A DNA stretch of 64,000 nt from positions 620,001-684,000 of the forward strand of contig NZ_JACTAG010000001.1 in assembly GCF_014763045.1 (NCBI RefSeq). Direction: 5' to 3'. The position numbers were made by a program, and so were the translations under genes. The notes beneath the pieces are model-generated. The model was given only the letters and a program-made list of their open reading frames with translations, did no database searches and was not told the DNA's origin. This DNA is from Sulfitobacter aestuariivivens. GTDB lineage: Bacteria > Pseudomonadota > Alphaproteobacteria > Rhodobacterales > Rhodobacteraceae. This document shows positions 1 through 64,000 of this stretch, one piece after another. How positions within the stretch are numbered: the stretch's first letter is position 1; every line of letters starts with the position of its first letter.

Positions 1-125
1 CGGGGGCAGACGGTTCGTTGCCGTCTTGGTGCTCTGCTTGGTTATAGGACAACGGCGATTACATGGAAAGCCGCCAGTTGCCCGGGGGTTAAAGGCTTGG
101 CATGGTGGTCAAAAGGGGACGCTGT

Positions 126-1622
126 ATGAACCTAGCGACATGGCTTGCGCGTCGGGCGGCGCTGTCACCGGAAGCGCCGGCGCTTTTTGAGGGAACCGAG
201 CAGGTTGCCGACTATGCGGCCTTTGCGGATCAGGCGGCACGCGTGGCGGGGTGGCTGACCGCGCAGGCAGTGCAGCCGGGGGACCGGGTGGCGATCTTTA
301 TGGGCAATTGCCCCGACTATCTGGTTGTTTTCTATGGCGTTTGGATGGCCGGGGCGGTCGTCGTGCCGATCAACGCCAAACTGCACGGGCGTGAGGCGGT
401 GTTCATTCTGGAAAATGCGGAAGTGGCATGCGTCTTTGCGTCCGCGTCGCTGGCAAGTGCTTTGGTGGATGCCGGGTTCAAGGGGGCGGTTGTCGAGGCG
501 CCGGGCGCGGAGCTGGAGGCTATCAAGGCCTTTACATCGTTGGAAAATATGGTTCATCGGCGGGACGACGATCTGGCGTGGTTGTTTTATACATCGGGTA
601 CCACGGGCAAGCCCAAGGGGGTGATGATCACCCATGGTATGCTGAGGGCTATGGCGCTGTGTTACGAGGCGGATGTGGAGCCTGTCCGGGCACAGGATGC
701 GGCCCTTTATGCAGCCCCGATGAGCCACGGCGCGGGGATCTACAACCTGATGCACGTGCGGGCGGGCGCGCGCCATGTGTGCCCCGCGTCCGGTGGGTTT
801 GATGCGGCGGAAATAGCAGAGCTTTCAACGTATTACGGCGCGGTGCACATGTTTGCGGCCCCCACAATGGTCAAACGGATGACTCAGTTCGCCAAGGCGG
901 TGGGCTGGGCCGGAGAGGGGCTGCGCACGATCGTTTATGCGGGCGGGCCGATGTATAACGCCGATATCATCGAGGCGGTCGACACCTTCGGGGATGTCTT
1001 TGCGCAGATCTATGGGCAGGGCGAATGCCCGATGGGGATAACCGTGATGCCGCATGCCGTCGTCAGTGACCGTGCCCATCCGCGCTGGAGCGAAAGGCTG
1101 GCCTCAGTCGGGGTGGCGCAGGCGGCGGTTGAGGTGCGGATCGGGGGCGCAGATGGGCACCCATTGCCCGTTGGGGCGCATGGCGAAATTATGGTTCGGG
1201 GTCAGACGGTTATGCCCGGTTATTGGCGCAATCCACAGGCGACGGAGAAGACAATTCAGGACGGTTGGCTGATGACCGGAGACATGGGCTGGATGGACGC
1301 GGAAGGCTTTGTGACCCTGCAGGATCGCAGCAAGGACATGATCATCTCGGGCGGCTCAAACGTCTATCCGCGCGAGGTGGAAGAGGTGCTGATGCAGCAT
1401 CCGCAGGTGGTTGAAGCCTCTGTTGTGGGGCGGCCCCATCCTGAGTGGGGGGAGGAGGTTGTCGCCTTTATTGTGGGCGACGCGGCGGAGGGTGACCTTG
1501 ATGCGCTTTGTCTGGAAAACATCGCGCGGTTCAAGCGGCCAAAGGGCTATGTGCGGCTGGAGGAGTTGCCGAAAAATAACTACGGGAAGGTCCTGAAGAC
1601 CGCGTTGCGCGAGATGTTGTAG
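126..1622 (+). CDS. AMP-binding acyl-CoA synthetase (ANL superfamily)
   Basis: ATP-dependent ligase that adenylates a carboxylic acid and transfers it to CoA, in the cytoplasm. The 498-residue product has the AMP-binding P-loop-like motif YTSGTTGKPKG near residue 157, the DRSKDMIISGG hinge near residue 400 and a C-terminal NNYGKVLK with the adenylation-step lysine near 488. All are hallmarks of a complete enzyme. I chose the ATG at 126; an in-frame start at 102 adds eight atypical residues. It converges with the LIV-type ABC operon, so the two may act on the same imported carboxylate, but that link is inferred from position only. Substrate specificity (short-chain, aromatic or branched) cannot be read from the motifs. 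Confidence 0.9.
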   Translation: MNLATWLARRAALSPEAPALFEGTEQVADYAAFADQAARVAGWLTAQAVQPGDRVAIFMGNCPDYLVVFYGVWMAGAVVVPINAKLHGREAVFILENAEVACVFASASLASALVDAGFKGAVVEAPGAELEAIKAFTSLENMVHRRDDDLAWLFYTSGTTGKPKGVMITHGMLRAMALCYEADVEPVRAQDAALYAAPMSHGAGIYNLMHVRAGARHVCPASGGFDAAEIAELSTYYGAVHMFAAPTMVKRMTQFAKAVGWAGEGLRTIVYAGGPMYNADIIEAVDTFGDVFAQIYGQGECPMGITVMPHAVVSDRAHPRWSERLASVGVAQAAVEVRIGGADGHPLPVGAHGEIMVRGQTVMPGYWRNPQATEKTIQDGWLMTGDMGWMDAEGFVTLQDRSKDMIISGGSNVYPREVEEVLMQHPQVVEASVVGRPHPEWGEEVVAFIVGDAAEGDLDALCLENIARFKRPKGYVRLEELPKNNYGKVLKTALREML

Positions 1623-1700
1623 CGCGCGCGGTGACCACAGCGTTGCGCAGTTGCGAATCGTAGGCGTGGCCCCTGATTAACAAGGGTTTCGGGGCGCAAA

Positions 1701-1744
1701 ATCACGTCGGTATCTTGTCGGTATAGCGTCGGTATCCCGTCGGT
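1701..1744. repeat. Array of four 11-bp tandem units (locus 1)
   Basis: Four consecutive, gap-free 11-bp units: ATCACGTCGGT, ATCTTGTCGGT, ATAGCGTCGGT and ATCCCGTCGGT. The constant part is GTCGGT preceded by AT; positions 3-5 vary. The array lies in the 241-bp gap between the convergent 3' ends of the acyl-CoA synthetase and livF. Two copies of CCGGTTAAC follow at 1763-1771 and 1800-1808. A period of 11 bp puts every unit on roughly the same face of the helix. A second array with the same core lies at 52180-52234. Function unknown. Confidence 0.8.
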
Positions 1745-1863
1745 TCAGCAGGGGTATTGAGGCCGGTTAACATGGCGTGCGGCGCAGAAGGGTTGCCAGC
1801 CGGTTAACGCCGAAGGTGCGCGCCGGGGGTCGTGGTTCTGGCTTGGCTGAGACCGTTTGCGGA

Positions 1864-2616
1864 TCAGATCGCCAGATATTCCGCGCGCAGCTCGTCGTTC
1901 TCCAACACTTCCCTAGCGGTGCCGTCAAAGACGATGCCGCCGGTGTCGAGGATCACGGCACGGTCGGCCAGTTGCAGGGCGCGCAGGGCGTTCTGTTCGA
2001 CCAGAATGGTGGTCAGGCCCTGATCGCGGATGATGTTCAGGGTCTTTTCGATTTCGTCCACGATCACCGGGGCCAGACCTTCGTAGGGTTCATCGAGCAG
2101 CAGAACCTTGATGTCGCGCGCCAGGGCGCGGGCGATGGAGAGCATTTGCTGTTCGCCGCCTGAAAGCGTGACGCCGTCCTGCGTGCGGCGTTCCTTGAGG
2201 CGGGGAAAGAGGTCATAGATGCGGTCCAGCGACCAGCCGATGGGCGGGGCGATCTGGGCGAGCTTGAGGTTTTCCTCGACCGTGAGGCCGGGGATGATGC
2301 GGCGGTCTTCGGGCACAAGGCCGAGGCCTGCCCGCGAGGCTTCGTGGCTGGACATCTTATGCAACGCCTGGTGGTCGAGCCAGATCTCGCCCTTGCGGGC
2401 CTCTGGTTCGGCCATGCGCGCGATGGCGCGCAGCGTCGAGGTTTTACCTGCGCCGTTGCGGCCCAGAAGTGCGAGGATTTCACCTTCGTGGACGTTAAAG
2501 CTGATGCCCTGCACGATATAGCTTTCGCCGTAGTAGGCGTGCAAATCCCAGACCGACAGATAGGCCGGGGCGGTGGCGGCGTGGTTGGCGTTTTTGTCCA
2601 GTGCGGCGGTGTTCAT
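1864..2616 (-). CDS. livF: LIV-type ABC transporter ATP-binding protein (LivF-like)
   Basis: One of two cytoplasmic ATPases energising branched-chain amino acid/amide-type (HAAT) uptake. The 250-residue product shows Walker A GRNGAGKTS, the signature LSGGEQQ and Walker B VLLLDEP, and ends with the short LivF-type C-terminus. Start chosen at 2616 (ATG) because AAGGA lies about eight bases upstream; a longer frame reaches 2637. It is the last gene of an operon read SBP, livH, livM, livG, livF. The 73-bp gap to livG holds a perfect hairpin (2644-2661), so it may be expressed at a different level from the upstream genes. Confidence 0.93.
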   Translation of the reverse strand: MNTAALDKNANHAATAPAYLSVWDLHAYYGESYIVQGISFNVHEGEILALLGRNGAGKTSTLRAIARMAEPEARKGEIWLDHQALHKMSSHEASRAGLGLVPEDRRIIPGLTVEENLKLAQIAPPIGWSLDRIYDLFPRLKERRTQDGVTLSGGEQQMLSIARALARDIKVLLLDEPYEGLAPVIVDEIEKTLNIIRDQGLTTILVEQNALRALQLADRAVILDTGGIVFDGTAREVLENDELRAEYLAI

Positions 2617-2643
2617 GGCGGGTGTCCTTGGTAGCAAGGGGGT

Positions 2644-2661
2644 GGCGGGGTGAACCCCGCC
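2644..2661 (-). promoter_or_regulatory. Intercistronic hairpin between livG and livF
   Basis: Perfect 7-bp stem (GGCGGGG/CCCCGCC) with a TGAA loop on the plus strand. No T-run follows on the transcribed strand, so this is not a canonical terminator. It more likely affects mRNA stability, or is a copy of a dispersed intergenic palindrome. Confidence 0.5.
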
Positions 2662-2689
2662 CTACGAGGTGGTTTGCGTGACCTGTCGG

Positions 2690-3454
2690 TCAGGCGGCGG
2701 TTTGGGTTTCGCCCAGGTAGGCTTCGCGGACCTTGGGGTGGCCCTTGATGTTGTCAGGCGTGTCTTCGACCAGCGGCGTGCCCTGCGCCAGCACGGTGAT
2801 GCGTTCGGCGAGGCTGAAGACCACGTGCATGTCGTGTTCGATGATCGCGATGGTGATGTCGCGTTCGTCCTTGATGCGTTTGAGCAGGTCGATGGTGTTG
2901 TTGGTATCCGCGCGGGCCATGCCGGCGGTAGGTTCATCCAGCAACAGCAGGCGCGGGTCCTGGGCCAGGCACATGGCAATCTCAAGCCGGCGCTTGTCGC
3001 CGCGCGACATGGAGGCGGCGTGCATGTCGCGGTGATCCGACAGGTTCATGTCTTCCAGCATGTGCTCGGCTTTTGCGATGATGTCCTTTTCGTTCGGAAT
3101 GCTTTCGATGGCGTGCATCCGAAAGGCGCCGTCACGCTTGGCAAAGCAGGGGATCATCATGTTTTCCATGACCGTGAGGTCGGCGAAGATCTCGGGTGTC
3201 TGGAACACGCGGGAGATGCCCATCTGGTTGATCTCATAGGGTTTGCGGCCCAGGACCGACTGACCATCAAACATGACTGATCCGGTGTCAGGAATCAGCT
3301 TGCCGACAAAGCAGTTCAGCAGGGTGGATTTGCCCGCCCCGTTGGGGCCGATGATTGCGTGGACCGAGTTTTCCGCCACGCTGAGGTTGACGTCATTGAG
3401 CGCCTGCAACCCGCCGAAGCGCTTGCCGACATTTTTGACTTCGAGAATGCCCAT
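2690..3454 (-). CDS. livG: LIV-type ABC transporter ATP-binding protein (LivG-like)
   Basis: Second ATPase of the HAAT uptake system. The 254-residue product has Walker A GPNGAGKST near residue 38, the LivG-style signature SRGDKRRLEIA and Walker B LLLLDEPTAGM. The true start is the ATG at 3454, giving MGILEVKNVGKRFGG and preceded by AAGGAG at a good distance; the open frame runs 83 codons further upstream but reads through livM. The start lies 11 bp after the livM stop, which fits one polycistronic message. Confidence 0.93.
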   Translation of the reverse strand: MGILEVKNVGKRFGGLQALNDVNLSVAENSVHAIIGPNGAGKSTLLNCFVGKLIPDTGSVMFDGQSVLGRKPYEINQMGISRVFQTPEIFADLTVMENMMIPCFAKRDGAFRMHAIESIPNEKDIIAKAEHMLEDMNLSDHRDMHAASMSRGDKRRLEIAMCLAQDPRLLLLDEPTAGMARADTNNTIDLLKRIKDERDITIAIIEHDMHVVFSLAERITVLAQGTPLVEDTPDNIKGHPKVREAYLGETQTAA

Positions 3455-3465
3455 GATGCGGCTCC

Positions 3466-4677
3466 TTATTCGGCAGGGGTGTTGCGCTGTTTGGCGGCGT
3501 CCGCCTCGGCGTGTTCGGATTTGCGGTCGCGGCGGCGGAAGACACGGCCAATGCGCTGTCCGCCCTCGACGAGGCCGCCGGGCAGGAAGATCACCACGGC
3601 CATGAACATCAGGCCCAGCGTCAGGTGCCAGCCCTTGCCCACGAAGGGGTAGACGAGGGTGATCAGCAGGTCTTCGATGCCATCGGGCATGAAGGCGAAC
3701 CATTGCTCAAGGATGCCCTTGTTGATCTTGGAGATGATGTTTTCCATGTACTTGATGAAGCCTGCGCCCAGCACCGGCCCGATCAGGGTGCCTGCACCGC
3801 CGAGGATTGTCATCAGCACGACCTCGCCGCTGGCGGTCCAGAACATGCGTTCGGGGCCCACCTGGGTATCCATGGCGACCATCAGGCCACCGGCGAGGCC
3901 CGCGTACATGCCTGAGATCACGAAGACCGCCAATGTGTAGGGGCGCGCGTTGAGGCCGGTGTAGTTCAGGCGCTGCTGGTTGGATTTGATTGCGCGCAGC
4001 ATCATGCCGAAAGGCGAGCGGGTGATACGGATCGCGAGGTAAAAGGCCAGGATCATCACGATGCCGGCAAGGTAGTAGCCGGTGTTGAAGGTGAAGAGCC
4101 AGTCGCCCATCTCGATCTCGAAGCTGGAGCGCATGTCGAGGCCAAAGAGGCTGGCGCGTCCGATCTCGCCGGGTTCGAGGTTGGACAGCAGGGGGCTGTC
4201 GGTTGATTTGATCTGCAGGCCGGTTTCACCGCCCGTGATCGGTGTCAGCACCGAGTAGGCCAGCGCATAGGACATCTGGGCAAAGGCCAGTGTCAGGATC
4301 GAAAAGTAGATGCCCGAGCGGCGCAGCGACACAAAGCCCACCGCCAGCGCGAAGATACCCGCCACGATCACACCCATGATGATCGAGGGGATCACGTTGA
4401 GCGAAAAGAGCTTGAGCATCCAGATCGCCCCGTATGAGCCCACCCCGAGAAACGCGGCGTGTCCGAAGCTGAGGTAGCCTGTGAGGCCGAAGAGCAGGTT
4501 GAAACCGATGGCGAAGATGCCGAAGATCACGAAGCGCTGCATCAGGTCGGGGTAGCCTGCGTTGAACTGCGCCATCGCCGACCCTTCGGGGAAGGGGTTG
4601 AGGATGAAGGGGGCGAGGATGACCAGAACGGTCACGATCGCGATCAGGCCGGTGTCTCTCTTGTTCAGTCCAAACAT
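3466..4677 (-). CDS. livM: LIV-type ABC transporter permease (LivM-like)
   Basis: Inner-membrane permease subunit, 403 residues, with about ten hydrophobic segments. It carries the LivM landmarks [18 protein letters not shown] near residues 63-80 and [13 protein letters not shown] near 290. A polar, charged C-terminal tail follows the last helix. GGAGGA lies just upstream of the ATG and overlaps the livH stop region: three bases separate the genes, consistent with translational coupling. It forms the heterodimeric channel with LivH. Confidence 0.93.
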
Positions 4678-4680
4678 GGT

Positions 4681-5712
4681 CTATTCCTCCATCACGCCTT
4701 TGCGGCCCATCAGGCCACGGGGGCGGGTCAGCAGAATGATGATCGCCACCAGGTAGATGATGATCTGGTTGATCCCGGGCAGCAGCTCGAGCACTTCTTT
4801 CATGGAGGCAAAGCTTTCCAGGATGCCAAGCAGGAAGCCTGCCAGCACAGCGCCGGGCAGAGAGCCCATGCCGCCCACCACGACCACCACGAAACTGAGC
4901 ACCAGAAAGTCCATGCCCATGTGATAGTTCGGCGAGTTGATCGGCGTGTACATCACCCCAGCGAGGCCTGCCACCGCGGCTGCGATGCCGAACATCATGG
5001 TAAAGCGCTTGTCGATGTCGATGCCCAGAAGCTGCACGGTTTCGCGATCTGCCATGCCGGCGCGGACGACCATGCCGTACGTGGTGAATTGCAAGAAGGC
5101 AAAGACCGCGCCGATGATGAGGGCCGCGAAGGCAAAGTAGATGATGCGCCAGTAGGGATAGATGATCGTATTGGGGTCAAATCCGAGGGCTGCGCCGAAG
5201 TCGAACGAGCCGGTAAAGGCCGCCGGGGCCGGTGTCGGGATCGGGTTTGCGCCGTAGTAATACTTGATGACTTCCTGCAGCACGATCGCAAGGCCGAAGG
5301 TCACGAGGATCTGGTCTGCGTGAGGGCGTTTGTAGAAATGGCGGATCAGGCCGCGTTCCATGATGATGCCGATCAGCAGCATGATCGGGATCGCGAAGAG
5401 GATCGAGAGCGGCACCGCCCAGTCTATGATGGCGCTGCCGCCTGCCTCTCCGAACCAGTCATAGACGTAGGGCACGTCCACCTGGAGAGGATTGCCGAGG
5501 AAGTCCTTGCGGGTTTCATCGACGACCTGGTGGCTGAGCGTCAGGATGCGGCTGAGGGTGACGGCGCAGAAGGCCCCGATCATGAAGAGCGCCCCATGGG
5601 CGAAGTTCACCACGCCAAGGGTGCCGAAGATCAGGGTCAGGCCGAGGGCGATCAGCGCATATGCGGAGCCCTTGTCCAAGCCGTTGAGAATTTGCAGAAG
5701 GATTGCGTCCAT
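4681..5712 (-). CDS. livH: LIV-type ABC transporter permease (LivH-like)
   Basis: Inner-membrane permease partner of LivM. The product has about 343 residues and multiple membrane helices, with the LivH signature GLTLIFGTLGVVNFAHGA near residue 25 and VVVVGGMGSLPGA near 285. I chose ATG 5712 because GAGG sits eight bases upstream; the in-frame GTG at 5721 overlaps that ribosome-binding site. An extended periplasmic or loop region (about residues 55-95) is somewhat longer than in short LivH proteins. It lies 108 bp downstream of the binding-protein gene, with a strong hairpin between. Confidence 0.93.
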   Translation of the reverse strand: MDAILLQILNGLDKGSAYALIALGLTLIFGTLGVVNFAHGALFMIGAFCAVTLSRILTLSHQVVDETRKDFLGNPLQVDVPYVYDWFGEAGGSAIIDWAVPLSILFAIPIMLLIGIIMERGLIRHFYKRPHADQILVTFGLAIVLQEVIKYYYGANPIPTPAPAAFTGSFDFGAALGFDPNTIIYPYWRIIYFAFAALIIGAVFAFLQFTTYGMVVRAGMADRETVQLLGIDIDKRFTMMFGIAAAVAGLAGVMYTPINSPNYHMGMDFLVLSFVVVVVGGMGSLPGAVLAGFLLGILESFASMKEVLELLPGINQIIIYLVAIIILLTRPRGLMGRKGVMEE

Positions 5713-5770
5713 TGTCGCCACCTCGAACCGTTCCGCTTACGCGCTGCCTGGCGTAACCGGGTTGTTGGGG

Positions 5771-5796
5771 GGCAGGGCGCACAAGCGCGCCCTGCC
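5771..5796 (-). promoter_or_regulatory. Hairpin between binding-protein gene and livH
   Basis: Perfect 10-bp stem (GGCAGGGCGC paired with GCGCCCTGCC) with a 6-base loop, about 25 bp after the binding-protein stop codon. No T-run follows. In several ABC operons such hairpins protect the upstream mRNA and give more binding protein than permease; that role is inferred here. Confidence 0.6.
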
Positions 5797-5820
5797 AATT
5801 CATTTGGCTGTCGCGGGCGT

Positions 5821-7161
5821 TTAGGCGCCCGGGTTGCACTCGCCCAGATCGCCACCAAAGATGGAGGCATCGTAGGTGACCTGTGCGGCCGGAGTGACTT
5901 CGACGATTTCGAGAAGGTCGAATTCGGACTCGGGGTTTTCCTTGCCCTTCACGACCAGCACGTCTTTGAAGCACTGGTGGTCTTCGCCGCGATAGAGCGT
6001 TGGGCCGTTGCCCATGCCATCGAACTGGAAGTCCTTGAGCGCTTCGCCCACGGCGCAGGGGTTGAAGGACCCGCCGCGTTCCACCGCATCCGCATAAAGC
6101 AGCGCCTGCACGTAGCAGGTGTGCGCCGCCTGGGAGGGGGGGAAGCCGTATTTGGTGCCGAAGGATTTCACAAAGGCCTTTGAACCTTCGTCCTGCAGCG
6201 ACCAGTGCCAGTTGGTAGAGCCGAAGATGCCTTTCACGTTGGCACCCGCACCCTTGGCCATCAGGCGGCTGTAGAGCGGCACGATGATCTCGAAGTTCTT
6301 GCCGTTGACCTGCTTGTCGCGCAGGCCGAACTGGACCGCGTTGGTCAGCGAGTTCACCATGTTGCCACCGTAGTGGTTCAGCACCAGCACGTCGGCACCC
6401 GATTGCAGGACCGGCGCGATGTAGGAGCTGAAGTCGGTTTGCGTCAGCGGTGTCTTCACAGCGGCGACGGTTTCCCAACCCAGAGCTTCTGTCGAGGTGC
6501 GGACCGCTTCCTCGGTGGTGTAGCCCCAGTTGTAGTCAGCAGTCAGGTGATAGGCCTTGCGGTCATTGCCGTAGTTTGCCGACAGGATCGGCGCGAGGGC
6601 CGCACCGGACATGTAGGAGTTGAAGAAGTGGCGGAAGCCATTGGCCTTCTTGTCCTTGCCTGTGGTGTCGTTGGAGTGCGTGAGGCCCGCCATGAAGATC
6701 ACGCCTGCCTCTTGGCAAAGCGCCTGTACGGCCACGGCCACACCCGAAGACGACCCGCCGGTGATCATCACCGCGCCGTCTTTTTCGATCATGGACTTGG
6801 CGGATGCGCGTGCGGCGTCAGACTTGGTCTGGGTATCGCCGGTTACGTACTCAACTTTCTTGCCCATGATGCCGTTACCCTGCAGCGCCTTGGAGCTGAA
6901 GGTGTTCATCATGCCGCCGTCGCCGCCGCCATTGAGGTGCTCGACCGCCAGTTCATAGGCGCGCAGTTCATCCGCGCCTTCTTCGGCGTAGGGGCCGGAC
7001 TGGGGCACGTTGAAGCCCAGCGTGACCGTGTCGCCTGTTGGTGCGTTGGTAAAGCCCGAATGGCCGTCCGCACGCAGGTACGTCGGCAGCGCAAGACCGG
7101 CACCAGCAGCGATTGCGCTGGTTTTGATCAAGCCACGACGTGTCAGTTTTGAAGATGACAT
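5821..7161 (-). CDS. ABC transporter substrate-binding protein, HAAT family, Tat-exported
   Basis: Periplasmic binding protein of the Peripla_BP_6 type (446 residues) and first gene of the LIV-type operon. The N-terminus has a twin-arginine signal (TRRGLIK, then a hydrophobic stretch and an Ala-rich cleavage region around residue 30). Tat export is unusual among such proteins but common in this subgroup. Two alpha/beta lobes follow, beginning with VTLGFNVPQSGPYA. GGGAGGA lies ahead of the ATG. The ligand is not deducible. The family includes branched-chain amino acid, urea/amide and aromatic carboxylate binders, and the nearby acyl-CoA synthetase and ScfR regulator favour a carboxylate. Confidence 0.88.
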   Translation of the reverse strand: MSSSKLTRRGLIKTSAIAAGAGLALPTYLRADGHSGFTNAPTGDTVTLGFNVPQSGPYAEEGADELRAYELAVEHLNGGGDGGMMNTFSSKALQGNGIMGKKVEYVTGDTQTKSDAARASAKSMIEKDGAVMITGGSSSGVAVAVQALCQEAGVIFMAGLTHSNDTTGKDKKANGFRHFFNSYMSGAALAPILSANYGNDRKAYHLTADYNWGYTTEEAVRTSTEALGWETVAAVKTPLTQTDFSSYIAPVLQSGADVLVLNHYGGNMVNSLTNAVQFGLRDKQVNGKNFEIIVPLYSRLMAKGAGANVKGIFGSTNWHWSLQDEGSKAFVKSFGTKYGFPPSQAAHTCYVQALLYADAVERGGSFNPCAVGEALKDFQFDGMGNGPTLYRGEDHQCFKDVLVVKGKENPESEFDLLEIVEVTPAAQVTYDASIFGGDLGECNPGA

Positions 7162-7290
7162 GTATTCCTCCCAATTGATAAAGACGTGCAGCGCTTCTTA
7201 TTCGGGCGCTCGCACGGCGCATTGAATGCAAACCTGTTATCGCGCTATTTCTGAAAACTGTTCAATAAGCCCCTTGATCTACAGCGAAAT

Positions 7291-7310
7291 TCTGTAAATA
7301 TCTTCGCAAT
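7291..7310. promoter_or_regulatory. Candidate ScfR/PccR-type operator
   Basis: TCTGTAAA-TATC-TTCGCAAT lies in the 228-bp divergent region between the ABC operon and the regulator gene. As I recall it, the published site for PccR, an ScfR-family protein of Rhodobacter sphaeroides, is TTTGCAAA-N4-TTTGCAAA. The site here matches 12 of those 16 positions with the same spacing. A further half-site-like TTGTAAAG is at 7324-7331. Confidence 0.4.
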
Positions 7311-7389
7311 AGGTATCGAATTCTTGTAAAGAAAGTGATGTTGCGGTGCAGAAAGCCGTTGATTCAACACAAGTTTGCTGGTGGGGGCG

Positions 7390-8688
7390 ATGACCGCCAC
7401 GGATGCGTTGACCGGCAGCCGCATTCGCGAGCGGCGCGTGATGGCGGGCCAGAAGCAGGCGGAGCTGGCCCGCCAGATCGGGATCTCGGCGAGTTACCTC
7501 AATCTGATCGAGCACAACCGTCGCCGGATCGGCGGCAAGCTGCTGCTGGACATTGCCGGGGCGCTGGGGGTCGAGCCGCAGGCGCTGACCGTGGGTGCAG
7601 AGGCCGCGTTGATCGCGACCCTGCGCGAAGCAGCGGACGAGGCGGGCCTGAGCGGCCCCGAGGCGGACCGCGCCGATGAGTTCGCGGGGCGGTTTCCCGG
7701 CTGGGCCGATGTTCTGGCGGGTACGCGCCAGCGGGTGACGGCGCTGGAGCAGACGGTGGAGGCGCTGACCGACCGGCTGGCACATGATCCCTATCTGGCA
7801 GCGTCGATGCATGAACTGCTGACGACCGCGGCGGCGATCCGGTCTACTGCTGCGATCCTGAATGAAAACAAGGCGTTGGAGCCTGAATGGCGCAACAGGT
7901 TTCACGCCAACATCAATGAGGACAGTCAGCGGCTGTCCGACAGCGCGCAGGCCCTCGTGGCGCATCTGGATGCGGATGAGGGGGGTGGCGACGCGGCCAG
8001 TTCGCCGCAGGAAGAGGTCGAGGCGTTTCTGAGCGCGCATGGATTTCATTTCCCGTCCCTTGAGGCACCCGGGGCGACATCTGCGGATGTCGCTGCCCTG
8101 ACCGAGGCGTCGCCGGAGCTGAAGACTGCCGCCGCGCGCTATATCGCGTCGGGCGTTCTGGAGCAGGTCGCGGTCGATGCCGCGCATGTGTCGCTGGAGG
8201 TCTTGCGCGGCGCGATTGCAGAGCGGGGGGCGGACCCTATCGCGCTGTCGCATCAGCTGGGTCAGGGTGTGCCGCGGATCCTGCGCCGGATGGCGGCATT
8301 GGCAGAGCTTGGGGCAGGGCTGGTGGTGTGCGATCGCTCTGGCACGGTGATTTTCCGCAAGTCTGTCGAGGGCTTTATCGTGCCCCGGCACGGGTCGTGT
8401 TGCCCGCTGTGGCCGATCTTTTCCGTACTGGGGCAGCCCGGTCTGGTGGTATCGCAGCGCATTGCGCAGTTGGGGCGCGCGCAGACGCCGTTCACGGCCT
8501 ATGCCGTCAGTGAAACGCGCCGCGCGGCCCAGTACAACGAAGGCCCATTGACCCAGGCCGCGATGCTGCTTTTGCCTGCCGCAGAGGGCAGCGGCCGGGA
8601 TCATGCAGTGGGATCAACCTGCCGCATTTGCCCCAACACCAAATGTGCGGCCCGACGGGAGCCGTCGATTTTGCTGGCCGGGGCCTGA
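7390..8688 (+). CDS. XRE-type regulator of the ScfR family (short-chain acyl regulator)
   Basis: Transcription factor of 432 residues. A helix-turn-helix (about residues 8-65, core KQAELARQIGISASYLNLIE) is followed by a long middle part and a C-terminal ScfRs (DUF2083-like) domain ending in the Cys cluster CRICPNTKC. Relatives such as RamB and PccR respond to short-chain acyl-CoA or carboxylate status. The usual IrrE-like HExxH peptidase segment is not evident; the middle region is divergent. ATG 7390 follows a GGTGGGGG stretch. The gene is divergent from the ABC operon, so control of that operon is the natural hypothesis. Confidence 0.85.
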   Translation: MTATDALTGSRIRERRVMAGQKQAELARQIGISASYLNLIEHNRRRIGGKLLLDIAGALGVEPQALTVGAEAALIATLREAADEAGLSGPEADRADEFAGRFPGWADVLAGTRQRVTALEQTVEALTDRLAHDPYLAASMHELLTTAAAIRSTAAILNENKALEPEWRNRFHANINEDSQRLSDSAQALVAHLDADEGGGDAASSPQEEVEAFLSAHGFHFPSLEAPGATSADVAALTEASPELKTAAARYIASGVLEQVAVDAAHVSLEVLRGAIAERGADPIALSHQLGQGVPRILRRMAALAELGAGLVVCDRSGTVIFRKSVEGFIVPRHGSCCPLWPIFSVLGQPGLVVSQRIAQLGRAQTPFTAYAVSETRRAAQYNEGPLTQAAMLLLPAAEGSGRDHAVGSTCRICPNTKCAARREPSILLAGA

Positions 8689-8795
8689 GCGTCCTTGCAT
8701 GCTTTGACAGACAGGGTGTCTATAAGGCACTCTGAATGTCGGTGACACAGACCCCGCGCAGACGGGGCGGTGGGCCAAACGGGAGGACTTGTCCG

Positions 8796-9164
8796 ATGGA
8801 CAAACACGTGGTGCTTGTCGAAGACGAGCTCAATATCGCCGAGGCGATCCGGTTCTTGTTGTCGCAAGATGGCTGGCGGGTGCAGACGCTTGCGAACGGG
8901 GACAGCGCGATGGAGGTGATCCGCAACAATGCTCCGGATCTGGTGATGCTGGATGTGATGTTGCCGGGCAAGAGCGGTTTCGAGATTCTGCATGATCTGC
9001 GGTCTGATCCGGCGTTCGAAAACCTGCCGGTGCTGATGCTGACTGCGCGCGGGCAAAGCCGCGACCGGGAGATGGCCGAAAAGGCCGGGGTCAGCCGGTT
9101 CATGACCAAGCCTTTTTCAAATGCCGAGATGCTTGACGCTGTGCGCGAGCTGACCGCGTCGTGA
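8796..9164 (+). CDS. Single-domain response regulator (CheY-like receiver)
   Basis: Receiver-only protein of 122 residues. The acidic pocket E9/D10, phosphoacceptor D53 (in MLDVMLPGKSG), T83 and K105 (in MTKPF) are all present, so it should be phosphorylatable. No output domain follows, so it acts by protein interaction or as a phosphate shuttle. ATG 8796 follows GGAGGA at good spacing; the frame is open further upstream. It is 285 bp before a hybrid transporter-kinase gene and probably in one operon with it. That kinase lacks a receiver of its own, so this protein is its likely partner. Confidence 0.92.
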   Translation: MDKHVVLVEDELNIAEAIRFLLSQDGWRVQTLANGDSAMEVIRNNAPDLVMLDVMLPGKSGFEILHDLRSDPAFENLPVLMLTARGQSRDREMAEKAGVSRFMTKPFSNAEMLDAVRELTAS

Positions 9165-9177
9165 TCGGGACGGTGTG

Positions 9178-9450
9178 ATGGCAGAGCGGGCCCCGGTCTT
9201 TCTGGAGCGGCGCAGATACCGCGCGCGACGCATGATGGATGCGGTGCGATTGCTGGCATTTTTGGGCATTGCGCTGTGGATGGTGCCGCTGATGTGGGGG
9301 GTGCCCGGAGACGGCGGTGCACCGATGCCGATGAGTGCGGCGTTGCGCTATATCTTCGGGGTCTGGGTTGTGATGGTTGTGGTGGGGCTGGTGCTGTACC
9401 GCCGCACCCCGATGCAGGCGGATGACAGACCGACCGATGGGGGCAGTTGA
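9178..9450 (+). CDS. Small two-helix membrane protein
   Basis: A 90-residue product with a basic N-terminus (RRRYRARRMM) and two hydrophobic segments, about residues 22-40 and 60-80, then a short acidic tail. No family recognised. Its stop codon TGA overlaps the ATG of the kinase gene by one base (TGATG), so the two are translationally coupled. It may be an accessory subunit of the transporter-like sensor; small membrane partners are common beside sodium/solute symporter proteins. A GTG lies immediately upstream at 9175, and I prefer the ATG. Confidence 0.75.
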   Translation: MAERAPVFLERRRYRARRMMDAVRLLAFLGIALWMVPLMWGVPGDGGAPMPMSAALRYIFGVWVVMVVVGLVLYRRTPMQADDRPTDGGS

Positions 9451-12185
9451 TGGCGTCGCTCAATCAGCTGGTTGCGGTGTGTCTGCTGTATGTGGCGGGG
9501 CTTTTTCTGATCGCTTTTCTGGCCGAACGGGCAGCGCAGCGGGGGCAAAGCCGGTGGCTGCTGCGGTCACCGCTGGTCTATACCCTGTCGCTGTCGATTT
9601 ACTGCACGGGGTGGACATTTTACGGGGCGGTCGGGTTCGCCGCGCGCTCTGGGCTGGAATATGTCACCATCTATCTGGGCCCGTCGCTGGTCATGATCGG
9701 CTGGTGGTGGGTGCTGCGCCGTCTGGTGCAGGTTGGGCGCAGTCAGCGCGTCACCTCTATTGCTGACCTGATTTCGTCGCGCTATGGCAAGTCGAACGCG
9801 CTGGCGATCGCCGTAACGGTCATGGCTGTCATTGGTGTGACGCCGTATATTGCCTTGCAATTGCAATCGGTTGTGTTGTCCCTCTCTGCCTTTGCAGACC
9901 CTGCACCGGGCCAGCAGCCGCCGCAGGCAGGGCAGATCAACAGCGCGTCAGCCGCACTTTGGGTGGCGGCGGGGCTGGCGCTGTTCACGGTCCTGTTCGG
10001 CACGCGCAATCTGAACGTCAATGAACGCCACCCCGGCGTGGTCATCGCCGTTGCGGTTGAGGCGGTGGTCAAGCTTTTCGCTCTGTTGGCCGTGGGTGTC
10101 TTTGTTGTCTGGGGATTGATGGGCGGGGTGAGCGAGACCTTTGCCCGCATTGATGCCTCTGCCATCGGCACGTGGCAGGTGCAGGGGGATCGGTGGCTGG
10201 CCCTGACGATGCTGTCGGGGGCGGCGTTTTTGTGTTTGCCGCGCATGTTTCAGGTCATGGTGGTCGAAAGCGAAGGCGAGCGGCATCTGCAATTCGCGTC
10301 CTGGGCGTTTCCGCTGTACCTGATGTTGATGAGCCTCTTTGTGGTGCCGATTGCGGTTGTGGGTCTGGATCTGCTGCCGGCGGGGTCGAATCCGGATCTG
10401 TTCGTGGTGAACCTGCCGCTGAGCCAGGGCCAGAACGGGGTTGCGATGCTGGCGTTTCTGGGCGGCTTTTCGTCGGCAACATCAATGGTGATTGTGGCCA
10501 CGCTGGCGCTGTCGACGATGGTGTCGAACCATATCGTGATGCCGATCTGGCTGGCCACGCATCAGGGTCGGGCGACGCAATCGGGCGACGTGCGCAACGT
10601 GGTGATCCTGTCGCGGCGCCTGTCGATCATGGTGATCATGGCGTTTGGGTACCTCTACTACCGGGCCTCTGGAGGCAGTGGCGCGCTGGCGGCAATTGGC
10701 ACCATTTCCTTTGGCGGTGTGGCGCAGTTCCTGCCCGCGATGCTGGGCGGTATTTTCTGGCGCGGGGCGACACGCATCGGGGCGCTTTGCGGTCTTGGCG
10801 TCGGCTTTGCGGTCTGGGTCTTTACGATGTTGCTGCCCAGCTTTGGCACCGATGGCGTGTTATCACAGGATATCTTTGATCAGGGGTTAATGGGACTGGC
10901 GTGGCTGCGCCCGCAGGCGTTTTTTGGGGTGGAGGGTCTGGACCCGACCGTGCACGCGGTGGTGTGGAGCCTGTCGCTCAATGCGTTCAGCTTTGTTGTC
11001 GTGTCGTTGCTGAGCTTTCCCAGCCCGATTGAGCGGTTGCAGGCAGCACACTTTGTCAATGTCTTGGATGGCGGTACGGGGTCGGCGCGCCGCTGGTCCG
11101 CGGCCGGGGCGGGCAGTGAAGAATTGATGATCATGACCCAGCGCATATTGGGCGCGCAGGATGCGCAGGCGTTTTTTCGCAAAGAGGCAGAGGCGCAAGG
11201 GCTGCGTGATGGTTTGCCGGACCCGTCGCCGAAGTTTGTTCAGGCGCTGGAACGGGAACTGTCCGGGTCGGTGGGCGCGGCCACGGCACATGCGATGGTG
11301 TCGCAGATTTCCGGCGGTGCGGCGGTTTCGGTCGAAGATCTGATGGCGGTGGCCGACGAATCTGCGCAGATGCTGGAATACTCCAATCAGCTTGAGACCA
11401 AGTCGCGCGAGCTGACGGAAACCGCCGCGCAGTTGCGGCGGGCGAATGAAAAGCTGACTGAATTGTCGCGGCAGAAAGACACCTTTCTGAGCCAGATCAG
11501 CCATGAATTGCGCACGCCTATGACCTCTATTCGGTCGTTCTCGGAGATTTTGCGGGATGCGGAAGGGATGTCTGCGGATGACAAATCGAAATACGCATCA
11601 ATCATCCACGGCGAGACGATCCGCCTGACGCGGCTGCTGGATGATCTGCTGGATCTGTCGGTGCTGGAAAATGGGCAGGTGACGCTGAATATCCGGTCCG
11701 GGACCGTTGGCGACGTGTTGGACCGGGCGGTCACAACGGCGTTGGCGGGGGCGGAGGCGCCCTTGCGCATCCGGCGTCAGCCCCGGCGCGAGAACGTGGT
11801 TTTGCGCACGGATCTGGATCGGCTGGCACAGGTGTTCATCAATCTGGTGTCAAATGCGCAGAAATACTGCGACGCCGACGCCCCAGAGCTGCGCATTGAC
11901 GTGCGCGAAACCGAGACCGGGACGTGGATTGATTTCATTGACAACGGGCAGGGGATCTCGCCCGATGCGCGGAACGTCATTTTCGAGAAATTCCATCGGC
12001 TTGAAGGTGCCGGCGGAGAGGGCGCGGGCCTTGGGCTGGCGATTTGCAGCGAGATCATGTCACGGCTTGGCGGGCGGCTTTTTTATCTGGAAGACGGGCC
12101 CGGCACCGGGTTCCGGGTTGAGCTTCCTGACCGGCTGAGTGCGGCAGAGGATATCGCTGCGCGCCGTTCTGCCGAGGTGGCCTGA
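9450..12185 (+). CDS. Sodium/solute symporter-like histidine kinase (CbrA/CrbS-type)
   Basis: Fusion protein of 911 residues. Residues 1 to about 530 form a multi-helix solute:sodium symporter-like domain. A linker with coiled-coil character (about 640-675) precedes a HisKA domain with QISHELRTP (phospho-acceptor His685), then an HATPase with NLVSNAQKY, DNGQGIS and GAGLGLAI. CbrA and CrbS kinases of this design sense or transport small metabolites and, in gammaproteobacteria, control acetate or amino-acid use. No receiver is fused; the single-domain receiver upstream is the obvious partner. The gene is coupled to the small membrane protein ahead of it. Confidence 0.92.
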   Translation: MASLNQLVAVCLLYVAGLFLIAFLAERAAQRGQSRWLLRSPLVYTLSLSIYCTGWTFYGAVGFAARSGLEYVTIYLGPSLVMIGWWWVLRRLVQVGRSQRVTSIADLISSRYGKSNALAIAVTVMAVIGVTPYIALQLQSVVLSLSAFADPAPGQQPPQAGQINSASAALWVAAGLALFTVLFGTRNLNVNERHPGVVIAVAVEAVVKLFALLAVGVFVVWGLMGGVSETFARIDASAIGTWQVQGDRWLALTMLSGAAFLCLPRMFQVMVVESEGERHLQFASWAFPLYLMLMSLFVVPIAVVGLDLLPAGSNPDLFVVNLPLSQGQNGVAMLAFLGGFSSATSMVIVATLALSTMVSNHIVMPIWLATHQGRATQSGDVRNVVILSRRLSIMVIMAFGYLYYRASGGSGALAAIGTISFGGVAQFLPAMLGGIFWRGATRIGALCGLGVGFAVWVFTMLLPSFGTDGVLSQDIFDQGLMGLAWLRPQAFFGVEGLDPTVHAVVWSLSLNAFSFVVVSLLSFPSPIERLQAAHFVNVLDGGTGSARRWSAAGAGSEELMIMTQRILGAQDAQAFFRKEAEAQGLRDGLPDPSPKFVQALERELSGSVGAATAHAMVSQISGGAAVSVEDLMAVADESAQMLEYSNQLETKSRELTETAAQLRRANEKLTELSRQKDTFLSQISHELRTPMTSIRSFSEILRDAEGMSADDKSKYASIIHGETIRLTRLLDDLLDLSVLENGQVTLNIRSGTVGDVLDRAVTTALAGAEAPLRIRRQPRRENVVLRTDLDRLAQVFINLVSNAQKYCDADAPELRIDVRETETGTWIDFIDNGQGISPDARNVIFEKFHRLEGAGGEGAGLGLAICSEIMSRLGGRLFYLEDGPGTGFRVELPDRLSAAEDIAARRSAEVA

Positions 12186-12220
12186 CGGCGTCTAAAGCGG
12201 TTGGTAACCAAATCTGCGGT

Positions 12221-13450
12221 ATGCCTGTGCGTGAACAGGTATTCGCGGTGGATGGCATGGCCCCAGCAAATCAGCAGCACCCCGGTCACAGGACGGGGGG
12301 GGCGCATCCCGCGCTCAGGCGCAAGGCCCGCGCCGGGCTGGAGGAACGCGCCGCGCGCATTGTCAGCCTGCCCAAGGCGCTGCGGCTGACACTGGCCAGG
12401 GTCGCGGATGATCTGCTTGATATGGCGATGGCGGTGATCGGCATTCGCCGTGAGGAACGAACGGGCGATGCGCTGGAAGACCTGTTTGATCCGTCTCATC
12501 TGCTGATGCTGCTGGACGGGCCGCAGCGACGTCGCGCCGCGATTGCCTTTGATCCGGCGCTGGTGGGCGGACTGATCCAGCAGGAGACCATGGGCAGGGT
12601 CGCGGCCTTGCAGGACAGTGACAGCCGCGCGATGACGGACACGGATGGCGCGATCTGTGCGCCGCTGATCGATGCGCTGCTGGCGCGCGCGGCCCCGATG
12701 ATCGAATTGCCGGATGAGCAGGGATTGATCGATGGATATGCCTTTGGGGCGCGGGTCAACGACCCGCGGCTGATGGTGATGGCCTTGGAAGCGTCACACT
12801 ATCAGGTGCTGCATCTGACGGTTGATCTGGCCGGGGGGGTGCGTCAGGGGGCGATCATGCTGTGCCTGCCTGAACCAGAGGCGGGGGAAGAGGCGGCACC
12901 GATCGGCGCAGGCGCCGATGAGAAGGACGTGTCCGCCGCCGCAGAGCCGCCGCTGGGTAAGACGGTGCTGTCGCTGAGCGTTGTGCTGAACGTGGCGCTG
13001 ACGCGTCTGCGGATGCCTGTACGGGCGTTGCAGGCGCTTGAGGTCGGGGATGTGCTGGACCTTGAGACAACCGCATTCGATCAATGCCGTGTGCAAACCC
13101 GGGGCGGGCGGGCGCTGAGCCGGGGGACGCTGGGGCAGATCGACGGGGTGCGGGCCCTGCAATTGGAGCATGCGTCGTCGGGGGTCAGAGAGCCACGCCG
13201 CCGCAAATCGGATCGCGGGGATCTGGACCTGCCGGATGTGGCCGGTGACGGCACCGGCACGGGCGCGGCGAAGAAGATACCGGAGGCAGGGTCTGTGGGT
13301 GCGGATGACGCCGCACCAGCGGCCTTTTTGCCCGCACTTGTGGACACGGACGGTGCCGTTGCGGCCCTTGATACCCTTCCAGACATGAGCGACCTGCCCG
13401 GATTTGAGGAAACAGAGGCAGACACCTTGCCCGCGCTGGAGGCGGGATAA
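12221..13450 (+). CDS. FliM/FliN-like C-terminal domain protein
   Basis: A 409-residue cytoplasmic protein. Residues about 244-317 resemble the SpoA/FliM-FliN surface-presentation domain (LGKTVLSLSVVLNVALTRL, later VGDVLDLETTAFDQCRVQ). The N-terminal half lacks clear FliM features. The C-terminal 90 residues are Ala/Asp/Pro-rich and probably disordered. It begins 35 bp after the kinase gene, and no other motility gene is nearby. It could be a motor-switch homologue, a chemotaxis-linked partner of the receiver protein, or a repurposed SpoA protein. The ribosome-binding site is weak and the exact start uncertain. Confidence 0.7.
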   Translation: MPVREQVFAVDGMAPANQQHPGHRTGGAHPALRRKARAGLEERAARIVSLPKALRLTLARVADDLLDMAMAVIGIRREERTGDALEDLFDPSHLLMLLDGPQRRRAAIAFDPALVGGLIQQETMGRVAALQDSDSRAMTDTDGAICAPLIDALLARAAPMIELPDEQGLIDGYAFGARVNDPRLMVMALEASHYQVLHLTVDLAGGVRQGAIMLCLPEPEAGEEAAPIGAGADEKDVSAAAEPPLGKTVLSLSVVLNVALTRLRMPVRALQALEVGDVLDLETTAFDQCRVQTRGGRALSRGTLGQIDGVRALQLEHASSGVREPRRRKSDRGDLDLPDVAGDGTGTGAAKKIPEAGSVGADDAAPAAFLPALVDTDGAVAALDTLPDMSDLPGFEETEADTLPALEAG

Positions 13451-13452
13451 CG

Positions 13453-13890
13453 TCAGCCGGGCGCGAAGTCTTCGCCCAGCATCGGGCGGATCTGTTCGAT
13501 ATCGTACCCGCCACCACGGGCGGCCGCGAGAATATCGTTGGGTGCCATCCGACCGGCCTGACCCAGTGCCCAGGCGATGGTCGACCGGGTGCCGGAGGCG
13601 CAATAGGCCAAGACGGTTTCGCCGCTCTCTGCGCCCAGCTGGCGGTTCTCGGCGATGACATCGGGCACCATGGTCTGATGCGTCAGGGGGCAGACGGCAA
13701 AACGCAGTCCGGCCGCGGTGGCCGCTTTTTCGATGGCATCCGCCTGGTGGGATGGGGGCACCTCGGCGTCGGGGCGGTTGCACAGGATACAGTCAATCCC
13801 GGCAGATTTAAGGGCTTCCATATCGCCCGGATCGATTTGCGGGCTGACGAAATAGGTCGGGGTCAGTTGGCGGATATCCATCTGGATCAT
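13453..13890 (-). CDS. TIGR01244/DUF442 family phosphatase-like sulfur protein
   Basis: A 145-residue protein of the DUF442 family, found alone or fused to persulfide dioxygenases (Blh). The catalytic loop YCASGTRS (Cys near residue 114) resembles the cysteine-phosphatase/rhodanese-type loop of the family. It is the last gene of a minus-strand sulfur module (persulfide dioxygenase, two YeeE/YedE proteins, this gene). Its ATG directly follows the stop codon of the upstream YeeE gene with no spacer, implying coupled translation. A role in persulfide or sulfane-sulfur handling is inferred from context. A second ATG nine bases in is possible. Confidence 0.85.
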   Translation of the reverse strand: MIQMDIRQLTPTYFVSPQIDPGDMEALKSAGIDCILCNRPDAEVPPSHQADAIEKAATAAGLRFAVCPLTHQTMVPDVIAENRQLGAESGETVLAYCASGTRSTIAWALGQAGRMAPNDILAAARGGGYDIEQIRPMLGEDFAPG

Positions 13891-14322
13891 TTACGCTGCA
13901 GCTGTGCGGCTGTCCAGCAACCGCTTGGCGGGCGGGGCCGCGCGCATGCCGGCCACCATGGCCACCAGGAAGATCAGCCCGCCCAGGCCGCCGTAGCTGA
14001 TCGAGGCGATGGCGGGCCCCGGGCAAAGGCCTACAAGACCCCAGCCCGCACCGAACAGCATCGCGCCAATGCTGAGTTTGCGGTCGATCACCGGGTCGGG
14101 CCGCTGTGGGAACTCACCACCCAGAACCGGCTGGCGCTTGCGGGTGAGGCTCCAAGCGATGGCCATGGGAACGATTGCGCCGCCCATCACGAAGGCCAGC
14201 GTGGGATCCCAGGCGCCGAAAAAGTCCAGAAAACCCTGGACCTTGTTGGTGTCTGTCATGCCCGAGATGTGCAGGCCCGCGCCGAATATCGCACCGACGA
14301 TCAAAGCAAGGATGATCCGCAT
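13891..14322 (-). CDS. YeeE/YedE-type (DUF6691-like) membrane protein
   Basis: A 143-residue inner-membrane protein with about four hydrophobic helices and the family motif LFGAGWGLVGLCPGPA, which includes a Cys near residue 97. YeeE/YedE proteins transport thiosulfate or other reduced sulfur. This is one half-length copy and the neighbouring gene is the other, so they probably form a heteromer equivalent to a full-length YeeE. The start was moved to MRIILALIVGA at 14322; the open frame continues 14 codons upstream into the preceding gene. It sits one base after that gene's stop codon. Confidence 0.87.
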   Translation of the reverse strand: MRIILALIVGAIFGAGLHISGMTDTNKVQGFLDFFGAWDPTLAFVMGGAIVPMAIAWSLTRKRQPVLGGEFPQRPDPVIDRKLSIGAMLFGAGWGLVGLCPGPAIASISYGGLGGLIFLVAMVAGMRAAPPAKRLLDSRTAAA

Positions 14323-14323
14323 C

Positions 14324-14752
14324 TCAGAGCCCTCCGACAAGGCTGCGCAACGCGACCACGACAACGGCCCCTGCCGCGATATAGATCAGCGTCGCCACGA
14401 TGCCGCGGGGGCTGAGCCGCGAAATGCCGCAGACCCCGTGCCCGGAGGTGCAGCCATTGCCAATACGGGTGCCAAGCCCCACCAGCAGACCACCGGCGAT
14501 GATCAGAGCGATATTGGAGGTGATATGCGTGGCAACCGGGATGGCACCTGAAAGATGCAAAAGCGCGGGCAGGGCGATGAGCCCGGCCAGAAAGGCCAGC
14601 CCTTCGGCCCGTGCGCTGCGCGATGATCCGTCGATCAGGCCGCCGGCGATGCCGCTGACGCCCATGATCCTGCCGTTGCCCAGGAGATAGAGTGCGCCTG
14701 CGCCGCCAATCATCAGGCCGCCAAGCAGGCCCCAAATCCAATCCATTTCCAT
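14324..14752 (-). CDS. YeeE/YedE family membrane protein
   Basis: A 142-residue inner-membrane protein with about four helices and the signature GNGCTSGHGVCGISRLS (residues about 96-113), whose Cys residues are conserved in sulfur-transporting YeeE proteins. It pairs with the half-size YeeE gene immediately downstream. It starts 10 bp after the persulfide dioxygenase stop codon, so the three genes form a tight operon. Import or export of thiosulfate or sulfite produced by the dioxygenase is the likely job, inferred from family and neighbours. Confidence 0.87.
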   Translation of the reverse strand: MEMDWIWGLLGGLMIGGAGALYLLGNGRIMGVSGIAGGLIDGSSRSARAEGLAFLAGLIALPALLHLSGAIPVATHITSNIALIIAGGLLVGLGTRIGNGCTSGHGVCGISRLSPRGIVATLIYIAAGAVVVVALRSLVGGL

Positions 14753-14762
14753 GCGGTGTCTC

Positions 14763-15647
14763 TCAGAGTTTGTTGATAGGAAGTTTCAGCATGACCGTGC
14801 CGCTGTCGTCGGGTTCAGGCATGTTGCCAGCGCGCATGTTGACCTGCAGTGAAGGCACGATCAGCTTGGGCATGGCGAGGGTCGCATCGCGGGTCTGGCG
14901 CATATCGACAAAGGTTTCCTCGTCCGTGCCGCCGCCCACATGCACGTTCTTGGCCTTTTGCGCGCCTACGGTGGTTTCCCAGGCAAATTCATCGCGGCCC
15001 GGGGCCTTGTAGTCGTGGCCGACAAAGATCCGGGTCTCTTCGGGCAGGCTGAGAATGCGCTGAATGGAATTGTAGAGATCATTGGCCGACCCACCCGGGA
15101 AATCGCAGCGCGCGGTGCCGAAATCGGGCATGAAAAGCGTGTCACCGACAAAGGCCGCATCGCCGATGACATAGGTCAGGCAGGCTGGTGTGTGGCCGGG
15201 CGTGTGCATCACATCTGCACGCAGCTGGCCGATATGAAAGGTATCGCCATCCTTGAAAAGCGCGTCGAACTGGCTGCCGTCCCGCTGGAATTCGGTGCCT
15301 TCGTTGAAGACCTTGCCAAAGGTGTCCTGAATGGTGGTGATCTGGGATCCGATGCCAATCTTGCCGCCCAGTTTTTCCTGCAGGTAGGGTGCTGCAGACA
15401 GGTGATCGGCGTGCACGTGGCTTTCCAGGATCCACTGGGTTTGCAGGTTCTCATCCTTGATAAACGCGACGATCTTGTCGGCGGAAGTCGTATCGGTGCG
15501 GCCTGCTGCATGATCGAAATCAAGCACCGAATCGACAATTGCACAGGCCGATCCGGACGGGTCCTGCACCACGTAGCTGACGGTGTTTGTTGCGCCATCG
15601 AAGAAAGCGGTGACAATCGGGGCTGCGGCGGTGATATCAGTTGGCAT
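14763..15647 (-). CDS. Persulfide dioxygenase-like metallo-beta-lactamase fold protein
   Basis: A 294-residue MBL-fold hydrolase of the ETHE1/Blh group, which oxidises glutathione persulfide to sulfite using iron. Metal-binding motifs are all visible: HVHADH at 77-82, HTPGHTP, then GDTLF and GHDY. ATG 15647 is preceded by AAGGA; the frame is open nine codons further upstream without a ribosome-binding site. It heads the sulfur operon, and an AT-rich imperfect dyad lies 20-47 bp upstream of the start codon. It probably detoxifies sulfide-derived persulfides. No sulfide:quinone reductase or ArsR-type regulator is nearby. Confidence 0.9.
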   Translation of the reverse strand: MPTDITAAAPIVTAFFDGATNTVSYVVQDPSGSACAIVDSVLDFDHAAGRTDTTSADKIVAFIKDENLQTQWILESHVHADHLSAAPYLQEKLGGKIGIGSQITTIQDTFGKVFNEGTEFQRDGSQFDALFKDGDTFHIGQLRADVMHTPGHTPACLTYVIGDAAFVGDTLFMPDFGTARCDFPGGSANDLYNSIQRILSLPEETRIFVGHDYKAPGRDEFAWETTVGAQKAKNVHVGGGTDEETFVDMRQTRDATLAMPKLIVPSLQVNMRAGNMPEPDDSGTVMLKLPINKL

Positions 15648-15666
15648 CGGGGCGTCCTTTCTGCTG

Positions 15667-15694
15667 ACATACATATAGCAATTTATGCATATGT
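15667..15694. promoter_or_regulatory. AT-rich imperfect dyad upstream of the persulfide dioxygenase
   Basis: A 28-bp AT-rich stretch whose ends are inverted (ACATA at the left, ATGT at the right; 8 of 14 half-positions pair), in otherwise GC-rich DNA. Such a site is typical for a BigR/SqrR-type ArsR repressor, which controls blh genes in other proteobacteria. The assignment is inference; it could equally contain the promoter -10 region. Confidence 0.4.
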
Positions 15695-15722
15695 TGCAAG
15701 TGGACTTTGTTGCAGGGCAGGG

Positions 15723-15962
15723 TCAGCCGAGCAAGATGCCCACGACCACCATCATGAGACCAATGACGCTGAGAAACAATGCGCCAAGGTTCAGCGGCAT
15801 GACGGCCTGCAGTGCTGCGCGCATGGCGTCGTCATCAAGTTGCGCGCGTTTGGCGCGGCTGACTTTCAGAATGCAAACGATCAGACCGACGAGGCCCACC
15901 ACTGACACGGCGGCGCCTGCCCAGATCAACCAGTCCAGTGTTGCGGCATCTGCGTTTTCCAT
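15723..15962 (-). CDS. Small two-helix membrane protein
   Basis: A 79-residue protein (from MENADAATLDW at 15962) with two membrane segments (about residues 9-32 and 55-78) separated by a basic, then acidic loop (KVSRAKRAQLDDD). Not recognised as a named family. It lies 75 bp upstream of the persulfide dioxygenase in the same direction and is divergent from gapR. An alternative start at 15998 adds 12 polar residues. It may belong to the sulfur operon or stand alone. Confidence 0.65.
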   Translation of the reverse strand: MENADAATLDWLIWAGAAVSVVGLVGLIVCILKVSRAKRAQLDDDAMRAALQAVMPLNLGALFLSVIGLMMVVVGILLG

Positions 15963-16063
15963 GGGCAGACCGCTAAGCCAATCTTTGCGGTGAGGCAAGA
16001 CCTGCTTGCGGGTCGCGGGGCCTGCGCGTAACAGGTCAGCAAATCAGCGATCAGGAGCCTGCC

Positions 16064-16348
16064 ATGAGTGACACCAGCACCAACCCCGATGTGATCGAAG
16101 GCGCCGGCGACGCGACCTACCGCGTCACGGCCAACGAGTTGCGCCAGTTCGTTGAGCGGGTCGAGCGGCTGGACGCCGAAAAGAAGGATCTGGCAGAGCA
16201 GCAAAAGGAAGTCATGGCTGAGGCCAAGGCGCGCGGATATGACACCAAGGTCATGCGCAAACTGATCGCCCTGCGCAAGCGCGACAAGGATGACATCGCC
16301 GAGGAAGAGGCGGTGTTGGAGATGTACAAGGAAGCGTTGGGCATGTAG
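16064..16348 (+). CDS. gapR: DUF2312 nucleoid-associated protein GapR
   Basis: A 94-residue, mostly helical DNA-binding protein. The diagnostic segment [20 protein letters not shown] followed by [20 protein letters not shown] is the DUF2312/GapR fold. In Caulobacter, GapR binds overtwisted, AT-rich DNA ahead of replication and transcription and assists topoisomerases. Full length for the family. CAGGAG precedes the ATG (16046-16063 region). It stands alone between the divergent small membrane gene and trigger factor. Confidence 0.93.
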
Positions 16349-16503
16349 CGCGACGGGGGCCGCAACAAGGCCCCCGGATTACTGTGTGGGCGATTGCCGG
16401 TGGATTGTCGCGCTGCCCCCCTTGCACACCGATGCACACGCCAATAGAAGGGCGGAAATTTGCACCCGCGCGCCACGCGCGGCCTTATTCTTATGGAGCA
16501 CAC

Positions 16504-17835
16504 ATGCAGGTCAACGAGACGCTGAACGAAGGTTTGAAGCGCGGCTACAATATCACCGTGACCGCCGACGAGCTGGATGCCAAGGTAAACGAAAAGCTGG
16601 TCGAAGCGCAGCCCGAGGTCGAGATGAAGGGCTTCCGCAAGGGCAAGGTGCCGATGGCGCTGTTGAAAAAGCAATTTGGCCAGCGCGTCATGGGCGAAGC
16701 CATGCAGGAAGCCATTGATGGCGCCATGGGCGAGCACTTTGAGAAATCCGGCGATCGCCCCGCGATGCAGCCTGATGTCAAGATGACCAACGAAGACTGG
16801 AAAGAAGGCGACGACGTCGAGGTTTCCATGACCTACGAAGCGCTGCCGGATATTCCTGAAGTTGACGCTTCGAAGGTCAAGCTGGAAAAGCTGGTGGTCA
16901 AGGCCGATGACGCGGCCATCGAGGAAGCGCTGGGCAATCTGGCAGAGACCGCGCAGGATTTCGCACCGCGCAAGAAGGGGGCCAAGGCAAAGGACGGCGA
17001 TCAGGTTGTGATGGACTTTGTCGGCAAGGTCGATGGCGAGGCCTTTGAAGGTGGTTCAGCCGAGGATTATCCGCTGGTGCTGGGCTCCAATTCCTTCATC
17101 CCGGGTTTCGAAGAGCAACTGGTCGGCGTGAAAACTGGCGAAGAAAAAGCCGTGACCGTGTCTTTCCCCGATGATTACCAGGCCGAGCATCTGAAGGGCA
17201 AAGAGGCTGTGTTCGATTGCACCATCAAGGACGTCAAAGAACCCGTCGCAGCCAAAATCGATGACGAATTGGCCAAGAAGTTCGGGTCTGACGATCTGGA
17301 CGCGCTGAAAGCCCAGATCGCAGAGCGGCTGGAGGCGGAGTATTCCGGGGCGTCCCGCGCGGTTATGAAGCGCAGCTTGCTGGATCAGCTCGACAAGATG
17401 GTCAGCTTTGAACTGCCCCCGTCGCTGGTCGACGCCGAAGCGGGCCAGATCGCGCACCAGTTGTGGCACGAGGAAAACCCGGACGTCGAAGGCCATGATC
17501 ACCCCGAGATCGAGGCGACGGACGAGCACAAGTCGCTGGCCGAACGCCGCGTGCGTCTGGGTCTGCTGCTGGCAGAGCTGGGTCAGAAGGCCGAGGTTGA
17601 AGTGTCGGATGCCGAGATGACGCAGGCGATCATGAACCAGGCGCGTCAGTACCCCGGTCAGGAACGCGAGTTCTTTGAGTTTGTGCAGAAGAACCAGCAG
17701 ATGCAGCAGCAGATGCGCGCGCCGATCTTTGAAGACAAGGTTGTCGACCACATCGTCGAAAGCGCCAAGGTGACAGAGAAAGAAGTGTCCAAAGAGGAGC
17801 TTCAGAAAGCTGTCGAGGCGCTTGAGGACGAGTAA
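16504..17835 (+). CDS. tig: Trigger factor (ribosome-bound chaperone, PPIase)
   Basis: A 443-residue chaperone that binds near the ribosomal exit tunnel and folds nascent chains. The N-terminal ribosome-binding domain includes [19 protein letters not shown] (the FRxGxxP motif near residue 44). An FKBP-type PPIase core follows around residues 160-245 ([19 protein letters not shown]), then a helical C-terminal domain ending in an acidic tail. I chose ATG 16504; the frame is open 40 codons further upstream but that segment is not family-like. A strong terminator follows 24 bp after the stop codon. Confidence 0.96.
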
Positions 17836-17859
17836 CCCTTGAGTGATGAATTTCGAAAA

Positions 17860-17887
17860 GGCCGCGCAGGTTTGCGCGGCCTTTTTT
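17860..17887 (+). terminator. Rho-independent terminator of tig
   Basis: An 8-bp GC stem (GGCCGCGC/GCGCGGCC), 6-base loop and six Ts, preceded by AAAA. It would also work partly on the minus strand. Confidence 0.92.
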
Positions 17888-17937
17888 ATTGCGTTGTCAG
17901 CTTTCGATGGGGGATGGCTTGGGGCGGGTGGCGCAAA

Positions 17938-18414
17938 TCATGCCGGTCTCAGGCCGGTTTCCACAAGCATCCCGCGTCGCTTTGCTTCGTAGTAGTAGCC
18001 GCGCGCATACCATTTGATCGCTGTGGCGTGATCGCCATCCGACAAAAGCCAAGCGCCGCGCAGGTATTTGAGCGCGTATCGCAGGTTAGTATCCGCATCC
18101 AGCAGATCCTTGGGTTTGCCCCTGAAGCCCATGCCGCGTGCCGTGGCGGGCAGGATCTGAAGTAAGCCATAGTAAGGGCCGTTGCGGGCCTTGGGGTTGT
18201 GGGTGCTTTCGCGGATTGCAAGGCGGTGTACCAACGGGCGGGGCAGGTCATAGTGATCTGCCCAAAAGTTGATCTTGTTGCGCAACTCGGGCGTCTCATT
18301 GGGGTAAAGAGGCGGCCCAACCGGCTTGGGCGGGGGTGCTGGCGTTTTCGAACATGCGCAAAGCGCAGCGGCAGCGATGAGGGCAATGGCGGTGCGGCGG
18401 GTAGGCTGGGGCAT
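17938..18414 (-). CDS. Lytic transglycosylase-like lipoprotein (Slt fold)
   Basis: A 158-residue envelope protein. It has a basic start (PTRRTA), a hydrophobic segment and a lipobox LCAC with Cys near residue 20. A Pro-rich linker leads to a compact lysozyme-like SLT domain with LAIRESTHNPKARNG (catalytic Glu in RES) and YYGLLQILPATARGMG. These match family-1 lytic transglycosylases that cleave peptidoglycan. It is short, carrying only the catalytic core. It faces tig tail-to-tail across the terminator. Confidence 0.88.
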   Translation of the reverse strand: MPQPTRRTAIALIAAAALCACSKTPAPPPKPVGPPLYPNETPELRNKINFWADHYDLPRPLVHRLAIRESTHNPKARNGPYYGLLQILPATARGMGFRGKPKDLLDADTNLRYALKYLRGAWLLSDGDHATAIKWYARGYYYEAKRRGMLVETGLRPA

Positions 18415-18554
18415 CGGTGACTGCTTGTTATGAAGGATAGAGGTTCATCGCCGAGAAGGTCTGCCGCAGCAAGTATGGGAAAAAGAATGCGCGGGGAATT
18501 GCGCACCGGGAGCAGTGTTGTGATTTTTGCCGGGTAAAGGGCCACTCTGCGAAA

Positions 18555-18842
18555 TTACTCGGTGTAAGGATTCCAGGTCTCGTGCGCCTTGGTATCGCTT
18601 CCAAATCCGGCGGATACCAGTAAATCCCGAAAATCGAGATGGTACATCGCGACCGCGTCTTCCAAACCGGAAATCGTACCACCACTTACCTTTAGTGCCG
18701 CTGTTTCACAGCGATCCGGACCTTGGTTGCCGCTGCCGCTTGCGGTGATTTCCAACAGCAGCGCTCTCGCACGCGCTTGCGCATGCGGCGCAAACATCTG
18801 CTCGACATGACCGTTTACAATCTCTGAGAGTCTACGCGCCAT
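18555..18842 (-). CDS. Hypothetical protein, 95 aa
   Basis: Small soluble protein, not recognised. The sequence is natural-looking (balanced composition, SGLEDAVAMYHLDFRDLLVSAGF), with a helical N-terminus rich in Arg/Ala and no signal peptide. Minus strand, isolated in an accessory patch that is visibly less GC-rich than its surroundings. It may be a remnant or a recently acquired orphan. Antisense frames here are shorter and less protein-like. Confidence 0.5.
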   Translation of the reverse strand: MARRLSEIVNGHVEQMFAPHAQARARALLLEITASGSGNQGPDRCETAALKVSGGTISGLEDAVAMYHLDFRDLLVSAGFGSDTKAHETWNPYTE

Positions 18843-18972
18843 TTTTTCAGTTTACGGCAATCCGCCGAAACCGGTAAAGCCCACAAAGCAATGGTCGCTG
18901 CGACAGTCGCGGCTACTAAACTCCAACGCATGCGTCAAATGTTCGTTTTTGAGCCCTGAACGCGCATCAAAT

Positions 18973-19593
18973 CTACGCATCCCAGTGATAGATTTTAACG
19001 CCCTTCTCTAGCCAGCGAAACGCTTCGGGCCAAACCACGACATTGAAACTGGCGGTATTTTTGGGGGCCGTGAACTCAAGTCCAGTGTCGTCGCGGGAAT
19101 TTGGGATGTCCCACGAGTTAACCTTTTCGCCATTGCGACGCAGCAAGGCCTCAATAGAGCTGAACATCTTTGCGTACGCTGGCGTGAAGTCTCTTCTGGT
19201 GGTGCGCGTAGAACCCAGGCGGCTTGGCACGATCCACTGCCGATTACCCTGGTACCAGCGCGGGCGGGTCCAGGAAACGATCGGCGTGGTTTCCAGATCA
19301 ATTGCGGTGCCTTCCAATTTTGCGTCGCGGTTCAGTATTCTCACAACGCGGGCAACCCCGTCCTTCGGACCAGAACCGTCACCTATGCGTGTGATCGGAC
19401 CGTGATCTTTGGCCCAGAAGATATAGTCTAAGTCATCGTTTGATGAAGCTGCTCCCGGTGAGGGACTCGCACAGATTTCAAGCGCTCCTGGAAAGTCATG
19501 ACTGTCCGAAGGGGTCAGCGGAACGAGCTGGAACTCCCTCTTCAATCGTCGGAGAAAATTGAATTCCTCATTTGGCGACAACAAGTAACGCAT
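18973..19593 (-). CDS. Hypothetical protein, 206 aa
   Basis: Soluble product with no signal or membrane segment and many aromatic residues (WTRPRWYQGNRQW; WPEAFRWLEKG). No motif recognised. It is the largest gene of the 18.5-20.3 kb accessory patch and has lower GC than neighbours. No toxin-antitoxin or phage signature could be identified. Its start at 19593 lacks a strong ribosome-binding site in my reading. Function unknown. Confidence 0.55.
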   Translation of the reverse strand: MRYLLSPNEEFNFLRRLKREFQLVPLTPSDSHDFPGALEICASPSPGAASSNDDLDYIFWAKDHGPITRIGDGSGPKDGVARVVRILNRDAKLEGTAIDLETTPIVSWTRPRWYQGNRQWIVPSRLGSTRTTRRDFTPAYAKMFSSIEALLRRNGEKVNSWDIPNSRDDTGLEFTAPKNTASFNVVVWPEAFRWLEKGVKIYHWDA

Positions 19594-19927
19594 GGGCCCA
19601 TCTGACAGTAACGTACGACGTTCAGGATCGCATAGTCCTTTGCGTGGTCGCTAAGATCAATAGGCGCTTATGGCTGTAATGCCGATGTTCCCAATGTTCC
19701 GCACAGCCGCTATTGACACAGCGCTCGTGGCTGCGGAGTCTGATCGAATGCGTCAGACTCTCGGTTAGAGCCCAGGCCGTCGAATGCTGCATTTTGCGCC
19801 ACTGTCTGGTTACCGGGATTAATCCGAGTAAGACATAAGGACGGATGATCTTGCTCGGACCAGAAACTGTAATTTCATCGTGACTTTGGGCAGGTAGTGA
19901 CCAAAATTATAGGAGCATTGAGCGCTT
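19594..19927. other. Gene-free gap with one hairpin
   Basis: No convincing gene in these 334 bp. A perfect 8-bp stem (GAGTCTGA/TCAGACTC) with a 9-base loop lies at 19736-19760, with no T-run. The region would hold the promoters of the divergent orphan genes on either side. Confidence 0.5.
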
Positions 19928-20248
19928 TTGAAAACGTTTGACGATAGGACAATTCGGTGGATCGTCGCCCTCTTTGTGGCAGCCACACAAAATGGCGCCG
20001 CGCTTTTTGCGGTGTATTCTTCAAGCCAAAATCGTCTCTCCGACGCAGCCTGCCTCGGAGGTGGGTTCGGAATGTTTGCCAGCTTGGTAATTCTGGGTGC
20101 TGTTATCTTATGGGGAATCATTCTTGCTGCGAGATCGTCCCGCGGAACAACATGGCATGCAGCACTGAAACCCCTTTGTTTTGTCGCATTATCGAGCGCA
20201 ATCGCAATTGTCATCGGACTGAATGCTGTGCAGTACTGCACCGTGTAG
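19928..20248 (+). CDS. Hypothetical membrane protein, 106 aa
   Basis: Small inner-membrane protein with three predicted helices (WIVALFVAATQNGAALFAVY; FGMFASLVILGAVILWGIIL; a C-terminal segment ending GLNAV) and a charged N-terminus (KTFDDRTIR). No family recognised. An overlapping minus-strand frame (19819-20307) encodes a Cys/His/Arg-rich sequence and looks like a shadow. Third orphan of the accessory patch. Confidence 0.55.
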   Translation: MKTFDDRTIRWIVALFVAATQNGAALFAVYSSSQNRLSDAACLGGGFGMFASLVILGAVILWGIILAARSSRGTTWHAALKPLCFVALSSAIAIVIGLNAVQYCTV

Positions 20249-20563
20249 AGCGTCGAATGCCGTGATGCTGCAACATCCGCCTCGATTTGATGCAAAGTCA
20301 TCATCATGACATCTTTGATGCGCCATGTTTATCGGATCGTCGGGTTCCTTTGTGCAGTCATTCCGATGTGCCAGAAATTCGCCCTTATAAAATCACCCTA
20401 AACTGTCTTATTGGCGCTGACGTCAGACATGACGGTCCTGATCTTGCTTTTTACAGTGGCCGCTAAGAGTTCAGTCGTGTTCCCAAGCGACTACACATCA
20501 GTCATTCAGGATTGTCATCGGACGGCTGCAAAAGATTGCAAAGGTGTTATTGCCCGTTTCACA
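20249..20563. other. Gene-poor gap before the L9 terminator
   Basis: I see no supported gene. A 71-codon plus-strand frame (20411-20626) runs through the rplI terminator and has no family features, so it is left out. Composition is less GC-rich than the window average. Confidence 0.5.
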
Positions 20564-20599
20564 CAAAAAAACCGCCGCGCAAGTTCATGCGCGGCGGTT
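20564..20599 (-). terminator. Rho-independent terminator of the rpsF-rpsR-rplI operon
   Basis: A 10-bp stem (ACCGCCGCGC/GCGCGGCGGT) with an 8-base loop at 20571-20598, followed on the minus strand by a run of about seven Ts. It ends the ribosomal operon 24 bp after the rplI stop codon. Confidence 0.93.
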
Positions 20600-20622
20600 C
20601 AAATTTTGACCGGCAACCCGGT

Positions 20623-21264
20623 TTAGGTGCTTGGTGTCTCTTCGTCAGAGGATGCGTCCTCGTCGGAGGCGACACCGGCGACTTCGGCCAGTTCTTCGTC
20701 TTCGGACGCGGCGGCACCGATGTCGTCAAAGAGTTCCTGGATCTCGAAATCAGCGGCTGCTTCTTCCTCGGCGGCGAGTTCCTGAATGGACTTGCCGGAG
20801 GCCTGAAGTTCGGCCTCTTCAGGGGAACGGGCGACGTTCAGCTGAATGGTGGCTTCCACTTCGGGGTGCAGCACGATCTGCACGTCATGCAGGCCGAGAT
20901 ACTTGATGGGGCTGCCCAGTACGACCTGCTTGCGGTCGACAGTGAAGCCTTCTTCGGTCGTGGCGTCGGCGGCGTCACGGGTGGTGACGGAGCCATAAAG
21001 GGCGCCTGCGTCGGACGCGGAGCGAATCACGATGAACTGCTGACCGTTCAGCTTTTCAGCCATCTGTTCGGCTTCTTTCTTGGTCTCGAGGTTTTGGGCC
21101 TCAAGCTGGGCCTTGCGGCCCTCGAAAGCTTCGATGTTGGCTTTGGACGCGCTGAGCGCCTTGCCCTGTGGCAGCAGGTAATTGCGCGCGTAGCCGGGCT
21201 TGACGTCCACGACTTCGCCCATCTGACCCAGCTTGGCCACACGTTCCAGAAGGATAACTTGCAT
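20623..21264 (-). CDS. rplI: 50S ribosomal protein L9 with long acidic tail
   Basis: Binds 23S rRNA at the base of the L1 stalk. The N-terminal domain is canonical ([32 protein letters not shown] in substance), followed by the long connecting helix and C-terminal domain to about residue 150. The remaining roughly 60 residues are an Asp/Glu/Ser-rich extension (runs such as [20 protein letters not shown]), making 213 residues against about 150 in Escherichia coli. Similar tails occur in related alphaproteobacteria. Last gene of the S6-S18-L9 operon, 11 bp after rpsR. Confidence 0.96.
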
Positions 21265-21275
21265 GTGCTTTCTCC

Positions 21276-21503
21276 TTACTTGACGGCGTAGGGCAGCAGG
21301 GCGAGGAAACGGGCGCGTTTGATGGCACGGGCCAGCTCACGCTGTTTCTTCGCGGATACCGCGGTGATACGGGACGGAACGATCTTGCCACGCTCAGAGA
21401 TGTAGCGCTGCAGCAGACGGGTGTCTTTGTAATCGATCTTGGGTGCATTGTCGCCCGAGAAGGGGCAGACCTTGCGGCGGCGGAAAAATGGTTTAGCGGC
21501 CAT
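21276..21503 (-). CDS. rpsR: 30S ribosomal protein S18
   Basis: Standard 75-residue S18, which binds 16S rRNA with S6 on the platform. It carries the family core [12 protein letters not shown] near the N-terminus, [19 protein letters not shown] in the middle and [18 protein letters not shown] near the C-terminus. Middle gene of rpsF-rpsR-rplI, the usual order. It lies 29 bp after rpsF, with AAGGAC-type ribosome-binding sequence upstream. Confidence 0.97.
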
Positions 21504-21532
21504 GGTTTAAAGTCCTTTCTTCAAGCTTTGGA

Positions 21533-21886
21533 TCAACGGCGTTCGCGACGGGTGTCGCGTTCGTCGCGCTTTTGCATCTGCACGGAGGGCAGTTCGGCAT
21601 GATCATCAACCTTGATGGTCAGCACGCGCATCACGTCATCATGCAGGCGCATCAGGCGTTCCATTTCCTGCACTGCAGGTGCCGGGGCATCCGAGCGCAG
21701 GAAGGCGTAATGGCCCTTGCGGTTCTTGTTGATCTTGTAGGCCATCGTTTTGACGCCCCAGTACTCATGGTCGACCATTTTGCCGCCATTGTCCGACAGG
21801 ACTGTACCAAAGTGTTCGATGAGGCCTTCGGCTTGCGTGTTGGACAAGTCCTGACGCGCAATCATCACGTGCTCATAAAGTGGCAT
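21533..21886 (-). CDS. rpsF: 30S ribosomal protein S6
   Basis: A 117-residue S6, first gene of the operon and binding partner of S18. The family start LYEHVMIARQDLS and the central VDHEYWGVKTMAYKINKNRKGHYAF are clear. The C-terminus is basic and arginine-rich (KRDERDTRRERR), as in many alphaproteobacteria. GGAGA precedes the ATG. In other bacteria the S6:S18 complex represses this operon through its leader; I could not confirm the leader fold here. Confidence 0.97.
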   Translation of the reverse strand: MPLYEHVMIARQDLSNTQAEGLIEHFGTVLSDNGGKMVDHEYWGVKTMAYKINKNRKGHYAFLRSDAPAPAVQEMERLMRLHDDVMRVLTIKVDDHAELPSVQMQKRDERDTRRERR

Positions 21887-22040
21887 GAGCTCTCCTATTT
21901 ATATCAAGGCGCATTTCATAGGCAGGGCATTCATCCTTGCGGCCCCACCACGAGAGACTGCGCGGTTCAAGTGTTGTGCAAGGAAGGTGCCGTATACACG
22001 GTTTGTGGCGCGGGGCAAGCACCCCGCGCTGCTTTCTGCC

Positions 22041-23435
22041 TCAGGCGGTCTGTGGCCCCGATGGCGCTGTAAAGAGCCCACGGCGCAGGCCCAGCCCCGA
22101 CACGGTTTGATAGAGCACGATGGCCGTGAGCAGGGCCATCAGCACCTCGGCCAGGGGGCCTGCATACCAGATGCCCCATTCGCCCCAGATCAGCGGCAAA
22201 AGGAAGATAAGCGGCAATCCGAAGGCGTAGGATTTGGTCAGGCCCAGCAGGGCGGCCCGCGTGGCGTTGCCGATGGCCTGAAAATAGGTCGCAATCACGA
22301 TCAGGGGGCCTGCGAGCCACAGCATCGCCGAGTTGACCGGCAGGATGCGGGCAAATTCAGCGATCACGCCGGGATCAGACACAAAGAGCCGCGCGATGGG
22401 TTCCGGCAGCATGACAAAGGCCAGCTGCATCAGCGTGCAGTAGACAAGCGCGATCCAGATGCCGATCCGCAGACTTTGATCGGATCGGTCCCACGCCTGT
22501 GCGCCAAAGTTGTTGCCGACGATGGATTGCATGGCATGTGTCAGCCCGAGCAGTGGCAGGAACACGAACGTCATGACCCGTGTCATGATGCCGAAGGCGG
22601 CAACGGTGGACTCGTATTTGGGCGTATTGACCATTTGCAGCGCAACAATCACCGCCGCTGAACTGAGGGCGATGCCGATGAAGCTGAGGCTTTGGGGGGC
22701 ACCAAGGGCGAGGATACGTGTCCAGTTCGCCCGCCAGTCATGCGCAAGAAGCATGGAGGGCTGCAGGGTGGCTTTGCGCGTGATGCGAAAGCCGATGATA
22801 ATGCTGAGTGCCAGCAGTTGAGCAAGTGCGGTGCCCCATGCCGAGCCCGCAACGCCGAGGCCCATTATGGCAATGAGCAGATAGTTGAAGCCGATATTAG
22901 AGAGCGAGACGAGCAAGCTCATCGCCGCCATGAAGCCCACGTGCCCTTCGTTGCGCAGCGCATCGGAGTTCACGGCGAGAATGAACGCGAGCGGGGCCAT
23001 GAATGCGGTGATCGCGAGATAGACCTGGCCCATTTCGGCAAGGGGCTCGGAACCCGAGGCCAGCGCCAGCGTCACGCTGCGACCAAAGACGAGGTAGCCT
23101 GCGATGAGCACGCCGCTCATCAGCAGAGCCATGCCGTGGGCGCCGACAAAGACACGGGCGGCGGCGGTATGGTCATTGGCCCCCAGGTGGCGGGCCAGAA
23201 TGCTGGACATGCCGTTTGACACCAGTGTCGCCAGCGCCACGATGACCATGTAGAGCGGAAAGATCAGGGTGACGGCCCCAAGTGCATCGGGGCCGACGTA
23301 GCGGCCGAGAAAGATCGCATCGACGACTGTGAGCAGGCCGTTCATGCCCATCACAAAGATGATCGGCAACGCGGTTTTTGCAAAAATCAGGCCAAGTGGC
23401 CCATGGGTAAAGGTATTGGCAGGGGTGTGTGCCAT
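22041..23435 (-). CDS. MATE family efflux transporter
   Basis: A 464-residue inner-membrane exporter with about twelve helices, probably using a sodium or proton gradient to expel drugs or metabolites. MATE features include the N-terminal PIIFVMGMNGLLTVVDAIFLG and the repeated-half segment ILALGAPQSLSFIGIALSS. I chose ATG 23435 because GAGGA lies seven bases upstream; the frame is open about 100 codons further upstream but encodes no family-like sequence. A perfect 8-bp hairpin at 22008-22029, just past the stop codon, lacks a T-run. Substrate unknown. Confidence 0.92.
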   Translation of the reverse strand: MAHTPANTFTHGPLGLIFAKTALPIIFVMGMNGLLTVVDAIFLGRYVGPDALGAVTLIFPLYMVIVALATLVSNGMSSILARHLGANDHTAAARVFVGAHGMALLMSGVLIAGYLVFGRSVTLALASGSEPLAEMGQVYLAITAFMAPLAFILAVNSDALRNEGHVGFMAAMSLLVSLSNIGFNYLLIAIMGLGVAGSAWGTALAQLLALSIIIGFRITRKATLQPSMLLAHDWRANWTRILALGAPQSLSFIGIALSSAAVIVALQMVNTPKYESTVAAFGIMTRVMTFVFLPLLGLTHAMQSIVGNNFGAQAWDRSDQSLRIGIWIALVYCTLMQLAFVMLPEPIARLFVSDPGVIAEFARILPVNSAMLWLAGPLIVIATYFQAIGNATRAALLGLTKSYAFGLPLIFLLPLIWGEWGIWYAGPLAEVLMALLTAIVLYQTVSGLGLRRGLFTAPSGPQTA

Positions 23436-23737
23436 CTGTCGGTCCTCGCAAGCTAGATCGCATGGGGGGAGGCGCTCGCTTTGCCGACCTGCGATGTGCA
23501 TGTGAGGTCGTTGGGTGTGCGCGACCTTCACCGTGACAAATGTCTGCGAGCGGCAGGCGGCCGGAACCTTGCGCCTGAGTACTGCGCGTCTGCCTACACC
23601 GCAAGCCAAATGTGCGGCGCCTGCGCGTCCGTGATCCGTCTGTTCATTTACGCGCAGAGACTGTGGAGGCGTGGTGAATTGCGCACAGGCAAGGAAGTCC
23701 CACATTTGAGCGATCTTGAAACAACGGAGCACACACA
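23436..23737. other. Divergent intergenic region between MATE and YceI genes
   Basis: About 300 bp with no supported gene. It must hold the promoters for the minus-strand MATE gene and the plus-strand yceI-type gene. GGAG ahead of 23738 is the only site I can assign; no clear operator palindrome was found. Confidence 0.4.
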
Positions 23738-24331
23738 ATGAAATCGATCTTTTTCGCAGCAGCTTTGACCCTTGGTGCGACAGGTGCCATGGCGTCAGAT
23801 GACACCACTAATCAGGCAAGCGGTAATTATGTCCTTGATGCCAGCCACAGCCAGGTCGTGTTCAGCTATGATCACCTTGGGTTTTCGACCACCTATGGCA
23901 TGTTCTCGGGTTTCGAAGGTGAGATCACTTTTGACGCTGAAAACCCCGCTGCGTCTTCGGTAAACGTCTCGATGCCCGTGATGTCGATGTTCACAGGCTG
24001 GGAGCAGCGCGAGGGGCATTTCATGTCGGATGATTTCTTTGGCGCACAAGAGGGTGACATGATCACCTTTACCTCCACCGCGATCGAGGTGACAGGCGAT
24101 GACACAGCGAAGATCACCGGCGATCTGAGCATGAATGATGTGACCAAATCGGTGACGCTGGATGCGACGCTGAACAAGGCGGGCGATCATCCGCAGGCTG
24201 GCAAGCCCTGGGCGGGCTTTGATGCCACGACAACCCTGCTGCGGTCGGATTTCGATCTGGGCATGTTCGCGCCCTTTGTCAGCGACGAAGTTGAGGTCAT
24301 GATTTCCATCGAAGCGATGAAGGCGGACTAA
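23738..24331 (+). CDS. YceI family periplasmic protein
   Basis: A 197-residue secreted lipocalin-like beta-barrel that binds isoprenoid lipids in characterised relatives. The signal peptide MKSIFFAAALTLGATGAMAS is followed by YVLDASHSQVVFSYDHLGFS, the hallmark start of the YceI fold, and DLSMNDVTKSVTLDA near residue 130. Full length. GGAG precedes the ATG and a terminator follows. A second YceI domain is fused to cytochrome b561 in the next gene on the opposite strand, so this locus carries two YceI domains tail to tail. Confidence 0.93.
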   Translation: MKSIFFAAALTLGATGAMASDDTTNQASGNYVLDASHSQVVFSYDHLGFSTTYGMFSGFEGEITFDAENPAASSVNVSMPVMSMFTGWEQREGHFMSDDFFGAQEGDMITFTSTAIEVTGDDTAKITGDLSMNDVTKSVTLDATLNKAGDHPQAGKPWAGFDATTTLLRSDFDLGMFAPFVSDEVEVMISIEAMKAD

Positions 24332-24358
24332 GCGCCGACCCGATCCCCGGACCGATGA

Positions 24359-24389
24359 GGCCGCCCGCGCAGATGCGCAGGCGGCCTTT
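24359..24389 (+). terminator. Rho-independent terminator of the yceI gene
   Basis: Stem GGCCGCC-C-GCGC paired with GCGC-A-GGCGGCC (one mismatch), AGAT loop, then TTTCTT. It lies between the convergent yceI and cytochrome b561-YceI genes. Confidence 0.85.
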
Positions 24390-24390
24390 C

Positions 24391-25590
24391 TTATGGCGCG
24401 CGGTTGGCGGTCAGCGTGATCAGCACGTCCACGGCAAAGCCGAGGTTCTGTTCATCGGCCATGTTGGCACCGATCTGAAAGCTACGCCTGTCAAGGGTCA
24501 GCGCGCCACGCATCTCCGCGCTGTCGTCTGTAATGGCCAGCGCAAACGGCATGCTGACTGGCACAGCGGTGCCCTTGATAGTGAGCGTTCCCGTGGCCTC
24601 GTACCCGTCGCTTGCCGCCATCAGGTCGGCGGCGAAGGTCGCCGTCGGGTGGTTGGTCGCGTCAAAGAAATCCGCGCCGAGGGCCTGCTGGGTGACCGAA
24701 CCAAGGGTCAGGGAGGGGATGGAGATGGTCGCGACGACGTCCCCTTTCTTTCTGTCCGTGGTCGTTTCGTCGAATGTGATCTGGGCAGTCCAGTCTGAGA
24801 AGCTGCCGGTGACGCTGTTGCCAAACTGGGTGACGGTGATTTCGATTGTGCCGTCCTGAACCTGCCAGTCGGAGGTGACTTCGGCCAAGGCGTCGGCTTG
24901 GGGGGCATGGGTCTTGGCCTCTTGCAGGGCGAAGGTGGCGCCGGTTGCGATCGCAGCAAGCCAGAGCGCGGCTGCGGTCACCAGTGGCGCGGCGCTGTGG
25001 GACTGCGACGGCAGGGGGCCGACGACGGCCTCGCCGGGCAACATTCGGCGCAGCGTCGCGTCACGGTCAATGATGTGGTGCTTGATCGCGCCTGCAAAGT
25101 GCAGCAGAAGCGCGAGGATGAGCAGGCGGGCGGAAACCCAGTGGATTGCAGCAAAGAAGTGTTCGACCTGAGGGCTTTTGGGCACGAGAGGCAAACCTTG
25201 ACCAAAGGGCCAGAGGATGGGGGCGAAACCTTCGGCGGCGGCATGGGATATCCACCCGGACAGGGGCAGGATCACCAGCGCGCCATAGAGCAGCCAGTGC
25301 ATCATTTCAGCGGCAAAGCTTTCGACCTTGTGATCGGCGTTCAGCAGGCCGGGTTTGGGTTGTGAGAGTGCCCAGCCGATGCGGGCGAGGGCCACAAAGA
25401 ACGCCGTGACGCCAAGCGTCTTGTGCAGGGAATAGAGCTGGGCCTTGCGGGCCAGCTCTGCCGAGGTTTCATAGGGCAGTTGGCCTGCGTACCAACCCAG
25501 GGGGATCAGCGTCAGGATGAGCAGCGCCATCAGCCAGTGAAAGGTCTTGGTGACGCCGCCATAGCGTTGGCGGGTATTGGTGAGGGCCAT
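24391..25590 (-). CDS. Cytochrome b561 - YceI fusion protein
   Basis: A 399-residue fusion. Residues 1 to about 185 are a four-helix di-haem cytochrome b561 (CybB type), with histidines in TFHWLMALLI, YSLHKTLGV, MMHWLLYGALV and LLLHFAGAIKHH as probable haem ligands. A short linker and another hydrophobic segment (about 210-225) lead to a C-terminal periplasmic YceI domain (about 240-395). The fusion suggests that the YceI part binds a quinone- or isoprenoid-like ligand feeding electrons to the cytochrome, possibly for superoxide scavenging; this is inference. Confidence 0.9.
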   Translation of the reverse strand: MALTNTRQRYGGVTKTFHWLMALLILTLIPLGWYAGQLPYETSAELARKAQLYSLHKTLGVTAFFVALARIGWALSQPKPGLLNADHKVESFAAEMMHWLLYGALVILPLSGWISHAAAEGFAPILWPFGQGLPLVPKSPQVEHFFAAIHWVSARLLILALLLHFAGAIKHHIIDRDATLRRMLPGEAVVGPLPSQSHSAAPLVTAAALWLAAIATGATFALQEAKTHAPQADALAEVTSDWQVQDGTIEITVTQFGNSVTGSFSDWTAQITFDETTTDRKKGDVVATISIPSLTLGSVTQQALGADFFDATNHPTATFAADLMAASDGYEATGTLTIKGTAVPVSMPFALAITDDSAEMRGALTLDRRSFQIGANMADEQNLGFAVDVLITLTANRAP

Positions 25591-25734
25591 GTGTGCTGCT
25601 CCTTCTTGGTGGTCTGTGCCAACTTATGCCGTAGCTGCCCGGGGGCAATGGCGGGTGGTGCACAGGCGGTGTGCAGACTTGTTTGCCTCTCGGGGACGCG
25701 ATAGTCCTTGGAAAACAACACATCGGGGGGCTTC

Positions 25735-26667
25735 ATGAGCATCGCATTCGTATTTCCCGGGCAGGGCGCCCAGACCATTGGCATGGGTAAGGAACTGGCA
25801 GATGCCTATCCGGCGGCGCGCGCCGTTTTTGACGAGGTCGACGACGCGCTGGGTGAAAAGCTGTCAGCGACGATCTGGGAGGGTGAGATCGAAGAATTGA
25901 CGCTGACGCAGAACGCGCAGCCTGCGTTGATGGCGACGTCTATGGCGGCGTTTCGGGCATTGGAGGCTGAAGGGATCGGCATGGACCGCGCGTCTTTTGT
26001 GGCGGGGCATTCGCTGGGCGAATATGCGGCGCTGTGTGCGGCGGGTGCGTTTTCAGTGACGGATGCGGCGCGGTTGTTGCGCACGAGAGGATTGGCGATG
26101 CAGTCGGCGGTGCCTGTCGGGCAAGGGGCGATGGCGGCCTTGCTGGGGCTGGATGTGGCGCAGGCCGACGCGGTTGCCGAAGAGGCCGCACAGGGCGAGG
26201 TCTGTCAGGTCGCCAATGAAAACGATCCCGCGCAGAATGTGGTTTCCGGGACCAAGGCGGCGGTGGAGCGTGCTGTTGATCTGGCCAAGGCGGCCGGGGC
26301 GAAACGGGCCTTGCTGCTGCCCGTCTCGGCCCCGTTCCATTGTGCGTTGATGGCGCCCGCTGCCGATGAGATGGCCAAGGCGCTGGCAGAGGTCGAGATT
26401 GCCGACCCACAGGTGCCGGTTGTGGCCAATGTTCTGGCAGAGGCGGTGCAGGATGGCGATAAGATCCGCGACTTGCTGGTGCAGCAGGTCACCGGTCGGG
26501 TGCGCTGGAAAAGCTCGGTTGAATGGATGGTGGCGCAGGGGGTGACAGAATTCTGGGAGATCGGGGCAGGCAAGGCGCTGTCTGGGATGATCCGGCGCAT
26601 TCACCGCGACGCTGTGGTGCGCAATGTGGGCGCGCCGGGCGATATTGCCGCGATCAAAGAGGCCTGA
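25735..26667 (+). CDS. fabD: Malonyl-CoA:ACP transacylase
   Basis: Transfers malonyl from CoA to acyl carrier protein in type II fatty-acid synthesis. The 310-residue protein has AFVFPGQGAQ at the N-terminus, the nucleophile GHSLGEYAAL (Ser93) and the APFHCALM His motif near residue 202. I chose ATG 25735; an open frame of nine extra codons upstream is not family-like. First gene of the fab cluster. The stop codon overlaps the next start (TGATG), which couples the downstream lipoprotein gene to it. Confidence 0.96.
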   Translation: MSIAFVFPGQGAQTIGMGKELADAYPAARAVFDEVDDALGEKLSATIWEGEIEELTLTQNAQPALMATSMAAFRALEAEGIGMDRASFVAGHSLGEYAALCAAGAFSVTDAARLLRTRGLAMQSAVPVGQGAMAALLGLDVAQADAVAEEAAQGEVCQVANENDPAQNVVSGTKAAVERAVDLAKAAGAKRALLLPVSAPFHCALMAPAADEMAKALAEVEIADPQVPVVANVLAEAVQDGDKIRDLLVQQVTGRVRWKSSVEWMVAQGVTEFWEIGAGKALSGMIRRIHRDAVVRNVGAPGDIAAIKEA

Positions 26668-27242
26668 TGCGGCTTTTCCTTCTTCTGGGCGGCCTGCTGG
26701 CGCTGATGTCCTGTGCTATTGCGGACAATGCGGTGGACCGTGCGACGTTTGACGTGCAGGGGCAGAGGTTGCTGATGGGGGGTGAGATCACATCGCGCAC
26801 GCCAGCGACGTTTGAACGCCTATTGGCGGAAAACCCGCAGATCACGACAATTGTGCAGACATATATGCCTGGGTCGCTGGATGACGAGGCCGTCACCCGG
26901 ATGGGATATGCGCTGCGCAATGCCGGATTGAACACCCACTTGACGGCGCAAAGCGAGATTTATTCCGGTGCGGTGGATCTGTTTCTGGCGGGAAACCGGC
27001 GCAGCATGGCACGGGGCGCGGTGATTGGCGTTCATTCCTGGGCGGATGGGTTTGGCGAAGGGGCCGCCTATCCGCGTGACGCACGCGAGCATCGGGGCAA
27101 CGTGGCTTATACACGCGATATGCTGGGCAGTGCGGCCTTCTATTGGTTTAGCTTGCAGGCGGCACCGTCGAGCGGGATACATGAGATGACGCAAGCTGAG
27201 ATTGCGCGGTATGGTTTGTTGACCGAGCCGATCCGAAATTGA
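26667..27242 (+). CDS. COG3904-type predicted periplasmic (lipo)protein
   Basis: A 191-residue exported protein with a hydrophobic N-terminus and a lipobox-like LMSC at residues about 14-17. The body resembles the ClpP/crotonase-like periplasmic family of COG3904. It has alternating beta segments and VIGVHSWADGFGEGAAYPRDA, but no confident catalytic triad can be read. ATG 26667 overlaps the fabD stop codon by one base. fabG starts 18 bp after it, so it is embedded in the fatty-acid operon. Its link to lipid synthesis is unknown. Confidence 0.75.
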   Translation: MRLFLLLGGLLALMSCAIADNAVDRATFDVQGQRLLMGGEITSRTPATFERLLAENPQITTIVQTYMPGSLDDEAVTRMGYALRNAGLNTHLTAQSEIYSGAVDLFLAGNRRSMARGAVIGVHSWADGFGEGAAYPRDAREHRGNVAYTRDMLGSAAFYWFSLQAAPSSGIHEMTQAEIARYGLLTEPIRN

Positions 27243-27260
27243 CTGAACAAGGACTGGAAT

Positions 27261-27998
27261 ATGTTTGATCTGACAGGGAAAAATGCGTTGGTGACCGGGG
27301 CATCCGGTGGCATTGGGGCCGAAATTGCACGCCAATTGCATGCGCAGGGCGCAACCGTAGGGTTGTCCGGCACCCGGACCGAGCCGCTTGAGGCGCTGAA
27401 GGCAGAATTGGGCGACCGCGCGCATGTGCTCCCGTGTAACCTGAGTGATCCGGAGGCGGTTGATGCGCTGCCCAAGCAGGCGGCGGAAGCGATGGGATCG
27501 GTTGATATTCTGGTCAATAACGCCGGCATCACGCGGGATAATCTGTTCATGCGGATGAGCGATGAAGAATGGAATTCGGTGCTGGCTGTGAACCTCACGT
27601 CGACATTCAAGCTGTGCAAGGGCGTGATGCGCGGCATGATGAAAGCGCGCTGGGGGCGGATCATCAACATCTCGAGCATCGTGGGGGCGACGGGAAATCC
27701 CGGTCAGGCGAACTATGCGGCGTCAAAGGCCGGAATGGTGGGCATGTCCAAGTCCCTGGCCTATGAGGTGGCCAGCCGCGGCATCACAGTGAATGCGGTC
27801 GCGCCAGGCTTCATTGAAACGGCGATGACCGACAAGCTGAATGACGACCAAAAGTCTGGAATCATGGGACAAATTCCTGCCGGGCGCATGGGCACGCCTG
27901 CAGAAATTGCGGCCTCTGTCGTGTTTCTGGCCAGTGCCGAAGCGGGCTATTTGACGGGCACAACCTTGCATGTGAATGGCGGTATGGCCATGTTGTAG
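27261..27998 (+). CDS. fabG: 3-oxoacyl-ACP reductase
   Basis: NADPH-dependent reduction of beta-ketoacyl-ACP, first reductive step of fatty-acid elongation. A 245-residue SDR protein with cofactor loop TGASGGIGAEIA, NNAG (in VNNAGITRDN), the catalytic Ser region IINISSIVG and the Y-x3-K motif NYAASKAGM. The C-terminus TGTTLHVNGGMAML is typical FabG. AAGGA lies upstream of the ATG. Confidence 0.96.
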   Translation: MFDLTGKNALVTGASGGIGAEIARQLHAQGATVGLSGTRTEPLEALKAELGDRAHVLPCNLSDPEAVDALPKQAAEAMGSVDILVNNAGITRDNLFMRMSDEEWNSVLAVNLTSTFKLCKGVMRGMMKARWGRIINISSIVGATGNPGQANYAASKAGMVGMSKSLAYEVASRGITVNAVAPGFIETAMTDKLNDDQKSGIMGQIPAGRMGTPAEIAASVVFLASAEAGYLTGTTLHVNGGMAML

Positions 27999-28086
27999 CG
28001 TGCCGCGCAATTAGATTTGCGTGCAATGCGTCTTATGCTAAAGGGGGCGCAGATTCGACCAAAAGGGTGCTTGATTGCCCCCTGAT

Positions 28087-28126
28087 CCTTGTGCGAACAA
28101 GGGAAAGAGCCGCCTCCGGTTGAGGC
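28087..28126 (+). promoter_or_regulatory. Two small hairpins in the acpP leader
   Basis: CCTTGT-GCGA-ACAAGG at 28087-28102 is a 6-bp stem closed by a GNRA-type tetraloop. GCCTC/GAGGC with a 5-base loop follows at 28112-28126. They would lie in the 5' leader of acpP if its promoter is within the 205-bp gap after fabG. Function not known. Confidence 0.4.
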
Positions 28127-28203
28127 AACCTCCAACTGCCGATCATCGGTGGGCGGTACTGAAAATAGGGACCTTTGCGGGTCCGAAGACATGAGGAAGT
28201 ATT

Positions 28204-28437
28204 ATGAGCGACGTCGCAGACCGCGTGAAGAAAATCGTTGTGGAGCACCTGGGTGTAGAAGAGGACAAAGTGACCGAGAATGCGTCGTTCATCGACGATC
28301 TTGGCGCAGACAGCCTTGATACCGTTGAACTGGTGATGGCGTTCGAAGAAGAGTTCGGCATCGAAATCCCCGATGATGCGGCTGAAAACATCCAGACGTT
28401 CGGCGATGCGGTGAAGTTCATCAAAGAAGCTTCCTGA
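28204..28437 (+). CDS. acpP: Acyl carrier protein
   Basis: A 77-residue ACP, carrying growing acyl chains on a 4'-phosphopantetheine arm attached to Ser37 in [10 protein letters not shown]. Four-helix, strongly acidic, complete. It is separated from fabG by 205 bp that include two small hairpins, so it may have its own promoter, as usual for this very abundant protein. A strong terminator follows. Confidence 0.97.
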
Positions 28438-28485
28438 TCATCCGGTTGCCGTGGCCCCTGTGGGGCGATCGGCGGTAATTTTCTG

Positions 28486-28527
28486 AAACGGCGTTGTTCC
28501 AAAGCGGAATGACGCCGTTTTCTGTTT
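28486..28527 (+). terminator. Rho-independent terminator of acpP
   Basis: Outer stem AAACGGCGT/ACGCCGTTT (28486-28494 with 28512-28520), inner stem TTCC/GGAA, then a T-rich tail. It isolates acpP from the downstream acetyltransferase and fabF. Confidence 0.88.
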
Positions 28528-28617
28528 AAAATCCGATTGAAGGGCTTGTTTCGACCCGGCCTGTCGCGCAATGGTGTGTGCAGAGCATACTACCAGAGCG
28601 TGAAAGACGACCATAGA

Positions 28618-29151
28618 ATGTCGCGCACCATCCCGACCATCAACACCCCCCGTACCACCTTGCGTGCGATGCGGTCCGAGGATTTCAGCCGGTTTGCTGA
28701 GATCTGGGCCAAGCCGCAGGTCGTGACCCACATTTCCGGCAAGCCTTGGCCCAAGGCCCGGTCCTGGGATGCGTTTTTGCGCAACGCAGGTCATTGGCAG
28801 ATCGTTGGGTTTGGCCAATGGGCGATTCAGGTGCGCGGCGAGCAGACGATGGCCGGGCAGACGGGCTTTTTCTTTGGATCGCGTGGACTGGGCGAGGATT
28901 TTGATCCGTTTCCCGAAGCCGGATGGGTGCTGGACCCGTCGGCGCAAGGCCAGGGTCTGGGGCTGGAGGCCGCGAGTGCCGCGCATGACTGGTTTGACCG
29001 CGTGGTGCCGGGCCGCACAGTCTGCATGATCACGCCTGACAACCACGGGTCGCTCAGGATTGCGCAGAACCTTGGGTATGCCCCGTTGCGTGACGTCGAG
29101 GTCGAAGGTGAGGTTGTGCAGTTGCTGTCCCGAAAAGGTCCGCCGCAGTAG
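28618..29151 (+). CDS. GNAT family N-acetyltransferase (RimJ/RimL-like)
   Basis: A 177-residue acetyl-CoA-dependent transferase. It begins with TPRTTLRAMRSEDFSRFAEI, has the acetyl-CoA loop DPSAQGQGLGLEAASAAHDW near residues 104-123, and ends with TPDNHGSLRIAQNLGY, typical of the RimJ/RimL/'acetyltransf_3' group. I chose ATG 28618; 27 further codons are open upstream. It sits between acpP and fabF but has no known role in lipid synthesis. Substrate not predictable. Confidence 0.85.
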   Translation: MSRTIPTINTPRTTLRAMRSEDFSRFAEIWAKPQVVTHISGKPWPKARSWDAFLRNAGHWQIVGFGQWAIQVRGEQTMAGQTGFFFGSRGLGEDFDPFPEAGWVLDPSAQGQGLGLEAASAAHDWFDRVVPGRTVCMITPDNHGSLRIAQNLGYAPLRDVEVEGEVVQLLSRKGPPQ

Positions 29152-29252
29152 CCCGTGAGGGGGCGCAAACCGATGATACCTGCGCCCTTGAACAGAGGGG
29201 CGTGGCCAAGGTATAGGCCTGATAAAGGGACAAAAGACCAAGGGGCTTGGAC

Positions 29253-30512
29253 ATGCGCAGAGTGGTAATCACGGGATTGGGTTTGGTAACTCCCCTGGCA
29301 GACGGGGTCGAGGCCAGCTGGAGCCGAATTCTGGACGGCCAATCGGGTGCGGGCCCAATCACGCAGTTTGATGCGTCGCGGGTGACCACGAAGTACGCTT
29401 GCGAAGTGCCACGCGGCGATGGCAGCGACGGGACATTCAATGCGGACGCCTACATGGAGCCCAAGGAGCAGCGCAAGGTCGATACCTTCATTATGTTCGG
29501 CATGGCTGCGGCCCAACAGGCTGTTGAAGATGCAGGATGGATGCCTGACGATACCGAGAGCCTTGAGCGCACAGGTGTTTTGATTGGGTCGGGTATTGGC
29601 GGGCTGAATTCTATCGCGAACACCGCGATCATGATGCACGAAAAAGGCCCGCGGCGCGTCAGCCCGTTCTTTGTGCCGGGTGCGTTGATCAATCTGATTT
29701 CGGGGCAGGTGTCCATACGCTATGGCTTCAAGGGACCGAACCATTCGGTCGTAACCGCCTGTTCGACAGGTGCGCACGCGATCGGGGATGCCAGTCGGCT
29801 GATCCAGCATGGCGACGCGGATGTAATGATCGCCGGCGGCGCAGAAGCCGCGATCTGCGAGATTGGCATTGCGGGTTTCAACGCCTGCAAGGCGCTGAGC
29901 ACCAAGCGCGAAGACACGCCCCAAGAGGCCAGCCGTCCTTATGACGCGGACCGCGACGGGTTTGTCATGGGCGAGGGTGCCGGCATTGTGGTGCTTGAGG
30001 AGTACGAGCACGCCAAGGCGCGTGGTGCCAAGATTTACGCCGAGGTTCTGGGCTACGGATTGTCGGGAGATGCCTATCACATCACGGCACCGTCCGAGGA
30101 TGGCGAAGGCGGTGAGCGGTCGATGCGCGCGGCCCTGAAGGGGGCCGGGTTGGAGCCGTCGGATGTGGATTACATCAATGCGCATGGCACATCGACCATG
30201 GCCGATGTGATCGAATTGGGCGCGGTCGAGCGGTTGATGGGGGATCACGCGGCAAATGTGACCATGTCATCGACCAAATCGGCAACGGGGCATTTGCTGG
30301 GTGCGGCGGGTGCGATCGAAGCAATCTTTTCGATCCTGGCAATCCGCGATCAGGTCGCCCCGCCAACCATCAATCTGGAAAACCCTGCCGTGGAGACCAA
30401 AATTGATCTTGCGCCCAACAAGAAAGTTGAGCGGAAGGTGGATGTGGCCCTGTCCAATTCGTTTGGATTTGGCGGCACAAATGCCAGCGTTATCTTCGGG
30501 AAAGTCAGCTGA
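29253..30512 (+). CDS. fabF: 3-oxoacyl-ACP synthase II
   Basis: Condenses malonyl-ACP with acyl-ACP. The 419-residue thiolase-fold enzyme has the Cys-His-His triad in TACSTGAHAIG, HGTSTMADV and GHLLGAAGAIEA, and the C-terminal SFGFGGTNASVIF. AGGGG lies seven bases upstream of ATG 29253. Its stop overlaps the mltG start (TGATG), so the two are translationally coupled. Confidence 0.96.
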   Translation: MRRVVITGLGLVTPLADGVEASWSRILDGQSGAGPITQFDASRVTTKYACEVPRGDGSDGTFNADAYMEPKEQRKVDTFIMFGMAAAQQAVEDAGWMPDDTESLERTGVLIGSGIGGLNSIANTAIMMHEKGPRRVSPFFVPGALINLISGQVSIRYGFKGPNHSVVTACSTGAHAIGDASRLIQHGDADVMIAGGAEAAICEIGIAGFNACKALSTKREDTPQEASRPYDADRDGFVMGEGAGIVVLEEYEHAKARGAKIYAEVLGYGLSGDAYHITAPSEDGEGGERSMRAALKGAGLEPSDVDYINAHGTSTMADVIELGAVERLMGDHAANVTMSSTKSATGHLLGAAGAIEAIFSILAIRDQVAPPTINLENPAVETKIDLAPNKKVERKVDVALSNSFGFGGTNASVIFGKVS

Positions 30513-31696
30513 TGTGGCGACATATTGCGTCTAACGCAGTGTCTTTCCTGCTGGTCGGCTTGTTTCTGGCCGGTGGGGTGATCCTGTGGGGCAAGGGGCA
30601 GTACACGGCCGAAGGCCCGTTGGCTGAGCCGATCTGCCTGCAGGTTGAACGGGGATCGAATATCCGAGATGTGTCGCAGGATCTGGAAGAGCAGGGCGCG
30701 GTGAGTTCTGCGGCGATTTTTCGGATCGGGGCGGATTACACGGACAAGGCGGGACAGTTGAAGGCAGGGAGCTTTCTGGTGCAGCCGGGCACATCGATGG
30801 AAGGCATCGTTGATGTCGTGACCAAGGGCGGTGCGAGCACGTGCGGGACGGAAGTTGTGTACCGGATTGGGGTCAACCGGATTTCGGTGCAAGTGCGCGA
30901 ACTTGATCCCGGCACGGGGCGGTTTGTCGAGCGGGCGCAGTTCACGCCTGCTGAAGACGAGGTTCCGGCGCTCTATGAAGATACCAAAGCCAAGGGCGAT
31001 ACGCGGTTTCGGATCGCTTTGGCGGAAGGCGTGACCAGTTGGCAAATTGTCGAAGGCCTTAAAGCGGTTGAGGTTCTGGACGGCGAGATTGCGGGTGTGC
31101 CTGCCGAAGGGACGCTTGCGCCGGACAGCTATGAGGTGCGGCCGGGCGACAGCCGCGAAGAATTGCTGGCCCAGATGGCTGATGCACAGGATGTGCTGGT
31201 TGCTGCGGCCTGGGAATCGCGTGATCCCGGCATTCCGATTGAGACACCAGAGGATCTGGTGATCCTTGCGTCCATCATCGAAAAGGAAACCGGGGTGGCA
31301 GAGGAACGCGGGCAGGTGGCCAGCGTGTTCGTGAACCGCCTTAATCAGGGCATGCGCCTGCAGACGGACCCAACGGTGATTTACGGGATCACGCAGGGCG
31401 AGGGTGTTTTGGGACGCGGGCTGCGGCGGTCTGAGTTGCGGCGCGAAACCCCTTGGAATACTTATGTTATTCCGGCCTTGCCCCCCACGCCCATTGCCAA
31501 CCCCGGGCGCGCCAGTCTGCTGGCGGCAGCGCAACCTGAAGAGACGGATTACATCTTTTTCGTAGCGGATGGGACGGGCGGACACGCCTTTGCAGAGACG
31601 CTGGATGCGCATAACCAGAACGTCGCACGTTGGCGTCAGATCGAGGCCGAGCGCGGCTCTGAAGCCGCTGGCAATGCCTCTACGGGTGGCAACTAA
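30512..31696 (+). CDS. mltG: Endolytic transglycosylase MltG
   Basis: Inner-membrane lytic transglycosylase that cuts nascent glycan strands and is thought to set their length. The 394-residue protein has one N-terminal membrane helix (AVSFLLVGLFLAGGVILW), a LysM-like region, and the YceG catalytic domain with ILASIIEKETGV (catalytic Glu near residue 255) and LQTDPTVIYGI. Coupled to fabF by a one-base overlap. The GTA cluster begins 189 bp after its stop codon, with a hairpin between. Confidence 0.94.
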   Translation: MWRHIASNAVSFLLVGLFLAGGVILWGKGQYTAEGPLAEPICLQVERGSNIRDVSQDLEEQGAVSSAAIFRIGADYTDKAGQLKAGSFLVQPGTSMEGIVDVVTKGGASTCGTEVVYRIGVNRISVQVRELDPGTGRFVERAQFTPAEDEVPALYEDTKAKGDTRFRIALAEGVTSWQIVEGLKAVEVLDGEIAGVPAEGTLAPDSYEVRPGDSREELLAQMADAQDVLVAAAWESRDPGIPIETPEDLVILASIIEKETGVAEERGQVASVFVNRLNQGMRLQTDPTVIYGITQGEGVLGRGLRRSELRRETPWNTYVIPALPPTPIANPGRASLLAAAQPEETDYIFFVADGTGGHAFAETLDAHNQNVARWRQIEAERGSEAAGNASTGGN

Positions 31697-31808
31697 CCCC
31701 GCATAGACGCCTTGTGTTGCGCGGCGCGTTTTCTGAGCGTGCTTTGGCGTGGGGATATGTTCAGGCATCCCCTGTAAATTCCAATGAATGCTAGAGGACA
31801 TGGGCGGC

Positions 31809-31838
31809 GGCCCCGGCGTTTTGCCGGTGGCCACCTTT
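31809..31838 (+). terminator. Hairpin between mltG and the GTA cluster
   Basis: CCGGC/GCCGG with a GTTTT loop, extended past one mismatch by GGCC/GGCC, then ACCTTTTCT. It may terminate mltG transcription; if GTA transcription starts upstream of it, it would sit in the GTA leader instead. Confidence 0.5.
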
Positions 31839-31885
31839 TCTGTCCGCTCGGTTGGGGGAACCAAGCGAGAGGTAAGACGGAGAAC

Positions 31886-32230
31886 ATGACATTTAAGGCC
31901 CCGGACGCGGACATCACGTACCAGCAGGACCTGGTCAGGTCCCTGGTGGATACAATCAAGGATTTGCGACACGATATCGAGGCCTTGAAGGACAAGGCCA
32001 AGACCGGGGGGGACATTGACAGCAAGGCAGTCGCGACATTGTTGGGCGAGCTCAACAAGGCCGTCATCGCCTGTGCAAATGCGGAGACCAGATTGAATGA
32101 AAGCAGGAGCAAGCAGGCAGGCATCGCCCATGGCGGATATGCCCTCGATATGGGGCGACTCCGGACTGAGATTGGGTGCAAGCTGGATCGGCTCAGGCGA
32201 TGCGGCGCGCCAGGAGAAGTTTCTGAATGA
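31886..32230 (+). CDS. GTA small terminase subunit (g1)
   Basis: First gene of the RcGTA-type cluster, 114 residues. The sequence ITYQQDLVRSLVDTIKDLRHDIEALKDKAK forms a coiled-coil-like helix (about residues 10-40). RcGTA g1 is a reduced small terminase that partners the large terminase with little sequence specificity, so random DNA is packaged. I chose ATG 31886. The 3' end overlaps the terminase start by about 100 bp in another frame. Confidence 0.82.
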   Translation: MTFKAPDADITYQQDLVRSLVDTIKDLRHDIEALKDKAKTGGDIDSKAVATLLGELNKAVIACANAETRLNESRSKQAGIAHGGYALDMGRLRTEIGCKLDRLRRCGAPGEVSE

Positions 32231-33509
32231 GCTGGATGAGGGAGAGCTGCTGGCTCTCCCTTATCTGTTCGAATTCTGGGCCATGCTGCATCAATTGCCC
32301 CCCGAGGGGAACTGGCGCGCGTGGGTCGTGATGGGCGGACGTGGTGCCGGCAAGACGCGGGCCGGTGCGGAATGGGTGCGCGCGCGCGTCGAAGGGGATC
32401 TGCCGCTGGATCCGGGTGCCTGCAAGCGGGTCGCGCTGGTCGGTGAAACCGTCGAGCAGGTGCGCGAGGTGATGATCTTTGGCGATAGCGGCATTCTGGC
32501 GTGTTCGCCGCCTGACAGGCGGCCCACATGGGAGGCGTCCAGAAAGCGACTGGTCTGGCCGAACGGGGCAATCGCGACCATTCACACGGCGCATGACCCC
32601 GAAAGCCTGCGCGGGCCACAGTTTGACGCGGCCTGGGTGGATGAGCTGGCCAAGTGGAAGAAGGGGCAGGAAACCTGGGATCAGTTGCAGTTTGCCCTGA
32701 GGCTTGGCGCGCAGCCGCAGGTCTGCGTGACCACGACACCGCGCAATGTGCCGGTGCTGCGCAAATTGCTTGCCTCGCCCTCGACCGTGACGACGCATGC
32801 GCCGACTGAGGCAAATGCCGCCAATCTTGCCAGCTCCTTTCTGCAAGAGGTGCGGGCGCGGTATCAGGGATCGCGGCTGGGACGGCAGGAATTGGATGGG
32901 GTGCTGTTGGCGGAAGCCGAAGGCGCGCTGTGGACGATGGCGGCACTTGAGGCGGCGCGGATCACGAAGCTGCCCGACTTTGACCGCATCGTTGTGGGGC
33001 TGGATCCGGCGACGACCAATGGGGCGGGGTCGGATGAATGCGGGATTGTCGTTGTGGGCGCGCAGACGCGCGGGCCAGTGCAGGACTGGCGCGCGGTGGT
33101 GCTGGCCGATTGCACGGTACAGGGTGCCACGCCCCACCAATGGGCCCGGGCCGCGATCCGTGCGATGGAACACTATGGCGGTGACCGGCTGATTGCCGAG
33201 GTCAATCAGGGCGGGCAGATGGTGGCCGAGGTCCTGCGCGGCGTGGACCCATTGGTGCCGATCAAATCCGTCCATGCCTCGCGCGGGAAAGTGGCGCGGG
33301 CCGAGCCTGTGGCCGCCCTTTATGAGCAGGGGCGGGTGCGGCACGTGGCGGGGCTTGATGCGCTGGAGGACCAGATGTGCCGGATGACGGCGCAAGGGTT
33401 CGAGGGCGGTGGCAGCCCGGACCGGGTTGATGCGCTGGTCTGGGCCCTGCACGAGCTGATCATTGAACCGTCGGTGAAGTGGCGCGCGCCTGCTGTGCGC
33501 GGGCTCTAA
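32130..33509 (+). CDS. GTA large terminase (g2)
   Basis: Packaging ATPase and nuclease that fills GTA heads with host DNA, about 459 residues. Walker A GGRGAGKTRAGAEW lies near residues 70-83 and Walker B DAAWVDELAKW near 167. The RNase H-like nuclease domain starts at VGLDPATTNG near residue 290 and has a late acidic residue in DRVDALVWAL. The start is uncertain: ATG at 32130, 32139 or 32097 all overlap g1. It is followed by a 154-bp gap before the portal gene. Confidence 0.93.
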   Translation: MADMPSIWGDSGLRLGASWIGSGDAARQEKFLNELDEGELLALPYLFEFWAMLHQLPPEGNWRAWVVMGGRGAGKTRAGAEWVRARVEGDLPLDPGACKRVALVGETVEQVREVMIFGDSGILACSPPDRRPTWEASRKRLVWPNGAIATIHTAHDPESLRGPQFDAAWVDELAKWKKGQETWDQLQFALRLGAQPQVCVTTTPRNVPVLRKLLASPSTVTTHAPTEANAANLASSFLQEVRARYQGSRLGRQELDGVLLAEAEGALWTMAALEAARITKLPDFDRIVVGLDPATTNGAGSDECGIVVVGAQTRGPVQDWRAVVLADCTVQGATPHQWARAAIRAMEHYGGDRLIAEVNQGGQMVAEVLRGVDPLVPIKSVHASRGKVARAEPVAALYEQGRVRHVAGLDALEDQMCRMTAQGFEGGGSPDRVDALVWALHELIIEPSVKWRAPAVRGL

Positions 33510-33663
33510 GGCGCTGTGGGGCCTTGCGCGTGGGTGTTGCGCCTGGGGCGCACGGTCTGGTGTCGCGACCTTAAGGCATAAATGAGAGATTGTTTTTGCG
33601 CCGGTTGGAGCGGGTCAGGGACGGCCTCTTGGACACCGGACGCAAGATTGAGGAGCGACACAC

Positions 33664-34836
33664 ATGGCATTTGATTTTCTGCGACGCGGGGGCCATCAGC
33701 CTGAGCAGAAGGCCTCGGCCACGGGGCCGGTGGTGGCCTATCAGACGTCTGGCCGTGTGGCCTGGAGCCCGCGCGATACCGTGAGCCTGACCAAGGTCGG
33801 CTTTTGCGGCAATCCGGTGGTGTTTCGCGCGGTCAAGCTGATTGCGGAGGCCGCGGCGGCGTTGCCGCTGGTGGCACAGGATGCCACAGCGCGCTATGAC
33901 ACGCATCCGCTGATGGCGCTGCTGAGCCGCCCGAATGGTGCCCAAGGACGGGCCGAGTTGCTGGAGGCGCTTTATGCGCAGCTGCTGCTGAGCGGGAACG
34001 GGTATGTCGAGGCTGTGGGCGGTGACGCGGGGCTGCCGGTTGAGTTGCACGTGCTGCGCTCTGACCGGATGTCGGTGGTGCCGGGGGCGGATGGCTGGCC
34101 GGTGGCGTTCGAATATGCGGTGGGCGGGCGCAAGCACCGGTTTGCCGCGACGGATGCCGCGCCGATCTGCCATATCAGAAATTTCCATCCGCAGGATGAT
34201 CATTACGGGTTCAGCCCGTTGCAGGCTGCTGCCATGGCGATGGACGTGCATAACAGCGCATCGCGGTGGTCCAAGGCGCTTTTGGACAATGCCGCGCGGC
34301 CATCGGGGGCGATTGTCTACAAAGGGTCCGAGGGGCAGGCCAAGCTGAGCGAGGATCAGTATGACCGATTGGTTTCCGAGATGGAGAGTCATCATCAGGG
34401 CGCGCGCAATGCCGGGCGACCGATGCTGCTGGAAGGCGGGCTGGACTGGAAGCCGATGGGTTTCTCGCCCTCGGACATGGAGTTCCAGAAGACCAAGGAA
34501 TCTGCCGCGCGCGAGGTTGCGCTGGCCTTTGGGGTGCCGCCGATGCTGATCGGGGTACAGGGGGACGCGACCTATGCCAACTATCAGGAGGCACATCGCG
34601 CATTTTACCGTCTGACGGTGCTGCCTCTGGCGACGCGGGTAACGGCGGCCCTTGCGCACTGGTTGTCGGCGTTTGATGCGGGTGCTGCGGTGGAGATCAA
34701 GCCGGATCTGGATCAGGTCACAGCCCTTGCGGCGGAACGCGATGGACAGTGGGCGCGTGTGGCGCGGGCCGATTTCCTGACGGATGCGGAGAAGCGCAGT
34801 TTGCTGGGGCTGCCACCGGTGGCTGCGGATGAGTGA
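33664..34836 (+). CDS. GTA portal protein (g3), HK97 family
   Basis: Forms the dodecameric portal through which DNA enters the GTA head. The 390-residue product has the HK97-portal features NPVVFRAVKLIAEAAAALPL near residue 55, HNSASRWSKALLDNAARPSG near 200 and GVPPMLIGVQGDATYANYQEA near 290. AGGAG lies upstream of the ATG. The 3' end overlaps g3.5 by 8 bp. Confidence 0.95.
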   Translation: MAFDFLRRGGHQPEQKASATGPVVAYQTSGRVAWSPRDTVSLTKVGFCGNPVVFRAVKLIAEAAAALPLVAQDATARYDTHPLMALLSRPNGAQGRAELLEALYAQLLLSGNGYVEAVGGDAGLPVELHVLRSDRMSVVPGADGWPVAFEYAVGGRKHRFAATDAAPICHIRNFHPQDDHYGFSPLQAAAMAMDVHNSASRWSKALLDNAARPSGAIVYKGSEGQAKLSEDQYDRLVSEMESHHQGARNAGRPMLLEGGLDWKPMGFSPSDMEFQKTKESAAREVALAFGVPPMLIGVQGDATYANYQEAHRAFYRLTVLPLATRVTAALAHWLSAFDAGAAVEIKPDLDQVTALAAERDGQWARVARADFLTDAEKRSLLGLPPVAADE

Positions 34837-35053
34837 TGTCGCGGCCTACGAGAAGTTTCTGTGTGCGCCAGGTCTGAAATTGCAGGCGCATGAGAGGATC
34901 AGCGCGATCCATCACGAGAACATGCTGCGCCGTCTGGAGCGGATCGAGCAGATGATGGAGCGGTTGGAAAAGCGTCTGTGGCTGAGCGTTTACGGCGTTG
35001 CCGCCATGATCCTGGCGCAGGCGATACAGAGTTTTCTGGTGGTGACACCCTAG
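34829..35053 (+). CDS. GTA head formation protein (g3.5, rcc01685 family)
   Basis: A 74-residue protein. A helical, charged middle section (ENMLRRLERIEQMMERLEKR) is followed by a C-terminal membrane-like helix (YGVAAMILAQAIQSFLVV). Position between portal and protease, and size, match g3.5 of RcGTA, a small protein needed for head formation. The ATG overlaps the portal stop region by 8 bp. Confidence 0.88.
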   Translation: MSDVAAYEKFLCAPGLKLQAHERISAIHHENMLRRLERIEQMMERLEKRLWLSVYGVAAMILAQAIQSFLVVTP

Positions 35054-35081
35054 CGCTGCAAAATTCAAAGGAGTTGTCGTG

Positions 35082-35702
35082 ATGAACAACATCAATGATC
35101 TCGGCCAAGCGTCGGGGACCAATAGAGATTTGTCTGATGCCACCACGGGTTTGGAGCGCAAGTTCGCCCGCTTTGGTGAGGCCATCGAGGTTGATGCCGA
35201 CACCACGGAAGGGATGCAGATCAGCGGCTATGCCAGCCTGTTCGGCGATGTGGATCAGGGTGGTGACGTGGTTCAGCGCGGGGCGTATGGCGCATCCTTG
35301 AAGGCCGTCGCGGATGCCGGGCGCAGCATCAAGATGCTGTGGCAGCATGACCCCGCCCAGCCCATCGGGATCTGGGATGAGGTGCGCGAGGACGACAAGG
35401 GTCTTTGGGTCAAGGGGCGCATTCTGTCTCAGGTCGAGAAAGGCCGCGAGGCGGCGGCATTGATCGGGGCGGGCGCCATTGATGGGCTGTCCATCGGCTA
35501 TCGCACCATCAAGGCCACGAAAAACGACAAGGGCCAGCGGCTGTTGTCAGAGCTGGAGCTTTGGGAGGTGTCGCTGGTGACCTTTCCGATGCTGCCCAGT
35601 GCGCGGGTGGGATCCAAGAGTGACGTTGTCGCGATTGGGGACGTGCTGCGCGAGATGGCGGCGGCCTTTGAGGGCGCGCGCGCTGAGATGGCGCGCGGAT
35701 GA
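35082..35702 (+). CDS. GTA prohead protease (g4), HK97 family
   Basis: Caudovirus S78-type maturation protease of 206 residues that trims the capsid N-terminal scaffold. Visible family features are ISGYASLFGDVDQGGDVV, the catalytic-His region MLWQHDPAQPIG and the catalytic-Ser region GLSIGYRT. GGAG precedes ATG 35082. Its substrate is the adjacent major capsid protein, whose first roughly 60-odd residues look like a cleavable helical segment. Confidence 0.93.
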   Translation: MNNINDLGQASGTNRDLSDATTGLERKFARFGEAIEVDADTTEGMQISGYASLFGDVDQGGDVVQRGAYGASLKAVADAGRSIKMLWQHDPAQPIGIWDEVREDDKGLWVKGRILSQVEKGREAAALIGAGAIDGLSIGYRTIKATKNDKGQRLLSELELWEVSLVTFPMLPSARVGSKSDVVAIGDVLREMAAAFEGARAEMARG

Positions 35703-35737
35703 ACCGCGGGCTGCATGAGACACATTGAGGACATGTG

Positions 35738-36904
35738 ATGAGCAAGAGTGAAGATCGGGGTGCGACCTCCCCGGCAGAGGAAGTCCGCGCGGCGGTGACG
35801 GGATTTGTCACTGACTTCAAGGGCTTTCAGGCAGAAATTGAGACCAAACTTCAACAAACGGAAGAGCGAATGACCATGCTGGATCGCAAGATGACGACGC
35901 CTGTGCGCACCCCCCTTGGCGGTGCCATGGATACCGTGGCCCCCCACCAAAAGGCGTTCAATGCCTATCTGCGCAACGGGGATGACGATGCCCTGCGCGG
36001 GCTTGAGCTGGAGGGCAAATCGCTGTCTACGGCGGTGAATTCCGATGGCGGATACCTGGTGGATCCGCAGACCTCTGCGCAGGTGCAATCGGTGCTGAAG
36101 GCAGCGCCCTCGATCCGGTCCATCGCGTCCGTGGTCACGGTTGAGGCGACGTCATATGACGTGCTGGTGGACCATACCGACGTCGGCGCGGGCTGGGCGA
36201 CCGAGACAGATGCGACGGCTGAGACCGATACGCCGCAGATTGATCGCATCACCATTGCGCTGAATGAATTGTCGGCCTTGCCCAAGGCGTCGCAGCGTTT
36301 GCTGGATGACAGCGCGTTTGACATCGAAGGCTGGCTGGCGGGCCGGATCGCCGACAAGTTCGCGCGGGCCGAGGCGACCGCGTTTATCAATGGCGATGGT
36401 GTGGACAAGCCCAAGGGCTTTTTGAACCACGCATCGGTGGATAATGACGTCTGGGCCTGGGGTAATCTGGGCTATGTGCCCAGCACCCAGGACGGGGATG
36501 TTGCCGCTGAAGCGGTGATTGATCTGGTCTATGCGCTGGCCGCGCAGTACCGCGCCAATGCGACGTTTGTGATGAACTCCAAGACTGTGGCGCTGGTGCG
36601 CAAGCTCAAGGACGGCGATGGCCGGTTCCTGTGGTCAGATGGTCTACATGCGGGCGAGCCTGCGCAGCTGTTGGGTTATCCGGTGGTTGTGGCCGAGGAT
36701 ATGCCTGATCCGGCGTCTGATTCCATGTCGATCGCTTTTGGTGACTTCAACGCCGGCTACACGATTGCCGAGCGCCCCGATCTGCGCATCCTGCGTGATC
36801 CCTTCAGCGCCAAACCGCATGTGCTGTTTTACGCCACCAAACGTGTGGGCGGTGACGTGAGCGATTTTGCGGCGATCAAACTGATGAAATTCGGCGCGGC
36901 GTAA
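35738..36904 (+). CDS. GTA major capsid protein (g5), HK97 fold
   Basis: A 388-residue capsid protein. A charged helical N-terminus, rich in Glu/Lys and with coiled-coil character (about residues 1-60), is the delta domain removed by g4. The mature part starts around AFNAYLRNGDDDALRGLE, with GGYLVDPQTSAQVQSVLK and the C-terminal RVGGDVSDFAAIKLMKF typical of HK97-type capsids. A strong GC hairpin follows the stop codon (36922-36947). Confidence 0.96.
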   Translation: MSKSEDRGATSPAEEVRAAVTGFVTDFKGFQAEIETKLQQTEERMTMLDRKMTTPVRTPLGGAMDTVAPHQKAFNAYLRNGDDDALRGLELEGKSLSTAVNSDGGYLVDPQTSAQVQSVLKAAPSIRSIASVVTVEATSYDVLVDHTDVGAGWATETDATAETDTPQIDRITIALNELSALPKASQRLLDDSAFDIEGWLAGRIADKFARAEATAFINGDGVDKPKGFLNHASVDNDVWAWGNLGYVPSTQDGDVAAEAVIDLVYALAAQYRANATFVMNSKTVALVRKLKDGDGRFLWSDGLHAGEPAQLLGYPVVVAEDMPDPASDSMSIAFGDFNAGYTIAERPDLRILRDPFSAKPHVLFYATKRVGGDVSDFAAIKLMKFGAA

Positions 36905-36921
36905 ATCCGCCCCGTCGATAG

Positions 36922-36947
36922 CCGGGGCCGGGGCAACTTGGCCCCGG
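36922..36947 (+). promoter_or_regulatory. Hairpin after the GTA capsid gene
   Basis: Perfect 8-bp stem CCGGGGCC/GGCCCCGG with a 10-base loop, 18 bp after the g5 stop, in the longest non-coding gap within the cluster (171 bp). There is no T-run. It may protect the abundant capsid mRNA or partially attenuate downstream expression. Confidence 0.6.
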
Positions 36948-37075
36948 TCCGGGCGCGTGACCAACCATAGGTCTGAACTGTCTAGCTGCTCCCCTCCGAC
37001 CGGGCGGTACAGGCTGGCGCGCGTCCGGGTCTTATGACCCACCCTTGGGAGGGCCTAGAATTTTGGAGACGTCTC

Positions 37076-37675
37076 ATGATGTTGATCGAAGAAACCTCTG
37101 TTCCGGACGCGGCGTTGCCTGTGGATGCGTTCAAGGCGCATTTGCGGTTGGGCAGTGGCTTTGGTCAGGAGGACGTGCAGGACGCCGTTGTGCGGTCTTT
37201 TCTGCGCGCGGCCATCGCTGCCATCGAGGCGCGCACGGGCAAGGTATTGATTGCGCGGGCCTTTAGCTGGACGCTGACCTATTGGCGCGACCGTGCGGCC
37301 CAGCGGTTGCCGGTGGCGCCGGTGTCGGGCATCACCCGCGTCGCGATTGTGGCCGGTGACGGCAGCCAGACGGATGTGGCGGCGGATGCGTATTGGCTGG
37401 AAGCGGATGCGCAGCGCCCTGCGCTGCGGGCCTCCGGGGCGGTGTTGCCTGCGATCCCCAAGGCGGGTTCCGTGACCGTTGAGTTTGACGCCGGTTTCGG
37501 GGCCGATTGGGCCGACCTGCCTGCGGATTTGCAACAAGCGGTGCTGATGCTGGCCGCGCATTACTATGAATACCGCAACGACACCGGCCTCAGTGATGGC
37601 TGCATGCCTTTTGGCGTGAGCAGCCTGATCGAGCGGTTCAAGGGCGTGCGTATCGGTTTTGGGGCGGGCACATGA
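37076..37675 (+). CDS. GTA head-tail adaptor (g6)
   Basis: A 199-residue gp6-like connector protein binding the portal. Helical start (LPVDAFKAHLRLG), then the conserved central pattern with IEARTGKVLIARAFSWTL and the C-terminal ADLPADLQQAVLMLAAHYYEYR. GGAG lies seven bases before ATG 37076. The stop overlaps the next start (ATGA). Confidence 0.9.
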   Translation: MMLIEETSVPDAALPVDAFKAHLRLGSGFGQEDVQDAVVRSFLRAAIAAIEARTGKVLIARAFSWTLTYWRDRAAQRLPVAPVSGITRVAIVAGDGSQTDVAADAYWLEADAQRPALRASGAVLPAIPKAGSVTVEFDAGFGADWADLPADLQQAVLMLAAHYYEYRNDTGLSDGCMPFGVSSLIERFKGVRIGFGAGT

Positions 37676-38010
37676 ACGCGCCCAATCTCAACCGGGCCTT
37701 GATCCTGGAGGCGCCTGTACATGCAAGTGACGGGGCCGGGGGATATGCCCGCGACTGGATCGCGCTGGGGACGCTGTGGGGTGAGATCACCGTGCGCAGT
37801 GGCCGCGAGATCGGGCGCAGTGGTGCGGCGGTCAGCCGTGTCACCTGCAAGATCGTGGTGCGCGGTGCCCCATGGGGCACGCCAGAGCGCCCGATGCCGC
37901 AGCAGCGGTTCCGTGATGGCACCCGGATTTTCACCATCGAAGCGGTCACCGAGCGGGACCCGCAGGCCAAATATCTGACCTGCTTTGCAAAAGAAGAGGT
38001 GGCGGTATGA
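37672..38010 (+). CDS. GTA head closure/stopper protein (g7)
   Basis: A 112-residue protein of the phage head-closure (head-tail joining) family. LILEAPVHASDGAGGYARDWIALGTLWGEI in substance, then RDGTRIFTIEAVTERDPQAKYL at the C-terminus, are typical. It seals the portal after packaging and carries the tail. ATGA overlaps with g6 upstream and g8 downstream show tight coupling. Confidence 0.9.
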   Translation: MNAPNLNRALILEAPVHASDGAGGYARDWIALGTLWGEITVRSGREIGRSGAAVSRVTCKIVVRGAPWGTPERPMPQQRFRDGTRIFTIEAVTERDPQAKYLTCFAKEEVAV

Positions 38011-38423
38011 CATTTGCGCTTTCGGGACCCTTGCAGGCCGCCGTTTACGCGGCGCTGTCGGCGGATGCCGCTTTGGCGGCGCTTGTGGGTGGGGACGTCT
38101 TTGACGCGGTGCCTTCGGGCACGGTGCCTGCCCGTTATGTTCTGCTGGGCAGTGAAACGGTCACGGATGCTTCTGATCTGAGTGCATCGGGGGCGATGCA
38201 TCGTTTCACCGTTTCCGTGATCACCAGCGATCCAGGTTTTTCCGGTGCAAAGGCGATTGCCGGCCAGGTGAGCGATGTGCTGCACGATGCCGATCTGTCC
38301 CTGACGCGCGGATCGCTGGTCGCGCTGCGTTTTGAGCGGGCGACGGCGAAACGGACCAACGGCGGGGCCACACGACAGATCGATCTGCGGTTTCGCGCGC
38401 GTGTCGATGACACTGCCGCCTAA
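38007..38423 (+). CDS. GTA tail terminator (g8), DUF3168 family
   Basis: A 138-residue DUF3168 protein with the characteristic start GPLQAAVYAALSADAALAAL and middle PARYVLLGSETVTDASD. It caps the tail tube at the head-proximal end and sets the joint. AGAGG precedes the ATG. It overlaps g7 by four bases and is followed by a 34-bp gap. Confidence 0.9.
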   Translation: MTFALSGPLQAAVYAALSADAALAALVGGDVFDAVPSGTVPARYVLLGSETVTDASDLSASGAMHRFTVSVITSDPGFSGAKAIAGQVSDVLHDADLSLTRGSLVALRFERATAKRTNGGATRQIDLRFRARVDDTAA

Positions 38424-38457
38424 CGCGGATCAACGGATTTAACTCAGGAGACGACAG

Positions 38458-38880
38458 ATGGCTGTTCAAGCAGGCAAGGACCTTTTGGTCAAAGTGGATA
38501 TGACAAGCGATGGCCAGTTCGAGACCATTGCAGGGCTGCGCGCCACGCGCGTGAGCTTCAATGCGGAGACGGTCGACGTGACCTCGCTGGATAGCGAAGG
38601 CGGCTGGCGCGAGTTGCTGGTGGGGGCCGGTGTGCGGTCAGCAGCAATCAGCGGGTCGGGTGTGTTTCGCGATGAAGGTACAGATGAGCGTGCGCGCCAG
38701 TTGTTTTTTGACGGTGAGACGCCGGACTTTCAGATCGTCATTCCCGATTTTGGGGTGGTCGAGGGGCCATTTCAGGTCACCGGGCTGGAATACGGCGGAT
38801 CGCTGAATGGTGAAGCCACCTATGAGCTGAGCCTGATGTCAGCCGGCAGCCTTGATTTCACCCCGGCGGCAGTGGCTTAG
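38458..38880 (+). CDS. GTA major tail protein (g9), TP901-1 family
   Basis: A 140-residue tail-tube subunit. The N-terminus AVQAGKDLLVKVDM and the central TVDVTSLDSEGGWRELL are typical of the TP901-1/RcGTA tail protein. GGAG lies at good spacing before ATG 38458. Stacked hexamers of this protein form the tube around the g11 tape measure. Confidence 0.94.
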   Translation: MAVQAGKDLLVKVDMTSDGQFETIAGLRATRVSFNAETVDVTSLDSEGGWRELLVGAGVRSAAISGSGVFRDEGTDERARQLFFDGETPDFQIVIPDFGVVEGPFQVTGLEYGGSLNGEATYELSLMSAGSLDFTPAAVA

Positions 38881-38881
38881 G

Positions 38882-39196
38882 ATGGCCAATCCGTGGAGGG
38901 GAGATGTGGCCGTTGTCATCGACGGAGAGCGCCTTGCCGCGCGCCTGACGTTGGGCGCGTTGGCCGAGCTGGAGGAGGATCTGGGCGAGTCGTCATTGCT
39001 GGCCCTGGTCGAACGGTTCGAAAGCAACCGGTTCTCTACCCGCGATGTACTGGCGCTGTTGAACGCGGGATTGCGGGGCGGCGGGCATGTGATTGATCCC
39101 GAACGCCTGCAAAGCGGTGATTTCGAAGGTGGGCCCATGGCGGCGGCAAAGGCGGCTGCAGAGTTGCTGGCCCGCGCCTTTGTGGTGCCGTCGTGA
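38882..39196 (+). CDS. GTA g10, tail assembly chaperone-type protein
   Basis: A 104-residue member of the GTA-gp10 family. LGALAELEEDLGESSLLALVERF and the C-terminal AAKAAAELLARAF are visible. It starts one base after the tail-protein stop. Its GTGA overlap with g10.1 recalls the paired tail-assembly chaperones of siphophages, which handle the tape measure; here two separate frames are used and no slippery sequence is obvious. Confidence 0.9.
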   Translation: MANPWRGDVAVVIDGERLAARLTLGALAELEEDLGESSLLALVERFESNRFSTRDVLALLNAGLRGGGHVIDPERLQSGDFEGGPMAAAKAAAELLARAFVVPS

Positions 39197-39405
39197 GCCA
39201 CGGTGGCGGTTTGGATTGGCCCGCACTGATGCGGGCGGGTTTGCAGGGGCTGAAGTTGGCGCCGGACCAGTTCTGGGCGCTGTCACCGGCAGAGCTTCAG
39301 CTGATGCTGGGTGCGGGCAGCGGTCGCGCACCGCTGCTCAGGGACGGGTTGGAGGCGTTGATGAACGCCTATCCAGATGCGGGAAAGGACACGACAGATG
39401 AGTGA
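39193..39405 (+). CDS. GTA g10.1 (rcc01693 family)
   Basis: A 70-residue protein starting at a GTG that overlaps the g10 stop (GTGA). LKLAPDQFWALSPAELQLMLG is the conserved core. Probably the second tail-assembly chaperone. The 3' end overlaps g11 by 8 bp. A small gene that is easily missed, but its place and sequence match the RcGTA set. Confidence 0.85.
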   Translation: MSHGGGLDWPALMRAGLQGLKLAPDQFWALSPAELQLMLGAGSGRAPLLRDGLEALMNAYPDAGKDTTDE

Positions 39406-40057
39406 TTTTGCGGATGACGGCGGTCTTGAGAGCCATGCTGAGGGCCTGAATGCCACGCTGGCACAGACCAGCGTTTTGGTGTCGGGGTTCGACAGCGAAT
39501 TGCGGCGCATGAAAACGTCGCTTGCGGCAACCAACAAGGATGTGGCGACGCTTGAAAAAGGGTTGAGCCGTGGGTTGCGCAAGGCATTTGACGGTGTGGT
39601 TTTCGATGGGCTGAAACTGTCGGATGCGATGCGGACAGTGGCGCAGTCGCTGGTCAATACGACCTACAACGCCGCGATGCGCCCTGTCACGGATCACTTT
39701 GGTGGTCTGATCAGCCAGGGGGTGGGCAACATCGTACAAGGTATTTTGCCCTTCGCGAACGGCGCGCCGTTCAGCCAAGGCAAAGTCACCCCCTTTGCGC
39801 AAGGCGGGGTTGTCAGCAGTGCCACGACCTTTCCCATGCGCGGTGGTACCGGCGTCATGGGTGAGGCCGGGCCAGAGGCGATCATGCCGCTGGCGCGGGG
39901 TCCGGATGGCAAGTTGGGCGTACGTGGCGAGATGCAGCGCGCGCCCACCGTCGTGATGAATATCAGCACGCCGGATGTGCGCGGGTTCCAGCGCTCTCAG
40001 AGCCAGATCGCCGCTCAGATGAGCCGCGCGCTCTCCTCCGGCAACCGCAATCGATAA
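39398..40057 (+). CDS. GTA tape measure protein (g11)
   Basis: A 219-residue tape measure, very short compared with phage tape measures, in line with the short tail of GTA particles. The N-terminal half is helical (ATNKDVATLEKGLSRGLRKA). The C-terminal half has the Gly-rich phage pattern FAQGGVVSSATTFPMRGGTG and GEAGPEAIMPLARGPDGKLG. ATG 39398 lies inside the end of g10.1. Confidence 0.9.
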   Translation: MSDFADDGGLESHAEGLNATLAQTSVLVSGFDSELRRMKTSLAATNKDVATLEKGLSRGLRKAFDGVVFDGLKLSDAMRTVAQSLVNTTYNAAMRPVTDHFGGLISQGVGNIVQGILPFANGAPFSQGKVTPFAQGGVVSSATTFPMRGGTGVMGEAGPEAIMPLARGPDGKLGVRGEMQRAPTVVMNISTPDVRGFQRSQSQIAAQMSRALSSGNRNR

Positions 40058-40070
40058 GGCAGGAACAGAC

Positions 40071-40706
40071 ATGACCGCATTTCACGAGATCAGATTCCCC
40101 ACGACACTTAGCTTTGGGTCCATTGGCGGGCCACAGAGGCGAACGGACGTGGTCACGCTGGCCAATGGATTTGAAGAGCGCAACACGCCCTGGGCGCATT
40201 CGCGGCGCGTCTATGATGCGGGGCTGGGGATGCGGTCGATTGATGATTTGCAGCAACTGATCGGGTTCTTCGAGGCGCGGATGGGGCAGATGTATGCGTT
40301 TCGCTGGAAAGATTGGTCGGATTACAAATCTGGTCTGGCGTCGGCCGAGGTGGCATTTGAGGACCAGAGCATCGCGATTGGTGATGGCGTGACGGACGCT
40401 TTTCAGATCGTCAAAAATTATCGGTCCGGGGATCAGACGTATCAGCGGCCGATTATGAAACCCGTGGCCGGGACAGTGCGCGTCGGCGTTGAGCAGACTG
40501 AGTACCGAGAGGGGATTGAGTACGAGGTGGATGTGACCCGTGGCATCGTCACCTTTGCGGAACCGCCTGATGAGGGTTTGGAGATCAAGGCCGGGTTTGA
40601 GTTTGATGTGCCGGTGCGCTTCGATACGGACCGGATCCTGACATCTGTCGCGAGTTTTCAGGCCGGTCAGGTACCCGATGTGCCCGTGATCGAGGTGCGC
40701 ATTTGA
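40071..40706 (+). CDS. GTA distal tail protein (g12), DUF2460
   Basis: A 211-residue distal tail (Dit-like) protein forming the ring at the tail tip. Family hallmarks are FHEIRFPTTLSFGSIGGPQR at the start and MYAFRWKDWSDYKS in the middle. AGGA precedes ATG 40071, and the stop overlaps the start of g13 by one base (TGATG). Confidence 0.93.
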   Translation: MTAFHEIRFPTTLSFGSIGGPQRRTDVVTLANGFEERNTPWAHSRRVYDAGLGMRSIDDLQQLIGFFEARMGQMYAFRWKDWSDYKSGLASAEVAFEDQSIAIGDGVTDAFQIVKNYRSGDQTYQRPIMKPVAGTVRVGVEQTEYREGIEYEVDVTRGIVTFAEPPDEGLEIKAGFEFDVPVRFDTDRILTSVASFQAGQVPDVPVIEVRI

Positions 40707-41593
40707 TGGCCGGGTTCAATGCAGCGCTTGAGGCGCATCTGGCCACGGGTCACACGACGCTGGCGCATGCCTGGCAGATCAACCGCACAGACGGGGTACG
40801 CTTTGCCTTTACCGATCATGATGTTGATCTGACGTTCGAGGGCGTGACGTTTGCGGCTGACAGCGGCCTTGGCGCCAAGGCGCTGGCGCAGACCACCGGG
40901 CTTTCGGTCGACAACACCGAGGCGCTGGGCGCGCTGAGCGATGCGTCGCTGCGCGAGGACGAGATTGAGCAGGGGCGCTTTGACGGGGCCGAGGTGATTG
41001 CCTGGCTGGTGAACTGGGCCGATGTGGATCAGCGCTGGATGCAGTTCCGTGGCTCTATCGGAGAAATGTCGCGCAGTGGGGGTGCCTTCAAGGCCGAGCT
41101 ACGAGGGCTGACAGAGGCGTTGAACCAGCCGCAGGGCCGCGCCTATCAAAAACCCTGCACAGCTGTTCTGGGGGATGGTCAGTGCCGGTTTGATCTGGGC
41201 ACAGCAGGCTATGCCAGCACGCAAAGTGTCGAGGTCCAGACCGACGGTCGGACTTTCGTGTGGGATGATTTGCCGGGGTTCGAGGCCGGGTGGTTCACCA
41301 GAGGCCGGCTTGAGGTGCTTGACGGGGCTGCCGCGGGCCTTTGGTCGATGATCAAGCATGACCGGTTGGACGGAAGTCAGCGCACTGTCGAGCTTTGGGA
41401 GCCCATTCGCGGAGCGGTTCCATTGGGCACCTCTGTTCGGCTGGTGGCAGGATGCGACAAGCGGCTGGAGACCTGTCGGTTGAAGTTCAACAATATTCTG
41501 AACTTTCAGGGTTTCCCGGATTTGCCGGGGGAAGACTGGGTCGTTGCGGTGCCCCGTTCGACCGGGACGAATTCGGGCGGGTCGCTGCGATGA
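40706..41593 (+). CDS. GTA hub protein (g13), DUF2163
   Basis: A 295-residue DUF2163 protein with GVRFAFTDHDVDLTFEGVTF near residue 27 and the Cys-containing C-terminal CDKRLETCRLKFNNILNFQG. In RcGTA it forms part of the baseplate hub and carries an iron-sulfur-type cysteine cluster. Cysteines in YQKPCTAVLGDGQC and the C-terminal motif fit that. Coupled at both ends by overlaps. Confidence 0.93.
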   Translation: MAGFNAALEAHLATGHTTLAHAWQINRTDGVRFAFTDHDVDLTFEGVTFAADSGLGAKALAQTTGLSVDNTEALGALSDASLREDEIEQGRFDGAEVIAWLVNWADVDQRWMQFRGSIGEMSRSGGAFKAELRGLTEALNQPQGRAYQKPCTAVLGDGQCRFDLGTAGYASTQSVEVQTDGRTFVWDDLPGFEAGWFTRGRLEVLDGAAAGLWSMIKHDRLDGSQRTVELWEPIRGAVPLGTSVRLVAGCDKRLETCRLKFNNILNFQGFPDLPGEDWVVAVPRSTGTNSGGSLR

Positions 41594-42036
41594 GCGGGCA
41601 AGGTGGGCGTATTGTCAGCGCCGCACGGGGCTGGATTGGGACGCCGTATGTGCATCAGGCGGCTGCAAAGGGCGCGGGGTGTGATTGCCTTGGTTTGGTG
41701 CGCGGTCTTTGGCGAGACCTGAAGGGGCAAGAGCCTGAAGTGGTGCCTGCCTACACGGTGGATTGGTCAGAACCGCAGGGCGACGAGCGGCTGTGGGCGG
41801 CTGCAGCGCGGCATCTGAAGGCCAAGACGGTACAGGATGAGGCCCCAGGTGATGTGATCCTGATTCGGATGCGGCAGGGTGGTGTGGCCAAGCATCTGGG
41901 CGTGCAAGCTCGGGTGGGGCCCACGGCCAGTTTCATACATGCCTACGTGCGTCACGGCGTGGTTGAGAGCCCGCTGAGCGCCCCCTGGCGGCGACGGATC
42001 GTCGCCAGATTTGAATTTCCCGAGGAGACTTCCTGA
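41590..42036 (+). CDS. GTA cell-wall peptidase (g14), NlpC/P60 type
   Basis: A 148-residue peptidoglycan peptidase carried in the tail tip, thought to open the recipient wall. The catalytic Cys33 lies in GAGCDCLGLVRGLWRDL and the His is probably H102 in AKHLGVQ. ATG 41590 overlaps the g13 stop (ATGA) and the stop overlaps g15 by one base. Confidence 0.92.
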   Translation: MSGQGGRIVSAARGWIGTPYVHQAAAKGAGCDCLGLVRGLWRDLKGQEPEVVPAYTVDWSEPQGDERLWAAAARHLKAKTVQDEAPGDVILIRMRQGGVAKHLGVQARVGPTASFIHAYVRHGVVESPLSAPWRRRIVARFEFPEETS

Positions 42037-45000
42037 TGGCTACAGTACTTCTATCTGCAGCGGGTGCCGCTGTTGGCGGCACTGTCGGGGGCACGCTGGC
42101 GGGCCTGTCGTCGGTCGCCATTGGACGCGCGGTTGGGGCCACGCTGGGGCGTATGGTCGATCAACGTTTGCTGGGGCAGGGCGGACAGGCGGTCGAGACC
42201 GGCAAGGTCGATCGGTTTCGGCTGACCCGTGCCGGCGAAGGCGAAGCGATCGCGCAGCTGTATGGCCGGATGCGGCTGGGTGGTCAGGTGATCTGGGCGT
42301 CTGACTTTCAGGAAAGCGTGACGGTCTCGGGCGGCGGAAAGGGCAGTAGGCCAACGCCTGAGACGACCGAGTACAGCTATGCTGTGTCGCTTGCGATTGC
42401 GTTGTGTGAGGGTGAGATTACCTCGGTTGGGCGGATCTGGGCGGACGGGGAAGAGATCGCGCCCAATGATCTGAACCTCAGGGTCTATAATGGCACCCCG
42501 TTCCAGCAGCCCGACCCGACGATGGAAGCCATTGAGGGCGTGGGCCAGGTGCCTGCCTATCGCGGCACCGCCTATGTGGTGATGGAAAACCTGTCGCTTG
42601 AGCGTTTTGGCAACCGAGTGCCGCAGTTTTCCTTCGAAGTGATGCGGCCTGAGCAGCCGCAGGTCGCTGGACGCGAGGCCATGCCGGCATTTGGGATTGA
42701 AGGCGTCGCGCTGATCCCCGGTACGGGTGAATACAGCCTTGCTACCACGCCAGTTACTTACGTCGAACCCGGTCAGGACGCGCGGTGGAGTGCCAATGTC
42801 AACACGCCCACCGGGCAATCCGATTTCACGGTCTCACTGGAGGCGATGAACGAGGAAATGCAGAACCTCAAGGCCGCCTCGCTGGTGGTGTCGTGGTTTG
42901 GTGATGATCTGCGATGTGGCGAATGCACGGTACGCCCCAAGGTCGAGGACGCGGTGATCGAGGGCGAGAACATGCCCTGGCAGGTCGCGGGGATTGCGCG
43001 CGGGCAGGCCGAAGTGATTGTCAGGCAGGATGAGCGGCCCATCTATGGGGGTACGCCGACGGATCAATCGGTGATCGAGGCCATTGAGGCCATGCATGCT
43101 GCTGGCACGGCGGTGATGTTCTATCCCTTCATCCTGATGGACCAGCTTGAGGGCAATGACCTTGCGGATCCTTACAGCGATGCGGACACACAGCCGCATT
43201 TGCCATGGCGCGGGCGCATGACGCTGTCTGAGGCACCGGGCCGTCCGGGCAGCCCGGATGGCACGGCGGCAGCCGACGCCGAAGTTGATGCCTTTTTTGG
43301 CACGGTCGTGGCGACGGATTTCGCTGTGGGTGCGGGTGAGGTGGCCTATACCGGCCCGCAGGAATGGAGCCTGTCGCGGTTCATTCTGCATTACGCGGCC
43401 CTGTGTGCTGCGGCGGGGGGGGTCGACAGCTTTTGCATCAGCTCAGAAATGCGCGGTCTGACCCAGATCAGGGGTGCCGGGGGCGGCTTTGTTGCGGTGG
43501 CGCGGCTTCGCGGGCTTGCCGCCCAGGTGCGCGCACTGGTCGGGCCGGGAACGAAAATCAGCTATGCCGCTGATTGGTCGGAGTATTTTGGCTATCAGCC
43601 GCAGGACGGCAGCGGCGATCGCTATTTCCATCTTGATCCGCTTTGGGCGGATGAGAATGTCGATTTCATCGGGATCGACAACTATATGCCTTTGTCGGAT
43701 TGGCGTGAGGAAGACGGCCACATTGATGGCGAAAGCCATGATGCGATCTATGATCTTGCGTACCTCAAGTCCAATATCGAAGGCGGAGAGGGCTATGACT
43801 GGTATTACCATTCTGTCGACGCGCGGGCGGCGCAGATCCGCACCGAGATTACCGATGGCGCGCATGACGAGCCGTGGATCTACCGCTACAAGGACATTCG
43901 CAACTGGTGGGCAAATGCGCATCATGAGCGGATCAACGGTGTGCGACAGGCTGCGCCAACGGATTGGGTGCCTGAGTCCAAGCCGATCTGGTTCACGGAA
44001 TACGGCTGTGCGGCGATCGATAAGGGGACCAATCAGCCGAACAAGTTTCTGGATGTAAAGAGCTCTGAAAGTGCGCTGCCGCGGTATTCGACAGGTGCGC
44101 GGGATGATCTGATGCAGATGCAGTATCTGCGCGCGATGGCAGAATACTGGAATGATCCGGCCAACAACCCGGTGTCACCTGAATACGGGGGTCGTATGCT
44201 GGATATGGCGCGGGCCTTTGTCTGGGCCTGGGATGTGCGACCCTTTCCGGCGTTTCCGAACAACCACGATCTTTGGAATGATGGTGCGAACTATGGGCGC
44301 GGGCATTGGGTTAACGGGCGCACATCGGCGCGGCCCTTGGCGTCAGTCGTGGGCGAGATTTGCCGGCGGGCCGGATTGGAGGCATTCAGCACGGAAGGTC
44401 TTTATGGCTATGTGCGCGGCTATGCTGTGGAGCAGGTCACGGATGCGCGCGCGGCACTGCAGCCGCTGATGATCCGGTATGGGTTCGACGCGATTGAGCG
44501 GGATGGCGTGTTGCAGTTTCGGATGCGGGACGGGCAGGAGGAGACGGTTCTGGATCCTGAAACATTCGCAATCAGTGGTGATCTGGATGGGGTCACCGAG
44601 CAGGTACGTGAGGCCGACGCGGAAATCTCTGGCCGGGTGCGGCTGCGGTTTGTGCAGGCCGATGGCAATTTTGACACCATTGCTGAAGAAGCGGTGTTGG
44701 CCGATGAGGCGACCCATGCGGTGTCGGCCTCGGAACTGAACATGGCGCTGACGCGCGCCGAAGGGCGACAGGTGGTGGAACGCTGGCTGACAGAGGCGCG
44801 GGTGTCGCGTGAACGTATCCGGCTGGCCCTGCCGCCATCGCGGCTGGCGTTGGGCGCGGGCGATGTGATCGAGGTACCGGGCGAGGGCAATGAGGGCCCG
44901 GGCCGATATCGCATTGACCGGGTTGAGCAGACCGAGCTGCAACTGATCGAGGCCGTGCGGATCGAGCCGGAAGTCTTTGAACCGGCTGATATTGAGGAAG

Positions 45001-45968
45001 ATCTGGCCAGCCTGCGCCCCTTTGTGCCCCCGGTGCCGGTGGTGCCATTCTTTCTGGATCTGCCTCTGCTTCGGGGGGATGAGGTGCCGCATGCGCCCTA
45101 TATCGCTGCAACAGCGGCGCCATGGCCGGGAGCGGTGGCGGTGTATCAATCCAGTACCGACGAGAATTATGCGCTGAATACGATCCTGCCCCGGCCATCC
45201 ATCGTAGGGCGCACGCAGAATGCGATGACTGCAGCCAGCGCTGGCGTCTGGGATCGGGGCGCAGCGCTGGAGGTCAAGATCATCAGCGGAGCCCTGTCGT
45301 CAGTAACCGAAGAGGCATTATTGAGCGGTGCCAATCTGGCAGCGATCGGAGACGGGGCGTCAGATATCTGGGAAGTGTTTCAGTTTGCCGAGGCGGAGCT
45401 TGTGGCACCGGGGACGTATTGGCTGCGCACGCGGCTGCGGGGACAGGCCGGAACAGATGGGGTCATGCCGGCGGCCTGGCCTGCCGGATCGGTTTTCGTA
45501 TTGTTGGACGGCACACCGTCGCAAATCACCCAAAGCCCGAACTTGCGCCGTGTTGCACAGAATTACCGTATCGGACCGGCCCGACGGGGATATGATGACC
45601 CCTCTTACCGGCACCTGACACGCGCATTTGATGGCATCGGGTTGCGGCCTTATAGCCCCTGCCAGGTTCAGGCGAATCCGCTGCCGAATGGCTCGGTTGA
45701 TCTGCAGTGGGTCAGGCGGACGCGCCGTGACGGCGATGCCTGGGACGGGCTCGACGTGCCGCTTGGAGAGGAAAGCGAGCACTATCTGGTGCGGGTGATG
45801 GTGGGCAGCGAAATCCTGCGCGAGACCAGTGTGAATGCCCCTCACTGGCGCTATGAGGCGAGCGCGCGCGCAGCGGATGGCACACCGGAGACGGTGACCT
45901 TTGCGGTGGCGCAGGTATCGGCCAGTTTTGGCGCTGGGCCTTTTGCGACCCTAGGGTACCACTTCTGA
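42036..45968 (+). CDS. GTA megatron/host-specificity protein (g15), TIM-barrel
   Basis: The 1310-residue central fibre-hub protein. A Gly/Ala-rich N-terminal segment (residues about 8-45) precedes tail-hub domains. A glycoside-hydrolase-like TIM barrel (GTA_TIM) lies around residues 430-750, with SFCISSEMRGLTQIRGAGGG and DNYMPLSDWREEDG visible. A phage-tail_3-like region follows at about 795-960. The C-terminal part binds the cell surface. It is the largest gene of the cluster and intact. Its stop codon overlaps the start of a further small gene. Confidence 0.94.
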   Translation: MATVLLSAAGAAVGGTVGGTLAGLSSVAIGRAVGATLGRMVDQRLLGQGGQAVETGKVDRFRLTRAGEGEAIAQLYGRMRLGGQVIWASDFQESVTVSGGGKGSRPTPETTEYSYAVSLAIALCEGEITSVGRIWADGEEIAPNDLNLRVYNGTPFQQPDPTMEAIEGVGQVPAYRGTAYVVMENLSLERFGNRVPQFSFEVMRPEQPQVAGREAMPAFGIEGVALIPGTGEYSLATTPVTYVEPGQDARWSANVNTPTGQSDFTVSLEAMNEEMQNLKAASLVVSWFGDDLRCGECTVRPKVEDAVIEGENMPWQVAGIARGQAEVIVRQDERPIYGGTPTDQSVIEAIEAMHAAGTAVMFYPFILMDQLEGNDLADPYSDADTQPHLPWRGRMTLSEAPGRPGSPDGTAAADAEVDAFFGTVVATDFAVGAGEVAYTGPQEWSLSRFILHYAALCAAAGGVDSFCISSEMRGLTQIRGAGGGFVAVARLRGLAAQVRALVGPGTKISYAADWSEYFGYQPQDGSGDRYFHLDPLWADENVDFIGIDNYMPLSDWREEDGHIDGESHDAIYDLAYLKSNIEGGEGYDWYYHSVDARAAQIRTEITDGAHDEPWIYRYKDIRNWWANAHHERINGVRQAAPTDWVPESKPIWFTEYGCAAIDKGTNQPNKFLDVKSSESALPRYSTGARDDLMQMQYLRAMAEYWNDPANNPVSPEYGGRMLDMARAFVWAWDVRPFPAFPNNHDLWNDGANYGRGHWVNGRTSARPLASVVGEICRRAGLEAFSTEGLYGYVRGYAVEQVTDARAALQPLMIRYGFDAIERDGVLQFRMRDGQEETVLDPETFAISGDLDGVTEQVREADAEISGRVRLRFVQADGNFDTIAEEAVLADEATHAVSASELNMALTRAEGRQVVERWLTEARVSRERIRLALPPSRLALGAGDVIEVPGEGNEGPGRYRIDRVEQTELQLIEAVRIEPEVFEPADIEEDLASLRPFVPPVPVVPFFLDLPLLRGDEVPHAPYIAATAAPWPGAVAVYQSSTDENYALNTILPRPSIVGRTQNAMTAASAGVWDRGAALEVKIISGALSSVTEEALLSGANLAAIGDGASDIWEVFQFAEAELVAPGTYWLRTRLRGQAGTDGVMPAAWPAGSVFVLLDGTPSQITQSPNLRRVAQNYRIGPARRGYDDPSYRHLTRAFDGIGLRPYSPCQVQANPLPNGSVDLQWVRRTRRDGDAWDGLDVPLGEESEHYLVRVMVGSEILRETSVNAPHWRYEASARAADGTPETVTFAVAQVSASFGAGPFATLGYHF

Positions 45969-46261
45969 TGCGGTCAGTGCGACACAGCGATGTCGTCACA
46001 GCCGCCCGTGCCCTGCTGGCGGTGCCTGCAGCGCGCCGCGGGGCCCTGTGCGGGCGGATCTTGCGGGAAGCGGATTGGGCAGACAGATTTACCCGGCGAT
46101 TGGGCAAGCCGCATCCGTTGTGGGGCAATGGGACCCTTTTGGCTGCAGCGCGGCAGTACATGCTGGCGCCGGAGCCCACCTTTGATGACTGGGCTTATTG
46201 CAGCGCCTTCGAAATGGTTCTGACCCAGCTGATGGCACATCGTCGGTGTCAGGCCTTGTAA
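45968..46261 (+). CDS. Small basic protein coupled to GTA g15
   Basis: A 97-residue soluble protein rich in Arg and Ala (VVTAARALLAVPAARRGALCG) with a middle GKPHPLWGNGTLLAAARQY. It is not a GTA structural protein I recognise. Its ATG overlaps the g15 stop by one base (TGATG), the same coupling used inside the GTA cluster, so it is probably co-transcribed with it. Intact and protein-like; function unknown. Confidence 0.75.
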   Translation: MRSVRHSDVVTAARALLAVPAARRGALCGRILREADWADRFTRRLGKPHPLWGNGTLLAAARQYMLAPEPTFDDWAYCSAFEMVLTQLMAHRRCQAL

Positions 46262-46364
46262 GGTCAGCTTACAGGCGTACATATGAATTGTGATGCCGAT
46301 CCGGTTTGCTTTTGGTTTAATGTTGCGGCATGACGTGACCTGAGACTTGCAAAGGAGCCGGACC

Positions 46365-47183
46365 ATGGCGGACCCGCAACGAAAACTTGCCCAGATCGAC
46401 CCGGTGTGGGATCGGATCATGACAGAAGCACAGGCTGCTGTTTCTGATGAGCCCTTGATGGGCGGATTTATCCACGCCTGTATTCTGCACCACAAATCCA
46501 TTGAACGCGCGCTATCCTACCGGATTGCGGCCAAGCTTGCGTCGAACGAGATGTCGATGGTGGTGATCCGTGAGATCGTGGAGGAAGCCTATGCCAATGA
46601 GCCCGCTTTGATCGAAGCGGCGCGGGCCGATCTGGTTGCTGTTTACGAGCGCGATCCGGCCTGTCACCGGTTTTTGCAACCGATCCTGTTCTTCAAGGGA
46701 TATCAGGCGGTTCAGGCCTATCGGGTGGGCAACTACCTGTTTCGGACAGGCAAGCGAGATCTGGCGTATTTCGTGCAGATGCGGGTGTCGGAGATATTTG
46801 GGGTTGATATTCATCCCGGCGCGACACTGGGCAAGGGCATCATGATTGACCATGCCCATTCGATCGTCATTGGCGAGACTGCTGTGGTGGGAGACAACGT
46901 TTCGATGCTGCATTCTGTCACGCTTGGGGGGACCGGCAAAGAGGAAGAGGATCGCCATCCAAAGATCGCGGATGGTGTGCTGATTGGGGCCGGTGCCAAG
47001 GTTCTGGGGAATATTAAGGTGGGCAAGTGCAGTCGCATTGCGGCCGGTTCGGTTGTTCTGGAGGAGGTCCCTGCGTGCAAGACCGTGGCGGGTATCCCGG
47101 CGCGGATCGTCGGCGAGGCGGGATGCGATCAGCCAGCGGTTTCGATGAACCACATGCTGGGACCGTGGGACATTGACGGGTGA
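46365..47183 (+). CDS. cysE: Serine O-acetyltransferase
   Basis: First step of cysteine synthesis: acetyl-CoA plus L-serine to O-acetylserine. A 272-residue protein with a helical N-terminal domain and a left-handed beta-helix of hexapeptide repeats. FGVDIHPGATLGKGIMIDHA and VTLGGTGKEEEDRHPKI carry the active-site His residues. AAAGGAG precedes ATG 46365. As I recall, cysE also follows the GTA cluster in R. capsulatus and relatives, so this is conserved synteny rather than GTA function. Confidence 0.95.
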   Translation: MADPQRKLAQIDPVWDRIMTEAQAAVSDEPLMGGFIHACILHHKSIERALSYRIAAKLASNEMSMVVIREIVEEAYANEPALIEAARADLVAVYERDPACHRFLQPILFFKGYQAVQAYRVGNYLFRTGKRDLAYFVQMRVSEIFGVDIHPGATLGKGIMIDHAHSIVIGETAVVGDNVSMLHSVTLGGTGKEEEDRHPKIADGVLIGAGAKVLGNIKVGKCSRIAAGSVVLEEVPACKTVAGIPARIVGEAGCDQPAVSMNHMLGPWDIDG

Positions 47184-47207
47184 TTTCGCCTGACGGCGAC
47201 GTGGCGC

Positions 47208-47247
47208 CGCCGAGCCGGGGCTCGGCGGGTGAGGGTTCTACCCTCAC
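47208..47247. terminator. Double hairpin between convergent cysE and E2 genes
   Basis: CGCCGAGCC/GGCTCGGCG (47208-47227) is followed at once by GTGAGGG-TTCTA-CCCTCAC (47229-47247). Both stems are perfect. There is no strong T-run, but the position between convergent genes suggests a bidirectional terminator or a dispersed intergenic palindromic element. Confidence 0.6.
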
Positions 47248-47300
47248 ACACCCGGGATATTTTCCGCCAGAAGATTTGCGTGTTTGGTCTGACCGGCAGG

Positions 47301-48623
47301 TCAGGCCAGCATTGTCATCGGTGCTTCGAGATTTTCCTTGATGGCCTGCAGCAGTTCTGCCCCCAAGGCACCGTCAATGACGCGGTGATCGACAGAGAGC
47401 GTGACCGACATTACCGTCGCCACATCGACCGCGCCTTCGGCGTTGACGACAGGTTTTTTGACGCCTGCGCCCACGGCCAGGATCGCCCCATGCGGCGGGT
47501 TGATCACCGCATCAAAGTTGTCGATGCCGAACATACCCAGGTTTGAAATGGCAAAGCTGCCGCCCTGATACTCATGCGGGGCCAGCTTTCGGTCGCGAGC
47601 GCGGCCGGCAAGGTCCTTCATCTCTGACGAGAGGGCGGAGAGTGATTTTTGGTGTGCATCCTTCAGGACCGGTGTGAAAAGGCCTCCTTCGATCGCGACG
47701 GCCACGGCCACGTCTGAGGGCGTGAGTTTGAGGATCCGGTCACCGGCCCAGACCGCATTGGCGTCAGGCACCTGCTGCAGGGCCAGGGCGCAGGCCTTGA
47801 TGATGAAGTCATTGACCGAAAGCTTGATGCCGCGCGGTTCGAGCTGCTTGTTGAGCTGACCGCGGAAGGACAGCAGCGCGTCCAGATGGATGTCGCGCCG
47901 CAGGTAAAAATGCGGAATGCTTTGTTTGGCTTCGGTCAGGCGGGCGGCGATTGTTTTGCGCATGCCATCGAGTTTGATATCTTCGTATTCGCGATCTTCA
48001 TACATCCGGGCGACGACATCTGCCGATGGACCGGTGGCCGGAGCCGCCGCCTTGGCAGGCTCGGCCTGAGGGGCCTCTTTGGCAGGTGCATCCGACGTGC
48101 TGAGCCCTTCGACGTCGGCCTTCACGATCCGGCCATGCGGTCCGGAACCGCTGATGTTTGCAAGGTCGAGCCCTTTGTCTGCTGCGATGCGCCGCGCCAG
48201 TGGTGAGGCGAAGATGCGCTCCCCATCCTTGCGCTCTGGACTAGCGGCGGGTGTCGCGTCTGTCGCGCCTCGGCCATGGCCCTTGGCCGGTTCGGTCGCG
48301 TGAGATGCGTCAGCCGGTGCCGCGTTGGAGGAGGCGTCCGCCTTGGGTGCAGAGACCTCGCCTATATCGTCGGCGCTTTCGCCTTCTTCCAGCAGGATCG
48401 CGATGGGTTGATTGACCTTCACGCCCTCTGTGCCTTCCGCGACGAGGATCTTGCCAATGGTGCCTTCATCGACCGCTTCGAATTCCATCGTGGCCTTGTC
48501 GGTTTCGATCTCGCACATCACATCGCCGGAAGCGACGTCATCGCCTTCTTTGACCAGCCATTTGGCCAGCGTGCCTTCTTCCATTGTAGGCGACAGGGCG
48601 GGCATCAGAATTTCTGTAGGCAT
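47301..48623 (-). CDS. pdhC: Pyruvate dehydrogenase E2 (dihydrolipoamide acetyltransferase)
   Basis: Core of the pyruvate dehydrogenase complex, 440 residues. The N-terminal lipoyl domain has the acceptor Lys in [15 protein letters not shown]. An Ala/Pro/Asp-rich linker leads to a peripheral subunit-binding domain ([18 protein letters not shown], about residues 135-170). The catalytic domain ends with the active-site [13 protein letters not shown]. Last gene of the operon, 12 bp after E1 beta. E3 is not in this stretch. Confidence 0.96.
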
Positions 48624-48635
48624 GGCTTCCGCTCT

Positions 48636-50015
48636 CTATTTGTAGGTGACTTTGTGCACAGCTTCGATCACTTCGTCGGTCGTGACCAGCGCGTGTTTTT
48701 CCAGATTGGCAGCATAGGGCATTGGCACGTCCTTACCGGTGCAATTGATCACCGGGGCGTCCAGGTAATCAAATGCTTCCTGCATGATCACGCCAGAGAT
48801 GAAGCTGCCGACCGAAGGCTGGGGCCAGCCTTCTTCGACGGTGACGCAGCGATTGGTTTTCATCACCGATTTGAGAATACTGTCGGTGTCCATCGGGCGC
48901 AGGGTGCGCAGATCGATGACTTCGGCGTCGATCCCGTCTTCGGCCAGCTTTTCGGCGGCTTCCAACGCATAGCTCATCCCGATGCCAAAGCTGACGATGG
49001 TCACGTCAGAACCCTCACGCCAGATACGGGCCTTGCCGAAGGGAACGGTATAATCGTCGACCTCGGGCACGTCGAAGCTGCGGCCATAGAGGATTTCGTT
49101 CTCGAGAAAGATGACCGGGTTGGGATCGCGGATCGCGGTCTTGATCAGACCTTTGTAGTCCGACGCGGAGTAGGGCATGGCCACCTTCAGCCCCGGAATT
49201 TGCATGTACCAGGCAGCATAGTCTTGCGAGTGCTGCGCGCCGACACGTGCCGCAGCACCGTTTGGCCCCCGAAAGACCATCGGTGCGCCCATCTGTCCGC
49301 CGGACATATAGAGCGTCTTTGCAGCCGAATTGATAATGTGATCAATGGCCTGCATGGCAAAGTTGAATGTCATGAATTCCACGATGGGGCGCAACCCGCC
49401 GAAGGCCGCGCCAACGCCGATGCCAGCAAATCCATGTTCCGTGATTGGCGTGTCGATCACCCGCTTGGACCCGAATTCATCCAGCATGCCTTGGGTGATT
49501 TTGTAGGCGCCCTGATACTCCGCGACCTCCTCGCCCATGACGAAGACGCTGTCGTCGCGGCGCATCTCTTCGGACATGCCATCGCGCAGCGCCTCACGGA
49601 CGGTCTGCTGCTTGAGGGTGGTGCCATCAGGCCAGTCAGGGGTCAGATCAGGTTTGGGCTGCGTGTGGCCTTCTGCGGGCGTGTCGTCCTTTTTGGCCTC
49701 GGCGGGCGCGGATTGCTCTGCCTTTGGCTCTTGCTTGGAGGCAGGGGCGCTTTCGATATCATCAGCGCTTTCGCCCTCCTCCAGCAGAATGGCAATGGCG
49801 GTGTTGACCTTGACCCCTTCGGTGCCTTCCTCAATCAGGATCTTGCCGATGGTGCCTTCGTCGACGGCCTCGAATTCCATGGTAGCCTTGTCGGTCTCGA
49901 TCTCGGCCATGATGTCGCCGGAACTGACCGTATCGCCTTCCTTGACCAGCCATTTGGCCAGTGTGCCTTCTTCCATGGTGGGCGACAGGGCGGGCATGAG
50001 AATTTCGGTTGCCAT
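48636..50015 (-). CDS. pdhB: Pyruvate dehydrogenase E1 beta with N-terminal lipoyl domain
   Basis: E1 beta subunit of 459 residues. It carries its own lipoyl domain (residues 1 to about 78, again [15 protein letters not shown]) and an Ala/Lys/Glu linker before the transketolase-like domain (about 135-459, e.g. [20 protein letters not shown]). A lipoylated E1 beta is characteristic of alphaproteobacterial complexes. The lipoyl domain closely resembles that of E2, pointing to domain duplication. One base separates its start from the VOC gene stop. Confidence 0.96.
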
Positions 50016-50016
50016 A

Positions 50017-50403
50017 TCAGGTGCTCTCCGCTGGGGTAATCATTCCGACCACGTTGCCCTGGCCGTCTTCGACATAGGCGCAACGGCCGATGCCGGGGTA
50101 ATCCTGTGGTGGCAGTGCCTCTGCACCACCGTTTGCGAGCGCCCAGTCATAGCGGGCGTCGCAGTCGTCTACGTCAAAGGTCATTGTGCCGCCACGGATC
50201 GGGCCGCCGGGGGCGGGCGCGCTGTCCATGCGTTTCATAATGCCGCCGGTCACACCTTTGCCCGTTCCAATGTCGGCGCCTTCGATCAGGTGATAGGCGA
50301 CATCTTCGGCTCCTGGCATCGGGTCAAACTGCCAGCCGAACAGGCCCTGATAGAAGGTTTTGGCGGCGTCCACATCGGATGCGTGTATCTCGAAATGAGG
50401 CAT
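50017..50403 (-). CDS. VOC (glyoxalase/bleomycin-resistance fold) protein
   Basis: A 128-residue two-repeat VOC-fold protein starting [20 protein letters not shown], with GWQFDPMPG and the C-terminal [19 protein letters not shown]. Metal-binding His/Glu positions are only partly evident, so enzymatic activity is uncertain. ATG 50403 chosen; the frame is open upstream. It is embedded in the pyruvate dehydrogenase operon immediately before pdhB. A role in methylglyoxal or other carbonyl handling would be a guess. Confidence 0.8.
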
Positions 50404-50437
50404 CAGTTCATGACCTCCGGACGGGTGCGTAATGGTC

Positions 50438-50872
50438 TCATGCGGCTGCCACAGCGAAGAGAACAAAGGCCAGAGCCATGCTGAACAGGATGTAGAGGAT
50501 AAATTGGACGACGAGCACGATCAGCCATTTCCACAGGGCAACCGCATCGCCGTCCGTGTCGTGTGCAAATAGCGTCAGCATCGTTGCCTGCAACAGATAG
50601 CTGGCAAAGCCCAGCAGCAGGCTGGGGCCTGCGGGGATGTCGCGTTCGGCCATCAAGGGTGCCAGCAGATCCAGCCAGAACAGAATGAAGATCGAGATCA
50701 GGATCGTGATGGTCGATATCATCAGGATCAGAAAATACGATACTTGCTGGCCAAATATGAGCGAGACCAGCCATTTGCTGACCGCTGAGGGGATCACAGA
50801 GCCAAGGAAGGCCGCGATCACAAGATACGGGCCGATAGCGCTTAGAGTTTCTAGAGTGATTTCCTGTTCCAT
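50438..50872 (-). CDS. Four-helix membrane protein in the pdh operon
   Basis: A 144-residue inner-membrane protein with about four hydrophobic segments (YLVIAAFLGSVIPSAV; YFLILMISTITILISIFILF; SLLLGFASYLLQATMLTLF; FILYILFSMALAFVLFAV). No family recognised. It lies 14 bp after pdhA and 34 bp before the VOC gene, so it should be co-transcribed with the pyruvate dehydrogenase genes. Its link to the complex is unknown. Confidence 0.75.
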   Translation of the reverse strand: MEQEITLETLSAIGPYLVIAAFLGSVIPSAVSKWLVSLIFGQQVSYFLILMISTITILISIFILFWLDLLAPLMAERDIPAGPSLLLGFASYLLQATMLTLFAHDTDGDAVALWKWLIVLVVQFILYILFSMALAFVLFAVAAA

Positions 50873-50886
50873 GAGGCGCGATCACA

Positions 50887-51906
50887 TCAGGCTTCCTGCG
50901 GCACTTCTTTGGCATAAATGTCTGTCCAAAGTTCGCTCAGATCCGGTTCGGGGCTTTCCTTGGAGAATTCGGCGCTTTCGTTCACGATGCCCTTGATTTC
51001 CTTGTCGATGGCTTTGAGGTCGTCCTCGCTTGCGTGCTTGCCTTGCAGCAGCATGTTGCGCACAGCTTCGATCGGGTCGCGTTCGTCGCGCATTTTCTGC
51101 ACTTCTTCGCGGGTGCGATACTTGGCCGGGTCCGACATGGAGTGGCCGCGATACCGGTAAGTCTTGATTTCAAGAATGTAGGGGCCCTTGCCCGCGCGGC
51201 AGTGGCCAACGGCGGTTTCGCCTGCTGCCTTTACCGCCAGCACATCCATCCCGTCGACGGCTTCGCCGGGGATGCCAAACGCTTTGCCACGTTCCCAGAT
51301 TTCCGCGCTGGAGGTGGAGCGTTGCTGGGACGTGCCCATGGCGTACTGGTTGTTTTCGATGACAAAAACCACCGGTAGCTTCCACAACGCAGCCATGTTG
51401 AATGTCTCGTACACCTGGCCCTGATTGGCGGCACCATCACCGAAGTACGTAAAGGTGACGCGACCGTTTTCCTTGTACTTGTCCGCAAAGGCGAGGCCCG
51501 CCCCAAGCGGCACCTGCGCTGCAACAATGCCGTGGCCGCCGTAGAAATGCTTCTCTTTCGAGAACATGTGCATGGAGCCGCCCTTGCCCTTGGAATAGCC
51601 CCCTTCACGGCCCGTCAATTCGGCCATGACACCGTTGGGGTCCATGCCGCAGGCCAGCATATGCCCGTGATCGCGGTAGGACGTGATGCGCTTGTCGCCT
51701 TCCTCGGCGGCCGCTTCCAATCCGACAACAACGGCTTCCTGGCCGATATAAAGGTGACAGAACCCGCCGATCAGACCCATGCCGTAAAGCTGACCCGCCT
51801 TTTCCTCGAACCGCCTGATCAGCAGCATGTCCTTGTAGTAGGCCTTGAGTTCATCCGCTGACACGTTGGATTTGTCAGCTTTCTTGGTCACTTTCTTGGC
51901 AGCCAC
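50887..51906 (-). CDS. pdhA: Pyruvate dehydrogenase E1 alpha
   Basis: Thiamine-diphosphate-dependent E1 alpha subunit, 339 residues. The ThDP motif GDGAANQGQVYETFNMAALW and the IENNQYAMGTSQQRSTSS phosphorylation-loop-like segment are present. The start is a GTG at 51906 (V/M-AAKKVTKKADK), supported by AAAGGAG six to seven bases upstream; the open frame continues 36 codons upstream through the promoter dyad and is not family-like. First gene of the pdh operon, under a promoter with a perfect dyad at 51932-51955. Confidence 0.95.
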   Translation of the reverse strand: MAAKKVTKKADKSNVSADELKAYYKDMLLIRRFEEKAGQLYGMGLIGGFCHLYIGQEAVVVGLEAAAEEGDKRITSYRDHGHMLACGMDPNGVMAELTGREGGYSKGKGGSMHMFSKEKHFYGGHGIVAAQVPLGAGLAFADKYKENGRVTFTYFGDGAANQGQVYETFNMAALWKLPVVFVIENNQYAMGTSQQRSTSSAEIWERGKAFGIPGEAVDGMDVLAVKAAGETAVGHCRAGKGPYILEIKTYRYRGHSMSDPAKYRTREEVQKMRDERDPIEAVRNMLLQGKHASEDDLKAIDKEIKGIVNESAEFSKESPEPDLSELWTDIYAKEVPQEA

Positions 51907-51931
51907 GGGCGTCTCCTTTGTCGGGGTCCCT

Positions 51932-51955
51932 AGATAGTTTAGCGTTAAACTATCT
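51932..51955 (-). promoter_or_regulatory. Perfect 10+10 bp dyad in the pdhA promoter
   Basis: AGATAGTTTA-GCGT-TAAACTATCT, a perfect inverted repeat with a 4-bp centre, 26 bp upstream of the pdhA GTG start. Directly upstream on the minus strand is an AT-rich TATAA-like element (about 51957-51962), so the dyad would cover the transcription start, a repressor position. It is not followed by a long T-run. Confidence 0.7.
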
Positions 51956-52179
51956 TTTATAACATTCCTTCGCGGAAGTGTAGAGGCAATTAAACGTTGT
52001 CTTGTAACGGACAAGATAGGTCTGTTGTGGCGAAGGCAAAATGCCTTTTTTAGATCTTATGATTGCCCCCTTGAACACCATCATCCACGCCGTTGCGCAG
52101 GCAGTCGATGCAACGCGCGGTGGGGTGATCGGGGGATTTGTGGGGAATCACTTTGTTAAGTCCTATTTATATGGAAATT

Positions 52180-52234
52180 GCGGCATCGGTTTTGCGTCGG
52201 TATCACGTCGGTATTGCGACGGTGTCCGGTCGGT
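52180..52234. repeat. Array of five 11-bp tandem units (locus 2)
   Basis: Units GCGGCATCGGT, TTTGCGTCGGT, ATCACGTCGGT, ATTGCGACGGT and GTCCGGTCGGT run gap-free at 11-bp spacing. The central unit is identical to unit 1 of the array at 1701-1744. It lies in the 688-bp region upstream of pdhA and of the NYN gene, just after an AT-rich stretch. Apparent reading frames through it are degenerate repeats and not protein-like. Confidence 0.75.
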
Positions 52235-52345
52235 AAATTGGCGTGGTTTAGGGACCGGACTGTGCGTTGTGACTATGTTTGGAGGTTCGGATGGAGGCCC
52301 TTGCGGACATCCACAACGCGCGCCGGGTTATCGCCTACCCGAGGG

Positions 52346-52366
52346 GCGGGCAGGCGATGGCACGGC
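52346..52366 (+). repeat. 21-bp repeat, diverged copy (19/21)
   Basis: Same orientation as the copy at 53498-53518, with two substitutions (positions 5 and 12 of the unit). It begins GCGGGCAGGCG. It marks the left side of the segment holding the NYN gene. Confidence 0.65.
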
Positions 52367-52411
52367 GGCTACGCCTTAGAGCCGTGCTGAGACGCGCGCC
52401 ATCAATCGGCG

Positions 52412-52502
52412 GCTTCGTCCGCACACCCGTCACTGCAAGTGCCGATCGCCCGATTTTGCTGCGCCGCGCTGCCGCACGTCCGGTAGGAGCCCAAAGCGGA
52501 CG
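52412..52502 (+). repeat. ~91-bp imperfect direct repeat, left copy
   Basis: Matches 53239-53329 in the same orientation. Shared blocks include GCTTCGTCC, ACCCGTCACT, CCCGATTT, GCCGCACGTCCGGT and GAGCCC in the same order, with compensating single-base shifts. The two copies bracket the NYN gene. Long intergenic repeats of similar wording seem familiar from Roseobacter-group genomes, from memory only. Confidence 0.7.
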
Positions 52503-52594
52503 CTGGGGCTTCCTTAAAGGTCGGCAGGGAACCCAGCGACCTTGACTTGACCCGAAGTTCTGTTTTGCATCGGTGTTGAATTGGAGCACGCCCC

Positions 52595-53200
52595 TTGAAG
52601 AACAATTATATTCTGATCGACTTTGAGAATATTCAACCAAAGAATCTGGAGCTCCTCCGTGGACATACTTTCAATTTGGTTGTGTTCGTCGGTGCCAACC
52701 AAAAGACTGTACCATTTGATTTCGCCGAGGCGCTGCAAGCTTTGGGAGAAAACGCTGGCTACCAGAAGATAACTGGGAATGGCTCAAATGCCTTGGACTT
52801 TCATATCGCGTTCTACTTGGGAGAACTCGCAGCCAAAGATGCCAATGCGTACTTTCACATCATTTCCCGCGACAAGGGCTTCGACCCGCTAGTTGCGCAT
52901 TTACGACAAAGAAAGATCGCCGCTCTCCGTCATGTTGACCTAACCGAGATCCCATTCGTCAAAATCTCGAACGCAAGCTCGCTGGATCAAAAAATCGAAG
53001 CGATTGTTGAAAGCTTGAGGTCCAGAGGAACCTCGCGTCCAAGAAAGGTCAAAACCCTCAGGGGAACAGTGAACGCACTTTTCAAGAAGTCTCTGGACCA
53101 AGATGATCTGGAAACTTTAGTTGATGAGTTGAAGACACGTGGTCACGTTGTTCTTTCCGACCAGTCCGTAAGTTATGGCCCTGAAATTGTCCGACGTTGA
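52595..53200 (+). CDS. NYN/PIN-like nuclease domain protein
   Basis: A 201-residue soluble protein. An N-terminal NYN/PIN-like RNase fold (about residues 1-135) shows the acidic metal-site residues D9/E11 in LIDFENIQP, N65/D68 in GNGSNALDFHIA and D93 in IISRDKGFDPL. A C-terminal winged-helix, LOTUS-like segment (about 150-200) may bind RNA. There is no ATG: the start is TTG 52595, nine bases after GGAG. Base composition is visibly more A+T-rich than neighbours, and the gene is flanked by ~91-bp direct repeats, both signs of acquisition. RNA cleavage, perhaps in defence or stress, is inferred. Confidence 0.82.
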   Translation: MKNNYILIDFENIQPKNLELLRGHTFNLVVFVGANQKTVPFDFAEALQALGENAGYQKITGNGSNALDFHIAFYLGELAAKDANAYFHIISRDKGFDPLVAHLRQRKIAALRHVDLTEIPFVKISNASSLDQKIEAIVESLRSRGTSRPRKVKTLRGTVNALFKKSLDQDDLETLVDELKTRGHVVLSDQSVSYGPEIVRR

Positions 53201-53238
53201 CCGATTTTTGTCTCAGAGTTGGCGGGTGACGGATGACC

Positions 53239-53329
53239 GCTTCGTCCCGCAAACCCGTCACTCATAGTTTCAAACACCCGATTTACTGCGCTGCATTGCC
53301 GCACGTCCGGTGTGAGCCCTTTGGGGACG
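53239..53329 (+). repeat. ~91-bp imperfect direct repeat, right copy
   Basis: Right partner of 52412-52502, starting 38 bp after the NYN stop codon. The best-conserved block is GCCGCACGTCCGGT. No gene is seen in this part of the 393-bp gap (53201-53593). Confidence 0.7.
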
Positions 53330-53375
53330 TTGAAGTTGAGTACCCCAGCACGGATTCAAGGCCCGCTTGCGGGCC

Positions 53376-53396
53376 GCCGTGCCGTCGCCTGTCCGC
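53376..53396 (+). repeat. 21-bp inverted repeat, left arm
   Basis: Perfect inverted partner of 53498-53518 (21 of 21), the arms separated by 101 bp. It begins GCCGTGCCGTCG. Transcribed, it could form a long hairpin; as DNA, it could be a recombination or mobile-element remnant end. Confidence 0.8.
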
Positions 53397-53497
53397 CCCA
53401 CCGGGCAGGCGGTTTGGTGGATCTTGGTGCTTCATAAAATGGTCACACCAAGGTCGATGGATAAAGTGCCGGGCAACTGCGGTTAGCTCGCCTTCCC

Positions 53498-53518
53498 GCG
53501 GACAGGCGACGGCACGGC
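53498..53518 (-). repeat. 21-bp inverted repeat, right arm
   Basis: Reverse complement of 53376-53396, perfect over 21 bp. A third, diverged copy in this same orientation is at 52346-52366, on the far side of the NYN gene. Confidence 0.8.
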
Positions 53519-53593
53519 TTCGCACCAACGTCTGCTGCGTCCCGCCCAGCGGACCGACGCCTAGGTTATCAAAAGCGTCTGTCTGGTGAATCG

Positions 53594-53893
53594 TCAGCGG
53601 ATGACAATTTCATCCGCGCGGACCATGCCCAGCACAGTGCGGGCGCGTTCGTCTAGCAGATCGAGATCGAGGTAATCGTCCGACAGACGTTTGGTCAGGT
53701 TTTCCATGCGCAACACATCAGCACGCACCTGGGCAAGCTGCACTCTGAGGTCCCGGCTTTCAGCGACGATTTCCGCGCGGCGGAAGAGGCCGAAGTCACC
53801 CTGAACGGCGGCGAATGTGAAATAGAGGCTCAGCGCGAACGCAATCGCGAAAAACAGCAAGGTGCCGAATGCAGGTCGTGCGGTGCGGGTCAT
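53594..53893 (-). CDS. ftsB: FtsB/DivIC-like septum formation initiator
   Basis: A 99-residue single-pass inner-membrane division protein. A short cytoplasmic N-terminus, one helix (FGTLLFFAIAFALSLYFTFAAV), then a periplasmic coiled coil (about residues 40-80) ending DLLDERARTVLGMVRADEIVI, the conserved DivIC/FtsB C-terminus. It acts with FtsL and FtsQ at the septum. Often found near eno and pdhA in alphaproteobacteria; here the repeat-rich insert separates it from pdhA. Confidence 0.9.
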   Translation of the reverse strand: MTRTARPAFGTLLFFAIAFALSLYFTFAAVQGDFGLFRRAEIVAESRDLRVQLAQVRADVLRMENLTKRLSDDYLDLDLLDERARTVLGMVRADEIVIR

Positions 53894-54046
53894 CTCTGGT
53901 CTGCCTCAGATCGCCTCTTGGTGGGCGTGCAAAGACTATGTCACACCTGATTCGCCTTGTGAATCCCTTTTATTGCCGCAGCTTACGACTTTCTTCCAAA
54001 GGTGCTGTAATCATCGGGTTGCGGCCGTGCGGGCACTTCCCCGTGC

Positions 54047-55657
54047 TTATGGGGTCAGGTAGCGGTCCGCGAGGCCACCGTCGATCCAATCTTTTAAGGC
54101 CCGGGCCTGTAGTGCGGCGCTTTGTGCGTCCCACGCGGCGGTGACGGCATCGCCGCGCGCGCTGAACCTGCCTTCGATTTCCTGTTTCAGCGCAGTGGCC
54201 CCGATATCGCCGGCGGCTTCTGCCAGTAAGGCAAAGTAATAGGCCTGCGCATAGGATCGCGTCGCACCCGAACCGGTGAAATGCGCAAGCGCCAGCGCCC
54301 GCAGGCGGCGCGGATCGTCGCTGTCACCAACGGCGTCCAGTACATTTGTCGGTGCGCCTAGATCTGCAAGGGTGTCGGCTTGCGCCGAGAGCACCTCGGG
54401 CGTTGAAATCTGGTTCTCGAGCTGGTCCATCAGCGATACGGCCTTACGAATGCCCCCGGCTGCAGCCGCAAGTGCATAGGGGTAGGCGGCCGCAGGGTCG
54501 CGATCTTGCAGGGCGGCGGCGATGAGCGCTGAGGCTTCGGCACCGGCGCCCGGATCATCCACCAAGCGTTCGAGCAAATCTGGCACTAGTGCAGGGGTCT
54601 GCGGCACACCGTTGCCGTCCAGCAGGGCACGCCCGAGCACAAGCAGGCGATCTGCATCCAGCGCGGATGGATCGGTCAGTGCGCTCAGCTCATCATTGGC
54701 GAGGATGCGTGTGCGCGACAGCGGCGTCGCGCGCGCCTCCAGCGCCAGGGCGGCGATCAGGGCCTGCGGTTCGGTGTTGTAGGTCTCGGGCTCCACCACG
54801 ATGCCGGTCTCGGGCAGGTTCGCCTCTATTGTGATCTCGCCAGGATCTGTGACAAAGGCCTCGACCCGCGCCATCAGTTCGGTCACGAAGTTTCGTTCGA
54901 CGGCGCTGACCTGTCGCTGACCGTTGTTGCTGAGAAATTGCGTCACGGCTTCGGTGCCGATATCGCGGATGGTTGCAGGGTCACGGAACGTGGGGGGCAG
55001 GATGGCGCTGACTTTTTGCCATCCGCCCTGATCCTTGAGGCTGACCACCGCGCGCATCACCCGAAACGCCGGTTCCCCCGGCCCGAACTGACCCAGACGC
55101 GGCAGGATCATGCCGCTGGCGGACGCATCGAGGGTCGCAAAGTCATTGACCGCCAGTGTCACATCTGCCGACGTCTCACCGGTCGTATAGATGTATGCCG
55201 CACGGATCTTGAACTGATCCAGATCGATTTCCCGGATACCAGCCGCCCGCAGGCCCATCGCGACATCGCGCGGCAGGCAGGCTGCGGTCGCCTTGGCGCC
55301 GATCAGGTTCACGTTGAGTTCCGAGGCCACTTCGAAAGGTTTGGCGACATCGGTGTTGATGACCGCGCGGTCGACGGTGACGACGCATTGGCGGGCCTGG
55401 TCGTAGGCCAGCAACGGACGTGCCGTGACACCGGAAATCGACACGGATCCCCGCATCAGGTCGGTGGCCAGATATTCGTATTCCACTTCCATTTGCGTAC
55501 GCAGGGCAGCGATTGCGCCGTTGGCCAGAAAGGTTCCGATACGGTTGGGTGACAGGAACTCCATGATCCCCGGTTGCGGGTCGGGTTCAGCGGCGAGCGG
55601 GCTGGCGATCAAGGTCGAGAGGGCGGCGATACGGGCAATTCTGGCAATGCGGGTCAT
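54047..55657 (-). CDS. Unidentified exported 536-aa protein
   Basis: Periplasmic protein of unknown function. A signal peptide (IARIARIAALSTLIASPLAA) is followed by a beta-rich N-terminal half (about residues 30-300, DUF945-like in appearance but not recognised). The helical, Ala-rich C-terminal half (about 310-530) looks like Sel1/TPR-type repeats, with ALALAHFTGSGATRSYAQAYYFALLA as part of one. AAAGGA precedes ATG 55657. It stands alone between ftsB and pgk on the same strand. Probably an envelope protein-interaction factor; this is inference. Confidence 0.8.
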   Translation of the reverse strand: MTRIARIARIAALSTLIASPLAAEPDPQPGIMEFLSPNRIGTFLANGAIAALRTQMEVEYEYLATDLMRGSVSISGVTARPLLAYDQARQCVVTVDRAVINTDVAKPFEVASELNVNLIGAKATAACLPRDVAMGLRAAGIREIDLDQFKIRAAYIYTTGETSADVTLAVNDFATLDASASGMILPRLGQFGPGEPAFRVMRAVVSLKDQGGWQKVSAILPPTFRDPATIRDIGTEAVTQFLSNNGQRQVSAVERNFVTELMARVEAFVTDPGEITIEANLPETGIVVEPETYNTEPQALIAALALEARATPLSRTRILANDELSALTDPSALDADRLLVLGRALLDGNGVPQTPALVPDLLERLVDDPGAGAEASALIAAALQDRDPAAAYPYALAAAAGGIRKAVSLMDQLENQISTPEVLSAQADTLADLGAPTNVLDAVGDSDDPRRLRALALAHFTGSGATRSYAQAYYFALLAEAAGDIGATALKQEIEGRFSARGDAVTAAWDAQSAALQARALKDWIDGGLADRYLTP

Positions 55658-55738
55658 CAAATGTCCTTTCTGGTTTACACAAGGTTGGGACGATGGCGGG
55701 CGTTTGACAAGGTCGGGAAATCCGGACTTCTACGTGCC

Positions 55739-56935
55739 TCAGCGCCCCTCGAGCGCGGCAACACCCGGCAGTGTCTTGCCTTCCATCCACTCAAGAAACG
55801 CCCCTCCGGCGGTGGAGATATAGGTGAAATCGTCAGCCGCACCCGCCTGATTGAGCGCCGCAACCGTATCGCCGCCACCGGCAACCGAGATCAGCGTGCC
55901 GTCGCGTGTTTGTCTGGCTGCAGCACGGGCCGCGGCCACTGTGGCGGTGTCGAAGGGGGCAATTTCGAACGCGCCCAGCGGGCCGTTCCAGATCAGTGTT
56001 TTCAGCCCCTCGATGGCCAGTCGGATGTGGGCGATACTGTCGGGGCCTGCGTCGAGGACCATCTGATCGTCATCAAGTCTTGTTTGGGGGCCCAGTTGGC
56101 AGACCTTGTGCGCGGCACCCGCCGCAAATTCGCGCGCCACCAGCCCATCAGAGGGCAACAGGATCCGGCATCCGGCCTCGCGTGCCTGGGCCATGATATC
56201 CCTGGCGGTGTCGAAAAAGTCGGGTTCCTGCAGTGATTTGCCGAGATTGGCCCCGAGGGCTGCAAGAAACGTATTGGCCATGCCGCCACCGATAATCAGC
56301 ACATCAAGCCGTTTGACGAGGTTTTCCAGCAATTCGATCTTGGTCGACACCTTGGCCCCGCCCACAACGGCACCGACCGGGCGTTGCGGAGACGACAGGG
56401 CCTTTTCCAAAGCCTGCAATTCGGCCTGCATCAGGCGGCCTGCACTTGCGGGTAACATTCGGGCAAGCGCCTCTGTCGAGGCGTGGGCGCGGTGTGCTGC
56501 CGAAAAAGCGTCGTTGCAGTAGATATCGCCAAGGGCGGAAAGGCGGCGGGCAAATGCGGGGTCGTTGGCCTCTTCGCCGGGATAAAAGCGGATATTCTCG
56601 AGCAGGATCACATCGGCGGAGAGCGCTTCGGCGGTCAGATTTTCAGCGCCTTCCAGCGTTTCGACCAGCACAACATCAAGGCCCAGTGCCGACTGCAGGG
56701 CCGGTTGAACCTGCGCGAGGCTCATGTCGAGGTTCACCTTGCCTTTGGGACGCCCGAAGTGGGCAATAAGGATGGGTTTGCCACCGCGCGCGACAATGTC
56801 CCGGACGGTGGGCACGATCCGTTCGATCCGCGTGGCGTCCGTCACACGCCCGTCCTCGACCGGCACGTTGATGTCCACCCGAACCAACACCCGCTTGCCG
56901 CGCAGTTCCATCTGATCCAGCGTCTTCCAGCCCAT
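55739..56935 (-). CDS. pgk: Phosphoglycerate kinase
   Basis: Glycolytic/gluconeogenic ATP-forming kinase, 398 residues. Substrate and nucleotide motifs are [17 protein letters not shown] near residue 11, [10 protein letters not shown] near 58, [16 protein letters not shown] near 189 and [15 protein letters not shown] near 360. ATG 56935 follows AGAAGGGG. Monocistronic by appearance; the divergent cyclophilin genes begin 131 bp away. Confidence 0.96.
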
Positions 56936-57066
56936 GGTCCGCCCCTTCTGCCCCGTCATCGCTGGGCCGTGTTTTGCCGTTCTTAGCGGTGGCGTCAATG
57001 CACCTGCTTGGCAATTCGTGCCACACCGCCTAGTTAGCTGAGCAACGTAATACGCAGGAGCATACC

Positions 57067-57573
57067 ATGGCCGATATCAAAGATCCCGAAAACACCATCC
57101 TGATGGAACTGCCCGCCGGCACGGTTACCATCGAACTGCTGCCCGACGTGGCACCGGCACATTGTGCACGCATGAAAGAACTGGCGCGCGCTGGCAAATA
57201 TGACAACGTGGCCTTTCACCGTGTCATCGACGGTTTCATGGCCCAGACCGGCGACGTGCAGCACGGCAACATGGAAGACGGCTTTAACCTGCAGCGTGCG
57301 GGCACGGGCGCATCGGACATGCCGGATGTACCAGCTGAATTTTCGAAGGTGCCGCATGCCCGTGGGTCGCTTGGTGCAGCGCGCTCGGCCAATCCGAATT
57401 CTGCCAACAGCCAGTTCTTCATCAACTTCAAGGATAATGATTTTCTGAATGGCCAGTACACTGTTTACGGTCAGGTTGTCGAAGGGATGGAGCATGTGGA
57501 TGCGATCACCCGTGGCGAGCCGCCCGCGCAGCCCGATCGGATGATCAGCGTCAAGGTTGCCGCTGATGCGTAA
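57067..57573 (+). CDS. Peptidyl-prolyl isomerase, cyclophilin type (cytoplasmic)
   Basis: A 168-residue cyclophilin that speeds proline cis-trans isomerisation. The core [20 protein letters not shown] and [20 protein letters not shown] carry the catalytic Arg, Phe and Gln residues. No signal peptide, so cytoplasmic. GGAG precedes the ATG. The 3' end overlaps the next cyclophilin gene by 8 bp: a cytosolic/exported pair. Confidence 0.94.
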
Positions 57574-58120
57574 TCTGGTTCTTTGCGCCGCAGTCGCGGG
57601 GTGCGCCGCGACAGGCGCCTTGGCGACCGGTCTGGAGATTGAGATTGCGGGTGAAGCGAACGGCACCGTCAAGATCGATCTTTTGGAAGATATCGCGCCG
57701 CAGCACGTGGCCCGGATCACCGACCTCGCAGCTGCTGGCGCCTATGACGGCGTGGTCTTTCACCGCGTGATTGACGGTTTCATGGCGCAGACGGGCGACG
57801 TGAAATTCGGCAAGGTCGGTGGTGATCTGAGCCAGGCCGGCTTTGGTGACAGCGGCCAGCCCGACCTGCCGGCTGAATTCTCGGACATCGCCTATGAGAA
57901 GGGCATCGTTGGCATGGGCCGCAAGCAGAGCATCAATTCTGCCAACAGCCAGTTCTTTATCATGTTCGACGATGCGCCCTTTCTGAATGGTCAATACACG
58001 GTTGTTGGCAGGGTCACCGATGGACAGGACGTGGTTGACGCCATCAAGCGCGGCACAGGTGGCAACGGTGCCATCGTGGGCGCGCCGGATGTGATGACCA
58101 AGGTCACAGTGACCGACTGA
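57566..58120 (+). CDS. Peptidyl-prolyl isomerase, cyclophilin type (exported)
   Basis: A 184-residue paralogue of the preceding gene with a signal peptide ([20 protein letters not shown]) for the periplasm. The catalytic core [20 protein letters not shown] and [20 protein letters not shown] is intact. Its ATG lies 8 bp inside the upstream gene, so translation is coupled. The pair looks like a tandem duplication followed by retargeting. Confidence 0.93.
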   Translation: MRNLVLCAAVAGCAATGALATGLEIEIAGEANGTVKIDLLEDIAPQHVARITDLAAAGAYDGVVFHRVIDGFMAQTGDVKFGKVGGDLSQAGFGDSGQPDLPAEFSDIAYEKGIVGMGRKQSINSANSQFFIMFDDAPFLNGQYTVVGRVTDGQDVVDAIKRGTGGNGAIVGAPDVMTKVTVTD

Positions 58121-58182
58121 CGTACGTTCAAGATTGCGTGGGGCGGCTGGACCGTGCCGCCCTTCGCAGGCCAATATGGGGC

Positions 58183-59151
58183 ATGACCCGTTTTGTCCTT
58201 ATGCTTTCTGCACTGCTGCTTTGGGCGGTCGCCGCTTTAGCTGATCCCAATTTGTGGCGGCACGAATGGCCGCAGACTGATTTCTCCAAGACGACGGTAC
58301 CCGACTGGACCGAGATCATGTCGGGCGGCCCACCCAAGGACGGCATCCCCGCAATCGATAAGCCGGCGTTTCGAAGCGCCAGTGATGAGCGGCGGATCGG
58401 TGCACGTGAGCCGGTGATCGCGGTCGAGATCGACGGCGCAGCGCCGCGCGCCTATCCAATCCGCTATCTGACATGGCATGAAATCGTCAATGACACCGTC
58501 GCGGGCGTGCCCATCGCCGTCACGTTCTGCCCACTGTGTAATTCGGCCATCACCTTTGACCGCCGGGTGCGGGGCAGGGTGCTCAGCTTTGGGGTCAGCG
58601 GCAAGTTGCGCAACTCGGACATGATCATGTACGACCGCGAAACCCAAAGCTGGTGGCAGCAAGCGATTGGTCAGGGCATCGTGGGGCAGATGAATGGTGT
58701 CGAGCTGGACCAGTTGCCAACGTGGATGGAGAGCTGGGACGAATTCATCGCGCGCAATCCCGACGGTCTGGTGATGGAGGAACCGGCGTACAACCGCGAT
58801 TACGGGCGCAATCCCTACCGGGGGTACGACACATTGGCCAAACCGTTTCTCTATAACGGCGAAAACCCACCCTACGGCATCGATCCGCTGGCGCGTGTCA
58901 TACGGGTCGGCGACAACGCCTGGCCGTTGACACGCCTGTCCGCGGCAGAAGTGGTGACAGAGGCAGGCGTCACGATCAGTTGGCGCCCCGGCCAGGCCTC
59001 AGCGCTTGACAGCGGACAGATTGGCAAAGGGCGCGATGTCGGCAGTATCCGCGTGAAAGATACGCAGGGGCGTGATGTGCCTCATGATGTGATGTTTGCT
59101 TTTGCTTTTCATGCGTTTTGGCCGGAAGGCACCTGGATGTTGGGCCGCTGA
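58183..59151 (+). CDS. DUF3179 domain-containing exported protein
   Basis: A 322-residue protein with a signal peptide (FVLMLSALLLWAVAALA) and a DUF3179 domain. Its hallmark is AVTFCPLCNSAITFDRR near residues 112-128, a CxxC pair that could bind metal or act in redox. Further conserved pieces are SGKLRNSDMIMYDRETQSWW and the C-terminal VMFAFAFHAFWPEG. Start taken at ATG 58183. Function of the family unknown. Monocistronic, downstream of the cyclophilins. Confidence 0.85.
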   Translation: MTRFVLMLSALLLWAVAALADPNLWRHEWPQTDFSKTTVPDWTEIMSGGPPKDGIPAIDKPAFRSASDERRIGAREPVIAVEIDGAAPRAYPIRYLTWHEIVNDTVAGVPIAVTFCPLCNSAITFDRRVRGRVLSFGVSGKLRNSDMIMYDRETQSWWQQAIGQGIVGQMNGVELDQLPTWMESWDEFIARNPDGLVMEEPAYNRDYGRNPYRGYDTLAKPFLYNGENPPYGIDPLARVIRVGDNAWPLTRLSAAEVVTEAGVTISWRPGQASALDSGQIGKGRDVGSIRVKDTQGRDVPHDVMFAFAFHAFWPEGTWMLGR

Positions 59152-59205
59152 CACGCGGTGGTGTCACCATGGGGCGCTTGGATGGTGACGGATCGCGGAT
59201 CGGAG

Positions 59206-60666
59206 TTATTTCCTGAGAAACAGCATGCCAATGATCGCTGTGAGCGCGCTGAGCCCTGCTGCCACGTAGACCACGCCGGCAAAGGCCGCATTCATCGCCT
59301 CGGAATGGCCCGGCGCGTCTGATGGGATACCAAAGCTCGCAATGCCACCGTTGCTTGTGTAGAGCAGGCTCACCAGCCCCCCGGTGGCCGCGACCGAGAT
59401 CAGGCCCGCCATGCGGCTGATGGCGTTGTTCACACCTGACGCGATGCCGGACTGGGCCTCGCTCACCGCGCCCATCACGACCGTTGACAGGGGGGCGACG
59501 ACCAAGGCCATGCCGATACCGACCACGCACATGGCAGGCACAATGTGCCGCCACAGATCCTGCGCGGGCGCCAGCCATCCCATCGCAAAATATCCCAGCC
59601 CGGTCAGAAGGCTCCCGACAATGAGCAGTGGGGCAGGTCCGATCTTGTCAGCCAAGCGCCCGGCGCGCGAAGACAACAGCGCAATGAAGATGGACATCGG
59701 GGCAAAGGGGGCGGAGGCTTCGATCTCGGAATAGCCCCAGCCGGCGATGAAGGTCATGGGCATAAAGAAAAATACCATCCCCAATGCTGCGTAGAGCGTG
59801 AAGGACATCGCATTAGCGGCTGAAAACGCGGGGCTTTCGAATAGCGTCAGGGGCATCATTGGATGTGAACTGCGCGCCTGTGCCCAGAGAAAAAGCGCGA
59901 GGGTCGCGACGCCAAGCGCAATCCATACCGTGCAGTTGCCGTCCTCGTGGCCAAGCTGGGTCAGCCCCCACGCCATGGCAAGCAGCCCCGCCGTGGCGAG
60001 TGTTGCCCCGGGCAGATCGATCCGTGCTGCACCACCCGCGGTGTCCCGGCCTACTTTCGCCCAGAGCATCCAAAGCGCGAGCGCCCCAAGCGGCAGGTTG
60101 ATCGCAAAGATGATGCGCCAGGTGTTTTCCGTGCCGAAAGTAAGCAGCAGCCCCCCGAGTATCGGCCCCAGTGCCGTGGTAAGCGCCGAAGCTGCCGCCC
60201 AGATGCCGATGGCGCGCCCGCGCTCCTCGGCCGGGTAGGCACGCGCGATGATTGCCAGCGATCCTGGCACCATGACCGCAGCCCCGATCCCCTGAATGGT
60301 GCGCGCAAGGATCATGACTGCGGGCGTCGGGGCCAACGCGCATGCGCATGAGGCGACGACAAAAAGCGCGATACCCGCGCCAAAGGCCCGTGCCAACCCG
60401 ATCCGGTCACCCAGCGCGCCCCCGACCAGAATGAGGGCTGCGAGGGTCAGCATATAGGCATTGTGAAACCACTGTCCCTGCACCAGCGACGCATCCAGCG
60501 ACAGCCGCATGGCGGGCAGGGCGATCGACACAACAAAGCTGTCGATAAATCCCAGCGCCGACGCGAGGATTGCCGCCATCAATACATAAGGACGCGCCGC
60601 GGGTGCACAGAAGCTTTCACGAAAAACAGGCGCCGCAGCACCCTGCGACGCCCGTTCATCTGTCAT
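59206..60666 (-). CDS. MFS transporter, DHA2 (14-helix) type
   Basis: A 486-residue inner-membrane drug:proton antiporter-like protein with about fourteen helices. Motif A-like GALGDRIGLARAFGAG follows helix 2, motif B-like ARTIQGIGAAVMVPGSLAII helix 4, and a motif C-like GIWAAASALTTALGPILGG helix 5. No regulator sits beside it. It lies 12 bp before bactofilin on the same strand but is read after it; co-transcription is possible. Substrate unknown. Confidence 0.92.
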   Translation of the reverse strand: MTDERASQGAAAPVFRESFCAPAARPYVLMAAILASALGFIDSFVVSIALPAMRLSLDASLVQGQWFHNAYMLTLAALILVGGALGDRIGLARAFGAGIALFVVASCACALAPTPAVMILARTIQGIGAAVMVPGSLAIIARAYPAEERGRAIGIWAAASALTTALGPILGGLLLTFGTENTWRIIFAINLPLGALALWMLWAKVGRDTAGGAARIDLPGATLATAGLLAMAWGLTQLGHEDGNCTVWIALGVATLALFLWAQARSSHPMMPLTLFESPAFSAANAMSFTLYAALGMVFFFMPMTFIAGWGYSEIEASAPFAPMSIFIALLSSRAGRLADKIGPAPLLIVGSLLTGLGYFAMGWLAPAQDLWRHIVPAMCVVGIGMALVVAPLSTVVMGAVSEAQSGIASGVNNAISRMAGLISVAATGGLVSLLYTSNGGIASFGIPSDAPGHSEAMNAAFAGVVYVAAGLSALTAIIGMLFLRK

Positions 60667-60678
60667 CGGTCCGGCGTC

Positions 60679-61200
60679 TTAGGACGCTGGGTTCGGCTTT
60701 TGCACCGGTGCTGACTTCGCACCGGGGTTCAGCGGGTCGTCCTGACGCTGAACGGAGCCTTCGAAATGCGCGCCGCTTTCGATCGCGATGGTTTTATGGA
60801 TGATGTCGCCCTCGACCCGCGCGGTCGATGTCAGGCGCACCTTGAGGCCGCGCACGCGGCCCACGATACGGCCATTGATGACCACGTCATCGGCAGTGAC
60901 TTCGCCCTTGATGGTGGCGCTCTCGCCGATGGTGAGGAGATGCGCCCGGATGTCACCTTCGACGGTGCCTTCGACATTGATGTCGCCGGTCGTCTTCATG
61001 TTGCCTGTGACATGCAGGTCGGGAGACAGCAGCGAGGCAGGCGGTTTCGCCTTGGGCGCGCTGGCCTTGAATTCATTCTGCGCCGGTGCCGCAGGTGCGG
61101 ACGATGAGGGCGTGGAAGAAGACGCCGCGGGTGTTGCGGGCCGGGAAGTGCCGTCTTCGGAAGACGACGAAGGATCGTTGATTTTGCTTTTAGAAAACAT
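60679..61200 (-). CDS. Bactofilin (polymer-forming cytoskeletal protein)
   Basis: A 173-residue bactofilin. A disordered Ser/Pro/Ala-rich N-terminus (residues 1 to about 55) precedes a right-handed beta-helix core with regularly spaced glycines (DINVEGTVEGDIRAHLLTIG, ADDVVINGRIVGRVRG). Bactofilins polymerise at the membrane and recruit peptidoglycan enzymes. The gene overlaps the M23 peptidase gene by 11 bp, a partnership known from Helicobacter and Caulobacter relatives. Confidence 0.93.
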   Translation of the reverse strand: MFSKSKINDPSSSSEDGTSRPATPAASSSTPSSSAPAAPAQNEFKASAPKAKPPASLLSPDLHVTGNMKTTGDINVEGTVEGDIRAHLLTIGESATIKGEVTADDVVINGRIVGRVRGLKVRLTSTARVEGDIIHKTIAIESGAHFEGSVQRQDDPLNPGAKSAPVQKPNPAS

Positions 61201-62518
61201 CGTTTGCAGCCTTGATATAGATCATCGGGTTCACAGCTTTGCCACCGACCCGAACTTCGTAGTGCAGATGTACGCCGGTGACACGTCCAGAGGCTCCCAT
61301 ATCACCAATACGTTCCCCGCGCGAGACCCTTTCACCCACTTTAACGCGCAGTCGCGACAGGTGCGCATATCGGGTCTCAATGCCAAATTCATGCTGGATT
61401 TTGACGAGCCTACCATATCCTGATTGCCAGCCGGCGTGGGTCACAACACCGTCTGCAGTCGCGTAAAGCGGCGTCCCGCTGCTGGCGGCGAAATCAACGC
61501 CTGAATGCATCCGACGGCCGCCCGTCTTGGGATCGCGCCGATACCCGAAGGGGCTGGTAAAGCGGAACGAACTTTTGACCGGCGTTGCGAAGGGCGCCTT
61601 TTGGGCTGCAATGCGGTAGAGATTCAGGCGGTCCATCTGGTTCAGCAACCGGTTGGCACGCAACGTATCGCCCGTGGGGGGCTCGCCCCGCGTTGAAAAG
61701 CTCAGCGGAGACATCGGGCCACCCTGGCCGGAATATCCACGTCGGACGGTTTCAAGGATGCGATCGGTGGGCATCCCGGCGTTGCGGAACATCTTGTCGA
61801 GTGGCGCGACTGAAACAGTCATCGCCTCTTCCAGCTGGCGGAAGATCGTATCGTTCTGATCCTGCATCAGCTCAATGCGCTGCGCCATTTCGTCGGCCTC
61901 AAGCAGGGCGGTTTGCGCATCAGCAATGACCTGATCCCGTTCAGCGGCAGTGCGCGCAAGCGCTTCGGCCAGAAAATCGACAGGTGCATTTGAACTTGCG
62001 GTGCGCACCAGTTCTACTCCGCCTTCCTCAAGCGAGCCTTCCAAGGCTGCGACCTGCTGGCGTGCTTCTTTGCGTTCTTTCATCGTGTCCCGCAAAGTGG
62101 TCTGGATGACTTCGATCCCCGTCTCAAGCTCAAGCCGGCGGGTCTCTGATTCAAGCAGTTCGGACTGCATCACAGAGATCTGTTTCAGCGCGGCGTTGAA
62201 ACGGTTTTGAGCGGCCAGCGCTTCTTCGGCACGGGTGTCGCGTTGGGCAGAAAGATCGTTCAGGCGTGCCTGATAGGTGCGCTGATCGCGCTTGGCCTGT
62301 TCCCGAAAATTGCCCGATCCGATGCTGTCCATCAGGATGATCGCGGTCGCCACGATCGCCCAAGCCACCAGCAACGCGGATCCTGCAAAAGCAATCACCT
62401 GCGTTTCGGGTCGCAGGCGGATGAAACGGGTGTCGTTGTCAGATTTCAGAAAAACCCGGCGCTCCGGGAAGTAGTGCTCCATGATCGCATGAACTTTTAT
62501 CGCAAGCCTTGTGCGCAC
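61190..62518 (-). CDS. M23 peptidoglycan endopeptidase with coiled coil
   Basis: A 442-residue membrane-anchored LytM-type enzyme. One N-terminal helix (VIAFAGSALLVAWAIVATAI), a long periplasmic coiled coil (about residues 70-215), then an M23 domain with RMHSGVDFAASSGTP and VHLHYEV carrying the zinc ligands. The start is a GTG at 62518 supported by GAGGA; an internal ATG at 62482 lacks a ribosome-binding site. It overlaps the bactofilin gene, so the two probably act together on cell shape. Confidence 0.92.
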   Translation of the reverse strand: MRTRLAIKVHAIMEHYFPERRVFLKSDNDTRFIRLRPETQVIAFAGSALLVAWAIVATAIILMDSIGSGNFREQAKRDQRTYQARLNDLSAQRDTRAEEALAAQNRFNAALKQISVMQSELLESETRRLELETGIEVIQTTLRDTMKERKEARQQVAALEGSLEEGGVELVRTASSNAPVDFLAEALARTAAERDQVIADAQTALLEADEMAQRIELMQDQNDTIFRQLEEAMTVSVAPLDKMFRNAGMPTDRILETVRRGYSGQGGPMSPLSFSTRGEPPTGDTLRANRLLNQMDRLNLYRIAAQKAPFATPVKSSFRFTSPFGYRRDPKTGGRRMHSGVDFAASSGTPLYATADGVVTHAGWQSGYGRLVKIQHEFGIETRYAHLSRLRVKVGERVSRGERIGDMGASGRVTGVHLHYEVRVGGKAVNPMIYIKAANDVF

Positions 62519-62716
62519 GTATATTCCTCACCCTGTTCTTCATCTTCCCTGGCAAGCCGCTCCTCCCCGAAGAATGCTTGCGCCTGCCGTGCTTAGCCAG
62601 TGGGTCTCTTGTGGGCAACCCTGCTGCTGTCGGACAGGCGGGGTTTGGTCGCTATTGGGCCACATGGGCAATAATCCGCCGACCCGAGTCGCGGTGTCGG
62701 GACGCGAAGTCCGCGC

Positions 62717-63526
62717 TCAGTCCTGCGCCGTCAACGGCCAGTAGAAATCTGGCGGAATGCCAGCTTCGGCGCGCTTTTCTTCGTTGAACGGGGGCTTGAG
62801 GTCACCGTGGAAGTAGTGCCGTACAAGGGCGTGAAACCGTTCCTTCGGGTCCTCGTCAAAACGCCCACACAGAAAATGGAACCACTTGCTGCCATAGGCG
62901 ACGTGGGCGACCTCTTCTGCATAGATGGTTTCCAGCGCCGCCACGACGCCGCTGTCTTTTGCGCGCTTGAATACCTCGATCATGCCAGGTGTCACATCCA
63001 GCCCGCGCGCTTCAAGCACCATGGGTACCACGGCCAGCCGACCCATCAGATCGTCAACGGTGTCTTCGGCGGCCCGCCACATACCTGCGTGGGCAGGCAG
63101 CGCGCCGTAAAAACTGCCAGCTGCCTCAAGACAGTCGCACATCAGGTTGAAATGCTTGGATTCCTCATCAGCCGCCTTGACCCAGTCGTCATAGAATCCC
63201 ATCGGCAGTTTCGTATCGGTAAAGCGCGCGATGATATCCCAGTGCAGGTCAACCGCGTTCAGCTCGATATGTGCGACGGCATGCAAAAGCGCGATCCTGC
63301 CTTCTGGCGTGCCGGGTCTGCGGCGTGGCACATCCCGTGGGCTGAGCAACTCGGGCGCGTCCGGCCGGGCCGGATGCAGGGGCGGGCTGGCAGTGCCGAT
63401 CTGAGGCGTTTCGCCTGCTTTGCGCGCAGCCTGCCAACGGGCAGCAAAGCCACGTGACAGTGCCGTCTTTTCGCGACCATCGGCGCAGCGCAAGACCGCG
63501 TCGGCCATCTCAGCGAGCGGTTTCAC
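62717..63526 (-). CDS. DUF455 (ferritin-like) family protein
   Basis: A 269-residue cytoplasmic protein of the DUF455/COG2833 group. Helices carry possible di-iron ligands: HAVAHIELNAVDLHWDI near residues 86-102, AADEESKHFNLM near 119 and IYAEEVAHVAYGSKWFH near 200. This pattern resembles ferritin-like, MiaE-type oxygenases, but no reaction is established. The ATG overlaps the bcp stop region by 4 bp, so it is coupled to bcp. Confidence 0.87.
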   Translation of the reverse strand: MKPLAEMADAVLRCADGREKTALSRGFAARWQAARKAGETPQIGTASPPLHPARPDAPELLSPRDVPRRRPGTPEGRIALLHAVAHIELNAVDLHWDIIARFTDTKLPMGFYDDWVKAADEESKHFNLMCDCLEAAGSFYGALPAHAGMWRAAEDTVDDLMGRLAVVPMVLEARGLDVTPGMIEVFKRAKDSGVVAALETIYAEEVAHVAYGSKWFHFLCGRFDEDPKERFHALVRHYFHGDLKPPFNEEKRAEAGIPPDFYWPLTAQD

Positions 63527-63984
63527 GCGGCGCGAACCGCATCCAGCACCTCTTCGACGTGGCCCGGCACTTTCACCTTGCGCCAGATCTGCGCGATATT
63601 GCCTTCATCATCGATCAGATACGTTGCGCGTTCGATGCCCATGCTCTTTTTGCCGTACATGTTCTTTTCAACCCAGACACCATAGGCCTCGCAGACGGTT
63701 CCGTCTTCGTCCGTCAACAGCGGCACGGTCAGGTCATGTTTGGCCGTGAATTTGTCGTGCTTGGCCATTGTGTCGCGGGAGATACCAAAGACCTTTGCAC
63801 CGGCGTCTGCGAAAGCATCCAGATGTTCGGAAAATCCGATCGCTTCCTTGGTGCAACCCGGTGTGTCATCGCGCGGATAGAAATATAGCACCACCTTGTG
63901 ACCCTTCAGATCCGACAGGGTCACGTCACCTCCTCCGGTCACGGGCATTGTAAAATCGGGGGCGGGTTGAGAAATCTCTGGCAT
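63523..63984 (-). CDS. bcp: Thioredoxin-dependent peroxiredoxin (Bcp/PrxQ)
   Basis: Reduces hydrogen peroxide and organic peroxides, 153 residues. The peroxidatic Cys44 lies in DDTPGCTKEAIGFSE. The usual Bcp resolving Cys five residues later is replaced by Ile, so this is a 1-Cys-like or alternatively resolved form (another Cys is in DGTVCEAYGV). DVTLSDLKGHKVVLYFYPRD is typical. First gene of the pair with DUF455; only 16 bp of upstream sequence are in the window. Confidence 0.94.
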   Translation of the reverse strand: MPEISQPAPDFTMPVTGGGDVTLSDLKGHKVVLYFYPRDDTPGCTKEAIGFSEHLDAFADAGAKVFGISRDTMAKHDKFTAKHDLTVPLLTDEDGTVCEAYGVWVEKNMYGKKSMGIERATYLIDDEGNIAQIWRKVKVPGHVEEVLDAVRAA

Positions 63985-64000
63985 GGATCACATCCTATTT

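Follow-up and report, generated by a model that had tools for sequence, protein, structure and literature searches.

An RcGTA-type gene transfer agent cluster in a Sulfitobacter-like species, and a shared collapsed form of the locus in genome records of its relatives

The stretch of DNA analysed here (the window, 64,000 nucleotides, bases 620001–684000 of contig 1 of a 4.19-Mb genome that is 99.99% complete) carries the chief structural cluster of a gene transfer agent (GTA) of the RcGTA type from a Sulfitobacter-like Rhodobacteraceae species, and this GTA is very probably working. GTAs are tamed phage particles that carry random pieces of host DNA between cells. The identity was assigned because the gene set and order are those of RcGTA, catalytic residues are retained, the g5 and g15 products are RcGTA-like, the genes are under purifying selection and partner genes lie scattered elsewhere in the genome. 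Genes g1 to g15 occupy 31886–45968 of the window on the forward strand, between mltG (yceG) and cysE, and both ends fall exactly where a sequence-only reading of this DNA had put them. That reading had listed g1, g2, g3, g3.5, g4–g10, g10.1 and g11–g15 as present in order, and all were found; its description of the cluster as complete held for g1 to g15 and overlooked one last gene, g16. The features below were assigned by family matches or, where stated, by position and by relatives in a set of 80 named loci (kept of 558 among named contigs and chosen by capsid, the best being Sulfitobacter and other roseobacters).

30512–31696, + strand: mltG/yceG, host gene at the left border (PF02618 YceG; present in 74 of the 80 named loci)
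31697–31885, + strand: likely leader and promoter region of the cluster, judged from RcGTA (partly conserved block in an alignment of at most 19 related loci)
31886–32230, + strand: g1, small terminase, 114 aa (position and relatives: 72 of 80 named loci, median 40% identity)
32130–33509, + strand: g2, large terminase (PF03237 and PF17289)
33664–34836, + strand: g3, portal (PF04860, 306.7 bits)
34829–35053, + strand: g3.5 (position and relatives: full in 72 of 80 loci, partial in 3, not found in 5)
35082–35702, + strand: g4, prohead protease (PF04586)
35738–36904, + strand: g5, major capsid protein (PF05065; RcGTA capsid Rcc01687, 562.6 bits)
37034–37675, + strand: g6, adaptor or head-tail connector (PF05135; TIGR02215, 198.1 bits)
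37672–38010, + strand: g7, stopper (PF05521)
38007–38423, + strand: g8, tail terminator (PF11367)
38458–38880, + strand: g9, tail tube (PF06199)
38882–39196, + strand: g10, GTA-gp10 (PF11836)
39193–39405, + strand: g10.1, tail assembly chaperone (PF09550)
39398–40057, + strand: g11, short tape measure, 219 aa (NF058675 RcGTA_tape, 352.5 bits, cut-off 220)
40071–40706, + strand: g12, distal tail protein (PF09343)
40706–41593, + strand: g13, hub (PF09931 and PF09356)
41590–42036, + strand: g14, NlpC/P60-type cell wall peptidase (TIGR02219, 165.9 bits, cut-off 81.9; its Pfam match falls slightly below the cut-off, 22.3 versus 23 bits)
42036–45968, + strand: g15, megatron (PF13547 (GTA_TIM), PF13550 and PF23666)
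45968–46261, + strand: g16, last cluster gene (PF24891 DUF7742; its start overlaps the g15 stop)
46365–47183, + strand: cysE, serine acetyltransferase, right border (PF06426)

Neither g1, for which a longer reading from 31784 is possible, nor g3.5 had a match in the family scans (Pfam and NCBIfam for g1). The cluster genes all run in one direction, many overlap by a few bases and each of g1–g15 translates as a single open frame, in agreement with the tight start/stop overlaps and the lack of visible frameshifts reported earlier. The residues that we take to be catalytic in the terminase, prohead protease and g14 peptidase, which had been described as retained, proved invariant in the 113–118 rows compared: Walker A and the Walker-B Asp-Glu of g2 in 113/113, its nuclease residues Asp 292 and Asp 434 in 114/114 and 115/115, His 89 and Ser 137 of g4 in 118/118, and Cys 33 and His 102 of g14 in 116/116. 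In comparisons with 17 species of the genus, median dN/dS (Nei-Gojobori) ranged from 0.06 (g9) to 0.35 (g1) across g1–g15, with 0.10 for mltG and 0.06 for cysE in the flanks and 0.28 for g16 (8 species compared, 5 unsaturated); these values are rough, synonymous sites being near saturation. The cluster is under strong purifying selection. A GTA that was silenced only recently, with genes intact, no longer switched on and yet to begin decaying, would be indistinguishable from a working one at this level, and decay does occur in the genus: in one genome (G055) the cluster is reduced, g15 is frameshifted and gafA is interrupted by a stop codon, and another (G323) has an otherwise full cluster with stops in the g1, g13 and g15 alignments. 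We nevertheless consider silencing unlikely here, as every gene of the cluster, like gafA, retains an open frame and selection acts strongly on the cluster.

The structural genes are of the siphophage type, as they would be in an ordinary or defective tailed prophage, a reading that we judge highly improbable. Housekeeping genes stand on both sides of the cluster (acyltransferase, reductase, acyl carrier protein, ketoacyl synthase and YceG to the left, cysE and pyruvate dehydrogenase to the right), which sits at the same site in most of the related loci compared. The earlier statement that the region holds no integrase, replication or lysogeny gene and is not an ordinary prophage was borne out among the proteins scanned: the flank scan for such genes covered 19 different window proteins outside the cluster, no integrase or replication protein was named among ten window proteins scanned against PHROGs, four of which had matches, and lysis genes are absent within the cluster. 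PF04860, the one portal family searched, has a single match in the whole genome, which is g3. The closest capsids are those of GTAs, not phages: g5 aligns with the RcGTA capsid over nearly its full length, while all 599 matches of g5 to phage records were below 60% identity, and the best among the eight phage records shown reached 47.2% over 82% of the query. The megatron likewise aligned over residues 1–1304 to RcGTA structure 6tba chain 8A with 1660.3 bits, against 760.7 bits for structure 8gtc, which we take to be that of phage R4C. R4C, described in a passage of PMC10276861 as a marine siphophage, is related to megatron residues 478–1303 and to the N-terminus of the candidate fibre protein, but is a phage.

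The closest known system is RcGTA of Rhodobacter capsulatus (rcc01682–rcc01699 plus scattered loci), which has the same gene set and order, the same yceG and cysE neighbours and g16 after g15. The likeness of g16 to rcc01699/g16 is one of position; according to an excerpt of PMC9552610, rcc01699/g16 is transcribed together with the cluster in R. capsulatus. Within the genus, a GTA has been published for Sulfitobacter sp. CB2047 in a passage of PMC4223456, a likeness at the level of the genus.

RcGTA also keeps gafA, an endolysin-holin pair and fibre and tailspike genes at separate loci; gafA, such a pair and candidates for the two tail genes were found here. First, gafA is present as a DUF6456 protein (185.3 bits, far above the cut-off, frame open) with a weak HTH match below the cut-off and a divergent DUF6477 gene adjoining it. 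Second, a GH108 endolysin gene overlaps a GTA_holin_3TM holin gene, so that both the activator and the lysis genes, whose absence had been named as telling against a functional GTA, lie in this genome. Third, two tail genes are candidates placed by family and position rather than by comparison with the rcc00171 or TspA proteins themselves: a 344-aa DUF2793 protein that matches 8gtc chain S over the N-terminal third of its length, and a tailspike-like gene of 783 aa with a pectate-lyase-type domain, for which a structure search gave a weak match to another enzyme. The latter lies ~1.8 kb downstream of lysS (lysyl-tRNA synthetase), with at least one small gene between them; part of PMC13420450 places tspA next to lysS in Rhodobacterales. 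Lastly, the sequence-only reading had proposed a look for ghsA/ghsB alongside gafA and the lysis pair. For the head-spike gene ghsB of RcGTA, a whole-genome search with a query from phage RcapMu gave no match at E up to 1; it was run without a positive control, so that the empty result carries little weight. The query protein itself matches Rcc01080 at E 1.3e-165. On the ghsA route, the RcapNL proteins at 7217–7678 and 20845–21279 matched no solved structure. A GTA of the RcGTA type further needs CckA-ChpT-CtrA control and competence-type uptake genes.

By analogy with RcGTA, GafA would activate the cluster in a minor fraction of the cells under stress. The g1 and g2 products would then package host DNA at random into small heads, by the headful and ~4 kb at a time, endolysin and holin would lyse the cell, and the particles would deliver their DNA to neighbouring cells. 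Small tailed particles carrying random host DNA are the most likely product on that model, in line with the sequence-only reading, which held that the organism may make transducing particles. The ~4-kb figure for RcGTA packaging is given in a passage of PMC8601537; at 14 kb the cluster itself could not be carried in one piece.

The cluster is an ordinary, common kind of element in the family, and GTAs of Sulfitobacter are already in print (PMC4223456, in part). GTA_TIM, the megatron domain, matched in 259 of the 295 genomes of the family set and in 57 of the 62 of the genus set, counts that overstate intact GTAs, with several matches in some genomes and a mere remnant in others; the gafA family (DUF6456) matched in 269 of the 295. 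Among the 80 named loci, g3 and g5 are full in all 80, g2 is full in 75, partial in 2 and not found in 3, and g15 is full in 77, partial in 1 and not found in 2. Breaks affect several genes in one named locus (L051) and one gene each in two others (L036 and L014), and further alignments contain stops.

A separate observation concerns relatives. In 16 genome records from 13 genera, the cluster is reduced to g2 codons 1–171 fused in frame to g15 from codon 655 onward. These records are 13 of the 295 family genomes and three more of the genus, in which four species have the fused form (G055, G315, G328 and G351, of 62 genomes), each with a GTA_TIM match only at profile positions 204–299. In the family set, 16 genomes had a weak GTA_TIM match and 36 had none; the surroundings of mltG were examined in 18 of them (12 with a weak match and 6 with none), the present genome serving as control, and the other weak-match genomes were read in addition. 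Ten of the 18 showed mltG, g2 to codon ~171, g15 from ~655 and cysE, with g16 found in seven, while five held remnants with other, differing end points (G036, G045, G076, G141 and G176), two had nothing at the mltG site (G071 and G123) and one (G070) carried the fused locus elsewhere. The junction codon is identical in 16/16, the Walker-B Asp of g2 being followed by a Glu codon and the g15 residues after it. The residue after this Glu varies as it does in g15 and is Tyr in the present cluster, in all four fused genus members and in 16 of 17 intact genomes retrieved for the genus. The joined frame is open in 14 of the 16, cut by a contig end in G139 and interrupted by a frameshift in G055. In two further genomes (G032 and G158) a contig stops precisely where the junction Glu codon starts, at its first base, and no g2 match was found in either. 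None of the 16 fused genomes yielded the remainder of g2 at another place. The collapsed locus measures ~3 kb from g1 to g16 in G055. In the present window, arithmetic from the junction codon numbers gives the following counterpart of the absent part.

32643–43997, + strand: segment matching the part absent from the collapsed loci, 11,355 bases

A gafA match was kept in 15/15 fused or cut family genomes and was missing in 10 of the 20 listed among the 36 genomes without GTA_TIM (one-sided Fisher ~0.001).

Several routes to the shared junction were considered. Deletion between direct repeats was rejected: in 40 intact loci, for each of which at most four matches were listed, the longest stretches identical between g2 and g15 measured 11–16 bases. 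Those listed all lay away from the junction, where only a GAR codon and a TGG that precedes it by six bases are shared. A DNA-specific recombinase would need to tolerate widely differing codons at each of the two sites. Acquisition of a foreign fused allele as a whole was not supported in its simple form either. For almost every row, the two windows adjoining the junction were matched at least as well by an intact allele as by a fused one, a comparison of 118 intact with 17 other fused rows that leans towards intact; G140, G144 and G217 favoured the fused match, by at most 0.02. Quick trees required 12 changes of state for the C-terminal part of g15 (70 rows), 13 for mltG (60) and 11 for cysE (46); with fused set against intact genus rows, well-supported branches force 3, 4 and 1 changes, respectively, so that cysE alone is compatible with one origin. 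Many fused genomes are scattered among intact ones, with good support on g15 for G328, G315 and G043. Some group together, above all the trio G079, G158 and G217, for which shared descent is possible, and many branches are weakly supported.

An old, functional fusion gene was likewise not favoured. Eleven triplets, which took in 6 of the 16 fused genomes, were compared: amino-acid changes made up a larger share on the fused branch in 6 of them and a smaller share in 5, with a clear increase for G070 and for one of the two G043 triplets. With no consistent change, a recent or record-level event fits better than a long-kept gene, though this is not decisive. The spacing of flanks at the fused loci showed no clear difference. 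A degenerate junction pattern gave 4 matches in viral_contigs, none in a GTA gene, and a query with the fused protein found the join in none of 80 loci covered out of 108 (g15 runs through in 65, g2 runs on in 14, and L241 has g15 in two overlapping pieces). The negative from viral loci carries little weight because collapsed loci would hardly be called viral. No report of the junction was found in the literature searched, which covered few subscription papers; a passage of PMC6856285 reports a different partial cluster.

The scatter in the trees, the lack of a clear likeness between fused alleles near the junction, the lack of a consistent amino-acid excess in the six genomes compared, the flank spacing with no clear difference and the retained gafA together point to a recent loss in most of these genomes or to an event at the level of the records. 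We lean towards an artefact of the records as the source of the shared junction. On the other side, G055 also has the gafA stop and g15 frameshift of a truly dead GTA, and eight intact genomes found in both collections are identical over ~16.5 kb each, as in records that are generally sound, but a counterpart at ≥99% among the 80 named loci exists for only 8 of the 37 intact genomes retrieved and for 0 of the 18 fused or cut ones. A genuine recent deletion that recurs or spreads is rather unlikely, and some other cause is improbable.

A further proposal, which we consider unlikely, is that the GTA locus of this family repeatedly collapses to one null allele (g2 1–171 plus g15 655 onward, in frame, ~11.4 kb lost), a ratchet turning in one direction by which one lineage after another would cease to make GTAs. 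The collapsed locus of ~3 kb would fit one GTA head and the intact 14-kb cluster would not; particles could therefore spread the null allele, whereas the intact form would never be brought back by them. The flanks of the donor would then be hidden if intact alleles present locally were later exchanged right up to the junction.

In a family most of whose members carry a GTA locus, the present species provides one further intact example together with its dispersed partner genes, and it is a fair candidate for a transfer assay. If real, the recurring junction in relatives matters more than the intact cluster. Should it prove an artefact of the records, it would be a warning for anyone counting GTA presence from these genome sets; if true, an identical loss of the GTA in many genera would make the keeping or loss of a lethal, shared trait directly testable.

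Identical in 16 relatives' records was an in-frame fusion of codons 1-171 of g2, which encodes the large terminase, to g15, the megatron gene, from codon 655 onward. Approximately 11.4 kb is missing at this join, the corresponding bases of the window being 32643-43997. The fused genes were found in the following records:

Loci: L123, L124, L126-L133, L162-L164, L182-L184
Genomes, first eight: G055, G043, G092, G104, G140, G217, G244, G241
Genomes, other eight: G137, G144, G351, G328, G315, G070, G079, G139

Many of the genomes carrying the join are dispersed across the trees, and sequence comparison at the junction found no direct repeat. Contigs of two further relatives, G032 (position 1 of L186) and G158 (last base of L185), end precisely at the first base of this same g15 codon, and searches of both genomes returned no match to g2. 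The shared join may be an artefact, or it may reflect a recurrent deletion.

The last gene of the cluster was followed across the 80 named loci, the relatives chosen by capsid:

45968-46261: g16 (DUF7742), overlapping g15

Using the window's g16 sequence as query, we detected the gene in only 35 of the 80; its absence from the others may reflect divergence, loss or locus ends. Directly behind g15 in one relative, G140, lies a putative fibre gene (L128, 4032-4742), assigned as DUF2793-like from its translation alone, which stands immediately after g15 and not at a distant locus. The endolysin-holin pair (L086, 3473-4650) is flanked by putative ccmE and ccmF genes of cytochrome c maturation, as read from their translations.

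Breaks or stops were found in g2, g5, g11 and g15 of L051 and in g1, g13 and g15 of the genus member G323 (L166), which may reflect either decay or poor sequence. A search of G318 gave zero g2 matches, and G343, a genus member without a match to GTA_TIM, the TIM domain family of g15, carries g2 as two overlapping pieces (contig 25, 43588-44960), as from a frameshift. Lastly, G055 (L141) has an in-frame stop codon within the activator gene gafA and a frameshift in its g15 remnant: a GTA system in decay in the same genus as the window's organism.
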